From Amphiura filiformis (lineage: Eukaryota; Echinodermata; Ophiuroidea; Amphilepidida; Amphiuridae), in contig NC_092635.1 of assembly GCF_039555335.1 (NCBI RefSeq), forward strand, positions 67,173,558 through 67,237,557: a DNA stretch of 64,000 bases, in the 5' to 3' direction. The position numbers were made by a program, and so were the translations under genes. Positions 1 to 64,000 of the stretch are shown piece by piece; the stretch's first letter is position 1; every line of letters starts with the position of its first letter. Below the pieces are notes generated by a model. The model did no database searches. It was given only the letters and a program-made list of their open reading frames with translations, and was not told where the DNA came from.

Positions 1-17
1 CATGATGGACTCCCGTA

Positions 18-583
18 CTAATACCTATATGGTATCGTTGACTTTGATTGCTTTTGTTTTGCTCTTGCTGTGATTTTGTTGCGGATGAAGTCCTTTATAT
101 TTCGCCAATCTCTTGATTTCAGGTCACTTTCCAGTTTCTTGCATTGCTCTATCTCTCGTTTCCCTGGCACGACACCTGTGACAATGTTCTGATGAAAATG
201 GCTATTAACAGCCTCCTTTTCACAGATGGTCCATGTCTTCTTCTTTACTGCAGATTTCCCTGTCTTCTTTCTTCCACACTTTGTTCCTTCAGGTGATTTT
301 CCTGTCTTCTTTCTTCCACACTTTGTTCCTTCAGGTGATTTCCCTGTCTTCTTTCTTCCACACTTTGTTCCTTCAGGTGATTTCCCTGTCTTCTTTCTTC
401 CACACTTTGTTCCTTCAGGTGATTTCCCTGTCTTCTTTCTTCCACACTTTGTTCCTTCAGGTGATTTCCCTGTCTTCTTTCTTCCACACTTTGTTCCTTC
501 AGGTGATTTCCCTGTCTTCTTTCTTCCACATTTTGTTGCTCTAGAAGATTTACCTGTCCTGCTCTTTCCTCCAGAGGATTCAC
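18..583 (-). CDS. SET/tyrosine-recombinase gene, last exon: basic repeats and C-terminal module
   Basis: Final exon of the large minus-strand gene. The acceptor is a T-rich tract ending in CAG just above position 583, and the exon enters in phase 1, matching the donor of the exon at 2673-2774 (G|GT gives Gly). It encodes 188 residues and ends at TAG (18-20). After a Ser/Gly/Lys-rich start come about seven copies of a 14-residue basic repeat (KSPEGTKCGRKKTG). A non-repetitive C-terminal module of about 65 residues follows, with the pattern W..CEKEAV..HF...I, VPGKREIEQC, then RDWRNIKDFIRNKI. That W/HF/PGK/C/W spacing looks like a conserved domain that I recall from uncharacterised animal proteins carrying the same recombinase-like domain; its function is unknown to me. 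The frame is intact throughout the exon. The 3'UTR lies outside the window. Confidence 0.75.
251..540 (-). repeat. Coding 42-bp tandem repeat (basic 14-aa unit)
   Basis: About seven head-to-tail copies of a 42-bp unit, nearly identical, differing mainly by single bases (TTTCC versus TTTTC). 42 is a multiple of three, so copy-number change keeps the frame. The minus strand reads KSPEGTKCGRKKTG: strongly basic, one Cys per unit. The plus-strand open frames over the same bases are shadows of the repeat. Confidence 0.9.
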
Positions 584-736
584 CTGAGGTGAAAAAAAAA
601 ACAATACTTATAATCAAGGTTTTGAAAAAGCTCCCAAACTGATTTAGCAATTTTAGATTTTCCATGTTTGTATTAGGCCTACATCATTTTTAACTCAAAG
701 AAAACAAAAGAGTTGTCATTGACAGTGAATATGTTG

Positions 737-1253
737 ACTGGGACTGTGGTACTACAGGCTGATTTAAAAAAAAGGTAAATTCATGTTTGTGGTGATTTTG
801 TATGAAATCTAGAAGGAATCCGCTGTAAATGAAAACATCATTTAAAAGAGCAGATTCGGAAACTTCTAAATTAAAAAAGAATTGTATTTTTATTTGCTCA
901 TACTACCCATTTTGTGTAGCTGCACATGGTTTCACCTACCATGCACATATACCACACAACTTAATTTTGCATTTGAATATCACGCCATAATAGTCCATTC
1001 ACTACAATGACTACTTGCATGGGAAGTGAAACCATGTGCAGCTACAAAAAAGGGTGGTTTTATTCAAATGAGTGTAATTCGGGATTGGTATAAGCAAACA
1101 CAACATTTGTTTTTAAATTTAGAAGTTGAGCATCTAGCATCTAATCTTTTCAATGATATTTTCATTTGCAGTGGATTCCTTCTAGATTTCTTGCAAAAGC
1201 ACCACAAAGATGAATTTATTTCATTCTGAATCAGCCTGCAGGACTATTACTGG
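737..1253. mobile_element. Foldback (MITE-like) element in intron
   Basis: Two imperfect inverted arms of about 200 bp. The left arm has GAAATCTAGAAGGAATCCGC and the right arm reads its reverse complement near 1180. The centre carries TAGCTGCACATGGTTTCAC (916-934) and its inverse (1029-1046). Outer ends read CTGGGACTGTGGTACTACAG and the inverse of CCAGTAATAGTCCTGCAG. No coding capacity and no clear target-site duplication. The short plus-strand ORF at 1026-1229 lies inside the arm and is not a gene. Confidence 0.7.
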
Positions 1254-1439
1254 AAAGTGTCTGCATGATCCATATCACCTTTGTTCCATAACCATTAGGG
1301 TATAGTACATTTTTTGATTTCGCTATAGCCCCTGAATCATATGTGTTTTCGTACTCACTCAGGTAACATTGTGCATGAATTTTGTAACAATTTTATTATC
1401 CACTCATTTTTGTGTCTAAAATGGCCAAAATGAGGTTTC

Positions 1440-2097
1440 TTAAAGGATCTAAAATGAGCGTTTATTGCGTTTCGACAGTATTTTTTGTGGGACATGAGAG
1501 CACCTCAGACCTATCGAATTGCATTCTGAATACGAAGCATGTCTTTCTGATACCAAATAATTTTCATTTTTGAAAATCACAATATAATACAAATTTTATG
1601 ACAAATTATAAAAATTTGATATTTTTCAAATTTTTGATATATAACAGTCCTCGAAGTAAATTATATAAATCTAATGATATACTCTTAAAGTGTATGAAGC
1701 AGGGAGAAAAAGCCGACGGTCAATTGAAAATTTTGACATTTAATATTGAAAATATGGAATTTGTTTAAAAAAAAGAACTAATTTTTTTAGGTGGTGTTTT
1801 GGGAAAAAAAATCCATATCTTCAATAATTTAAAGGTCAAAATTTTCAATTGATCGTCGGCTTTTCATCCCACCTACATACACTTTAAGTATAAATCATCA
1901 GATTTATAAAGTTTACTTCAAGTACTGGTAAATATCAAAATATCAATTTTAATGATTTGCCATAAAATGTGTATTAAATTGCAAATTTCAAAAAATCAGA
2001 ATGACATTCTTCGTATTCAGAATGCAATTCGATATGTCTGATGTGCTCTAATGTCCCAAAATAAATACTGTCCAAACGTTCATACCCCAGCCCTTAA
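1440..2097. mobile_element. TTAA-flanked foldback MITE, copy 1 (family also at 8564-9157)
   Basis: The element begins TTAA-AGGATCTAAAATGAGC and ends with the inverse of TTAA-GGGCTGGGGTATGAAC. Nearly the whole length is palindromic: CGACAGTATTTTTTGTGGGA and CGAATTGCATTCTGAATACG on the left recur inverted near 2000-2070, and a central pair around AGCCGACGGTCAATTGAAAA (1712) is mirrored near 1840. TTAA at both ends fits piggyBac- or Kolobok-type insertion. It has no transposase. Confidence 0.85.
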
Positions 2098-2672
2098 TCT
2101 TTCTATCCTTGTCTATCCTCATCCCCATAGGCTTTATATATGTAAAATAAAAAAGGCCCATAAAATTGAATTGATTTTGGTTTGGATAAAAAATTCACAC
2201 AAATGCTTTTTGAGTGATTACAAACATAATTAAATACTTTTCATATGTCGGCTATGTGGATTTTTAAAGTATTACTTGTACAGCTTAAATATAGGGTCAT
2301 TTCACTGTAAAATGTCCATCTGAAACAAAAGGTGCCACGCCTCTTAATATAACACTCACAGAATGCCAGCACAATGGCAGATGAAATTCAATGCCAGTGA
2401 ATGTTATGTTCTCAGAGTAAGTCACCATATCATTTCCAATAGAGATAAAACATTATTTTCAAAACAGTGGTGACCTTGCTATACCAGCATGAAATATTCG
2501 GCTCCCACCCTAAAAGGTCTACGAGGCTGATGACATCAACTCTCACTTACATCTATTTTGGCCAATTGCTTTTGCCAAACAACTAAATACACTGGCCCCA
2601 TTATCAAAAGAAGTAACATCAATGGAAGACAAAGAGAAATTATCTTTAGATATCACTATCGTCTACTCTTAC

Positions 2673-2774
2673 CAGAATTGGTGTTGGTGGCTCTTTGATC
2701 CTTGACATCATCAGCGTAATCAGTATCAGTGTCTTCATCATCATCAGATGAATCATTATCTAGCTCTGGAACAT
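2673..2774 (-). CDS. SET/tyrosine-recombinase gene, short acidic exon
   Basis: A 102-bp exon with acceptor ATAATTGCAG above 2774 and donor GTAAGA below 2673. It is phase 1 at both ends, matching its neighbours. It encodes about 34 residues: DVPELDNDSSDDDEDTD, then DYADDVKDQRATNTNS. The very acidic stretch links the recombinase-like domain to the basic last exon. The frame is intact. The longer open frame that extends upstream of the acceptor is intron read-through and not coding. Confidence 0.7.
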
Positions 2775-3531
2775 CTGCAATTATACAGACCAAGTGTTTA
2801 GATATGCAGTGGCTTACACTAATATGAAATGAAATACGGAAAAACAAATTAATTATTACATGTTTGCTTTTACCTTAAGCCCCTGATTAGAGATATATGA
2901 ACATTTGGCAGGACAAATTACCATGGAGTTGTGAAACAGCAAGAACCTTGAAACTGTTGAGATATCAATCCATTTCAATAGGCAATATATAACCACCTAT
3001 CTCCTTTTCAGCTCCAATTGGGGCACCAAGGTCATACCGCATTCTGTGTTAATATTGGGGGATGTCAAGAAGTTTTTGGTGGTTCTAATTCACCAAGTGT
3101 ACACCACCAATGGTCAAAATTTGAATATAAATGTTTTCTTTATATGGTAAGTTTGGACAATAAATCATGTTGGGTAATGCCTTATTGACATTTTATTGAA
3201 CCCACAGTAATAGGCATCTGGGTCATCATCCATACAATTAGAGGTTAATGAATGCATATTTTGCCCATGAAAACGATCAACTTTATATACCCCGAGGTCC
3301 AAAGCAAATTAAATCTTCAGATTCTTCACAGTGCCCCCCCAATTTGATGCAAAGTTATTAACTTCATTCATAACATACTTTGCAATTTTTATCAATCTAC
3401 AGCATGTTTCTATTGTAAAATTAACTTAAAATTTAGTATTTTGCACGATAGCGTACGTTTCAATGCTGTATTTCATATAGGCTGTTGGACAATACTAATT
3501 GTACTGAATTTTGTTCACTTTCAAATCTCAC
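2775..3531 (-). other. Intron
   Basis: Bounded by donor GTGAGA below 3532 and the acceptor above 2774. AT-rich, with a C-run at 3334-3340. I see no gene, RNA or mobile element in it. Confidence 0.65.
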
Positions 3532-4592
3532 CTTCATTCTCTTCTATTTGTATATCAGCTAAGCCCTTCCCGTCGATAGCATCAACGTCACCATTTTCCA
3601 TTGCCAATAGGACCTTTGATATTCTTGCTACCTGGAGTGTTTCACTAGGGAGTCTATAATACTCTCGGTGAGTCTTGATATCGTGACCCATGAAGGTTGC
3701 AAGTAGATCTAGCTCGTTATTCTCAAGAGACATCACCTGGGATACCACAGCAAGTTGCTTTCGAAGCTTGGTTGACCTCAAAAGCTGTGGATTCTTTGCC
3801 CCACATGCTTCTCCATGTACTCGCAAACAATCAGTACCTCTCCTGTAGCTCAGGCTTTCATTGGCAAAGAAGTAGGGATTATCATTATGTACCCCAGCAG
3901 CCTTTCTATACTTCATCAACTTATCCAACCTATCCTTCATTGAATTTGTCAGCAGCATTGGCACAGTTTTCTCCATCTTCCCAACAATCTCCACCCTCCA
4001 CAGGACCACTAGGAGCTTCTGCTCCAGTGGTGATAAGGCCTTTTTGAAGAGGGCATCATCTGTCCCTTCAGCCCTCTTGACCTTCTTATAATCCACAACC
4101 TTCATCTTCGACACCTCTCCCTGTCTCTTCCTATTAAATACTATTAGATGTGTCAAGCAAGTTTCATTCAGTTGCTTCCATGCTCCCTTGCTCTCGTATT
4201 TCTCCAGTGCAACTTCGGACTTCTGAGACTCATTCTTGACATACTGTAACAGTGCTACTATATCCTCTGTTACTGGTAGCAACTTTGGATTGTTCCTCTT
4301 CTTTTCTGATAGTGTGCGATGAGCATGTGTTGATATATCTTCCTCCCACTTCATGTCTTTGAGCTCAACAAATGCGGAACATCGTTGCTCCAATTCTACA
4401 TCTCTTGGATCTGCCATCAGTGCATTGCCTTTGAGAATGTTGGCTGTTATTTTTAGACTGTGGCCTACTTTCAGTGCTAGACTTGGGATGCCATACAATT
4501 TTGTAACATGGTCAAACCCACACAATTCCATTGTTGCTGATATAACCTCTTTAAATTTGGTGGGGTCGATAAGTGTGGTTAAGCTGGCATCT
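3532..4592 (-). other. Tyrosine-recombinase-like catalytic domain (within the large exon)
   Basis: This is the 336-residue open stretch beginning MELCGFDHVT plus about 20 residues before it in frame. An N-terminal helical part (about residues 1-125) resembles a core-binding region. Candidate catalytic positions are Arg136 in NRKRQGEVSKMKV (box I), Lys185 or Lys188 in GKMEKTVPMLL (beta-hairpin Lys before VP), Arg257 in TKLRKQLA (box II H-x-x-R, but the His position is Thr), His283 in FMGHDI, and a Tyr pair at 291/292 in HREYYRLP (nucleophile). The order R...K...R...GH...Y is the tyrosine-recombinase order. Thr in place of the box II His is a deviation also tolerated in some families. Activity is not established. 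It could be a Crypton-like or domesticated recombinase. Confidence 0.75.
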
Positions 4593-7551
4593 TTTTGCGC
4601 CTGTCACTTCTCTGTATTTGATTATTAGCCTAGCTAATTCCCTTAGTCTACCTCTAACATAATTATCCTGTTCGATATTGTACCCATGGCGAGCTGCTAG
4701 CTTTGCTGCAAACTTTAGAATCAGCTTATCCGATTTTATAAGTCTTGAAATGTCATTTTCTTTCATTCCCGCCAATATCCTGTGGACCTCTGGACTAGCA
4801 CCCTTTGGCGCAGGTAACAGTAGGTTACCTTCCTTGACACGATACCGTCGTTTTTTTGCTTCAGGTTCATCTATATCTTTTTTTGTCTCTAGTGGACACC
4901 TGTGTTTCCACATTGTTGTTTTAGGTAAATACCCAAGGCATGTGGGGCAAGGTTTAAAGTCACTTGGTTCATGGTTCCCGCTTCCCCTATATATTGGTAT
5001 TATTTCTCCTTGTCCACTTTCAATTACCTCATAGTTATGAATATGATTGCCCTGATTTCTTATCTTTGTAAGCAGCTTGTATTTCTTTTTTATCTGTGGC
5101 TGCATCCCACCTCCGCAACCTCTATCTCATTGCTGTGCTTGGTTTTCAAGTGCTCTGGTAGTTTTTTCATTCCTTTATTGCAGTATTTACAGTATGCAAC
5201 TTTGTCATATGTTCTCTTACCATCAACATTGTTTGTTTGCATAATTTGAATGGTTGGAACAACATCAGATACATCAGGTGCATCAGAATCTGATTCATCT
5301 ATAGAACTAGGAGCTGGCTTTTTACTGGTTCCAACATCATCAGATGCATCAGAATCTGATTCTTCTATAGGCTTAGGAGCTGGCTTTTTACTGGTTCCAA
5401 CATCATCAGATGCATCAGAATCTGATTCATCTATAGAACTAGGAGCTGGCTTTTTACTGGTTCCAACATCATCAGGTGCATCATCTTCTACAGGCTTAGG
5501 AGCTGGCTTTTTACTGGTTCCAACATCATCAGATGCATTGGAATCTGATTCTTCTATAGGACTAGGAGCTGGCTTTTTACTGGTTCCAACATCATCAGGT
5601 GCATCAGAATCTGATTCTTCTATAGAACTAGGAGCTGGCTTTTTACTGGTTCCAACATCATCAGATGCATCAGAATCCGATTCTTCCAGAGGACTAGGAG
5701 CTGGCTTTTCACTTGTTCCATCATCAGATGCATCAGAATCTGATTCTTCTATAGGACTAGGAGCCGGCTCTTTACTGGTTCCATTATCATCAGATGCATC
5801 AGAATCTGATTCTTCTACAGGACTAAGAACTGTCTTTTTACTGGTTTCAACATCAGGTGCATCGGAATCTGATTCTTCTATAGAACTAGGAGCTGGCTTT
5901 TTACTGGTTCCAACATCATCAGATGCATCGGAATCTGATTCTTCTACAGGACTAGGAGCTGGCTTTTTACTGGTTTCAACATCAGGTGCATCGGAATCTG
6001 ATTCTTCTATAGAACTAGGAGCTGGCTTTTTACTGGTTCCAACATCATCAGATGCATCAGAATCTGATTCTTCTATAGGACTAGGAGGCGGCTTTTTACT
6101 GGTTCCAACATCATCAGATGCATTGAAATCTGATTCTTCTATAGGACTAGGAGCTGGCCTTTTGGTTCCAACATCAGGTGCATCGGAATCTGATTCTTCT
6201 AGAGGACTAGGACCTGGCTTTTTACTGGTTCCAACATCATCAGATGCATTGAAATCTGATTCTTCTAGAGGACTAGGAGCTGGCTTTTTACTGGCTCCAA
6301 CATCAGGTGCATCGGAAGCTGATTCTTCTATAGGACTAGGAGCTGGCTTTTTACTGGTTCCAACATCATCAGATGCATTGAAATCTGATTCTTCTAGAGG
6401 ACTAGGAGCTGGCTTTTTACTGGCTCCAACATCAGGTGCATCGGAAGCTGATGCTTCTATAGGACTAGGAGCTGGCTTTTTACTTGTTCCAACATCATCA
6501 GATGAATCAGAATTTGATACTTCTATAGAGGCCTCTGTAGGAGCGGTTCTCTTCCAACATATGGAATAATGTCAGATCTACCAGAGTCTGATTCTTCATC
6601 AGATGGTGGTATGAAGTCATCATCTGATTCTTCTACAGGACTAAGAACTGTCTTTTTACTGGTTTCAACATCAGGTGCATCGGAATCTGATTCTTCTATA
6701 GAACTAGGAGCTGGCTTTTTACTGGTTCCAACATCATCAGATGCATCGGAATCTGATTCTTCTACAGGACTAGGAGCTGGCTTTTTACTGGTTTCAACAT
6801 CAGGTGCATCGGAATCTGATTCTTCTATAGAACTAGGAGCTGGCTTTTTACTGGTTCCAACATCATCAGATGCATCAGAATCTGATTCTTCTATAGGACT
6901 AGGAGGCTGCTTTTTACTGGTTCCAACATCATCAGATGCATTGAAATCTGATTCTTCTATAGGACTAGGAGCTGGCTTTTTGGTTCCAACATCAGGTGCA
7001 TCGGAATCTGATTCTTCTAGAGGACTAGGAGCTGGCTTTTTACTGATTCCAACATCATCAGATGCATTGAAATCTGATTCTTCTAGAGGACTAGGAGCTG
7101 GCTTTTTACTGGCTCCAACATCAGGTGCATCGGAAGCTGATTCTTCTATAGGACTAGGAGCTGGCTTTTTACTGGTTCCAACATCATCAGATGCATTGAA
7201 ATCTGATTCTTCTAGAGGACTAGGAGCTGGCTTTTTACTGGCTCCAACATCAGGTGCATCGGAATCTGATGCTTCTATAGGACTAGGAGCTGGCTTTTTA
7301 CTTGTTCCAACATCATCAGATGAATCAGAATTTGATACTTCTATAGAGGCCTCTGTAGGAGCGGTTCTCTTTCCAACATATGGAATAATGTCAGATCTAC
7401 CAGAGTCTGATTCTTCATCAGATGGTGGTATGAAGTCATCATCATCCCTTACGATGTCATCATCATCCCTTAAGACGTCATTACTTCTTGCATTTTCCGT
7501 GTCGTTTACTTCATTATTGTGGGTCTCTTCACTCTGGGCCACTTCAGCTAA
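3532..7551 (-). CDS. SET/tyrosine-recombinase gene, large exon (acidic repeats, zinc fingers, recombinase-like domain)
   Basis: A 4-kb exon. The acceptor is TTTTCCAG above 7551 (phase 0, matching the SET exon ending at 11441) and the donor is GTGAGA below 3532 (phase 1). In order it encodes an acidic leader (LAEVAQSEETHNN..., runs of Asp), PPSDEESDSGRSDIIPYVG, about 30 acidic/basic ~22-aa repeats, a C-X2-C-X9-H-X4-H finger (CKYC...H....H, about 5125-5195), a CPTC...HRC module (about 4900-4950) and a tyrosine-recombinase-like domain. Three single-base disruptions break the frame: a missing base in a T run near 6552 (visible against the duplicate copy at 7371), one near 5105 that an extra G in a GGG run would repair, and an extra A in an A5 run near 4592. 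Each lies in a homopolymer and coding resumes at once, so this is a real coding exon that is either newly decayed or misassembled. Confidence 0.8.
5260..7345 (-). repeat. Coding tandem repeat, ~66-bp unit (about 30 copies)
   Basis: Units of 66 bp, with 60-63-bp variants, encode SDDVGTSKKPAPSPIEESD-type repeats in which acidic Ser/Asp clusters alternate with a basic Lys/Pro/Ala segment. This layout resembles the low-complexity alternation of Nopp140/treacle-type nuclear proteins, and the S-D-x-D/E stretches are plausible casein kinase 2 sites (inference). Variants alternate SDASDDVGTS with SDAPDVGAS. Long plus-strand open frames over 5250-7618 are antisense shadows that stay open because all units are multiples of three. 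Confidence 0.9.
5800..7440 (-). repeat. 819-bp in-frame tandem duplication inside the repeat exon
   Basis: The block ending at the GATCTACCAGAGTCTGATTC stretch occurs twice, at about 6577 and 7396. Distances between matching points are 818 bp (5821 to 6639) and 819 bp (6556 to 7375). The one-base difference is the missing T near 6552. The true period of 819 bp is 273 codons, so the duplication was in frame. The two copies look nearly identical, so it is recent. Confidence 0.8.
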
Positions 7552-8563
7552 CTGGAAAACAAATATAAATATAGATGTCGTTTTTAAAACTAGAATTTTG
7601 CTTTCTCTGCTTTCATGATTCTCTGCCTGCACGCCTCCCTATATAAACAGAATATACAAACGTGGGCCACCTATGGGGGAAACATGATGAGGTGGTCTGG
7701 CTATGAGTACCACTTCAATTTGAACATCTGACTTAAGGTCATGTGATCCGAGATCACTTATGAACTGCGTATTTCACTGCTTAATATATATATATTAACA
7801 CATACAATGAAAAATACTGTATAGCAGGACATTTTGGCAGGATGTAGGGGTGCATTTTCAGGCAGCCGTGGGTCTAAATAGTAGAAAGACAATCTGAACA
7901 AATATGTAAGTGAGGTTTTTAATGCAAAATTGGCAATGACAAATAAAATTGCATGGGTAATACTTGTTCACCACTTGCGACATACCAAATACCGGCATTA
8001 TATTCTGTCAAAGGTTAATCTTTTTTATTATCAGCCAATCAGAACAGCTATGCAAATGAGGTCATTAATACACAAATTTGGCAGCTTGTGTAATACTTGT
8101 TTCCACCACTACCAACAAGTTTTGCAGAAATAAAAAATCTGGCATTGTGTTCTGGCAAAGGTTTTACCCTTTAAGATTACATCTTCTCTGATCCATCCCA
8201 GCATACACTGTAACAACCAAAGGCTAAGTGGTCCTTCCACCCTGGTGGCCCACAATGACTGAATGCAGAAATTTTATTTGGAATCCTTGTGGAGTTATTA
8301 CATGAGGGGGATGTCAAATTCAAACAGGATAAAAAAAGTTTTTGCTTGTCCTTGGCTATTTATTTATTTATTAGATCTTATTTTACATGGGGAAATCCAT
8401 TCAGTGTAAACACTGTTTTCCATGGGTGCCCAGGGTCAAACAAAGTACATCAAAATGGTTAACAATACAAATAATAAATATCATATATTAAAATACATTC
8501 AATTTACAACTCTGAAATTAAACGACGTTTAGGTACAGATAGCAAATATGTATTTAAAAAGCA

Positions 8564-9157
8564 TTAAGGGATGGGGTATGAGCGTTTCGACATTATTTTT
8601 TTTGGGTTTTTTTTGCACTTCATACATATCGAATTGCATTCTGAATATGAAGAATGTCCTTCTGATATCAAATAATTTAATTTTTTGAAATTTGCAATAA
8701 AATACACATTTTATGGCAAATAATTAAAAATATTTTTCATATTAATCAGTCCTCGAAGTAAACTTTATAATTCTGATGATATGTACATATCGAAGATATG
8801 GATTTTTTCCCCAAAAAACTTAGGTGTTTTTTGGGAAAAAATGTATATCTTCCATATGAAAGGTCAAAATTTTCAATTTATCATGGGCTTTTCCTCCCAG
8901 CTACATACACTTTAAGTACATATCATTAGATTGATAAATTTTACTTCGAGGACTGTTATATATCAAAATTTTTAAAAATATCAAATTTTGATAATTTGTC
9001 ATGAAATTTGTATTATATCCCGAATTTCAAAAAATCTAAATTATTTGATATCAGAAGGCCATTCTTCGTATTCAGAATGTAATTGGATACATTTGATGTG
9101 CTAGCTCCCATGTCCCACAAAAAATACTGTCGTAAATGCTCATTCCAGAGCCCTTAA
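8564..9157. mobile_element. TTAA-flanked foldback MITE, copy 2
   Basis: Same family as 1440-2097. It begins TTAA-GGGATGGGGTATGAGC and ends with the inverse of TTAA-GGGCTCTGGAATGAGC. Shared internal words are CGAATTGCATTCTGAATATG, GTCCTCGAAGTAAACTT and GGTCAAAATTTTCAATT with their inverse partners. About 594 bp, no ORF of note, TTAA at each end. Confidence 0.85.
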
Positions 9158-9247
9158 GATACAATTCTTTTAAAAGTTCCAAGCTTGGCTGGAAGTGGTG
9201 CTTTTGCAGCAGTTGGAAGGTTGTTGAATGCTAAAGCCCCCTATAAC

Positions 9248-9392
9248 CAGGGACAGGCGATTTATGCGGAAAAAATAGCAAATTTATGCGGAATTGCCGG
9301 AACTCTTTTCAGTGCAAATCATGTATACCTGCCCATAGGAAAAAAAAGCAAATTGCGCGGAAAAAAAGTTCCGCGCAAATCGCCTGTCCCTG
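9248..9392. mobile_element. Short hAT-type MITE with 8-bp target duplication
   Basis: A 145-bp element with terminal inverted repeats CAGGGACAGGCGATTT..GCGGA. Both sides carry the identical 8 bp CCTATAAC (9240-9247 and 9393-9400). CAGGG-type termini with an 8-bp duplication are the hAT superfamily signature. Non-coding. Confidence 0.88.
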
Positions 9393-9589
9393 CCTATAAC
9401 TAAATTTTCTACTCAGATGGGTCAATATTCGGTAAGGTGCCTATTTGATGGTTTGGAAAATAGAAATTTCAAAATGATTTTTCTATTATTTTTTTACAGA
9501 TTAAGAATGATAGGTGTCTCCAGTGTAGTAAAAAAGTGTTTGGCTCAATCTTTATTAGCAACTTGATGTATTTTTGGCTTTTCTGCAGC

Positions 9590-9915
9590 TAATGTTATCT
9601 CCGTCACCACCGTCATCATCTCCGTCAGAATTGCACTGAAGTTCAACTGATACCGAAAATTTGTCGCACATTGAACATTTGTTTTTTTACCTACAGAGGA
9701 AAGGAGTATAACCAAGATTATGCAACATATCATTACATTTCCATTTGACCAGTTTTTAAGTTCAAAGCAGGACGTTATCTGTAGAGTGACGGAGATGATG
9801 TCCATGAATGGAAATGCTGCTGTATCATCTCCGTCAGGTGACGGAAATGATTCTCCCATAGTAAAATCATCTCTGAACGTCATTTCCGTCACAAAATTGT
9901 GACGGATATTACGTG
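9590..9915. repeat. Patch of TGACGGA / TCCGTCA words in both orientations
   Basis: The heptamer TCCGTCA or its inverse occurs repeatedly (for example near 9600, 9623, 9788, 9832, 9842, 9884 and 9900), in pairs such as GACGGAGATGATG and its inverse. This suggests a degenerate foldback element with subterminal repeats. A minus-strand open frame of 115 codons overlaps it, but nothing about it looks like a known protein. Confidence 0.45.
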
Positions 9916-10895
9916 ATGGTATATTACGAAATGAACAAACTTACGACCCTAGTAGTAAAACTATAACATACACATGGTCAATAAAGGAGGTGAATACAAA
10001 TACACTTACAACTGTTGTAACGCTGAAAAAAGTAGAATAAATAATGCGAACATTTTAGTGATCAGAAGCATTCGGAGATGACGATTAATAAAGGTACCCA
10101 CCTGTGTGAGTGAAGATATGGTTATAGTTTTGATGAATTTATTGCGCCAACATGAGGGCAAAATGTCTAAATGAATTGACTGCAGATTGACTCATGCTCT
10201 TGGGGTCAAATATATGACCTTACAAAATTAATCTTTTTCTCCAGGCTCTTCTAAATTTTCGTGACGGTAGATGACGCAAAATTCGGGACAGGAAATTTTA
10301 GACATAAAGGGTGAAATTATTTTTATTCCGTGCTATGAAAGATGTATTACAATAACTTTTTCAACAATATACAATAAATAATTTGTAATTCCTGTGTTTT
10401 TACGATGCTGATGAAGTTATCCACTAAAAGCTATCAGCATCAAAAGTTTTGATAAACCCAATCGGGACATGGGGTTTTGGGGTTTGACACCCTGTACAAG
10501 CAAGTTTCTCGAAAACAAGAAGTTCTTTTAAAATTTTGGTGTTTTAAAAGGAACGTCAATAAACAACTGCTAAAAAAACAATTTGAAATCCTGTTTCGTA
10601 TTATATTTATGACTCCTGAAAGTGGCGGGACTGCAAATTGGCACCTTACGAAGAATGACCCAGATGTGTTGCGGCAGAGAGATAGGACCAAATTTCCCTG
10701 AGAAACAGTTCTTGTCCAGTAACTATGAATGTCAGAAACCGTACTGAAGATATTGCTATCAGGGCATTCATTTGTTTTATTTTTTCATTTGCATAAGCCA
10801 GATAATTTTATAAAATGCTGAAATTAAGGTATTATATTCTTGTGCAATATACAAGAAACATCAATTTACATTCAAACTGTTTCAACATTATGGTA

Positions 10896-11290
10896 TTAAA
10901 GGGACAATCAGTGATCTCTTCATCCAAACTTCACTTTTGTGACTTGTCATTTTTTTGTATATTTAGAAAAAGGTCACATAATACTAACTTGCATTTACAA
11001 ACTCAGGAACAGTATATTTGTGAGAAAAACCTTTGAAGTTAGAATTGATTTTTTGCCAGTGAAACATTCAATTGAGCAATGTGCATGGTAGTCAGATTCA
11101 GTACCCATGCATGGCATTATTCTGCTGTAGGGTAGCAGCGAAAGCTAGGTGAACAATTCACATAATCAGACCCTGCTTGCAATTGACACAGCAAATATAG
11201 CCTACTTTGATTAAAATTAGCTTATTGGACTGTAATTGTTCACATTTTGAGACGGATAACTATTGCTATAATCACTGATTGTCCCTTTAA
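10896..11290. mobile_element. TTAA-flanked MITE (AGGGACAATCAGTGAT termini)
   Basis: Begins TTAA-AGGGACAATCAGTGAT and ends with the exact inverse, ATCACTGATTGTCCCT-TTAA, about 395 bp apart. Non-coding. TTAA on both sides fits a piggyBac/Kolobok-type target. The ORF at 10815-11036 overlaps its edge and is not a gene. Confidence 0.82.
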
Positions 11291-11440
11291 CGTACACATG
11301 ATTTGAAATTAGTCAAGGATTTATATAAAACCAGTTGCATTATCACTCCTATGTGCTCTAACCCTGTGCCCTCACACTTAATGTCTGTGAGTACAATTCC
11401 TGACTAAAAAAAAGTTATCCACTATATACTATATACTTAC

Positions 11441-11627
11441 CCTCCAAGGAGCAGACTCATTCCCATAATCATAACGAATTTCCTCATCAGCAGATATTGT
11501 TTTTGTAGCGTATATACATAAGTGAGGGCTGCCATCTACATGAATCAACTTCACACGACTGTTGCATAATGCTCCTATACTATCATTAGCGTATCGCCCA
11601 AGACATGTTGAACTAGAAGCATCAATA
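11441..11627 (-). CDS. SET-domain exon (C-terminal half, KMT5A-like)
   Basis: A 187-bp exon with no ATG, so it is invisible to ATG-based ORF calling. The acceptor is AAATTTCAG above 11627 (phase 2 in) and the donor is GGAGG|GTAAGT below 11441 (phase 0 out). With the preceding exon it reads ...CIDASSSTCLGRYANDS (SET NHS-box equivalent, with Asp where most SET enzymes have His), then VKLIHVDGSPHLCIYATKTI and EEIRYDYGNESAPWR (SET-C YDYG motif with the candidate catalytic Tyr). The order GR.xND/HS...PHL.I.A...I...EE..YDYG is the SET lysine-methyltransferase C-half, closest in my recognition to KMT5A (H4K20 monomethylase). The frame is intact. Confidence 0.85.
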
Positions 11628-14600
11628 CTGAAATTTATTTAAAAAATGATAAAAATTAGTTTCACCTCATATTTTGATGATTTCTGTACTCTGCAATGCA
11701 CCACCCTATGTGGTATAGCTTTAACCCAAATTTGATTATTTCTTTTCAAATATCTAGCCACAATCAGTAAATGGTTGGACCATTGTTGTGTGATCCGGTA
11801 GGAATCCATAGGATTCCGTTTGGAATAGCGGTTTAATTTGGTACTTGTAGAAGCTTTTATTTTCCTGGTGCGTTAACTGTGTTCACATCTAGACACCAAT
11901 TAATTTTGAACTTGAACGGTAACCGCGTTTTACCGCATTTTAATGAAATATACGCCGAAAAATAGAGGCCCGGCAAAGTGCTTTCAAATAGCCCAAATCT
12001 GAAATTATCCTGTCCAAATACACTTACTTTGCGCCAAATCTGAAATTATCCTGTCCAAATACACTTACAAGGTGTCCCATAAAAGGTTACATGTAGAAAA
12101 TGAACCGCATTTTGTGATGGTACAACAAAACATAAAACAATGTCATTTTTTTTTTTATTATTTATTCATCCGTCTTGTAACTGTTTGCTAAGTTTCAATT
12201 CCGTATCTTAAAAGCAACTTAACTTATGAGCGCAAGATGACAGGGGTGTCAAGAGTGGCTAACCATCAACATATCGCAAAATGAAGGTTGAACACCCGCA
12301 CACCTTTTTTCAGATTTTTTTCTGTATTAATTTTTATGTTTCTCTTATTTTTTTTTGCTGTATCTTATTGCACAAAAGAAACATATTGAAAAATGTAATA
12401 TTGTACACTGAAAATAAATCCGTTTTTAGAGCTTCTTGACTCTTAATGGTAACAAATAAAGGAAGATGGTCATTAGAGAAGAACAAAGTTTTGATGAAAG
12501 CAGTTCTGCACGCTTATATCCCTGTCATCAACATAGTGAAATGAATAACAATCTTTTGCATTTAGGCCTTATTTGGATTTTGTTGACTTGAAATCGTTGC
12601 TGTTTGTGTTTACATTTCTGACTAAACTCTTGAAATAAAACTGAACAGGTTTTATTGTTTGTTTATTAGAATAAAATACTGCATCTGCCATGTTATGGCT
12701 AGGCCTACTCAAGTGCCCGCCAAATGCACGGTGGCTGTGACGGTGGTATAATGAACCTCGTGTTGCATTATGTCGTGTAAAGAGCATGTTCAGGAATTTG
12801 TGGAATGCGAACCAAGTACGTAGGTTGTGAACTTGACATTCACAGGGGTACTAGTAGAGGGTACATAGATTATGTCATGAAAAGGATATTTATATTTGTT
12901 AACATTAACTTAGATTGTTTTCAAAAATCTACATGTAACCTTTTTTTGGGACACCCGGTACTTTGCGCGTTGGTGCATTACCTGCATGCCGCACTTCCTT
13001 CCCATCATCCTTGTTTATATTGACATAATTCCCATCGTCCTTGTTTATATTGACATAATTATCTTTCCATCATAATTTAACGTGAATTCAACGAACGAGG
13101 TTGCGTTGTGCCCACACCTATTTCAAGTGGTTTCAAAACTGGCTGTGTTGTAGACTAGTGCTGGCTCAATAATCAGTAAAGTAAACACAATTACCACTTC
13201 ACAAGTTTATAATGTTTGCCCTGGTATTAAGGGTGCATGGTTGTATATTACGCAAACAAACAGAAAGTCTGGACAGGCGCTAGACAATCCGACTGTTAAT
13301 TGTCAATTGCTGCAATAGTTACGTAGGCCTACCCTTAAAAACATTTTATCTATTCACAAATCCCATCCCCCATAAAGAAACAAATCCAATATGACTCACC
13401 CCGTAATGATAAGGCCAAGTAAAAAATAAAACATGTTTCTCGTCTCCTCCGCTTCCTTTTTTTAGGCCACTTCAAATTATTTCTATTTTCTAAAAGTTAA
13501 GTTATAACTTTATTTATTTTTATGTCGAGGAAGCCGAGATAATTTCTATGACCTTAATAACTAAACAAAATGGTCTTGCTAGTTGCAACCTCGTTTATAT
13601 TTAGAACAATTTGGCCTACAACCTCTTTTAAGCATTATTCGTGTTCTGTCTCGTCCGATTTAAATGAATACTTGAAATGTGACAGATTTTTTACATTAAT
13701 TACCTCTACAAAATGCACGCATAGTCTATGATACAGTTGGGACTAGCCTTCATCTTTTGTAATTGTCCAAATTGCAGGCAAACGTAACCTTACCTGCATT
13801 TTTCCCTCTAATTTATTTTTCCCTTCCCTTCTTTTTGGATTTGGTGGGCGGTATTAAAGGTGCATAGCACCTGTTCGCTCCAGACATTCACTGGACTTAT
13901 ATAAAATAAATTGTTCCTGTAATCATATTGTGTAATTTTTGATGTAACTTATGTGCAATATTATATTTTTGTAATTTTGTGTCAGTGATAAAGTGTAATA
14001 AAATAAATCAACAACCCAACAAATTTAAGGCCTATATGGAGGATGGTGATCGAAGACTTGTGCGCAATATGTTTAGTAATTGTGAAAAGCACTATACATG
14101 TATATACTAGCAGTAATGTCTACTTTGTCTAGTATACAGAGGGGCCTAACAATAACATAGGCGGTTGGGAAGTGGAAGTCGGGGACACATCCCAATTTTT
14201 GGTTCAAAATTATTTTCTTTCAATTTGATTTTCCAATTTTCAGAAAAAAATGAAATGCACATACCTTTATACAATGCGCACAAAGTCGAGGTATTGTGAT
14301 CGACGCTCAAATTACAACCCACAAAAAGATATGAATAAGATTTTAAATCCATGCTTTTAGCTGCGCACAAATCCTTTTTACCATTACTGTCATCGTAAAA
14401 TCAAACTATATGATATTTCTAGCATTGGTTATTCCAATGACACAGGCGCTAGACAGACAAGCACATAGATTCAAATCACATAAAATACCACATATTAAAA
14501 AAAACACATTCGGATCACACAAGGTTCTGAACAGAAACAACACATTTAGGCCAAAACTGCAAGACATAAACCGATCAATCCAAACACACCATCCAGGATC

Positions 14601-15478
14601 ACACAAGGTTCCCTACCACCAACCCACGTGTACCGAGAACCGTGAATGCCGAGAACCGCGAAAGCCGAGAACCGCTCTAGTTTCATCATGGTTTTATCAA
14701 GTTTGTGGGAATTGCTTTTTTTTTTTTTTTTTTTATGTACATTATGTATAGCAGCGGTTCTCATACTATAGGTTGTGGCCTTTATGTTGGTTGTAACGTC
14801 TTCTAAATTGGATCGCGGGCCTTGCAACAAACAGAAATTAAATATGAAATAAAAATACATAAAAAACATAAAAAAGATAGAACATAGGCTATGTTTAGGG
14901 CTTTAAAAGGGCCCAATCCTGGAGCTTCCAGGGGCGGCCCTAAAGCAGCAAATGAACCCCATCCGCTTGTTGTTCCGCTTATGGGCACCAATATATAGGT
15001 ACACATTTGGATAGATGAACTGTGAACACATTAATAAACTTTCATAAAATTTGTGATGATAAAGTTCATGCATTAATATAGTTTTTCATGCGTTATAACT
15101 TGGACATTTTCTAGTTCATGGGTCGTGGTCATATACTTTCGATGTAAAATTTGAGTTGTGAGTGGAAAAGTTTTGGAACTGCTGATGACTAATGTATAGT
15201 TTAAAACTAAAATATTTCAAGGTCTGAAAAAATTGTTTGGTTGGCATAACATATTAAAAAATAAGGATAGGTAGGTAGGGTTTTTTTTCCTTACTTTTTA
15301 AGCTGTAAATTGTGCTTGATAAAAGGCCTTGGAACTTTTTTTCTTCTTTAAATTTAATTCAATTTTTTAATTATAATTTTTTTTGAAGTCATGGTCGGGC
15401 TTATTTCTAGGGTAAGTCGGGTTACGCCTAATCAAACAATGTTTTTTAGGCTTAACTATATCATGAGGAATAACTTAC
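11628..15478 (-). other. Intron within the SET domain
   Basis: Bounded by donor GTAAGT below 15479 and the acceptor above 11627. It contains the mariner-like element 12068-12958, a direct duplication of about 37 bp at 11992-12067 (units starting CCAAATCTGAAATTATCCTG), a 31-bp duplication at 13000-13061 (CCTTGTTTATATTGACATAA), three CCGAGAACCG words near 14635-14680 and a poly-T run at 14717-14733. The rest is AT-rich and unremarkable. Confidence 0.6.
12068..12958. mobile_element. Mariner-like non-autonomous element with TA duplication
   Basis: The termini are inverted: TA-CAAGGTGTCCCATAAAAGG on the left and the inverse of TA-CCGGGTGTCCCAAAAAAA on the right, both continuing into GGTTACATGTAGA. 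TA dinucleotides at 12066-12067 and 12959-12960 are the expected target duplication. The roughly 890-bp interior has only short open frames, none with a DDE transposase motif. A lone end of the same type (ACAGGGTGTCCCAAAAG) sits near 54172. Confidence 0.75.
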
Positions 15479-15638
15479 CAACATAGTGAGTTCCTGTATT
15501 CAAAGAAGTATATATATTCTCGCTCTCTGCTCATGATATCATAACTTGAATCACACTCTTGTTCGGTCAGGAGTGTACCCTGTACTCAACTATGAAATCT
15601 CCTGGTTCAATTTTTTTTCTTTGCAAAAAGACCATAAC
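15479..15638 (-). CDS. SET-domain exon (N-terminal half), two frame-breaking indels
   Basis: A 160-bp exon: acceptor CTTGTTACAG above 15638 (phase 1 in) and donor GTAAGT below 15479 (phase 2 out), both matching its neighbours. It reads G-YGLFAKKK (GxG motif for S-adenosylmethionine), then in the next frame IEPGDFIVEYR, then back to the first frame GTLLTEQECDSSYD, EYIYFFEYRNSLC. This is the SET order GYG.F...PGDF.VEY.G...Y.FFE....CID. The two indels, one extra A in an A8 run and one missing G in a G run, cancel each other but create a stop between them. Each lies in a homopolymer. Hence either a pseudogene lesion or sequencing error; the exon identity itself is clear. Confidence 0.8.
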
Positions 15639-15904
15639 CTGTAACAAGCAATAAATAAATGGATATATAATTTTAAAAATTTTTATACATAGAATATAAC
15701 CATAACAGTTCTAACCAGACTGATTAACTTGAATCTATATCTATAATCATTGTTATCATTATACAGATGGTGTAGCAATTATATTTTAGGTTTAGGAGCT
15801 AATCTATAGATCTATGTGCTTGATGGGCCAAACTCAGTCTTTGATGCTCACATTGGACGAAAGAGATAACAGACAACTTCCAAACAGTCTCAGCATCACC
15901 CGAT

Positions 15905-16072
15905 AATGAGGGCCAATTGTTCCATGGAATGCTACAACCAAACTGCTACACACGTACCACATATTTTTACTGTCTTTCGCTTTTCAACAAGAAGACAGGC
16001 AAAGCTCTTATATAAGCGGAAGGCACACCGGGTGATTGTTAGACACTGCACAATGAAACAATTGGCCCTCAT
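15905..16072. repeat. Short inverted repeat, ~18-bp arms
   Basis: ATGAGGGCCAATTGTTCC (15905-15922) is mirrored by GAAACAATTGGCCCTCAT (16054-16071) with one mismatch. A weaker outer pair, CATCACCCG and CGGGTGAT, lies nearby. Possibly the end of a degraded element. Confidence 0.5.
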
Positions 16073-17040
16073 GAATACGAGAATTCACAGCATACAATGC
16101 ACAGGGACTTTCACTGATGATAAATTAACCAAGACAAGCAAAGCAGAAGCAAAAGCAACTGAAGTAACCAAGACAAGCAAAGCAGAAACCAAACAAACAG
16201 CAAAGCAGAAACCAAAGCAACTAGCAACTGAAGCAACTAAGACGAGCAAAGCAGAAACCAAAGCAGAAACCAAAGCAACCAAGAAAACAGAAGCCTTCAA
16301 TAACAGAATAAACCACTAGTCCATGTAAGAATCACATATCTCTGGCGGCGAAAATCCTCTGACAGTGAAGAGTTGGCGATAATACAGCATAGACTGAGCA
16401 TGACGACTGAACCCAAAGAAGAAGAAGAAGAAATATAGTCTGTGGCAGTCTGTGGTTGCTCATTATTGAATCCTGATTTCACATGGGTTTTGAAAGCATG
16501 GGTCCTCAAGGTTGGCAGGCAATTACTATTGTTAATCCTTGCCTATCATGATGTCACATGTTACATCATCTATAGATTATAATTTAAATAGGTCTGGTCT
16601 CTGATCTTACTGGAGTTTTTGCTAAAATTTTAATTGTGTTAAAGAGAAACTGTGCCCTAATACCTAGCACACACAATTATATTCAAACTTTCGGAAATTT
16701 CAGGGACAAAATTTTTTTGTTTTTTTTGTATTTTCTCAAATTGCAAATTATTTACAGATTTTGGTGATTTTTTGGGTCATTTAAAAAAAAGAAAGGAAAA
16801 AAAGGCAGGCCAACCGACTCCTACTTGAAAAGTTTGTCTTTCAGAGAACAGGGTTTCTTTTTTTCATCGCCTAACCTACTCGGGTACACACCAACATTCA
16901 AACTGGAGATTCACCCTGCCCTTTTTCAGTTTTGCCCTCGGTGCCCCAGAACTTTGTCAACTTCAAGGTATTCTTCATCACTTGTTGGCCTTGGTGCCCT
17001 TCTTTGTCTTTTGCTCAGTGGCCTTGAAAATGGGTGCCCC

Positions 17041-18411
17041 AAAAATTAGAATTGAGCCCTGCTCAGCACACACAAACATTCAAACTTTGGAGATTCACCA
17101 TATATAACATACTCAGTACACACCAAAATTCAAACTGTGGAGATTCACCATAACATACTCAGCACACACCAATATTCAAACTGTGGAGATTCACCATAAC
17201 ATACTCAGCACACACCAATATTCAAACTGTGGAGATTTACCTTAACATACTCAACACACACCAATATTTAAACTGTGGAGATTCACCATAACATACTCAG
17301 CACACACCACCATTCAACCACCACCACCAGCACATATGCCAATATCAAACTGTGGAGATTCACCATAACATACTCAGCACAAGGCCAATATTCAAACTGT
17401 GGAGATTTACAATAACATACTCAGCACACACCAATATTCAAACTAGCGATTCACCATAAAATACTCAGCACATGCCAATATCAAACTGTGGAGATTCACC
17501 ATAACATAGTCAACACACACCAATATTCAAACTGTGGAGATTCACCATAACATACTCAGCACACACCAATATTCAAACTGTGGAGATTCACCATAACATA
17601 CTCAGCACATGCCAATATCAAACTGTGGAGATTCACCATAACATACTCAGCACACACCAATATTCAAACTGTGGAGATTAACCATAACATACTCAGTACA
17701 CACCAAAATTCAAACTGTGGAGATTCACCATAACATACTCAGCACACACCAATATTCAAACTGTGGAGATTCACCATAACATACTCAGCACACACCAATA
17801 TTCAAACTGTGGAGATTTACCTTAACATACTCAACACACACCAATATTTAAACTGTGGAGATTCACCATAACATACTGCACACACCACCATTCAACCACC
17901 ACCACCAGCACATATGCCAATATCAAACTGTGGAGATTCACCATAACATACTCAGCACAAGGCCAATATTCAAACTGTGGAGATTTACAATAACATACTC
18001 AGCACACACCAATATTCAAACTGTAGCGATTCACCATAACATACTCAGCACATGCCAATATCAAACTGTGGAGATTCACCATAACATAGTCAACACACAC
18101 CAATATTCAAACTGTGGAGATTCACCATAACATACTCAGCACACACCAATATTCAAACTGTGGAGATTCACCATAACATACTCAGCACATGCCAATATCA
18201 AACTGTGGAGATTCACCATAACATACTCAGCACACACCAATATTCAAACTGTGGAGATTAACCATAACATACTCAGCACACACCAATATTCAAACTGTGG
18301 AGATTCACCATAACATACTCGCAGCACATGCCAATATCAAACTGTGGAGATTCACCATAACATACTCAGCACACATCAATACTCAAACTGTGGAGATTCA
18401 CCATAACACCA
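17041..18411 (+). repeat. 46-bp minisatellite, array 1
   Basis: Roughly 28 units with core CTGTGGAGATTCACCATAAC followed by ATACTCAGCACACACCAAT and ATTCAAA, period about 46 bp (45 bp in units reading ATGCCAATATCAAA). The array contains a higher-order duplication of about 578 bp: the unusual CATTCAACCACCACCACCAG unit occurs at 17311 and 17889 and the surrounding unit order repeats. 46 is not a multiple of three, so the short NIQTVEIHHN-type open frames are not coding. Confidence 0.92.
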
Positions 18412-19040
18412 AATGAATACAGAAGGAATTCACAGGAAGAACAAACCTATTTGAAACAAGGACCCTGAGTCAATCATGCAAGTGCCAACCACTGTGCCAC
18501 ATGTCTGACTTGGCTGGCCAAGTTTTTTCCACATCCATAAAAGGCTTATATGGGGGACATTGTTCCATTTTCCTTCTTTTTTTAATCATTTTTGGAAGGA
18601 TTATGATACGGTTATAAATTTGCTTTGTAAATTGTTATTGTACTACAATTAAATAGATCATGGTCGCATGTGTTATTCGGATCCATAAAATAATTATGTG
18701 ATGCTATCAATCAAAATCAATTGTTTGTCAAGCAGTCTCAAATTTGAGTTTCTAGTGTCATGTGTTTAGCATTATCAGTTCATTATTTTACTGGAACCCC
18801 CCCCCCTTCCCAATTGGTTGAATGGTTCCAGAGATATGGTACATTTAGTGAAACATTGAAATATCTAAAACAAAACACTATCATTGGTTACATCTCAAAA
18901 CCAATGGCATTGACAAAGGACTCCTTTTATTTAAACACATTACATATGGAAGTGTTGTTCCCTTGCTCATTTTTTTTTCATTGCTGATACTACTTTTTGT
19001 GTAAAGTGTAAAGTATGTATTGAAATATATATATACAAAT

Positions 19041-19295
19041 ATGTGACCGTACAGCACGAATGAGCCGTAAATTCCCTAAATTGTATTCGGAGTTACAGCG
19101 TAAAATGTGTACGAATGTCGTATTCAATTTCGTTGAAGGAGTAAAGTTTAACAAACTATAACCCCGCTTCTGGGTATCGTTTGAAGTCAAATGATATACC
19201 ATTTTAAAGCTTATGGTGTATATTTGTTAAACATGAAATAAAACAAAATTGACCGGGGGAGGAATTTACGGCTCATTCGCCGTGAACGGTCACAT
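19041..19295. mobile_element. Foldback MITE with TGTGACCGT termini, complete copy
   Basis: The left end ATGTGACCGTACAGCACGAA and the right end, inverse of ATGTGACCGTTCACGGCGAA, both continue into TGAGCCGTAAATTCC. Length about 255 bp. It lies in an A/T-rich target with TA on both sides. A broken relative lies at 47636-48207. Confidence 0.78.
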
Positions 19296-19754
19296 ATACT
19301 CTATCATACAGTGTTTACTCTTTTTTACTTTAGGCTGTAAGACATTATGTTATTAACTAAGCCCACGTTTTGATAAAAAAATTATTTGTTACAGAAAGTT
19401 TTTATCAAAATATTAACATCTTACATAGGGATTCGGTTGAATTTGTGATGAATGAAAATGAAAACAACTTATTTTACATTTGATAGATTATTTTCAAAAC
19501 TGATTTAACGAATGCAGTCCTTTTTTTTTGTAATTAGCAAACAGATGTATCTTTATCATATGAAATTGACATATCTTAATTCTTTTTGTAGATATATGAA
19601 CACATTCATCTCAACTGTTTTTTCTGGGACACTTGGACCTTGGACTACAAGCAAATCCTATGATAAGCCTTTAACTTTTCTCTAAATGTTATGTTAATAA
19701 AAAGTAACACTAGTTTATTTTTACAGTCTGGATGATCGACTGTTCAATCACATT

Positions 19755-19785
19755 GACAAACAAACAAACAAACAAACAAACAAAA
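19755..19785. repeat. (CAAA)n microsatellite
   Basis: About seven uninterrupted CAAA/ACAA tetranucleotide units, just inside the intron next to the exon at 19808. Confidence 0.9.
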
Positions 19786-19807
19786 CAGATATTCACAATT
19801 CACATAC

Positions 19808-19892
19808 CTATGTAGTTGTCAATAAACATTTTGTCTATTCCTGGGGGGTCTTCCTGCAGCTTTATCCAGTCCTCAACTGTCTTCCTATTTCT
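19808..19892 (-). CDS. SET/tyrosine-recombinase gene, exon leading into SET domain
   Basis: An 85-bp exon: acceptor GTGAATTACAG above 19892 (phase 0 in) and donor CATAG|GTATGT below 19808 (phase 1 out). It encodes RNRKTVEDWIKLQED then PPGIDKMFIDNYI-G, which joins seamlessly to GYGLF of the next exon. The segment just before the GxG motif of KMT5A-like proteins has the same character. No ATG upstream within the exon, so translation must start in an earlier exon. The frame is intact. Confidence 0.72.
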
Positions 19893-20183
19893 CTGTAATT
19901 CACATTTATAGCAACATTAATTTTAGTTTTTCAATACGGTATAGTATAACTAGGCAATTGAAGTCAAAAGTAAAAAATATGCAACAGTCTGGACAAACAG
20001 AGTGTTTCCACAGAACTTCAATCTGTGTGTTGCCATGTTATACACAGCAATTCTGGGAAAATCAATGCTCCTGTGGAAACACACAAGAATCAGATTAGGA
20101 AAACAAAATATTGCCCAGAATTGGTTTATTGTATTGTACCCATCCCTAAAATAATTGCTGTGCTGTGGACATAACACACAAAT

Positions 20184-20793
20184 TACACTAAGCCAAAAAG
20201 AAACTTATAATTTTTCACAAGGTCATATCCTAAAATCCTTCCATAAAAATGAACAAAAATTGCACACAGGATTACTTCAATACTCTACTCTAAACACTGG
20301 TCAGTAACCAAACAGTTGTCCAACTGACACAACAGCAAATGCACTGACATGCAACACCTTCCTGGACCACATTCACAGCGCAACAGATTTCTTTGGCTGG
20401 GTTCCAATTATTCGCCTGTACATGAATAAAAATTACACATTAGGATTACTTCAATATTTGTTTCTAAACACATGTCAGTAACCAAGCAGTTGTCCAACTG
20501 ACACAACAGTAAAATGCACTGACACGGAACAGCTTTTGGGATAACATTCACAGGCTAATAATTGGAACCCAGCCAAGAAATCTGTTGCGCTGTAGAATGT
20601 GGTCCACATTAATGAAGGTGTGTATGTCAGTGCATTTTGCTGTTATGTCAGTTGGACAACTGCATAGTTAGTGACATGTGTTTAGAGTAGAGTATTGAGG
20701 CAATCCTGTGTGTAATTTTGGTTAATTTTGATAGACGGGATTTTAAGATATGACCTTGTGAAAAATTATAAGTTTCTTTTTTGGCTTAGTGTA
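20184..20793. mobile_element. Palindromic DNA element with TA-CACTAAGCC termini
   Basis: Termini TA-CACTAAGCCAAAAAGAAACT and its exact inverse at 20774-20793. The arms extend through TTTTTCACAAGGTCATATC and contain GTCAGTAACCAAACAGTTG and CAACTGACACAACAG in inverted and repeated form. The duplicated TA suggests a mariner-type element, while CACTA at the tips also recalls the En/Spm group. Non-coding, about 610 bp. A shorter relative is at 50022-50509. Confidence 0.8.
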
Positions 20794-21025
20794 CAATAAA
20801 CAATTCTAAGGAGTGAAGCCGATTGCTACCCAATGTACTGCAATGTCATAACTGACTTAACAAAAATCAGGTTTAAACAGTAAATTTTCCTATGCCATTT
20901 TGTGCATGTTCGAATCTGTTTCTTGTGCTCTGTAGAACCATGTCGGATAAGCAGCGACACAGAAATTTTATTTAATTTGAGGATTGTCACTGTGGAAACA
21001 TTACATGCCAAAAGCCATCTTCATT

Positions 21026-21282
21026 AGGGACAGTTCACAAACACTTGTGGGGGGGGATTAAATTTTTTTTGACCTGCCTAAGGGGGCCCTGAAAAAAAAA
21101 AAGATCACATACTTTCATGAGAAAATTGAGCTTATATATGCTTTTCTATGGGTTGACCCATAATTTTCATGTCAAAAGGGGGTGGGGAACTAAAATTTTG
21201 AGGTCTGACAAGGGGCCCCAAAAATTTCTGTGATGAAATTGTTATGCATCAGCCCCCCAAAAGTGTTTGTGACCGGGTCCCT
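21026..21282. mobile_element. Foldback MITE with AGGGAC...TCACAAACACTT termini
   Basis: Left AGGGACAGTTCACAAACACT, right the inverse of AGGGACCCGGTCACAAACAC. Both continue into T-TGGGGGG. The interior is purine/pyrimidine skewed with a GGGGCCCC-type centre. About 257 bp, no coding. Confidence 0.7.
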
Positions 21283-21838
21283 TATGCTTTCCATTTTTTC
21301 ATACAAGGTTATTAATTAGGGGTTCATTCATATATTTTCATGACTAAGCGATTCTAGGCAACATTCTGTGTGCTGTTATTTCCCCCCCCCCAACTAAAAA
21401 ATACCATCATTTTAGACTAACTGCCAATTCCTTATCCTTTTTAAAAGTTTTTCCATCACTAATTGTAAGAGAAAGTTTACTTGCTCAGTCCGCTGTGTTT
21501 GGACGTGTGAACATCGTGGTACATCTTTCGCGTTTTATGTAAATAGCTTCATGAGCATACGTGCGTATATATCCTACTCGCGAGCGTCCATCGGTTCTAG
21601 CGCGGCTTGTTTATGACCGGAAAGCAGGGCATAAACGTTGCTTATAAGCCCGCGTATCGATCAATCGCGCATGCTGTTATATAGCGCGTATGTATGAATT
21701 AAGTAATAAATGGCATTAGAGCCTAATTCACATAATAGAAATTGAAAAGTTCAACTTAGTTATTAAAACAAAACAAAACAAATTAAAACACAACAACTAG
21801 AAAAAAGGTCTTTGCCCTATATATTGCACTAATTAATG

Positions 21839-21953
21839 CAGGGTCAACTGGGAGTTTACTCAGAATTCTGGGTCAAAATACTGACTCATTTTGGGTCAAA
21901 TTGACACAAAAGAAGTCAATTTTGATCCAGAATTCTGTGTTCAAACTTCCAGT
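21839..21953. repeat. ~115-bp palindrome with GCAGGGTC ends
   Basis: GCAGGGTCAACTGGGAGTTT on the left is mirrored by the inverse of GCAGGGTCCACTGGAAGTTT on the right. Inner arms share CAGAATTCTG and GGTCAAAAT. The overlapping ORF at 21891 is not coding. CAGGG termini recall hAT, but I see no target duplication. Confidence 0.65.
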
Positions 21954-22049
21954 GGACCCTGCTCTGAGAAATTAGGGTGTCGTAGGAGACAAACAATTAT
22001 AATTATCAAAATTCAAAATATGTTAAACTGGAAATTCAGAAATTCTTAC

Positions 22050-22080
22050 CATCATGCCTGTTCTCAAATTCCTGAGTCAT
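22050..22080 (-). other. Candidate first coding exon (ATGATG at a splice donor)
   Basis: On the minus strand, TTATCAG is followed by about 30 bases ending GGCATGATG|GTAAGA. If translation started at ATGATG (22055-22050) it would join in phase 0 to RNRKTVEDW of the exon at 19892. The phase fits, but a single donor-like site near an ATG can occur by chance and there is no sequence conservation to lean on. Confidence 0.22.
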
Positions 22081-22127
22081 TGCTGATAAATATATTAAGA
22101 CAGATTTTGAGATCTGACGGGTCGACA

Positions 22128-22587
22128 TACAGTATTGATCCTATCAAACGCCCCTTCTCTAATAAATGCCCCCACTCTTCAAAATAAATCAATTTCTAAT
22201 AAACGTCCCATTAATAACACACTATTTTTACCTGTACAAGACATTGTAATCGCCTCCTATACCTGTTCAAGACATTGTAACATGCTCCTAAATCAGCATA
22301 AATCCAAACAGGATCCAAAATTAATACAAAAATGGCCAATATTGTCATCCTCGTAAGCAAGCTGCATGGTAAGCTTAAATGTTGATAATTCATTGATTGC
22401 CAAATATGACCTCCGAATCTGACACAGAAGTGCATGAGGTCATTGAAAGTTTCCAGCTTGTTTACATAAGTTTATACCTTGGGTTCCAGCTAAGGATATG
22501 ATCAAGTTTTTTGTGTTGACTCCATTAAAACACCTCCGTTTTGGAAAATGCAACACTCCCAGGGTGTTTAATAGGATCAACACTGTA
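22128..22587. mobile_element. Mariner-like MITE (TA-CAGTATTGATCCTAT)
   Basis: Left TA-CAGTATTGATCCTATCAAA and right the inverse of TA-CAGTGTTGATCCTATTAA, about 460 bp apart. TA is duplicated at both ends and CAGT starts the repeat, as in Tc1/mariner-type elements. Non-coding. Confidence 0.75.
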
Positions 22588-22740
22588 CATTTTTTGTGGT
22601 CAAAATTGCTGAAAACTGAAAAGTTAACTAATTTTTAACAAATAAACACGAAATAGGGAAATTTCATGTAGAGCCTGAATCTGGCATAAAGATGCACAAT
22701 TCTGATCTTGCAAGCTTTGCTGTAGTATGTGGGTAATGTA

Positions 22741-24528
22741 CATATCAAATGCGACCCCGGCCCTTGGGGACCCGGGGATGGCCGGGTCGTGGGCTGTGGC
22801 TTTTGGGTTTAAAAGTTCAAGTCCCGGGTAAACACCTGTCCAGTCCCGGACCCACCCGGGCAAAACTCTCAGCCACTCACCGGCCCCCCTGGGGCGAATA
22901 TCCGATGCAAACTGATGCAAACCCCAGGTATTCCTCGGCCCAAGTTCCCAGCCCGTATCAGGATCCAACTAAATACAGAGTTAATGAGAATCAGAATCAA
23001 CAGTTACAAATTCAGTTTTTGGCCACGCATACAATAGTTCAATGGAATGATCTCTCACCAAACACTCTCAACATCACCAATATTTCAGCTTTTAAAACAG
23101 CTTTAAGTAACAACTAATTTTTTTGTAAGATTATAGTGTCTATATGTTTTTTCATTCAATGCCACCGCACTGTTTCTCAATTAGATATTGCTTCGGCAAC
23201 GTTTTTGAGTATTTAGATAGATGTAGATGTAGCATCGGATATAGGCCTGGATCTTACTATGGTTTTAATATTGCGGCAATCTTGTCATGCGGGCTCAAAA
23301 TTCGCAGGTATGTCTTCAATGGACTGCCGAGCTCTGGACATGCTGGGTGGATTCAAACGCTTCAAATATAGGCCGACATGTATGTTCCTTTGCAAACGTC
23401 AGTTACTCACCTCGCTATGGAACATCTAAAAACAATAAACGAAATTAGGCTACCTAGATTTGAAGGTTGTCCGATAAAGAATTCTTTAAAACTTTACACG
23501 ATCGGAAAACGATACTTTAAAATGTCATCTCTTGTAACATGTTCAAGCAAGCATGCAAGAAGAAACTGATCCTTGTAAATGTGACCAATTCCCAATATTT
23601 TGTGAGGACATCCAAGGATTGGAAAGACTACATTGTTATCACACTTCCTAATCCAGTGTTGTCTAAGGGTTTATTGTGTGAAAGACTACCTTGTTACTTG
23701 GATTACTGTCATTTTACAGTGTGATTCTGGTAGTGTTTTTTTATCAGTGCTACATGTACGGAGGGGGGGGGGGGGTGTCAATGTAATAACTTGATATCAA
23801 ATGAAAGATCATATTTTTTCTTCATGAACATAATTTGGCGTTCCGAATCGGTGTTTTTCCGAAGATATCATCACACAAAAAAAAAAGTCAAATTAGTCTC
23901 AAATTCGCAAAATCTCAATATGTTAATGAGAAATCGGATCTTTCATTTGGGTGGGATGAGTTGGGGTATGAAAATATTGATCTGGTTTTGATTTTATATT
24001 GCGAGTCATGAATGGCGCGGCGGTTTGGAAAATGCCGGGAATAAACCAGGAATGTCGTATTGATATAGGGCCTACATATAGTACATGTACAGATGTAGGT
24101 CTATACACCTATCCGACTTCGCCATTACTGCGGTGTCCCCGATGTAAAACTGCGGTGTCCCGAGGTCGGGGTTCCATCCATTATTTATTTTGTGCTATGT
24201 AGTATTGTACCGGGGAATTGTACACAACAGTGATATTCAATACACAATCATGCGTATTGAATTAGAATTAAATCTCCCGCTCTGGTACATCTGTGTTGCC
24301 GTCAATAGAGGGCCAAATACAGTAAACGCTTCTCGGATTGGTGTATATGATTAAAACATCAAAGATATGAAAGAAACAGATCACTAGGCCCTACATTTAC
24401 ATCTGTCCAGGATACGGGACGGCTAACACCCGGCTCCCCCCGTGACTCATTTTGAGTCAAATCCCGGTCACATGATGTCAAGTCTCGGACCATCCCGGGT
24501 CCCCAGGGGCCGGGTTGCATTTGATATG
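22741..24528. mobile_element. 1.8-kb element with GC-rich inverted ends
   Basis: The left end CATATCAAATGCGACCCCGG and the right end, inverse of CATATCAAATGCAACCCGGC, both continue into CCTTGGGGACCCGGGGATGG-like sequence; both are far more GC-rich than their surroundings. The 1.7-kb interior contains a likely LINE relic (22970-23117), a poly-G run at 23762-23774 and otherwise unassigned sequence. No recognisable transposase, so this may be a composite or two inverted copies of one small repeat. Confidence 0.55.
22970..23117 (+). pseudogene. Probable 3' end relic of a non-LTR retrotransposon reverse-transcriptase ORF
   Basis: The plus-strand frame ends at TAA 23115-23117. Its last residues read IQFLATHTIVQWNDLS, then INTNI-type Ile/Asn residues and SAFKTALSNN. 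The pattern F..RT...WN.L......S...FK..L is the common C-terminus of LINE reverse-transcriptase ORFs; here RT has become HT. Only about 45 codons survive, with no upstream catalytic motif. Moderate confidence. Confidence 0.4.
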
Positions 24529-27359
24529 TTCATAAAATGGGCTGTTGGAAGCAGCGCCAGCCCCTGCGGCAGATTTACATTATGCTGCTTGCTGCATTGC
24601 AAGCACTGCCTAGATCAGGCCTTGCAACTAGTTTATTTGAAGTGCAACTGGAAAATTTTAGTGATCATGAAGTGCCAACATGTCAAGGGAGGACTTTGTG
24701 AGGGAGTGCATGCACGACCGAACGCATAGCAGGTGGAGTCTAGGGGCCGCCTATGGCCCCTAGAGGGGGCACCACCCCGAAGCTCTCAGATTTTTGGGTT
24801 TTTTAATGGCTCAGATTTGGTATTTTAACCCCTTTTTTGTTCAAGATTTATGTGAAAAAATGAGTAAAATTACCGGTAGGCCTACAGTGTGCCACTTCAT
24901 GCGCCACTTCAACTAACTCCAAGCGCCGCCAGTTGAGAGAAAAGGCCTGGCCTAGATGTATTATAGTGTGTTTGCCACCCTATAATAGTTTGAATTCAAC
25001 TTTAACCCCAGACAAAACATTTGAACTAAAATCTTGAACAAATTTCAAGTGGTGTAAATTTCTTCAACACTTTGCTGACACTTCACTGATAAACACAAAT
25101 ATAAATAAATAAAATAGATAAATAAAACAAATTAAAAATAAGCTATAATTCTATGAATTGAATGAAGACTGTTGAAGCAAAGTGTTGATGATTACAGTCA
25201 TAAACAAAACAATGTTAGAACTGCAAAATATGTTATAGTTAGTAGCAGTGACATATTTCTCTGTTTTGCAAGTACATAATACAGTGTGCCTGAAAAAGAA
25301 CTTGAGCATATTTACTGTGGAGGTGGATCCTGATCGAGATTATATAAAGCTCAGTTCATCAACTGAATGCAAGGCAGTTAGTGCATTTTTTTTTTTTTTT
25401 GGACAAGCTTTTTGTGTTTATATTTTCCTTTAAAAAAAATGTCAAAAACCTTTTTTCTCTTGCATTCATGTGACTGAAGTGATGAGTTCATACTATCTGC
25501 CTCCAAGATTGGAGCAGAGGAGCATTAACATCCTCCACTGCAATGAAAGCAATGATGATTGCTTCACATTTATGGATTAAATTTCAGCCTAAGACTTGTC
25601 AAAAACACAACAATATAATAACAATAATTTAAAACCGAACTGTAGATCAAATTTCAAGTGTTCACTAATTGCAGATAACAGGTTGTAATTCTATTCATAA
25701 ATCAATTGAAATCTCTTCTGCAACAACGAAATGTTGATGATATTACAGTCAGTGGCATGCACAGAGGACCTTTAATTTTGGCATTAATATTATAAAAATG
25801 GTCATCATGAAGCTTAATGAAATCCATGGGAGTTTTGCCCCTTACACACGGCCAGAGGCCTTAAGCCAGTGAGTCCCTGGACTAAATGGACGCAGGAGTG
25901 TTTGCAACTTTGTGGTGTGTGATACATGGGCACAATTTTTTGGTGATCAATGTATCCTTTGTGGGAAAGTTTTTAGGATTGTGTGTGGCCCCACTCAAAA
26001 AAATCCTGTGCATGCCATGACAATAGTTGTAAACAAAGAAAACAGAATTAGAACTGCAAAATATTTTAACATCGTGTAAAAGGTGACCTACTGTTTTCAA
26101 TTTATAATTGTATACCTTTCTTGACATACTATAGAAAAGTAAGATGTAACAATTAAGAAATTGTGTGGTTCTTGGGTGTGCGTGGTTGTTAGCTGTTGTT
26201 TTCCGTGCAAATCTTATGAGTTGATGCCATTACAGGGAGCATTATAACTTGCAAGTTGCATGTCATTTAACCTTACATGAGTGGCAATTTGCTGTTAGAA
26301 AGATATTTTGCATGAAAAATATTATTCTAATTTGTATTTACTTCCTTGTCCTCAAAATTGCCTTTAAAGATTATGTCTAAATTCATTCAGTATCTGTAAG
26401 GTTTCGTGATTATACTTAGAATTTTCCCCCAAACTTGGGTCAAAAAGGGTATTTATAAAACAGTACAGTAGTCATCTTCTACTAATAAAACAATCTAAAA
26501 CTGAATTTATTTTAAACCTACACTGGATCGCCTTGCCATTTTATTTCAAATCTCAGTCGACAGCTAATGGGTATGTACGTTGCAAACCTATAAGAACGTG
26601 AAGAGTGATAGGAAAAGTCATGCTAGAAGGAACCTTTGTTTGCTGCTATGTATAATTCAACTTTCTGTGCTATTTTGAGCCTTGCTCTGTATATCATATG
26701 CTTTAAATATTTATTCCTAGATGTGGATAGTGGCCTATATTACTTGGTTGTCAAACACAAGTGACTGACCAAATTGTAAATCAAAATTGAAAGCTTTTAA
26801 CTTCATTTTATTGATCAATGTCACTTTAGTTGGGAGGGGATATACATTGAGCAATATTATACATGTATTTAGTACAGCACTGATAAAAATTCACAGAATA
26901 CCGGGTAATACCTGTAATTTATAATTCACTACTTCCCCATCCATCACAGAAGTAAAATGGGGAAATGAACTTTACATAAAAAATAACAAGGGCAACACTT
27001 TACACATTAGCTGCACCTCCTCCATCTACACTGTATTCTGTTCTTGTTGTTGAATGTTTTTATGATGGAAATAAATAAATTGAATAACAAGACGGGTTGA
27101 AATAGAAATAGAGAGCGGTTCTCGAACCATTGGGCATTCTGCCACTTCTGTTGCAATAAGTGCCAGATCAAAAGAAATAGCTCAATTATATACAATTAGC
27201 TACTATTTGACCCCACTTGACCTTATATTATGACATATGTCCAAACTAATTAACCCTAACCCTACTTGAAATACAGATATAAAGATACAGCTTGAGATAA
27301 AACCAAAAGTTACCTTGTGTTGAGGAGGCGGGGGAGGGTATTACATTAAATATGTGCAG
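24529..27359. other. Intergenic, mostly featureless
   Basis: AT-rich sequence with one hAT-like element (25751-26018), a poly-T run at 25387-25400 and two similar stretches around 25165-25235 and 25715-25760/26040-26065 (words AAGTGTTGATGATTACAGTC and TTAGAACTGCAAAATAT) that suggest an old degenerate duplication. No exon found. Confidence 0.5.
25751..26018. mobile_element. Possible hAT-like MITE (CAGTGGCATGCACAG)
   Basis: Left CAGTGGCATGCACAGAGGAC, right the inverse of CATGGCATGCACAGGATTTT. Flanking ATTACAGT and ACAATAGT are similar but not identical 8-mers, so the target duplication is uncertain. Confidence 0.45.
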
Positions 27360-28572
27360 CCCTGCCTATGTGGAGATTTACCATAACATAACTATATACA
27401 TAAAATAATAAATAATAAATTTTGGATTTATATAGCACCTTTTTCCAGATCTTGAAGGACTCAAAGCGCTGTAATGTACATGGAGATTTAACAAAGCACA
27501 CCATACTTAATTAGCACATATCAATATTCAAACAGTGTAGATTTGCCATAACATTCCTAGCACACTACAAAAAGGTCATGCCTTTCTTCTGATTTACTCT
27601 TGATTCTTGATTTAATACTAGCTATTAGCCCTACCTGTGAAAACCTAGCTATAATGCACACATCACTGTGGAATCATAGAGCAGCTGAAGTTGTGACAAG
27701 TAATTAAAAATTTCACAAATTTAAAGTCATCTTCTTTGAAGAAAAATATCCAATAAAGCTGTTCCCATTCTTCAAGCCAGTAGGGGATACGAATCTGGTC
27801 ACAGGAATTGGACAAAGCAAGTGCCTCATATGAGTTTGCACAAATCACTAGGCCAGAAACCTGAGGACTATCAATCTCAAAATGTGACCACATGTTCATG
27901 GTGACGGTCTGCTGGCATTGTGAAACTGAAATACAAGCAAAAGATGATTTTAATTCCCCAACTGCAATACATAACATTTTTCTTCTAACACAGCAGTTTT
28001 TGAACCACACAGCGTCTGGCCAAATTTTGCAAACCATCAGATTGTTTACATATATGAAACATCTTTGTTCAAAGTTTGAAAGCAATTGTATTTCAGCTTT
28101 GCAAATATAAGACCAAGTTTGAGCAATTTATAAATAGCATGCTGCTTGCTGGCACCTGAATATAGTCTATTATTCAAACTGTGGAGATTAAGCCATGTTG
28201 CATATTGAAACTGTTGTAGTGCATTCCCACAATGCAACATTTTGGCATTCAGCAATATAAAATATTCAAAATGTGGAGATCGATACACCATGTTACATAT
28301 ATTCAAACTGTAGAGATTCACCATGTTGCAAACCTAGCACCCAGGTCTAGCACACTAATTCAAACTGTGGATATTCACCATATTACATACACACCAATAT
28401 TCAAACTGGAGATTCACCATCTTAAATACCTAGAGCATATGCCATTTTGTTAAATACCTAGCCCAATTTGAAACTTACCATATGCCTAGCACATGAGGAG
28501 ATCACCTTGCTACATACTTAGCTTGCACCAATATTGAAACTGTGGAGATTTATCATAGCAAGTCATATTATT

Positions 28573-28729
28573 CAGGGCCTAGATTTCCACGAGAATCACA
28601 GAATCGATTCTTGTTACTATTCACGTAAGATTCGTTTGCAAGAATCAACTTCTCTCATTTTATCATACAGTAAGTGCAGTCACTATATGGATTTTTATTC
28701 TCGCAAACCAAGGCGAAACCTAGGCCCTG
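28573..28729. mobile_element. hAT-like MITE (CAGGGCCTAG termini) inside minisatellite
   Basis: CAGGGCCTAGATTTCCACGA on the left and the inverse of CAGGGCCTAGGTTTCGCCTT on the right, 157 bp. Interior arms share CGAGAAT. The flanks ATATTATT and ATATTCAA resemble an imperfect 8-bp duplication. It sits within minisatellite sequence, so it inserted after the array formed. Confidence 0.7.
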
Positions 28730-28764
28730 ATATTCAAACTGTGGAGATCCCCCATGTTACATAC

Positions 28765-28972
28765 CTAAAGTTTGTTCGGTTTATATAAGGCGGAAAAAAT
28801 AAGACTCATAAAACCGTGCATTGATATAGAATGGCATGCACACAGTTGGGCGCAATGCTTACGCTAGTTGTGCGTTGCATAATGCATGACTGGCGTACGC
28901 TTATGTGAATTTACGCGAGCATGAGTTGGGACTTTATTGATGCGCGCAGTAACAAAATCCGAATAAACTTTA
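28765..28972. mobile_element. TA-type MITE inserted in a minisatellite unit
   Basis: TA-AAGTTTGTTCGGTTTATATA on the left and the inverse of TA-AAGTTTATTCGGATTTTGT on the right, 208 bp. Removing it and one TA joins CATACC-TA-GCACACACCAAT, a normal minisatellite unit, which proves insertion with TA duplication. The CpG- and GCGT-rich interior is partly palindromic (CTTACGC...GCGTACGC). Confidence 0.85.
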
Positions 28973-29294
28973 GCACACACCAATATTCAATCTGTGGAGA
29001 TTCACCATAGTACCTAATATTCCAATTATAAATACTAACATAAACTAATATTCAAACAGTCGAGATTCATTGTATTTTTACCTAAGCAGATAGGCCAATT
29101 ATTAAATATCTATAGCATTTACCAATATTCAAACTGTGGAGATCCACCATGTTAAACCTGTGGAGATTCACCATGTAACATTAAACCTAGCCTACATGTA
29201 CACATCAAACTGTTGACATGTTCCGTGCTACATGTACCTGCCATATATATATACATGATAGGCAGCTATGATTATGCTCATACAACTTGTACCC

Positions 29295-29335
29295 TTAGGT
29301 GATATCACCTTAGGTGATATCACCTTAGGTGATCT
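29295..29335. repeat. Short self-complementary tandem (AGGTGATATCACCT)
   Basis: The perfect palindrome AGGTGATATCACCT is repeated about two and a half times with a TT/TTAGG spacer, so the whole 41-bp stretch can fold on itself in several registers. It flanks CAGCTAAG on the right and CCCTTAGG on the left, making a larger near-palindrome. Confidence 0.85.
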
Positions 29336-32300
29336 CAGCTAAGTTGGTACTTCTTTGCTCTAATCTACTGTACATGTAGTCCACACACACCTTCCATGAG
29401 GCAGTCTAGTAAAATCAAATTATTGATTTTCTCAAAAACTGTAGTTCTTAGAAATCTGATGTTGTGCTGGCTGGATTCTTGCTTGATTTGCTTCATTTTA
29501 TTTCTGAAAATGTATACTTTTATTTAAATATACTTATCATCATAATTTTTATAATTAGAGACACACTAAATTGCTGCCTTGAGGAAGGCAAACAAACTAT
29601 AGTAAGTCATACTGCAGTTACTGTCCGTTTTCCTATACACAATACACAGTGCTCTCACCATTGACGCGCGACCTTTACAAATAGTGTATGTTAGAAGTAT
29701 ATTGCATTTGCCTAGTTAACATCACTGTGTGAAAAATAACCGCCAATATTTAAACTATTTTCCAAACTTCTAGCAAATATATTTCTCTAACATGACCTAA
29801 AATTACAGCTAGGTTAGATGTTCAGAAATAGTTGCACTTTCGTAGAATATGAGTGAGGGCAAAGCATAGCTAGCTCATAGCTAGCCAACTCCCGTGTTAA
29901 TTGAATGGAGATTTGACCGAAAATATTGAGCTATATTGGTAACGGACCGCTCCGTTCTGAAGGATGCCACAAAAAAAGCGGTACAAGCTACATTTAAACT
30001 ATTCTCTGAAATTCTAGAAAATATAGTTTTGTAACATGTCCTAAATTTTTAGCTAATTTAGGTGTTTGGAGAGGGTCGCACTTTTGTGTTTTAGGAAGGA
30101 TATGTAAACGACAGATAACACCAAAAATATGAAGAAATTATTTCCAAACCGTGTTAATTAAGTCAACAATCATTATGTTGCTCATTTTCAAGAATGCTGG
30201 TTAACAAAAAGCAGGCCATTGTCTCATTTCGTGAACAAAGGTCCACATACCATTGCTTCCTTTCGTTTCCTTTATAATCGGTTACCCAACTGAAGCTATA
30301 ATACCAGCTTTATTGCGATATCGCACATGTAAAACAGACACATGTGCACAACCAGAGAAGATCCGATTTAATCAGTTGAGCTGTTTCAATGAGTGTTATC
30401 TTGGTTTAATAGCTTTTAATGGGGTTTAAGTCCTGCAAAGGTCGAGATGAATTCTACTGTAGACATGACTGCATCATGTATGATTACCGGTACCCTACAT
30501 TCACTGTAGATGCAAGGAATGTATAGGCACATATTTCCCCCTTGTAAAGCTGAGACATTTTCCATGTAACATATTGTTGGGTAAGGTATTAAACTAATTG
30601 GGCCTAATTATTGCCTTGGCACGAGTAATATCTATTTTTAGTTCACCTTTCTGTTATTTTATGTATTTTTTTTTTCGGAGGAAGGGTCAAAGTATCGCCT
30701 TTGGCTGCTGAGAATGACAGGTTGTCTCTTGGAATACAAATATCACCCTAGGCGCACACTTTTTGTCTTTTAAACCACCTTAGTGAACTAGTGACGTAGT
30801 GGTAATGATGCGCCGCATATCACACATGCCATGTATACGGCAAGCATACGCCATATGCATACAGCGTATTGGATGGTATCTGATCACTGCATCATACTGT
30901 CTATGGCTGTGTTACATGTGGATAATGTCAAAATAGTTTTAATGAATTTGTTTACTACTAGTTATACTAAGTAGCTACTTTGTAGTACATAGCTGATTTC
31001 AAAAATTTATTTTAATAGCTGAAAGTTTTTTTCTATTTAGTTTATCTGTCATTTTTATCATATATTAATATGATCAAAAAAATGTACAAGTCTGAATTTT
31101 TCACATCGGACATTAACAATGCACAATGTGCATTGCACATGTTGGGCTTATCAGACCTTTTCAAACAGACCTTTTCAAACAGACATGTAGCAATTCATTC
31201 TGATTTTAAAACCTGAAACGTGCACGCAGAAAAATCATGATGAAAAAGAAAAATAACCTTTCGCAGAGTCACTTTTGCCGATCGAGTTGTCTGGTCATCA
31301 TCTGCGTGCAAGCGAAAAATAATAAACATTTGCACTTTACTTTCCAATAATGTCATATTGTGAAGTGCCAAGCTTGAAAAATATTTTTACCTGAGTACCG
31401 ATGTTGATTTTCACTCAAAAGGTACATGATTCATGACATTTGCTGAATAAATATTGCTGTTTTCCAAAATTTTCTTATCTGTATTGAAAAGTCTATAATA
31501 ACCGATGCATGAGCACTGAAGTTGGTTATTTTGCTAAGTTCCCAACACCACCAAAAAATAAAAAATTCAGAGGATCAAAATTATACATCCGGTTCATATT
31601 TTTTTTTTTTTACTGCGTATGAGAAGCACTTTGAAACAAATTGCATTTAATAATTCCAATTGCACCCAGAGGTGTATTGGACAAAAACACTGTCAATTTA
31701 TGTGCACACTAGCTGCATCTATGACAGAGGAATATCTGGACCAACTAAACTAAAATGCTGATGAAATTCCCAAACCATGCCAAGGTTATTTGCAGCAGGA
31801 CACTAGCTGATACTGAATCACAGTGTAATACAAGAAATTAATACACTATTTGGCTAAGCACACCACTAGATGTGGACATTTGGGGGGAAAAGCCATAAAA
31901 CCATGACCAGTTCAGTGGGGCATTGTACTCCTGGAGATGGTCAAAAGATTGTAATAAACCAGCCTCCTTCACTGACCAATCACCGATGCCATAATAAAAG
32001 CCTTTGGACATACTGGTATTTAAAATCCATAAAACTTGACCCTAGAAAATAATGTGCAACTGGCCTTATTACACTTCAGTCCCACATGGCTTACATTATT
32101 GGTTGCAGTTAAACTATACATTAAAAATGTCCTAATATTCTTAAAGGTGGGTGACCTGATCCACAGCCTCATCCCCCACTTTTTTCTACCAAAATGACGA
32201 TTTTGGCATCAGAAGAAAGCTCATATTTTTCTCATAATCCCAGTGAAATTTTAGGCCCAAAATATATTCGGTTAAGATGTTATGAATAAAAAAGTGACAG

Positions 32301-35160
32301 CCTAATCCCCAAATGTGGTATACCACACATACCATTCTATGGGCTCTTGTGAAACACATTTTTACTTCTAATATCAAAACCATGCACTAAGGAATTGGAT
32401 TATTTTGGTACATGCCTCAATGTGGGGTATAAAACACAATACGAAAAAATCTGATCACCCATCTTTAAATGTTTGTGGACCAATGTCTTTTCAATTGACA
32501 TTAGCGTGTTTTTCAATCAATTTTAGTACAAATTGATATGTAATTCATTAAAATCACTGAAATTTTTCAGAAAGTTGGCCCACAGACATATAGATATGAC
32601 ATTAGTAGTTAACCCCCTAGCTTAGTCATTTGATGAGGCATGAGAATGAATTATTCTAAAAAACTGAACATTTTTACCTGAAAGGAAAAGTGAATCTGGC
32701 CAAAAAGACCTAATGAAATTGATGAAATTGCGTAAATTTGGTCAAAAAAACCCTGAATTCAGGTTGTAACCTGAAAATTCTCATGCCTGTTTAATTGATT
32801 ATTTTAATATTAAATTAACATTTGTTTTAATATAAACTGCAATGTCTTTTTTAAAGACAGTTCTTGTTATGGCATGATTTTATCACTTTGCTCAGTCCTC
32901 TTATTCATAAGACTGGAACTCAGGTTACTCTCACACAAAATTCTATTCAAAACAAATTATTTGTTGATGATATATGCCAACAGCATAACTGCACTAATTA
33001 CTTACCTTGTATCCTAATTAGTTGATGGCTAACCATCAAAACAGTCTCTAACTTGGCAATAACATGCATTTGGAGGCTACAATGTGGTTAAACATAATTA
33101 TTAGCCAGTTTCAGTCACTATCGTTTTTATATATTGTTCAACTTACCTTTTCCTTTATTCAAGCAACGATGCTATTTTGTCTGTAATGAAGAGTAAAGTG
33201 AAAGAGGTTGTATCAATTTTTAATGAAAATATCTTGTAGCTCCAAATTAATTAGAGAATGAAGGTATTGTTTTTAACTGCTGTCGTGCATCTATCATCTC
33301 ATATAACACGGGCAACATCATTATTTTAAGTAAAACCATGAGGCTAAGCCGAGTTGTCACACAATTTTTTTCTTCAGACCCCCTACAATCCTCACCTCCA
33401 AAATTGTACCTCGGGGTATGAAAAAGATCTTATTTAGCTTATAAAATGTTCAAAATTTGCAGCAAAAGAATTTTCCTCACACCCCACCCCATATCTTTAA
33501 GAAAGGTATCAAATTGCTCCGGAATACCTTCCGCTGCAAATGAGACATCTACAGGTTTGTGATCCATCATTTATAGCCTACCACTTACAAAAACTTTTTG
33601 AAAATATAGAGTCACAGTTTTTGTCATTTTTCTCAAAATGCACCCAGTGTTACTTGTCCCCCTTCTTCTCACTCAAGACCCTCAATTCAGCTGCACATTG
33701 CTTACCTCAAGATTATGTAATTAAGATAAATGAAATCAATAAATAAATTAAAAGTAAGATTAAAAGAAAAGAAAAAACAAAAACAACGGCAAGTGCCCAG
33801 CGGGGAATTGCCACCTTGCCTTTGCAATCCATCTGAAAATGAGAATGCAAAGATTTACAATCTCAGGAGCTAAAAAGACCAATATATGTTTGATTCTTCC
33901 AGTTAGCAAATATTTGTTTTATGATGTGTATCTTTCATCCCCAAAACACAATAAAAAATAAGAGTAACTTTGGACGGTGGAGTTACTTTGAACAAATTTA
34001 ATTACAACAATATTTTTATACTAAAACACAGCTCGGTAAGCACTTAGTTTGAATTTTTCATTTGTGACACTTCATAAAAAGTTTTGGGCCATGCCATTCC
34101 CTTGAGTGGTTGTGTATAGGTTGACCAGGTGAATCACACACAGTTTTTGTTGTATCGGCTCATTAGGGCCATAATTGTCAAAGGTTTCTTAATTCTCACA
34201 AATCAAAGAGTGAAAAATTAATGGAACAAATGATTCATAATTTAGTCTACAATGTGTGTATAGCAAATCACATGAAGAAGTATAACAATAATTTATTAAC
34301 AAAAATCTAGGTAATTGCAAGAATCTTGTGTTTCATTTCAATTGTATTTTTGTCAGAAATATCATGTAATATAATATAGCTAGATTTAGCTTGGTTTATA
34401 ATCAGTGATCGAAATAACGGTTGATCCAGGACAACAAAAACGAGTGCCAGAAAACCTAAACTAATGCTGAAGTTGTCCGGGGGGACAACTAAACACCTAA
34501 AGTCAAAAGTCAATTTAGAGTCAACTTTTGTCAGTTACTAAACATGTATTTTGGCCACAGAAAGTTGGGCCAATTTGTGGGCAACCAAAAGCTATAAGGC
34601 AAACAACCAGAAATTGTAACCTGGTTGTCTGTGGGAAAACCAGTATTTTGCCTTATTTCAGACACTGTTTATATTCATCATCCTAATGGATCTGCCACAG
34701 CCAAATCATATGAAATCCAAAGCTCAAAAATAGTTCTATATCCAAAGCTGCAGGCAATAAAGAAACGTTCAACTTTGGGATGGATAAAATCACTTTGTTT
34801 TAAATACAGAATTACGATATATGTTTTCATTATGTTGATCTGAGGTTCCACTGTATAATGTACTTACCAATGATGCACATACATGCATGCAGTGTGACCG
34901 TGTGATTATATCAAGTTGCTTTGTGTTGATGAGTTCAATGAGTTATTCAGGTCAACAGGATCTTCACATCGAGGCATAAAATAAATGTAAACAAAATACA
35001 AATGAAAAGCAACACAAGACACCACCAACAAAAACATAAAAAGCCGTCTCTGCAGTACGAGGTTGTATTGGATGGCATTGTCAAATCTATTGAGGAAAAA
35101 AAAAGACTACCTAATATGGGCAGAACAATAAAAAAAGGACAAATTTGATATTAGAAATCC
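29336..35160. other. Intergenic, no gene seen
   Basis: AT-rich, with stop codons in all frames at short intervals. The only structured features are the TTAA element at 32141-32468, a poly-T run near 31598-31610, and a GTTGTCCGGGGGGACAAC hairpin at 34472-34489. Isolated donor-like words (for example near 33140 and 33000) do not join open frames. Confidence 0.55.
32141..32468. mobile_element. TTAA-flanked MITE (AGGTGGGTGACCTGATCC)
   Basis: Begins TTAA-AGGTGGGTGACCTGATCC and ends with the inverse of TTAA-AGATGGGTGATCAGATTT. The subterminal CACAGCCTCATCCCCCACTT is shared with a different TTAA element at 53843. 328 bp, non-coding. Confidence 0.78.
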
Positions 35161-35164
35161 AGAG

Positions 35165-36035
35165 GTGGGGCATTTCCAGCACACACCCAGCACATACCAA
35201 CATACCCAGCACACACCAATATTCAAACTGGAGATTCACCATAACATACTCAGTATATACCAATATTCAAACTGTGGAGATTCATCATAACATATTCAGC
35301 ACACACCAATATTCAAACTGTGGAGATTCATCAATAACATACTCAGCGCACACCAATATTCAAACTGTGGAGATTCATCATAACATAGTCAGCACACACC
35401 AACATTCAAACTGTGGAGATTCACCATAACATACTCAGCACACACCAATATTCAAACTGAGGAGATTCACCATAACATTATACTTAGCACACACCAACAT
35501 TCAAACTGTCGAGATTCATCATAACATACTCAGCGCACACCAACATTCAAACTGTGGAGATTCATAATAACATACTCAGCGACACCAACATTCAAACTGT
35601 GGAGATTCACCATAATATACTCAGCACACATCAATATGCAAACTGGAGATTCACCATAACATACTCAGCACACACCAACATTCAAACTGTGGAGATTCAC
35701 CATAACATACCCAGCATACACCAACATTCAAACTGTGGAGATTCAATATAATATACTCAGCACACATCAATATTCAAACTGGAGATTCACTGTAACATAC
35801 TCAGCACACACCAACAACTGTGAAGATTCACCATAACATACTCAGCAAACACCAATATTCAAACTGTGGAGACTCACCATAACATAGTCAGCACACACCA
35901 ACATTCAAACTGTGGAGATTCAATTCAGCATACTCAGCACACACCAACATACAAACTGTGGAGATTCACCATAACATACTCAACACACACCATTAACATT
36001 CAAACTGTGGAGATTCACTATCCCACTATCGCACT
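35165..36035 (+). repeat. 46-bp minisatellite, array 2
   Basis: About 19 units of the same repeat (ACTGTGGAGATTCACCATAA, CATACTCAGCACACACCAAC). This array is enriched in CCAACATTC rather than CCAATATTC variants, and some units are shortened (ACTGGAGATTC). It borders the GC-rich region starting near 36,090. Confidence 0.9.
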
Positions 36036-36089
36036 CAATAAACAACATTTCAAACTTGGGAATCACAAACACCTTTATTAGTTACATCA

Positions 36090-36560
36090 AGCAAATGTTC
36101 ACTACAAGATTCCTGGCGACGGAGTACCTCTGCTGCAATGTTACTTCGGCTACTACCGCTGCTACTACCAGTACACAAGCCTTTTGTGGCCGACGTTGGT
36201 ACTACACCAAAGTACCAGCGTCGGCCACCATACTGTAGATACCCCAGTAGCAAAGTACTTACATCGATACTCCACCATGCGTCACCTAAGAGTCAACTGC
36301 GATGTACCGAGTAGGTGACTTATAGGCAGACCATGGTCGGGGGTACTTCGATGGCCCTTCAGCGGTAGTACCTGCACAGTAACCGCATCCATGGTGTAGG
36401 GGTGTGTCAGCAGTGAAGTAGCAGTGAAGGTACTCACCCGCGAGGTACTCCGTCGCTAAAGTCCTTTGATCGTAAAGTTCATTAACTTCAAGGCACACGC
36501 CGCGCCCGTGGTACAACTTCGCTGCCGACTCGGCGTTCAACTACGCGTTCAACAAGGCTT
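36090..36560. repeat. GC-rich island full of GGTAC/GTACC words, with a strong hairpin
   Basis: In this AT-rich setting the segment is GC-rich and carries many GTACC/GGTAC/GAGTACC words. A hairpin at 36188-36228 pairs TGGCCGACGTTGGTAC with GTACCAGCGTCGGCCA (one mismatch, loop of about 9). GACGGAGTACCTC (36118) is mirrored by GAGGTACTCCGTC (36442). A second island with the same words lies at 37570-37760. Overlapping ORFs in both strands are frame accidents of GC richness; I do not see a protein. Confidence 0.6.
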
Positions 36561-36829
36561 GAACACGAACGCGTTGAAGTGGAATTATTAATTTGTTATG
36601 ATCTGGATGCAATTGCTTGTTGCACAATGCAGTTTTTCTGTACGCCGGCGACAGTGTTATAATCCTGTTGTTTTTCTTTTGTTTTCCGTTTTGTTCTGTT
36701 AGGAAAGTAACACGGTTTTTTGTTTGTTTGATTGTTTACTTGGTTGGTTAGTTAGCTGTTTGCTTGGCTGACGGTTGCTCAGCTTGGTTGTTTTCATTTG
36801 TAATTTTTATGTTATTTAATTATTTAGTA

Positions 36830-37233
36830 AATTTATTATTTTTCAGAAATATTTAGAAAAGATTACATCATGTATTTTATGTTCATATGTTTTTTTATTC
36901 ATTAACTCATTACTTGCTTTAGTTATTTTACTGATTTATTTATTACCTGTTTATTTATTTAGTTGGTTACTTATTTATTTACTTATGTACTTATAAATTT
37001 ACTTAGTTCTTTCTTTATTTATTTAATTGTTTTTATACTTATTTATTATCTTCACTTATTTATTTACTTACTCATTTAGATATTTATTCATTTATTTATT
37101 TATTTAGTTGCTTATTTACTTACTTGGTTATTTTCTTATCTTCTTATTTTCTTGTTTATTTACTTATTTAGTTATTATTTACCTAATTATTTACTTATTT
37201 GTATAATTAGTTATATACCTATCTCTCTACTAT

Positions 37234-37284
<51 letters not shown>

Positions 37285-37440
37285 CATCTTTGGGTTATTA
37301 TTTATTTAATAACTTATTTACTTGTTTACCTATTTCCTTATTTATTTACTTACTACTTCAGTTATTTGCTTACTTATTTACTTATTTATTTACTTACATA
37401 TGTATTGTTATTTACTTATTTATTCACTCATTTACTAATA
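36830..37440. repeat. Degenerate TTTA/TTAC-rich tract
   Basis: About 600 bp of TATT/TTTA/TTAC tetranucleotides, with a pure (TTTA)n core at about 37228-37283. The 99-codon frame reading ...YLFIYLFIYLF... is the repeat translated and not a gene. Confidence 0.9.
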
Positions 37441-37569
37441 GGCCTACTTAACTTATCCGCTTAAAAATGCCCAAAGAATAAAATAAGAAACATAAATCAA
37501 GAACATATTAATCAATATAAATCAATATGGCAACAGAAATAAATAAGAAATGGCAACCCGCTTGCCTCA

Positions 37570-37760
37570 TTTTTTTTTGCCAGAGTACCCATGTCGGTAC
37601 TCAGCTGCAGAGTACCTGGCAGGTGAGTACCAGTGCGGTACTCGAGTACCTTCAAAGTACCTACGCCACGAGGTATTCGCGAGTTGCAGCCGGCTTGCTG
37701 GGCCACAAGGGTCTGGTGGCCGCGTAGGTACTCGAGAGTAGCAGCGCTGCTACTCTCATG
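37570..37760. repeat. Second GTACC-rich GC island
   Basis: Words GAGTACC, GGTACTC and CGAGTACC recur about eight times (CAGAGTACCTGGCAGGTGAG, TACTCGAGAGTAGCAGCG), plus the palindrome GAGTAGCAGCGCTGCTACTC (37736-37755). It shares vocabulary with 36090-36560, and the two islands bracket the TTTA tract. Confidence 0.6.
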
Positions 37761-38039
37761 AGAATCCCATAGTGTTACCATTTCATTACTATTAATGCTA
37801 CCTTCAAATTCCACATATTTTTTTGCAGAAATACCTTTAGTATATGAAATATGAATATTAATGAGGTTGGTAATGGAAGGACAGTAAAACCTAAATGTGT
37901 TTTGCATAAATTATGTGAATTTTGTAAGGCAACATTGTTTTCAAGGGGGAAAATGCAATCCTTAGAGTGTCAGCTACACTATATCACTTTTCATTTGAAA
38001 TTATGTGTTTCGGTTTTATAAATACAATACACGATGTAT

Positions 38040-38437
38040 TTTTGGTCGAAGCAGCCTAAAAATCAATTTTCATTATCAAAATCAATATATTCATGACAAA
38101 TAACACTTTGATGTTTTGCAAAAGTTCATTCTACAAATACTATACTATGCAAACTTGCTTAATTTATTGTTGTTAATGAGTTATGTACGTTTTACAAAAG
38201 TGTTGTTGTTTCAGCCCTCTTTATAACATAACTCAAGAACCACAGGACCTACAAAAGCATATCTGTGATATTTGAATTCTTCTACACGCTCGCTATGAAA
38301 TGGGCAATGTAGTTTTTGCCAAAGCTCACTACAATTCGCAAGATGCTGTGAAGTACCAAATCGCAACAGTTTGAAAAAGTTAATAACCTTAAGTGGATTA
38401 GCCATGGTAACGAAAGGATGGTAACGGAAGGACACCA
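38040..38437 (+). repeat. Dispersed repeat, copy also at the right window edge
   Basis: Words TTGGTCGAAGCAGCC, TTATTGTTGTTAATGAGTTA and TGTACGTTTTACAAAAGTG occur in the same order at 38,040-38,360 and at 63,799-64,000. TTCGCAAGATGCTGTGAA follows in both. The second copy lacks about 130 bp between GTTGTTGTT and TTCGCAAGATG. Likely an interspersed element; no coding or termini identified. Confidence 0.7.
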
Positions 38438-38779
38438 GATTTACTCATATGTAGCGTATAATAAAATACATAAGAAAAACAAAAATCATAAAAAACACCA
38501 CACACAGTATAAAACTTTAAACCCTCATTGAGCAATTTTGTACAAAAAAACCTTTAATAAAATATTAATGAGGATGCGTAAATTGGATCCGAAGAAATTT
38601 CATTGTAAACATAATTTAAAGTAACTGTAAGATGGCTCAAATTAAAAGGCATGTTGAACTCTTTCATCTGATACCAAATGTGCCAAAATGTGCTGAAAGT
38701 ACGCTTTACAATGACCTCACCACGTGATGTGTTATGCATTCGAACAATTTGCGTCCGGGCTGGCCGCCGTATTTGGACA

Positions 38780-40238
38780 TCACACACCAACATTCAAACT
38801 GGAAATTCAATATAATATACTCAGCACACATCAATATTCAAACTGGAGATTCACCATAACACAGCACACATCAACATTCAAACTGTGGTGATTCACCATA
38901 ACATATAGTCAGCACACACCAATATTCAAACTGTGGAGATTCACCATAACATACCCAGCACACATAGTACATCAACATTCAGCACACATCAACATTCAAG
39001 CTGTGGAGATTCACCAATACATAGTCAGCACACACCAACATTCAAACTGTGGAGATCCACCATAACATAGTCAGCACACACCAATATTCAAACTGTGGAG
39101 ATCCACCATAACATATAGTCAGCACACACCAATATTCAAACTGTGGAGATCCACCATAACATATAGTCAGCACACACCAATATTCAAAATGTGGAGATTC
39201 ACCATAACATATAGTCAGCACACACCAATATTCAAAATGTGGAGATTCACCATAACATAAAAAAAATAGTCAGCACACACCAATATTCAAACTGTGGAGA
39301 TTCACCATAACATACTCAGCACACACCAATATTCAAACTGTGGAGATTCACCATAACATAGTCAGCACACACCAATATTCAAACTGTGGAGATTCACCAT
39401 AACATAGTCAGCACACACCAATATTCAAACTGTGGAGATTCACCATAACATAGTCAGCACACACCAATATTCAAACTGTGGAGATTCACCATAACCATAA
39501 CATAGTCAGCACACACCAATATTCAAACTGTGGAGATTCACCATAACATAGTCAGCACACACCAATGTTCAAACTGTGGAGATTCACCATAACATACTCA
39601 GCACACACCAATATTCAAACTGTGGAGATTCACCATAACATAGTCAACACACACCAATGTTCAAACTGTGGAGATTCACCATAACATACTCAGCACACAC
39701 CAATATGCAAACTGTGGAGATTCACCATAACATAGTCAGCACACACCAATATTCAAACTGTGGAGATTCACCATAACATAGTCAGCACACACCAATATTC
39801 AAAATGTTGAGATTCACCATAGCATACTCAGCACACACCAATATTCAAAATGTGGAGATTCGCCGTAACATACTCAGCGCACACCAACATTCAAACTGTG
39901 GAGATTCGCCATAACATAGTCAGCACACACCAATATTCAAACTGTGGAGATTCACCATAACATACTCAGCACACACCAATATTCAAAATGTGGAGATTCG
40001 CCATAACATACTCAGCACACATCAACATTATATTCAAGCTGTGGAGATTCACCATAACATAGTCAGCACACACCAATATTCAAACTGTGGAGATTCACCA
40101 TAACATACTCAGCACACACCAATATTCAAAATGTGGAGATTCGCCATAACATACTCAGCGCACACCAACATTCAAACTGTGGAGATTCGCCATAACATAG
40201 TCAGCACACACCAATATTCAAAATGTGGAGATTCGCCA
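38780..40238 (+). repeat. 46-bp minisatellite, array 3
   Basis: About 30 units of the same repeat, with sub-variants such as ATAGTCAGCACACACCAAT, ATTCAAAATGTGGAGATTCG and one insertion of AAAAAA (39260). It ends abruptly at ATTCGCCATAATGTAATTTG, where a unique spacer of about 200 bp begins. Confidence 0.93.
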
Positions 40239-43200
40239 TAATGTAATTTGCATAATCCTTTCATTTGTCCTAGTAGTATATCAATATAGTTGTGTTTTGT
40301 TTGTCTTGTCATTATAGCCTATGATTAAGATGATCTGCTAGAATCGAAATATCAGGCCCTCTAATTTACTCTTTGGCATGAATGAATTTTGTCCTAAACT
40401 CAGCAGCATGTTTCTCAAGGCTATAGAAACTTATACACCACAATATACACCAATATCAAACTGTGGAGATCCACCATAACATACTCAGCACACACCAATA
40501 TTCAAACTGTGGAGATCCACCATATCCACCATAACATAGTTAGCACACACCAACATTCAAACTGTGGAGATTCACCATAACATACTCAGCATATGCCAAT
40601 ATTCAAACTGTGGAGATTCACCATAACATACTCAGCACACACCAATATTCAAACTGTGGAGATCCACCATAACATACTCAGCACATGCCAATATCAAACT
40701 GTAAAGATTCACCATAACATACTCAGCACATGCCAATATCAAACTGTGGAGATTCACCATAACATACTCAGCACACATCAATATTCAAACTGTGGAGATT
40801 CACCATAACATACTCAGCACACACCAATATTCAAACTGTGGAGATTTACCATAACATACTCAGCACACATCAATATTCAAACTGTGGAGATTCACCATAA
40901 CATACCCAGCACATGCCAATATCAAACTGTGGAGATTCACCATAACATACTCAGCACACACCAATATTCAAACTGTGGAGATTAACCATAATATACTCAG
41001 CACATGCCAATATCAAACTGTAAAGATTCACCATAACATACTCAGCACATGCCAATATCAAACTGTGGAGATTCACCATAACATACTCAGCACACATCAA
41101 TATTCAAACTGTGGAGATTCACCATAACATACTCAGCACACACCAATATTCAAACTGTGGAGATTAACCATAACATACTCAGCACACACCAATATTCAAA
41201 CTGTGGAGATTTACCATAACATACTCAGCACACATCAATATTCGAACTGTGGAGATTCACCATAACATACTCAGCACATGCCAATATCAAACTGTGGAGA
41301 TTCACCATAACATACTCAGCACATGGCAATATTCAAACTGTGGAGATTCACCATAACATACTCAGCACATGGCAATATTCAAACTGTGGAGATTCACCAT
41401 AACATAGTCAACACACATTAACATTCAAACTGTGGAGATTCACCATAACATAGTCAACACATACCAATATTCAAGCTGTGGAGATTCACCATAACATACT
41501 CAGCACATGCCAATATCAAACTGTGGAGATTCACCATAACATACTCAGCACATGGCAATATTCAAACTGTGGAGATTCACCATAACATAGTCAGCACATG
41601 GCAATATTCAAACTGTGAAGATTCACCATATGTAGTCAGCACACATTAACATTCAAACTGTGGAGATTCACCATAACATAGTCAACACATACCAATATTC
41701 AAGCTGCTGAGATTCACCATAAACATATTCAGCACACACCAACATTTAAACTGTGGAGATTCACCATAATATACTCAGCACACACCAACATTCAAACTGT
41801 GGAGATCCACCATAACATAGTCAGCACACACCAACATTCAAACTGTGGAGATTCACCATATCATACCCAGCACACACACATATATTCAAACTGTGGAGAT
41901 TCACTTTTTACTCGGCACACACCAATATTCAAACTGGAGATTCACCATAACATACTCAACACACCAATATTCAAACTGGGGAGATTCACCATAACCTACT
42001 CAGTACACACCAACATTCAAACTGTGTAGATTCACCATAACCTACTCAGTACACACCAACATTCAAACTGTGGAGATTCACCATAACATACTCAACACAT
42101 GGCAATATTCAAACTGTGGAGATTCACCATAACATACTCAGCACATGGCAATATTCAAACTGTAGAGATTCACCATACTCGGGACACAACAATATTCACA
42201 CTTTGGAGATGCATCATAATGCCCTTAAAATGTGGAGATTCACCATAACCTACTCAGTACACACCAACATTCAAACTGTGGAGATTCACCATAACATACT
42301 CAGCACACACCAAATATTCAAACTGTGGAGATTCACCATAACATACTCAGCACACACCAATATTCAAACTGTGGATATTCACTTTAACATACACAGCACA
42401 CACCAATATTCAAACTGTAGAGATTCACCATAACATACTCAACACACCAATATTCAAACTGTGGAGATTCACCATAACATACTCAGCACACACCAATATT
42501 CAAACTGTGGAGATTCACCATAACATAGTCAACACACACCAATGTTCAAACTGTGGAGATTCACCATAACATACTCAGCACACACCAATATGCAAACTGT
42601 GGAGATTCACCATAACATAGTCAGCACACACCAATATTCAAACTGTGGAGATTCACCATAACATAGTCAGCACACACCAATATTCAAAATGTTGAGATTC
42701 ACCATAGCATACTCAGCACACACCAATATTCAAAATGTGGAGATTCGCCATAACATATTCAGCGCACACCAACATTCAAACTGTGGAGATTCGCCATAAC
42801 ATAGTCAGCACACACCAATATTCAAACTGTGGAGATTCACCATAACATACTCAGCACACACCAATATTCAAAATGTGGAGATTCGCCATAACATACTCAG
42901 CACACATCAACATTATATTCAAGCTGTGGAGATTCACCATAACATAGTCAGCACACACCAATATTCAAACTGTGGAGATTCACCATAACATACTCAGCAC
43001 ACACCAATATTCAAAATGTGGAGATTCGCCATAACATACTCAGCGCACACCAACATTCAAACTGTGGAGATTCGCCATAACATAGTCAGCACACACCAAT
43101 ATTCAAAATGTGGAGATTCGCCATAATGTAATTTGCATAATCCTTTCATTTGTCCTAGTAGTATATCAATATAGTTGTGTTTTGTTTGTCTTGTCATTAT

Positions 43201-45375
43201 AGCCTATGATTAAGATGATCTGCTAGAATCGAAATATCAGGCCCTCTAATTTACTCTTTGGCATGAATGAATTTTGTCCTAAACTCAGCATGTTTCTCAA
43301 GGCTATAGAAACTTATACACCACAATATACACCAATATCAAACTGTGGAGATCCACCATAACATACTCAGCACACACCAATATTCAAACTGTGGAGATCC
43401 ACCATATCCACCATAACATAGTCAGCACACACCAACATTCAAACTGTGGAGATTCACCATAACATACTCAGCATATGCCAATATTCAAACTGTGGAGATT
43501 CACCATAACATACTCAGCACACACCAATATTCAAACTGTGGAGATCCACCATAACATACTCAGCACATGCCAATATCAAACTGTAAAGATTCACCATAAC
43601 ATACTCAGCACATGCCAATATCAAACTGTGGAGATTCACCATAACATACTCAGCACACATCAATATTCAAACTGTGGAGATTCACCATAACATACTCAGC
43701 ACACACCAATATTCAAACTGTGGAGATTAACCATAACATACTCAGCACACACCAATATTCAAACTGTGGAGATTTACCATAACATACTCAGCACACATCA
43801 ATATTCAAACTGTGGAGATTCACCATAACATACCCAGCACATGCCAATATCAAACTGTGGAGATTCACCATAACATACTCAGCACACACCAATATTCAAA
43901 CTGTGGAGATTAACCATAATATACTCAGCACATGCCAATATCAAACTGTAAAGATTCACCATAACATACTCAGCACATGCCAATATCAAACTGTGGAGAT
44001 TCACCATAACATACTCAGCACACATCAATATTCAAACTGTGGAGATTCACCATAACATACTCAGCACACACCAATATTCAAACTGTGGAGATTAACCATA
44101 ACATACTCAGCACACACCAATATTCAAACTGTGGAGATTTACCATAACATACTCAGCACACATCAATATTCGAACTGTGGAGATTCACCATAACATACTC
44201 AGCACATGCCAATATCAAACTGTGGAGATTCACCATTACATACTCAGCACATGGCAATATTCAAACTGTGGAGATTCACCATAACATACTCAGCACATGG
44301 CAATATTCAAACTGTGGAGATTCACCATAACATAGTCAACACACATTAACATTCAAACTGTGGAGATTCACCATAACATAGTCAACACATACCAATATTC
44401 AAGCTGTGGAGATTCACCATAACATACTCAGCACATGCCAATATCAAACTGTGGAGATTCACCATAACATACTCAGCACATGGCAATATTCAAACTGTGG
44501 AGATTCACCATAACATAGTCAGCACATGGCAATATTCAAACTGTGAAGATTCACCATATGTAGTCAGCACACATTAACATTCAAACTGTGGAGATTCACC
44601 ATAACATAGTCAACACATACCAATATTCAAGCTGCTGAGATTCACCATAAACATATTCAGCACACACCAACATTTAAACTGTGGAGATTCACCATAATAT
44701 ACTCAGCACACACCAACATTCAAACTGTGGAGATCCACCATAACATAGTCAGCACACACCAACATTCAAACTGTGGAGATTCACCATATCATACCCAGCA
44801 CACACACATATATTCAAACTGTGGAGATTCACTTTTACTCGGCACACACCAATATTCAAACTGGAGATTCACCATAACATACTCAACACACCAATATTCA
44901 AACTGGGGAGATTCACCATAACCTACTCAGTACACACCAACATTCAAACTGTGTAGATTCACCATAACCTACTCAGTACACACCAACATTCAAACTGTGG
45001 AGATTCACCATAACATACTCAACACATGGCAATATTCAAACTGTGGAGATTCACCATAACATACTCAGCACATGGCAATATTCAAACTGTAGAGATTCAC
45101 CATACTCGGGACACAACAATATTCACTTTGGAGATGCATCATAATGCCCTTAAAATGTGGAGATTCACCATAACCTACTCAGTACACACCAACATTCAAA
45201 CTGTGGAGATTCACCATAACATACTCAGCACACACCAAATATTCAAACTGTGGAGATTCACCATAACATACTCAGCACACACCAATATTCAAACTGTGGA
45301 TATTCACTTTAACATACACAGCACACACCAATATTCAAACTGTAGAGATTCACCATAACATACTCAACACACCAA
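39596..45375 (+). repeat. ~2.9-kb tandem duplication spanning minisatellite and unique spacer
   Basis: Copy A is about 39596-42480 and copy B about 42481-45375. Matching points are 2885 bp apart at 39596/42481 and 40241/43126. The offset grows to about 2927 further right because copy B has one extra 46-bp unit. Both copies include the same non-repetitive spacer (ATGTAATTTGCATAATCCTT to ACTTATACACC). Differences are few, for example AGCAGCATG versus AGCATG, so the event is recent. Confidence 0.88.
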
Positions 45376-45780
45376 TATTCAAGCTGTGGAGATTCACCAT
45401 AAATATATTCATCACACACCAACATTCAAACTGTGGAGATCCACCATAACATGCTCAGCACACACCAACATTCAAACTGTGGACATTCACCATAACATAC
45501 TCAGCACACACCAATATTCAAACTGTGGAGATTAACCATAAAGATACTCAGCACACACCAACATTCAAACTGTGGAGATTCACCATAACATACTCAGGAC
45601 ACAACGATATTCACACTGTGGAGATTCACTAAATATACCCAGCACACCAACATTCAAACTGTGGAGATTCACCATAACATACTCAGCGCATAACAACATT
45701 CAAACTGTGGAGATTCACCATACTCGGGACACAACAATATTCACACTTTGGAGATGCATCATCATGCCCTTAAAATGTTA
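40436..45780 (+). repeat. 46-bp minisatellite, array 4 (largest)
   Basis: About 5.3 kb of units in several sub-families (ATGCCAATATCAAACTG 45-mers, ATGGCAATATTC, CCAATATTC, GGGACACAACAATATTC), interrupted only by the duplicated unique spacer at 43126-43325. Degeneration increases towards 45,780. ORFs here are frame runs of three-unit (138-bp) length and non-coding. Confidence 0.93.
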
Positions 45781-45811
45781 ACAACTGCTGTTCTTCTCTG
45801 CCACAAACTAT

Positions 45812-45973
45812 AGGCTTATGCTGGTTTCATACTACCCTGCCGCTTGCCGCTGAGCGGCGTGGCGCACGCGCATTGCAGACAAACGGACACAATAAAGGCT
45901 TGCCATTGGTTGACACGCCTTGCCGCTTGCCGCAGTGGCAAGCGGCAGGAAAGTATGCTGGAGGCTTTACCTT
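45812..45973. mobile_element. Foldback MITE with CTGCCGCTTGCC arms
   Basis: TTTCATACTACCCTGCCGCT on the left and the inverse of ATACTTTCCTGCCGCTTGCC on the right. CTTGCCGCTGAGCGGC and GCCGCAGTGGCAAGCGGC form extra local hairpins. The loop is GC-rich with GCGCACGCGCATTG. It lies directly beyond the end of minisatellite array 4. Confidence 0.65.
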
Positions 45974-46928
45974 GTTACCTGATGGCCTACAAATTGTACC
46001 GCTTAACGCTTTCTTTGATCAAATGCCGATTTTCAAGCTATTAATGAGGGATATCGCTTTTCTAACTCTAATGGAAATTAAGTATGACATTTGTGTGTAA
46101 CATCATCCATTTCGAAGCTTGATGTACATATGTTATATGTTTCAAACTCAGCAAAATATCTCCGCTACGGGCCTGTCTATCATGTCTATTTGGTATGGAA
46201 TAGCACATGTCATGCATGCGTATAAGCTTTTACTCCACCAATTTTGGATCATAGTCCACTTTAGAACTTGCATTAAAAAAATAAAAAATACCAACAAAGA
46301 GGTGTAGGCCAATGAGCATTAATTTTAATTTGTATAAGAACAATAATTAAAATTAAAATAAAAACTTACCAAACCAAATCCAACTTCTGAGCAGGCTTCA
46401 GAGTCAATGGCTGCCTTTGATGGCTAGGGATGGACATTATCAGTGGTGTCACTAGAGCTCTAGTACTCTAATCCCGCTACTGTAAAAATATTGCAGTCTG
46501 CCCAGCACTACAATTGTGTGTATACAGGTGTATAAATCATATACCTACCGCCATACTGTGGAGGTTTTTATAACTGTCCTTTCTTGGACATTGTGTGTAT
46601 ACAGGTGTATAAATCATATACCTACCGCCATACAGTGGAGGCTGTTATAACTGTCCTTTCTTGGACATTGAGGGGCTGTTAGAGTAAAAGCTAGCCTAAA
46701 GCCCCTAACTTACACAATCTGTTACACACACATACACATTATCCAGTTAAAACATGCCATCTGTGGAGGTACCTTATTTCTTTCTGAAAACTTAGGGGTC
46801 ATCATTTTAGCTCAAGAAAACCAAGAAAATCATAAATGTCAACTGGGGAGCTCCCCAGTTGGCAGTTCCTCCACAATTAGAAGGTGTGTAAACACATCCA
46901 CCTCCCCAGTTTGAATGCGGTTACAAAG
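45974..46928. other. Short unique stretch with a 77-bp duplication
   Basis: No gene found. 46513-46589 and 46590-46667 are tandem 77-bp copies (GTGTGTATACAGGTGTATAA, CCTACCGCCATAC.GTGGAGG, ACTGTCCTTTCTTGGACATT). An exon-like segment at 46371-46425 on the minus strand was considered and rejected. Confidence 0.7.

Positions 46929-46982
<54 letters not shown>
46929..46982. repeat. (CA)n microsatellite
   Basis: About 26 uninterrupted CA dinucleotides, capable of Z-DNA formation. The minus-strand CVCVCV frame is the repeat translated. Confidence 0.95.
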
Positions 46983-46986
<4 letters not shown>

Positions 46987-47635
46987 CTTCCTGGTAGACT
47001 GTCCCTTTTGGACACACGCGTTATTTCTGGAGAATGTACATTATACAAAATACTCGAGATATTTCACAGAAATTGATTGTGCCAAACTCACATGAAATTG
47101 CAATTAACAATTATCCACATGACGGCAACATTAGGGCTTGATTGATGACAGTAATGTTCTCGTGGGATTTTCTTTTCATTAAGACTGTTACGTGTGATAT
47201 TTATATACATAAATAATTAAGTTAATAATAAAGGCAAAGAAAAGAGTAAAATATGGGTCACCTGTTGACACGTCAACGGCCAGACATAAACCAGACGAGG
47301 CGTACATAAGGTAAAAAGGGAAATATAGTCCAGGGCCTTAAGTGACTAAAACCCCTCCCGTAAGACTAGCATGTTTATTTTGGTTTTTGAACTGAAATCC
47401 AATCTGCAATACCTTGAATTATTCTTCTAGTAATAAGGAACAAAATGTCAGTGGTCACATATCTCTATGATAATTGGTTAATGAGTTAGAGGATAAAATA
47501 TGCAAAAGGCCGATGACCTTTTGTGCATTGGTCGAATTTATTAAATTCTCTGATTGAAGCGAAAATAACCTCACCAAAACGTGGGAGAGGTTGGTATGGC
47601 AGTGGTACCCCCATTCAAAGAATTGTAAAAGTCAT

Positions 47636-48207
47636 ATGTGACCGTCCACGGCGAATGAGCCGTAAATTCCTCCCCCGGTCAATTTTGTTTTATTTCGTGT
47701 TTAAAAAATAAACCTTATAAACTTAAAAATGGTATATCATTTGACTTCAAACGATATCCAGAACCGGGGTTATGGTTTGTTAAACTTTGCTCCTTCAACA
47801 AAATTATAGCTTTTTACGTTTTTACATGTGTCTCTTTTTCCACATTGTTGGCAATAAATATCAAACAGTCATAATTGGCGGTCATTTCAAATCATCCCCA
47901 AGTCAACGAGGTTTAAGAAAGTTCTCTCATTGTTAATTGTTGGTTATGCATACCTGTACAAAATACAATGCCTGGTAACCCACCACTTGAACAGGATTTA
48001 GCACAATAAGCAAACAAAGACTAGAGCTATTAAAAGTTCTATAGCCATCTAAGGTAGAAGCTAATTATCCACTTCAACAATAGGATTATTGATTAGTTTT
48101 TGACTATCGAAATGAGACGGATGTCGGGCCAGCTTAAGTTACCGATGAATATGACCTTCGTACACATTTTACACCGTAACTCAGAATACAATTTAGGGAA
48201 TTTATGC
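47636..48207. mobile_element. Broken copy of the TGTGACCGT MITE with a ~345-bp insertion
   Basis: 47636-47813 matches the 19041-19295 element read from its right end (ATGTGACCGTCCACGGCGAA through CTCCTTCAACAAAATT). The match resumes at 48158-48207 (CGTACACATTTTACACCGTA, GAATACAATTTAGGGAATTT). The intervening 345 bp is unrelated and the final terminus is missing. Confidence 0.7.
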
Positions 48208-48224
48208 TGAAATGCCAAAAGTAT

Positions 48225-51200
48225 TCCAATATATAACGCACAACGTATGCGCATTTTAACCTGTTTAGCACTACCAGCTAGACGCATAAAACAGTAGATA
48301 GCGCATACAAAAGTGCAGTAAACCTTACATGAAATTTAAAAAAAAAATCAATTATTATAGCAATCTTAGTCAAAATTGTAGTTAGTAAGCGTCTTAAATT
48401 TCTTTTACTTTTCTAGTTCGTTTCTATTTCGACGCATTTGGCAACCATTGCGTCAATCTCTCATGCTGATTGTTGTCTTCCTGATACTGACTGAATGTGC
48501 TTACCTTTATTGTATAAACTCTTTGTCACCTTTCATGGGCGTGTATGTGTTTGTGAACGTGGAAGTTTGCTGACTTTAGGTATGAGGAATATAAACCTTA
48601 TCTTTTTCTATCAATTGTAAACGAAATGGTAAAAAAACATTACGATGACTATTTTACAATCTCTTTAGACCAGACAGAATTTTTTCAGACAGAAGCATTT
48701 TCCCGACAGATAATTTATCAAAATAAAAGGCGAAGAGGGGACAGACACTGGCCTTGACCCGAAGCAAACAAATAATAAACTAATATTCCATTCAATCTAT
48801 TAAAAATATGTGTCCGTGTAAAATGATTGAAAAAAAAACTATATGTTTTTAGTTCTTTTCAAATCAATTTCAAGTGCATTTTTTTTTATCACAATTTGAT
48901 CTTCTTGATTATAATTTAGTCACTGACCTACACCAAACAATGTGTAACCTACTAGTCAGGAATGGCGATTGAAAATAACCTTTTCAAATTATGTCTGCTG
49001 AAATACCAACAGTATTAATTCCCTGAATGTAAGGTCCCTCCCAAAGTGATTGGTCTAGCTATGTCATTATGATAGACGTTTTACACATTTCAACAGTACC
49101 AAGGAAAAAGATGATGATTTCAAATTCATCTGAATTGCCGACGTTTAGTACGCCGTATGTATATTACGCACAACGTATGTGTTTTGCGCACTTACCGCTT
49201 GACGCATAATTCAGTAGATAACGCACATAAAAGTGTATTACATTAAACAAAAACAAAAACATTTGAAATAATTATAGCAATCTTAATCAAAAATTACTTT
49301 TATCATTTCATATATAGTAGCATTTCTCTCGTGTTGATTTTTGTCTTCCTGACATCGACACTGACTATGCTTACTTTTATTGTATAAACTCTTTGTCACC
49401 TTTCGTGGGCGTGTCTGTGTTTGTGAACGTGTGAGTTTGCTGGCTTTAGGCATGAGCAGTCTACTATTCAATTGTAATCGAATTAGTAAAACCATTACGG
49501 TGACTGTTTTACAATCACTTTTGACCAGATATCATTTTCCCGACAGATATTTTATAAATATAAGAGGCGAAAAGGGCACAGACACCGGCCTTGACCCGCC
49601 GCAAGTGAATCTTGTTATTTTATTTTATTACTAATATTTCATTAAATCTACTAAAATATATGTCAATTTTAAATGAAAGAAAAATTGCTACATGTTTGTT
49701 GATTCTTTTCAAATGAATTTCAAGTGGGATTTCTTACATTTTGAACTTCTTGATTACAATAATTGAATCACTGCCCTACACGAAACAATGTGTAACCTAC
49801 TAGTCAGGAATGGCGATAGAATTGAAAATAATCTTTTCAAAGTCTGTTGAAATGCCAACAATAGTAATTCAATATATGACTCTAGAGGGTAAGGCAATTT
49901 CGTAAATGCAATGTCCCTAGTGGTTGTACTAGCTATCTCATTATGATCGACGTTTTACACATTCCAACACTACCACAGAAAAAAATGATGATTTCAAATT
50001 CATCTAAATTGCCGACGTAAGTAAACTGGCCTCAAAAAGACAACTTATAATACTCTACTCTAAACACTGGTCAGTAACCAAACAGTTGCCCAACTGACAC
50101 AACAGCAAAATGCACTGACATGTAACAGCTTCCTGGACCACATTCACAGCCCAATAATTGGGACCCAACACAAGAAATCTGTGAGTAAATGAAATAGTGT
50201 GGAACAAGACCGGTTCCTTTAAGGAAAGTGTGTGAAAAGCAGAAACAGTCCCTTTCCACACTTTTCCACTATCTCTTTTGAAATAATCACATGTGTATTA
50301 AAGGAACTGTACGCATTCTCACATATTTCTTTTGCTGGGTTCCAACTATTCGCCTGTGAATGTGGTCTCGGAAACTGTTCCGTGTTAGTGCATTTTACTG
50401 TTGTGTCAGTTGGACAAACTGTGTTTAGAGTAGAGTATTGAAGCAATCCTGTGTGTAATTTTTGTTCATTTTTATGCACAGGATTTTAAGATATTTTGAG
50501 GCCAGTTTATATAACGCACAATGTATGCGCCTTTTAACCTGTTGGCGTCATAATGCATAATACAGTAGATAGCGCATACAAAAATGCAGATAAGCTTACT
50601 TGAAACAAACCAAAACATTTTAATTATTATAGAAATCTTGGTCAAAAACGTGTAAGGTATGAAAATGATTGTTTTTATCATTTCATAAAGTAGCAAGTGT
50701 CTTACATTTCTTTTGCTTTTGTGTGTTTATTTTGACGCATTGACACTGACTGAATATGCTTAACTTTATTGTATAAACTTTTGTCGCTGTTCGTGGGTGT
50801 GTCTGTGTTTGTGAACGTGGGAGTTTACTGGCTTTAGGCATGAGGAATCTAAACCTTATTTTTTCTATATTGTAATCGAATTAGTAAAAAAACGATGACT
50901 CTTTTACAATCACTTTAGACCAGAGAGAACTATATCATTTTCCCGACAGATATTTTATAAATATATATAATAGGCGAAGAGAGGACAAGCACCGCCTTTG
51001 ACACCAAGGCAAGTGAATCTTATTATTTCCTTTATTATTTATATTTTATTTAATCTACTGAAATATGTGTCAGTTTTAAATGATTGAAAAATTTCTATAT
51101 GTTTTTTCGTTCTATTCAAAGCAATATCAAGTGCGTTTACTTTATTTTTATTTTCGACTTTTTGATTTAAAATACCAATATTTCTACAATATGTAGATCT

Positions 51201-51658
51201 GCATGTTGTTGCCAAAATGACACAAAACAAATGTCATAGATATTGGATATTGATTTAACAAAAGATATTTTCAGATAACCCAAAAGATAGGAAGATAATG
51301 CTTGTTATAGTAATCTATATAACCATGATAACCATATTTTACACTATTCATGATTTCAAATTCATCTAAATTGCCGACGTTTAGTACGCTGAAACTTATA
51401 AACGCACAGCGTACGTGTTATGTGCTTTTGAACATATTTACGCCACCCACTAGATGCATAATGTAATAGATACTGCATTAAAAACTGCAATAAATCTTAC
51501 TTGAAAGAAAACATTTAAATAATAGCAATCTAATATAATGAAGAAAGTGAAACATATGAAAATAGCTCTTTTCGTTATTTCATAACGTCGATTTCTTTTA
51601 CTTTTGTAGATCTCTGTAATTCTATTTTAACGCATTTGGCAACCATTCGTCTATTGCA
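48225..51658 (+). repeat. Long-period diverged tandem repeat, ~0.86-0.93-kb units
   Basis: Starts of related units (CGCACAACGTATGCGC-like words) fall at 48237, 49169, 50514 and 51402. Subtracting the 488-bp element at 50022-50509, spacing is about 932, 857 and 888 bp. Each unit has, in order, GACGCATAA.ACAGTAGATA, a TTTTGTCTTC..GACTGAAT..GCTTA segment, the best-kept block TTGTATAAACTCTTTGTCAC with CGTGGGCGTGTCTGTGTTTG, TTTACAATCACTTTAGACCA, CATTTTCCCGACAGATA and CTTGACCCGCGGCAA-like sequence. No long ORF. It is not a satellite I recognise. A further relative lies at 58350-59330. Confidence 0.75.
50022..50509. mobile_element. Palindromic element with TA-AACTGGCCTCAAAA termini
   Basis: Left TA-AACTGGCCTCAAAAAGAC and right the inverse of TA-AACTGGCCTCAAAATATC. 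Its interior shares GGTCAGTAACCAAACAGTTG and GTTGTGTCAGTTGGACAA with the 20184-20793 element, so the two are related with different tips. It sits between two long-period units, with duplicated TA. Confidence 0.78.
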
Positions 51659-51814
51659 CGGTTTCGCCATGATGCAAGGAGAGCCTCGAACTTGAATGAC
51701 ATGACTTACAAGAACAGTTTATTAACCCACAGTGTTACAATTAAACAAGACAACAAATAAACACAAATCCTGACCGGCACAAACCCCAAACTTGAAAAAA
51801 AATGAAGAGAATGT

Positions 51815-51882
51815 GCCGGCATGGCATTCGAACCCACGACCTTCCGATCACTAGACGGACGTCTAGGCTACCAGCTCCCACT
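51815..51882 (-). repeat. tRNA-derived (SINE-like) segment
   Basis: On the minus strand GGGAGCTGGTAGCCTAGACG resembles tRNA D-arm/box A and GGTCGTGGGTTCGAATGCC is a near-perfect T-arm/box B. The anticodon arm is not a clean 5-bp stem, so this is a tRNA-derived repeat head, not a working tRNA. Part of the same sequence (ACCGTTTATCAGTGGGAGCT, GGTAGCC) recurs in plus orientation at 53140-53166, in the loop of the adjacent foldback. Confidence 0.65.
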
Positions 51883-52174
51883 GATAAACGGTGTTTAAAA
51901 CTGGGTCTAATGTGAGCAGTCGAGGTATACAATACACACAAATAAAGCACACAAGTACAGGAGATCATTACTGATGCTTAATCGTTTCCCCAGCATAACA
52001 CAAGTAAAGTAGGTAATGGCAGGGATCGATATAATGGGATAGGCATCGTAGTATTACGTAACACGCCGAAAGATTTAACTCTAGACAATAGGCGCCATAT
52101 TGCAGGAGGGTTAGAGTTCATAGAGGAATCGTTAAAGGTTAGTAGATTAGGTCACCCAGGCACATCACTAATGT

Positions 52175-52741
52175 CAGTGGCGTAACTTTGGGACAGGGTG
52201 CCCGGGGGCGAAAGTAGTTCGGGTGCCCCTAACCAAGGGTGTGCATGGTGCCGGTGCAGAGCTAATCAATTTTAGTATTGAAAGGCATAGACCTACCGAA
52301 TAACTTACAAATAGTGTTTCAGATTAAATTTATTTCATGTTTCAATACAAGCTAATGCAGTGCATGTTAATAAAACAAAATGTTTTCATATTCTCCAATG
52401 TCTTTACTTTTGAAGACTCATCACTAGCAGCTACTAGCTGCAGTGACGTAACTAGTGATTGTGGCGATCAGGGCAAGAATACAAAATAATTTGGTATTAA
52501 ATCAAGTTGAATTTAGGTCTTTAAAATGCCAATTTATGTTTCAATGCGCGCGAAGCGCGCGAAAAATTTTGTGTTGAAGGGGCACCCAAATGAAGAGTAA
52601 TTCTATGCATGGTGGGTAAAGGTTTCCACTTCTTTCCTATAACAAAGTATTATCGTGTCAAAGGCTATCCAGGCTTGGGTGCCCCTTAGCCCGGGTGCCC
52701 GGGGGCGCGGCCCCCCAGAGCCCATAGGAGTTACGCCACTG
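52175..52741. mobile_element. hAT MITE with perfect 8-bp target duplication
   Basis: Termini CAGTGGCGTAACTTTGGGAC and the inverse of CAGTGGCGTAACTCCTATGG. ACTAATGT flanks it on both sides (52167-52174 and 52742-52749). The subterminal GGGTGCCCGGGGGCG occurs near both ends, and an inner GCGCGCGAAGCGCGCG hairpin lies near 52547. Non-coding, 567 bp. It is nested in the element 51659-53695, so it is younger. Confidence 0.9.
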
Positions 52742-53064
52742 ACTAATGTGTTTCACGAGTTGTAATACCGACAGGTAAAAACATTGATTTTGTAAAATTC
52801 TCCCGATTTTTTAAAATTACTAAATAAGGTTAGTACTTTTGAAACATCTAAGAATCAATCTTAAACATCTTCATGATATTCATTTTTTTGCGCATGGTCA
52901 AAGCATGCTCTTGCGCTATCCACAGACTATCCGGTGGAAACTTCAAAGCAACGATCATGCGTTAATATTTACAAAATGGCGAATGATGTAGTTTAAGTCG
53001 AACAATAGCGTGACCGGCGTGACGTAGTTTTTGGCATTGTTCCTATATGCACTTTCACCCTCCT

Positions 53065-53244
53065 GGTAATGGGGATACGCATCCTGAACAGGAACAAATA
53101 AACGCAATGGGGAACGATTGCCCGCTGCAAGAGGAAACCACCGTTTATCAGTGGGAGCTGGTAGCCTAAATGGATAGAGTGTCCGTCTAGTTGCTCCCCA
53201 TTGTGTTTATTTTGTACTTGTACAGGATGCGTATCCTCATTACC
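53065..53244. repeat. Foldback with GGTAATGGGGATACGCATCC arms
   Basis: GGTAATGGGGATACGCATCC (53065-53084) is mirrored by GGATGCGTATCCTCATTACC (53225-53244). Inner arms share AAATAAACGCAATGGGGA and its inverse. The loop holds a fragment of the tRNA-like repeat also seen at 51815-51882. Confidence 0.75.
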
Positions 53245-53604
53245 TAAAGTCTGCACAAAAAGTAACTCAGCTGTTATAAATCAATTGTTTTCACAATATT
53301 TCAACATAAAAAGAAGGATGATTTATTTACGCGCGTTTTGATACCCCATTTGTCCAATTTAATATCAGTATTGACAATACAGCAGTGTTTTGAAAGAAAA
53401 AGACCCCAACTTTTAAATTCGGGTATTTTTCTGTAAAAGCACTACTGTGTTGTTAATATTGAACGACATTTGACGAATGGGGTATCAAAATGCGTGTAAA
53501 TAAATCATCCTTCTCTCTATGTTGAAATATTGTGAAAACAATTATTAGTTCTGAATCTACAGGCGTATTTATAACAGCTGAGTTACTTTTGGTGCAGACT
53601 TTAC
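53245..53604. mobile_element. TA-type palindromic MITE
   Basis: TA-AAGTCTGCACAAAAAGTA on the left and the inverse of TA-AAGTCTGCACCAAAAGTA on the right. The arms continue through ACTCAGCTGTTATAAAT and AAGGATGATTTATTTACGCG to a central inverted pair around CAAATGTCGTTCAATATT. 360 bp, TA duplicated. It abuts the preceding foldback. Confidence 0.82.
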
Positions 53605-53819
53605 TTCACATAACTTTCCACAATGTTAAATGACTGGTTCATTCCCATTCATGCATGCTGCCAGATCGAGGCTCTCCTCGCACATGGCGGAACCATGCAA
53701 TGTGTGAATTGTGTCAATCTATCAGGCTGATTTTTGTCTTCTGACTGAATGTGCTTAATTCTATTGTATAAAGTTTGTGTCACCTTTCTTATGTGTAGAT
53801 TGGAGCGTCAGTAACTGGG

Positions 53820-54161
53820 CGTGTTGGGCATTTCGTGATCCACAGCCTCATCCCCCACTTTTCTCAAAAAAGTTGAGATTTTATATCACTGGAAACCTCT
53901 GGCTACATAATGTTTATGTACAAAATATTTCTTGCAGATTAATTCGTTTAGCAAAGATATCGTGAAATTTGAATTTCGTTCTGGTGCACCAGAACGAAAT
54001 TACAACGCATTGTCTATGGAGCAGTGTAATACACATAATCATGCATAACTCGCGAACGCAAAATCGGAATCAACTGAAATTTTGGGAATAGGTTTTTTCG
54101 TGGATATCTAATGAAAAATGACATAAATAGAGGATGCTAGGATCACGAAATACTCCTTTAA
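53820..54161. mobile_element. TTAA-type foldback (AGGAGTATTTCGTGATCC)
   Basis: The right end is the inverse of TTAA-AGGAGTATTTCGTGATCC. The left end begins degenerately at GGGCATTTCGTGATCC with no TTAA. An inner perfect inverted pair, AATTTCGTTCTGGTGCACCA / GAACGAAATT, lies at about 53970-54000. It is followed by an isolated mariner-type end (ACAGGGTGTCCCAAAAG near 54172). Confidence 0.65.
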
Positions 54162-54229
54162 GACTAAACATACAGGGTGTCCCAAAAGTCTATTTGCCAT
54201 CCTTTTTTTATAACTCTGGTATTCAACAA

Positions 54230-55016
54230 ACGACAGCAAACATGAAGGTGTCTTTGTATAGAAAAAAACTCACAACATATGCCATAATCAATGATATCTT
54301 TACATAAACCAAAAGAAAGAATGAAATATGATATTTGTTACAGTAATCTAATTTATCTCTGGAATCTATCACCATCTTTTTATGATGTAGTGAATGAATT
54401 TATGATTAAGTGTACATTTCACGTATGTGTGTGCCATAGTCACAGATATGATGTTAAATAAACAGAGTATACTAGAACTAATTCTCGGGAATGTTTGCAA
54501 AACAGAATGAATATCTTGCATCGTGCAGGGAAACAATGCGGTAATGATTACAAATACATTGATCATGATCGGACAGAGTATATAATATTGCAATGTAAAT
54601 GTTGAATATTTTAGAAATGTGACTATAAACAATTTTCAGTATGTTTTAATACCATCAAAGTTAATGCATAGAACAAAGTTTTACAATACCTGTAGTGTAT
54701 TTTAAAAGCTGCAGTGACTAGTTGTGTTAGTAATACGATCTGATAATTTGGAATGGATGTTCGGGGTGTACGTGTGGGATGGAGTGTGTGTGGTTTTTGG
54801 GTCTAGGATGTGAGTAGGTAAGATGTTATCATGTTTGTGGGATGGGTGTTGGGTAGGTGGGAAGGGTATATGGAAGTGGTTTTACTCATGCCAGTTTTAT
54901 TTGAAATTGTCTCGCCAAGACAAACGGGTTCATAAAACATTTTCCCGTGAACGACGTAATGCGACTGTCCATCTCTGTACTTTATATAATAGCTAGATAA
55001 GACTTATCACTATTGT
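54230..55016 (+). repeat. Segment duplicated at 58950-59330
   Basis: TGATGTAGTGAATGAATTTA, ATAAACAGAGTATACTAGAA, AATGCGGTAATGATTACA and CATGATCGGACAGAGTATAT occur here and, with small changes and the same order, at 58990-59200. No protein or RNA recognised. Confidence 0.65.
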
Positions 55017-55350
55017 TTAAGGGGGTACTACACCCCTGCCCAATTTTGTGCCTATTTTTGTATTTTTCTCTAGAATTATAGTGTATTGGTGACAAGTAAG
55101 ATATGTATATTATAGGGGCATATTTTATTTAAGCACAGACAACAGTTGTGGAGTTACAGTCAAAATGAGGAAAACCAATATTTGATCAATAAATCAATAA
55201 CTACTTGCCTTGAGTTGCTGAATTTTCAGTGCAGTAGTTGTAGTCCTTGCCCTATAATATACATATCTTACTTGTCACCAATGCGCTATAATTTTTGAGA
55301 AAAATGCAAAAATAGGCATAAAATTGGCCAGGGGTGTAGTACCTCCTTAA
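55017..55350. mobile_element. TTAA-flanked MITE (GGGGGTACTACACCCCTG)
   Basis: TTAA-GGGGGTACTACACCCCTGCC on the left and the inverse of TTAA-GGAGGTACTACACCCCTGGC on the right. The arms extend through CAATTTTGTGCCTATTTTTG and ACAAGTAAGATATGTATATT. 334 bp, strongly palindromic, non-coding. Confidence 0.88.
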
Positions 55351-55536
55351 GTCAGAGTTCAAACCCGTGCGTAGGGTTTCATTATACAATAAAATACATG
55401 CCAATAAATCAGATCGTAACCAGTGAAACGAAAAACAAACTTTCTCTATAAAAGTGAATATTCCGTTCTTAGCTTTTATGGTGCTATCATTATTGTTGTC
55501 ACCAGACAAACACGTGAGCAGGCCAACTCAACCCAT

Positions 55537-56655
55537 TTAAGGTGGCTGTGTACTCTCAGACATGCATGTAGTAAAAGTGCAATAACTTTGTAATTATTCG
55601 CGCAAAACATATAAAAGTATACATTTTTATGAAGGCAAGACATCAATAAATCTTAATATAAATACAGATTTGGGGTAAAAACAACAATTTTGAAGAAAAT
55701 CACAAAAAGGTGAGTTTTTGGCAATATTTGTTAGGTACATCATAACAAAAAACACTCTTTCCAAAATATTTTATTTTGTTTTTAGCTCAATCTTGAGGCT
55801 CCATTCCAAAAACATATTTTTTTATTTTTTTTGATATTGGCCTTATTTTTTGAGATATTGACCATATAAGGCATCAAAATGAACTTTTTAAAATTCAAAA
55901 ACGCCTATTTGCACAAAATGATGCCCAAAATCGGAAATAGACCAATATATAAAAAAATGAGAAAACCGTTTCTTGAGTCGATCATGCTTTTTACGATGAT
56001 CATATTTGCTTACCTATAGATGCTGTATTTATTGAGTTATCGTGTACCTAAATCGTCATTTTACCGAGAAAATGAACATTGAAATAATGGCCGTTGAAGT
56101 TTAAAGTGGTCACATTTTGCACTTTCATCGAATCTCACAGGAGAATGCGACAATTTCCGTCTTTGTAACTTATATTACGTAAACATCGGGTAAATCCACA
56201 GCCCCTTGAGAAGTTTGAGCGAAATCCATTCATAACTTGATATTTAAATCGGGGAAAGAACTTGAAAAAACCCACATTTTATCAGCTAAAACGGAGCCAT
56301 TTGACCACTAGGTTTTTGTGAAATCAGTGCTTCCGTGGTGCTTCCATAAGATGCGCCGCGCATGCAGATAAGCGTCGCGTATGCGTCGCGTATTTGTGCG
56401 TTAACAAATTGCGCGATACGCAACGCGCTGAGTTGTTGCGCGCGTGTACCTTGCTGGCACAACAAAGATTTTATTTCCTTTTCAATTTCAAACACGAGTG
56501 GAATAGTGAAATAAAATCCTTAAAATATTGCAGTTGGAGTTTACAAATCTGGATTTTCATTCCTTGTATTTATAAAAAACATAACAAGGTACAAACATAT
56601 CATAAAAACTCAATTTTGAGAAAGAAACAATGGCTAGAGTACACAGCCGCGTTAA
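55537..56655. mobile_element. TTAA-flanked element (GGTGGCTGTGTACTCT)
   Basis: TTAA-GGTGGCTGTGTACTC on the left and the inverse of TTAA-CGCGGCTGTGTACTC on the right, 1.1 kb apart. The interior is A-rich with words such as TTGAGATATTGACCATATAA and a GCGCGATACGCAACGCGCTG patch near 56410. Short open frames only, no transposase motif. Confidence 0.72.
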
Positions 56656-58349
56656 CGTCTCTCGAATTGACATCCCCGTCAGGAACATTTGCTAAAAATG
56701 GCATCATAGTACCATGATTTTGGAGAGTAGGCCTACTGATACGAAAGCACATTATCTATCGTTTAGGAGAAATACGTATGGCATCTAATGTTTGCAAAGT
56801 AGTTTCTTTCATTAACACTTTATTTAATGACACTAAAAATGAAATTCCCTGTTGGCTTAAATCGCCACATAAAATCACCTATTAGGTTCATTTACTCGAC
56901 CACTGCTTTGGCAGAAAGTACTTAGTACTTTATTCACCCCATTTAACAAATGTGTTTGTTTTATAAAAATGTGGTGTGTGACTTGCATTATGCCATTATT
57001 TCTGATATTTGCTTACGTCAGTTTCATTCACCAGGGTGCATAAAACTAAATCTAGAAAGAAAGTTTAATATCTATATTTTTAAGAAAGAAACTATTATCG
57101 AAAGAAAATTACAAAAGCTCAAATTGTCAGACAGGAAACCAATAGACATAGTAAATGTTTTACGAAAATTTATGACACTTTCTTTTTGAAATATAGTTTT
57201 ATATACATGTAGTATATCTAAACAGGGATATAATCAGAAGCTCACATGATATAAACAGCTTTTATGTAAATAAAAATACAGGCGCAAACTTTTTGGTTTT
57301 ATTGTATCGGAATCGTGTGCTTTAATGCGATTCGAAACTGCAATCTTGATATAATATTTAGCCAAATTTACCGGTGAACTGACAAAATTACACTCGAGCT
57401 AAAACCTATATTCCTGATATATCAATACAATCACATTGCACAAATGAAAGCCAATTGGCCACTTCACAAATGAGATTTTGAAAATGGATTGCAATACGAA
57501 AAAGTCGCAAATGATTACTGTCCATGGGCAGGTTACGTCCCTACAGCTTATATCAGTATTCCCAATTGACTTGGTAGAGAATAACAAGTAATTTCTCTAG
57601 ATTGGTTTTTTGACTCTACCTGCATGCTAATTTAGTGGGCTGAATCGGACACAAAGGGGTGGGCATTTCTTTACATTTCATACGCTAGACTCTCACCTAT
57701 TGATGGATTGTATAGGACGTCTATGGACGACCTATAAGACGAGTCTATTTAGAATGGTAATCAACACACCCTTAAATTGGCCTTGCTTTCTGTGGGTATA
57801 AGTCCTTTCAGAATGCTAACGGTCTCTTGATTGTGATGAGATAAATGTGCGTTTTACGACTTTTCTTGTGGTTTAAAAGCGCCGGAAATAGAGCATCCAG
57901 AAGCTATCGCGTACCGTATTTTGTATTTTAGTGGGTGGCGCCTGGAGCACTACACTGTATGTGTGTGCGATTTAGAAATAGACTGCATTCTTTCCACCAT
58001 GATTTATTTTCTATCCTCGGTATCCTAAAAATGAACAATTGACAAAATAATTAACAATGCATATTGCAAAGGTTTCAATTTTGTACTCACCTATTCAATT
58101 TCATTTTTTTCTAAACATCTATAATGATTTTTGGCTTATTTTGAGATTTCCGTGCTTGATTTCACTCATACGTCTGTCAAAAACAATTCTATTGTTTTCA
58201 AATGGTAGTCTTGTACGAACGTAATATTTCACAATGACTGTTTTATTTCTCATGTTTATGCTAAGAAATCGGTTTTTATTTATTAATTTTTAAATGTAGA
58301 GGCCGCCCGTTCTAAATGCAAAGCGGAGTCAAAAACGAAAGTCATACTG
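56656..58349. other. Intergenic, no gene seen
   Basis: AT-rich. The 79-codon plus-strand frame at 56950-57189 (Lys/Ile-rich, ending KFMTLSF) has no recognisable motif and its composition matches random AT-rich sequence. Nothing else stands out. Confidence 0.5.
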
Positions 58350-59330
58350 ACCTTCACCAAGCAATGTGTAACCTACTAATGGTTATTAAAAAATGATCTA
58401 TTACTTTTGTAGTTGTCTGTGTTTCTAGTTTGACTCATTGTCATCATCCATTGCGACCGTTAGCATTGCGTAAATCTCTCAATCTGATTTTTGTCTCCTG
58501 ACCCTGAATGAATGTGCTTACCTTTATCGTATAAACTCTATGTCACCTTTCGTGGGCGTGTCTGTGTTGGTGGACGTGGGTATTTGCTGGCTTTGTAAAA
58601 TGTAAACCTTATCTCTTTTATCAATTGTAATCGATTTGGTGAAAAATTCACGATGACTGTTTTACAATCACTTAAGACCAGACAGAATTCTATCATTTTC
58701 CCATGATATTAGAAAGATAAGAGTAGAAGTGAGGAAAAGTACCGGCCTTGACCCGCGGCAATTGATTCTAGTTGTCGTTTTAAAGCTATCTAGCAGAAAT
58801 ATGTGTCAGTTTTAACTGATAGAATCATTTGTTCGTTCTTTTCAAAATAATTCCTACATACGATGTGTTGAACTTAATTAAAGCTGTATCAAAAACGACG
58901 CAAAACAAATGTCAAACATGTTGACTTACCAAATGATATTTTTAAATAAACCAAAAGAAGAAAGATTATGTTTGTTCTAGTAATCTATCACCATATTTTA
59001 GTGATATAGTGAATGAATTTACTTTTTAAGCCTAAAATTCACGTACCTTTGTGCTCTAATCACAGTTATGATGTAAAATAAACAGAGTATAGTAGAACTA
59101 ATTATCAGTAATATTTGCAAAGCAAAATAAATACCTTGATGTATAACAATGCGGTAACGATAACAGAGCATGATCGGACAGGGTATATAATATTTCAATG
59201 TAAATGTTGCATATTTTAGATATTTGACTACAAAACTAACGAAGCGGTTTTAAAGCTCGAGTTGTATAGTTATGTTAGTAAAACTATTTGAAAGAGCTAT
59301 GGACAATTTAGAATGGGAGTGCGTGCGTGG
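58350..59330 (+). repeat. Distant copy of the long-period repeat
   Basis: Carries the same ordered blocks as the 48-51.7-kb units (TATAAACTCTATGTCACCTT, TTCGTGGGCGTGTCTGTG, TTTTACAATCACTTAAGACC, GGCCTTGACCCGCGGCAA) and then continues into the segment shared with 54230-55016. It therefore joins the two repeat segments into one longer ancestral unit. Confidence 0.7.
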
Positions 59331-59343
59331 GTACGGGTCTGGG

Positions 59344-59403
59344 TTTGTTTGTTTGTTTGTTTGTTTGTTTGTTTGTTTGTTTGTTTGTTTGTTTGTTTGT
59401 TTG
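59344..59403. repeat. (GTTT)n microsatellite
   Basis: Fifteen or so perfect GTTT units. The NKQTNKQT minus-strand frame is the repeat translated. Confidence 0.95.
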
Positions 59404-61008
59404 TGTATGAATAAACACCAAACAAACACTGCACATGCACGTGTTTGAAAAGTAAGGATGTATCGTGCATTATTAGCAAATAAGTTTTACGGGGAGATCC
59501 GAAGTATGGAACGTCTACAATAGCATCACATTTGCATGCGTGTAAAGGACACAAACTAGGGCGGGGATATTTTGTGGGTATGAGTAGGGTGGGTTGGGTG
59601 TGGGTTGGGGTGTGTATCGTGCATGTTTTGTACACGCATTTTTGCTAGGAGATCCGTATCATGGAAAATTTACATTGGTATCACAATTTGAGTGTGACGG
59701 TTGTGTGGGAATGTGTGATGTGTTACGAGTCGTACATGACTCAAGGCCAAAATCACCTTTTACCCGAACTCACACGAATGCAAAAACAAATACACTGTTT
59801 CATTAAGCTAACAATAATCAAATAATAATAATCACTCTTTTCAATGATTAGTACTTAGCCAGCATTCTTCTTCTTCTTCGTATTGCAATGTTCTGGACGG
59901 CTGATGTAAATATCCTCATTCACTTGTCCTGCGAAAATCAGCAAAGTCCATTGTACATTTGCATATAAATATCCATACGAATAAAATCCTCACACGAAAA
60001 TGATGCTGCTTTCTCCAATCACTTATCTTCTTGCGCTGCTTTCTCCAAAAATATATCTCCTTGCGCTGCTTTCTCCCAAATTGGTTTCTTTCACCAATCA
60101 CTCTTTCTCCAGGAAACAGGCTTCTTTAACACTGCTCCGCTGTATTTGACAGATGTGTTGTTTAAAATACCAGACTCCAGCAAGTCGACAGAAGAACTTT
60201 AATCCTTTGATGAGGAGGAGCACATTCGCGTACTCATAAATCTCCTTCGTTGCTGTATTAAAATAGCTCAATTACTGGCCATGTAAACTGTTTAAAATGT
60301 ACTTTGAAGCACGAAGACCAACACACACATGTTGAGTTTTACAAACTCCCGTGACATTCTGTAAAACCAAACTCCAAATCTTCACCTTTTATACACACAA
60401 TCTACTAATAGACCATTCTGTCACATTTACTTCCTGGGGAATTTCCAAAATCATGGCCATTTCACAATCTGTTATCAGGGATTCCCCTAATGGTGCAACT
60501 ACGCACTGAACATTGAGCAATTGGGAAAATCCCCTATGATATTAATAACTCTGATTCAATTTTTTTTGATCACCTGATGAATGAAAGGCAATTCCCCTAA
60601 AACAAGCCATAACGCACAAAATCTTGCATGATTACTTTCAAGGTGTTTCCCCTTGTCTCATGACATACTTTCAGCTTGTAAACAAAGTTAAATAATTAAA
60701 TTAAATTACTGAGGGCACATCACGTATGTTTGTGTTTTATGTGTAGGGGTATACGTATTTGCGGGTGAGAATGTTTGTGGGGGTGGTTGTTGAGTGGGTG
60801 GGTTATATGGAATTTGTGGTAATCATGCATGATTTGAAAAACGTATACCGTAGAAACCCGTCTATAAGGAATAGAAGCGACTGTGATGATAGCATATTTC
60901 ACGCTAGCGCCCTCCACAATATTATATCATTATGGAATTTGAGCAAATCATTTACCGACACAAGCAGGTATATACAATGTATTATTTTATCTTTATTTCG
61001 CATCTCAC
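59404..61008. other. Intergenic with small local repeats
   Basis: GCGCTGCTTTCTCC occurs at about 60035 and 60065, with a close third copy (ATGCTGCTTTCTCC) near 60003. GGGAGATCCGAAGTATGGA (59491) and AGGAGATCCGTATCATGGA (59647) are similar. A G/T-rich stretch at 60750-60810 resembles others near 54760, 59310 and 63300. No gene found. Confidence 0.5.
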
Positions 61009-61085
61009 GAGCATAGCTCACTTGGCAAGGCATAAGACTTTGGTTCTTTAGATCGGAAGATGGTGAGTTCGAGCCTCATCACGGT
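61009..61085 (+). pseudogene. tRNA-like sequence (tRNA pseudogene or SINE head)
   Basis: TAGCTCACTTGGCAAGGC matches tRNA D-arm/box A. AAGA-CTTTGGT-TCTT forms a 4-bp anticodon stem with a 7-nt loop whose middle triplet is TTG (Gln-like). GTGAG-TTCGAGC-CTCAT is a good T-arm/box B. The variable region is too long and the acceptor stem does not pair, so a functional tRNA is unlikely. T-rich DNA follows. Confidence 0.5.
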
Positions 61086-61748
61086 CACACAAACTTTTAT
61101 AAACAAAATATTGTTCAAACTTTTCATTTATATTTTCTTGCATTTTCTAAAGACTACTTTCGTGATCATTTTTTTTTCATATTTAGTTTAATTTATTCTA
61201 TTGTTTTTCTTTTATTGTTTCTTTTCTTTGTCTTTTTTTCTTGTTTAATTTTATTTTTCTTTATTTTTCTTTGATTCATATAATATTGGCAGGATAAGGA
61301 GAGGAGGGAACTAAAGACCCATTCAGTGATTTGCTCATCCGGACGATCGTAAAATCATCAAAATTCACCTTTGTCATTGTCATAGATGTGGTAACATAGC
61401 CTGCTAGTGGTTCAGCAGAAAACCGTGTGACACATAATATACATTTGGCTACATTTTATTATACGATAAATACGAATTTATTAAACATGGTAACACATAT
61501 TCTCTAGCAGATCGGTTATACGATGGAACTGGTAGGCATAGGCCTATTATAAATTCGGGATATTAAATATCTTCCTGACGAGACAGGTCTGCGCATGTGG
61601 TCAAAGACGATTCCTTACTAGCCACAGACGGTCCGCTGGAATTAGTTGAATCGCTATGGCTGTTGGTCGGACCTCTCATCTCTCCACATCGATTGTGACC
61701 TATCCCCGACATTGCCCTTATGAACTCACATCCTCCTGTTTTATTTCA
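61086..61748. other. T-rich tail and unique sequence
   Basis: 61140-61280 is a TTTTC/TTTAT-rich tract directly downstream of the tRNA-like head, as in some SINE tails. CAGTGATTTGCTCATCCGGA at 61325 recalls the CAGTGATCTCTTCATCC subterminal of the element at 10896. No gene. Confidence 0.45.
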
Positions 61749-62047
61749 ATACGCTGGCGAAGTTACGTAATAATCGGATTAACTACCATAGCAATAGGTG
61801 AAAACAATTTTGAATATACCGCGTTATACACTGATACGTTCAGGCGGTACCTCTTCATTGAACCATATCATGCTGCACCTGTAAGATCTTTGAAAAGACC
61901 AGTATTGTATTCAATCTATGATTGCAGACATACACAGTACAGGTGATGAGTGTAACCTGCTTGTAGCGCAGCGCGATATGTTCAAAATTGTTTTCACCTA
62001 TTGCTATGGTAATTAATCCGATTAATTACGCAACTTCACCAGCGTAT
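61749..62047. mobile_element. Foldback element A, ATACGCTGGYGAAGTT termini
   Basis: ATACGCTGGCGAAGTTACGT on the left and the inverse of ATACGCTGGTGAAGTTGCGT on the right. Inner arms share AATCGGATTAACTACCATAG and AGCAATAGGTGAAAACAATT, with inverse copies. About 299 bp. The overlapping 96-codon plus-strand frame at 61656-61946 is not a gene. Confidence 0.75.
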
Positions 62048-62102
62048 AATGGCCGAATAAATTCTGACCATCACTTGGCTTGTTGGATTCGTCTATACTA
62101 CA

Positions 62103-62370
62103 ATTCGCTGTCGAAGTGACGTAATGATCGCAATAACTACCATCAAGCAGATTGCACTAATCACCCGCGTATGTCACCAAACATAGATTGAATACCACTC
62201 TTTTCATAAATACTAATCTTACATGGCGAGTGATTAGCATTTCTTTGACAACTATGGTTTAATGCATAGGTGCCACGTGAACGATGAAGTGCAGGGCTAT
62301 ATATTCGAAATTGTATTCATCAATTGCTATGGTAGTTAATCCGATTAATTACGTCACATCGACAGCGAAT
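62103..62370. mobile_element. Foldback element B, same family as A
   Basis: ATTCGCTGTCGAAGTGACGT on the left and the inverse of ATTCGCTGTCGATGTGACGT on the right. It shares AACTACCAT and CCGATTAATTACG words with element A, 55 bp away. A third fragment (GCTATGGTAATTAATCATG, 62421) follows. Confidence 0.72.
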
Positions 62371-63019
62371 AGCCTATAGTATGGGTTCAAGTGGAACAAA
62401 AATAGTGTATGTCCATTGCTAGCTATGGTAATTAATCATGTTAGTGTTTACATCACTACTTCGGTGAAGACAAGAGAAGTGTGCCTTCTCTACCAACGCC
62501 TGTGATATAACAGGTGCAAGCGAAACAAAATTGAATGACCAGAATAGTTTCCTTTGTCAGATGAATTGATTGAAGTTTTTGAAGACACTCTATTCTTGAT
62601 GGGACAATAGATTCAAATATGGAATAATTATTATTCCTCATCTATTTTTTTTATTGAAAAAACTGCAATTGTGGCAACAGAACAATGTTTATTTTGATTT
62701 CATTTCAAGTAGAAACAAAATCGTGCTTAAGCCAAAAATGGGATGGCACAAAGGTGCAACATAGGTTTTTATTGCAAAGACGAGGACAGACAAGTAGTTA
62801 CAACACATCTGTCTAACCGTGGGTTTCGCTATTATTTAGAATAAATGCTTTTACTAGTTTCTATAAAACCACAAAATTACTTAAAAAAACTATTAAAAAA
62901 AACTAAAAATAAAAAAATTAAAAAAAACGCACCTAAAATTAAAAGTAGAAAGGTAGATTTGAAGAAAGATAAAAAGAACATGTCAAAAAGTTAAAATTAA
63001 ACGAGAATGAAAAAACGGA
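62371..63019. other. Intergenic, A-rich tract
   Basis: No gene. 62880-63000 is a strong A-rich tract (AAAAAA/TTAAAA words), which on the minus strand is a T-rich tail downstream of the tRNA-like sequence at 63020-63098. Confidence 0.5.
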
Positions 63020-63098
63020 ACCGGTGCCCGGACCATGCTCTCTTCAGCATGTCTTCAGTTCCAAAGTCTGACGCTCTATCAATTGAGCTATACGATCC
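63020..63098 (-). pseudogene. tRNA-like sequence (minus strand), Gln-type loop
   Basis: On the minus strand, GTATAGCTCAATTGATAGAGC is a good D-arm/box A. CAGACTTTGGAACTG gives an imperfect anticodon arm with loop triplet TTG, followed by an enlarged variable region and GGTCCGGGCACC in place of a standard T-arm. It shares the ACTTTGG loop and a T-rich 3' side with the copy at 61009-61085, suggesting one tRNA-derived SINE family. Confidence 0.45.
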
Positions 63099-63289
63099 TG
63101 ATATACGAAACAGTCGTTATTATGTCAATACAATTGATTGGTGTTACAACATACTTAGATGGAATGCATAGCCACCCAGTGCCAGTATATATTTGCTCAA
63201 ACTCCAAATACAACAAGCAACCAATTTTATTGAGGGCGTTTCTTAGGTATATCCTTGTAGACGGGGTTTTACGGTATTTGCTAATAGCG

Positions 63290-63520
63290 TGAGAGTGATG
63301 TGGGATGTTTTTACCGGTAGGGATGTGTGGGTTTTACTTAGGTGTGGGTTGAGGCTATGTGTCATGCAGATTAATACCCGAAAACTGTGAAAAGGAGAAC
63401 AAACGTTCACCATAAAAGTGAGTACTCCGTTTTAGCTTTTATGCAGCCATTAATTGTCGTCGCCAGACGAACTTAATGAGCAGGTCAACTAATCCCATTT
63501 AACATTTTAACTGATTGAAC
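63290..63520 (+). repeat. Further copy of dispersed segment (also at 55380-55530)
   Basis: CATAAAAGTGAGTACTCCGT, TTTTAGCTTTTATG, CCAGACGAAC and GAGCAGGTCAACT match TATAAAAGTGAATATTCCGT, CTTAGCTTTTATGG, CCAGACAAAC and GAGCAGGCCAACT at 55447-55530 in the same order. Non-coding. Confidence 0.6.
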
Positions 63521-63798
63521 TCTCGAATTTACCTGACAGATATTTCTAATTTTAGTTTGGTCTTAACGACTGCAGAACAATATCGTCGACTTAAATCGCT
63601 CCACTGTCGCGATGATTAAGTATACAACAAATAGGCGTCCCGAACATTCTTGCCGGGAATCTTTAGTACATCGATTATAGATATATATTACTGGTACCCA
63701 AAACACATTATCTATTATTTAGGATGGCAATACAATGCATACATCCGACATTAATGTTTTGCTAAGTTTATTTCTCACGTTAAGGGTAGACGAGGTAA

Positions 63799-64000
63799 TG
63801 TTGGTCGAAGCAGCCAAAAAATCGATTTTCTTTATCTAAATCAAAATATTATTAAAAAAGAATATTTTGCAAATTCTACAAATCATATACTTTGGCAACT
63901 TGCTTGATTTATTGTTGTTAATGAGTTATGTACGTTTTACAAAAGTGTTGTTGTTATGCAACAACATTCGCAAGATGCTGTGAACTAACAAATCGCAACA
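63799..64000 (+). repeat. Dispersed repeat, second copy, cut by the window end
   Basis: Matches 38040-38360 (see there) from TTGGTCGAAGCAGCC to AACAAATCGCAACA, with an internal deletion of about 130 bp relative to the first copy. Confidence 0.7.

Follow-up and report, generated by a model that had tools for sequence, protein, structure and literature searches.

A candidate gene of Amphiura filiformis linking a KMT5A-like SET domain to a tyrosine-recombinase-like core

We analysed a 64,000-nt stretch of the Amphiura filiformis genome (GCF_039555335.1, NC_092635.1, positions 67,173,558-67,237,557, forward strand), hereafter the window, within which all positions are given. The gene model of the preliminary description comprises six exons on the minus strand, and all six were found in the sequence at the positions first noted. 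Exon 1 (19808..19892), which is internal and not the first exon of the gene, reads RNRKTVEDW...IG and starts the KMT5A-like region; exon 2 (15479..15638) follows with GYGLFAKKK, IEPGDFIVEYR and GTLLTEQ...FFEYRNSLC, which also align to KMT5A; exon 3 (11441..11627), with IDASSSTCLGRYANDS...PHL...YDYGNESAPWR, ends the SET domain. Acidic repeats, two zinc-finger-like motifs and a recombinase-like core are located in exon 4 (3532..7551), an acidic stretch in exon 5 (2673..2774) and basic repeats in exon 6 (18..583), these last two exons having been placed on splice signals. The fitting splice sites claimed for the model are present: the five donors are all GT (GTATGT, GTAAGT, GTAAGT, GTGAGA and GTAAGA) and the acceptors of all six exons are AG; a pyrimidine-rich tract is missing before exon 1 and is only moderate before exon 5. 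The stop codon lies at 18-20, and the window edge cuts off everything past it. At the other end the start exon was not found. Exon 1 opens at an acceptor; fewer than 30 bases upstream of it stands an in-frame TAA, with no ATG of this frame in the interval, and the model therefore lacks at least one 5' exon. A tblastn search with four protein pieces over the window matched only the exons themselves and no other copies, and scanning it with Rfam and for tRNAs gave zero matches in each case.

Concerning the SET domain, all motifs listed in the preliminary description occur in the sequence, GYG, PHL and YDYG among them, the last near the domain end. The Pfam SET profile matches with an E-value of 2.6e-15 (57.2 bits; cut-off 22.4), and the unbroken 96-residue piece formed by the end of exon 2 and exon 3 matches it alone (7.2e-9). 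Among the best 60 of the 72 PDB matches found, the first 14 are all KMT5A/SETD8 (E-values 7.8e-17 to 1.1e-15), with KMT2A next at 7e-9. The KMT5A alignment spans query residues 3-142 of 146; of the exon junctions, 1/2 adjoins a gap of one residue and 2/3 falls in a stretch free of gaps. A SET domain of the KMT5A type, as proposed at the outset, is clearly supported by these comparisons, strongly beyond chance. At the aligned place of the SETD8 cofactor motif NHS the sequence has NDS, and methyltransferase activity is doubtful because of this change.

Looking at exon 4 separately, two copies of an 822-bp unit stand head-to-tail on the minus strand (6622..7443 and about 5804-6624), with 816 of 822 positions identical and one gap; the duplication is either real or an assembly artefact. 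The repeat periods of exons 4 and 6 (66, 129, 321 and 42 bp) are all multiples of three, unlike that of the main intron-1 array (46 bp); as an argument for coding this is weak, because small arrays in intron 1 (39, 12 and 69 bp) and intron 2 (21 and 30 bp) also have such periods. The ratio pN/pS, computed from 8 and 6 units chosen by pattern from about 19.5 and 11.3 copies, is about 0.86 in both exon-4 repeat stretches, close to neutral and uninformative as evidence of selection, and the open frames of these repeats were set aside as coding evidence, both strands being open there. Zinc-finger-like motif 1 (5135..5191, minus strand; C-x2-C-x9-H-x4-H, CKYCNKGMKKLPEHLKTKH) has zf-BED as its only Pfam match, below cut-off (E 0.15), and motif 2 (4896..4949, minus strand; C-x2-C-x11-H-x-C, CPTCLGYLPKTTMWKHRC) has no Pfam zinc-finger match. 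No transposase family was found by Pfam in three of the four exon-4 frame pieces, all but the first repeat copy. The acidic character of the fifth exon and the basic character of the sixth were both recovered, the latter as seven 42-bp basic repeats followed by a Trp-containing C-terminal segment (WTICEKEAV...IKDFIRNKI). Within positions 1-33 of the exon-6 repeat three sites vary, and none of them changes the encoded residue in the coding frame, nor in one of the antisense frames. Exon 6 has no Pfam match above cut-off.

The peptides quoted in the preliminary description need frames 0-1-0 in exon 2 and 0-2-1-2 in exon 4, that is, two and three internal frame breaks, which it left unreported. 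Its matching phases hold at the exon 3/4 junction (0/0), and the 0/1 phase of exon 4 is reached with the breaks; with an exon length of 4020 bases, divisible by three, this phase change can arise only through them. Every break interval contains a short single-base run, the usual site of long-read consensus error. The breaks fit such error weakly, because these runs are common: those of at least two bases make up 47%, and those of at least three 17%, of the stretch 3532-5126. The gene is possibly intact in the organism and misread here in five places, or recently damaged. Decay of such a fusion gene into a pseudogene would agree with the five breaks, the 822-bp duplication, the altered NHS motif and the near-neutral pN/pS of the analysed units; all breaks can, however, be placed at single-base runs (common as these are), the frame pieces contain no stop codon and the splice dinucleotides are all intact, and we regard decay as rather unlikely.

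The recombinase-like core is a 360-aa open frame (3524..4603, minus strand). Its candidate first Arg (first base of the codon at 4126), the hairpin Lys (3979 or 3970) and the His of GH (3685) align with XerD, while the second Arg (3763 in KLRK or 3778 in LLRS) and the Tyr (3658 at H+9 or 3661 at H+8) are ambiguous: in the hhalign alignment the XerD residues stand opposite LLRS and the H+8 Tyr, whereas reading by motif prefers KLRK and H+9. The histidine of HxxR (box II) is missing, with Thr (STKLR) or Gln (QLLR) in its place depending on the Arg chosen. The order R/K/R/GH/Y is nevertheless present, and a loose form of this pattern, written after the sequence had been viewed, recurs in 9 of 20,000 shuffles. 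Against an integrase profile, hhalign gives the core a score of 27.1 (P 0.0033; HH-suite probability 9.7%), which none of 300 shuffles reaches (best 24.0; reversed sequence 12.8). Of the control ORFs scoring below 100, 5 of 351 reach the core's score; these five align over 117-241 columns, as would be expected if they too were integrases. With the same profile, HMMER scores are low and its alignments cover just the hairpin region and one unrelated stretch. The 360-aa core matches no Pfam family up to E 1, DUF3504 included, and has no curated family match in PHROGs or NCBIfam and no meaningful PDB match. AlphaFold predictions from the single sequence have mean pLDDT values of 34.5 (full 360 aa) and 34.2 (C-terminal 233 aa) and are unusable. 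Of the claimed recombinase-like domain, the residue order and a profile score above shuffles remain, but neither the profile searches nor structure prediction, both proposed as checks, gave it a family or a fold.

It is conceivable, if improbable, that the SET domain is followed by unrelated DNA-binding domains whose likeness to a recombinase is coincidental. The empty family and PDB searches, the low HH-suite probability, the absent HxxR histidine and the existence of two alternatives each for the second Arg and the Tyr point that way; the rarity of the residue order among shuffles, and of the profile score among both shuffles and control ORFs, argues against it. On balance the comparisons modestly suggest a residue order beyond chance and weakly support a tyrosine-recombinase-like core. 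Concerning its source, back-translated peptides of the core matched 2 stretches in viral contigs by pattern, of which 0 were confirmed, the DNA pattern for GHDI..HR.[FY]YR had 0 matches there, 43 stretches in bacterial and archaeal genomes gave 0 confirmed relatives, and phages and plasmids gave none; these virus, bacterial, archaeal and plasmid collections, which are silent on animals, do not point to bacteria or phages as a recent source. The core could even be a still-active tyrosine recombinase joined to a chromatin methyltransferase, either as a mobile element with its own chromatin modifier or as a host protein coupling site-specific DNA recombination and lysine methylation. This is suggested by the presence of all candidate residues (R, K, R, H and Tyr), unlike in the domesticated DUF3504 genes as described in PMC3212892, and we hold it to be quite unlikely.

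Where the SET exons would join the recombinase-like part, exon 3 ends in phase 0 at its GTAAGT donor and exon 4 starts in phase 0, and the exon-4 frame has no Met before 5242. We scanned intron 3 for single coding first exons that could be joined directly to exon 4 at GTRAG and GTATGT donors: 0 of 6 GTRAG sites could end such an exon, and 1 of 4 GTATGT sites could (9 codons). For these reasons one fused gene appears the more likely reading, as had been claimed, although the five frame breaks and the lack of a start exon count against it. Two neighbouring transcription units are, in our estimate, unlikely; the first would be a short SET gene of KMT5A-like type that ends within intron 3, the second a zinc-finger/recombinase-like gene or mobile element of its own. 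The unspliced SET frame does stop three codons past the donor (PWRVSI-stop), ten AATAAA/ATTAAA sites lie in intron 3, and translation of a shorter protein could begin at Met 5242, which directly precedes zinc-finger motif 1. Such sites are, however, frequent by chance at 64% A+T (16 more lie in 11441-20000), and two units would leave the matching phase-0 donor and acceptor, and the near absence, at the donors scanned in intron 3, of a single coding first exon for exon 4, to be accounted for. A message ending after the SET domain, at PWRVSI-stop, is possible.

We return to one gene, eukaryotic and most likely animal, in which a KMT5A-like SET domain, zinc-finger-like motifs and a recombinase-derived core are combined on a SETMAR-like plan, a reading to which we give somewhat better than an even chance. 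Its product would be a chromatin protein consisting of the SET domain, an acidic repeat linker, the two zinc-finger-like motifs, the tyrosine-recombinase-derived core and, last, a basic tail. If human SETMAR is a guide, the zinc fingers and the core may together recognise certain DNA sequences. These would most likely be relics of the mobile element that would have given rise to the core, and the SET domain, held at the bound DNA, would methylate a nearby lysine (H4K20 or one in another protein). Many uncharacterised fish, lancelet and coral proteins may share this order of a KMT5A-like SET domain with an ND motif, zinc fingers, a GHDI..HR..YRLP core and a C-terminal Trp-containing segment; if they do, the fusion is old and, though unnamed, widespread in databases. 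Among the papers listed by literature searches, with subscription papers and preprints outside their reach, none dealt, by its title and the opening of its abstract, with a fusion of SET and recombinase. A survey of zebrafish SET genes has setd8a and setd8b, and 'recombinase' occurs 0 times in the part of it consulted (PMC2200798). For a methyltransferase that has acquired a sequence-specific aim from a transposase, SETMAR is the case that has been studied. The present gene, if real, would be a second, independent case with another methyltransferase (KMT5A type) and another enzyme class (tyrosine recombinase), which would suggest that fusions of methyltransferases and mobile elements are a repeated evolutionary route. 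Since the candidate catalytic residues are present, whether an animal protein couples recombination and chromatin marking could then be tested directly.

Compared with known proteins, the SET domain that matches best, along almost all of the query, is that of KMT5A/SETD8/PR-Set7: GYG, PHL and YDYG are common to both, whereas NHS and YDYGD there are NDS and YDYGN in the Amphiura filiformis model, and only the latter has a long C-terminal extension after SET. Crypton tyrosine recombinases and the Crypton-derived DUF3504 genes (KCTD1, ZMYM2-4, QRICH1, WOC and KIAA1958) offer a parallel: according to PMC3212892, animal proteins, many of which regulate transcription, combine a recombinase-derived domain with further domains. 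In these DUF3504 genes the catalytic Tyr and the second Arg are gone; candidates for both occur here, and the core does not match the DUF3504 family. The same source describes a bird Crypton YR in an ATF7IP intron which may keep catalytic activity and whose frame a gene prediction would splice to the host gene, with no transcript known; the host gene is ATF7IP there and a SET gene in our model. The precedent for the plan is SETMAR (Metnase) of anthropoid primates, in which a SET domain is joined to the Hsmar1 mariner transposase (PMC6326780, PMC8704517), the transposase partner being catalytically inactive (PMC8704517). In SETMAR, and probably also in the present model, whose linkage is suggested by phases and splice sites, a SET methyltransferase lies upstream of a DNA-handling domain that is, or here may be, derived from a mobile element; the partner is a mariner transposase there, and here a tyrosine-recombinase-like core with zinc-finger-like motifs behind a SET domain of the KMT5A type.

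The gene model consists of six exons on the minus strand (19808-19892, 15479-15638, 11441-11627, 3532-7551, 2673-2774 and 18-583); every donor is GT and every acceptor AG, and the exon 1 acceptor is without a pyrimidine-rich tract. The G+C content of the window is 36.4%. With so many introns, the model points to a eukaryote, probably an animal. Coordinates, strand and splice dinucleotides are as in the preliminary description. The SET and recombinase-like motifs which it quoted are found in the translation of the joined exons, but more than one frame is needed (0-1-0 in exon 2 and 0-2-1-2 in exon 4), and these breaks were absent from it. The phases given for exons 1–3 agree with the exon lengths, because the two breaks of exon 2 cancel out; exon 4 is 4020 bases long, a multiple of three, and its phase of 0/1 is therefore produced by the frame breaks alone. 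A single-base run is available as a site for each break, as would be expected of sequencing errors in a long-read assembly. However, 47% of the measured stretch consists of runs of at least two bases, which weakens this reading, and a recent pseudogene is also possible. The model lacks a 5′ exon, since exon 1 opens at an acceptor, an in-frame stop lies fewer than 30 bases before it, and no in-frame ATG intervenes. Exon 4 contains an 822-bp head-to-tail duplication (5804-7443; 816/822 identical, one gap), either a genuine recent duplication or an assembly artefact; the exon 4 repeat units examined have a pN/pS of about 0.86.

Other repeats include highly similar 46-bp minisatellite units in arrays at 17062-18408 (within intron 1), 35199-36018 and 38777-45722, a 77-bp tandem pair at 46513-46670 and a long degenerate TTTA array at 36918-37424. 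Also, a plus-strand frame at 22737-23117, ending ...VQWNDLSPNTLNITNISAFKTALSNN, resembles the last part of a reverse-transcriptase frame from a non-LTR retrotransposon.

Concerning the SET half (exons 1–3), a 146-residue query with X at both exon 2 breaks matches Pfam SET over model positions 1-105 of 105 (E 2.6e-15); the unbroken 96-residue piece by itself gives E 7.2e-9. In the PDB, 72 distinct sequences fall under 0.001; among the best 60 of these, the top 14 are KMT5A/SETD8 (E 7.8e-17 to 1.1e-15) and the next is KMT2A (E 7e-9). The proposed KMT5A-like SET domain is thus borne out. The one NCBIfam match, far under the cut-off, is to an effector family that includes a SET-like segment. Compared with KMT5A, NHS is replaced by NDS and YDYGD by YDYGN. 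In SETMAR, the human fusion of SET and the Hsmar1 mariner transposase, PMC8704517 terms N223A, in the NHSC motif, methyltransferase-deficient; the gene model, by contrast, retains the motif Asn and loses the His. As the Asn is kept but the His replaced, methyltransferase activity should not be assumed.

The recombinase-like core is a 360-aa open frame (4603-3524, minus strand). Its candidate catalytic residues, chosen by motif on the same strand, are a first Arg (4126), a Lys (3979 or 3970), a second Arg (3763), the His of GH (3685) and a Tyr nine residues after it (3658). A loose pattern of this order, composed after inspection of the sequence, is found in 9 of 20000 shuffles. Searches of Pfam, PHROGs and NCBIfam give nothing for the core at E values up to 1, and its only two PDB matches (E 0.9 and 0.99) are not meaningful. 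Against a profile of 50 XerD-like integrases and XerD, hhalign gives a score of 27.1 (P 0.0033, probability 9.7%). None of 300 shuffled cores attains this score (best 24.0), and the reversed core scores 12.8. Among 431 control ORFs, 80 score above 100 and five of the remaining 351 attain 27.1 (next best 24.8); the alignments of these five extend over 117-241 columns, and for this reason we take them to be further putative integrases. When not realigned, the core aligns best over query 204-278 only; the realigned alignment covers 144-321 and pairs the first Arg, hairpin Lys and GH with their XerD counterparts, but it sets the XerD box II Arg against the Arg of LLRS (3778) and the XerD Tyr against the first of two adjacent Tyr (3661), each a neighbour of the residue chosen by motif. 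The HxxR histidine is missing from the core with either second Arg. HMMER run with this profile aligns only two stretches, both at low scores: one is the hairpin region (6.8 bits) and the other is unrelated (2.0 bits). AlphaFold from the single sequence is uninformative. The residue order and the score above shuffles make likeness to recombinases probable.

It is possible that SET and exon 4 are two genes: the unspliced SET frame reaches a stop three codons after the exon 3 donor, ten hexamers resembling poly(A) signals lie in intron 3 (11440-7552), and Met 5242 could be the start of a shorter protein. However, the phase-0 GTAAGT donor of exon 3 is matched by a phase-0 acceptor at exon 4, and the exon 4 frame has no Met ahead of 5242, both of which count for one gene. 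So does a scan of intron 3 confined to single exons with GTRAG or GTATGT donors, in which 0/6 GTRAG and 1/4 GTATGT sites could close a coding first exon spliced straight to exon 4. The evidence for exons 5 and 6 consists of splice signals. Exon 6 has seven 42-bp repeats, whose three variable sites in the first 33 positions are silent in the predicted frame and also in one antisense frame.

Overall, the finding exceeds chance, with firm support for the SET half and weak support for the recombinase half. A literature search, judged on titles and abstract openings, found no paper on a SET–recombinase fusion. Similar uncharacterised animal proteins probably exist; if they are true relatives, the gene model would belong to an unnamed but widespread family. 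Crypton-derived DUF3504 genes are described in PMC3212892 as domesticated animal tyrosine recombinases that no longer retain the catalytic Tyr or the second Arg; the same paper notes that at the bird ATF7IP locus a YR may be joined to the host gene, with no known transcripts. In SETMAR, according to PMC6326780, the mariner transposase directs the SET domain to transposon-end remnants. The overall plan of the gene model is the same, whereas its parts are a KMT5A-type SET and a tyrosine-recombinase-like core; we slightly favour the reading that it is a SETMAR-like targeted methyltransferase gene.
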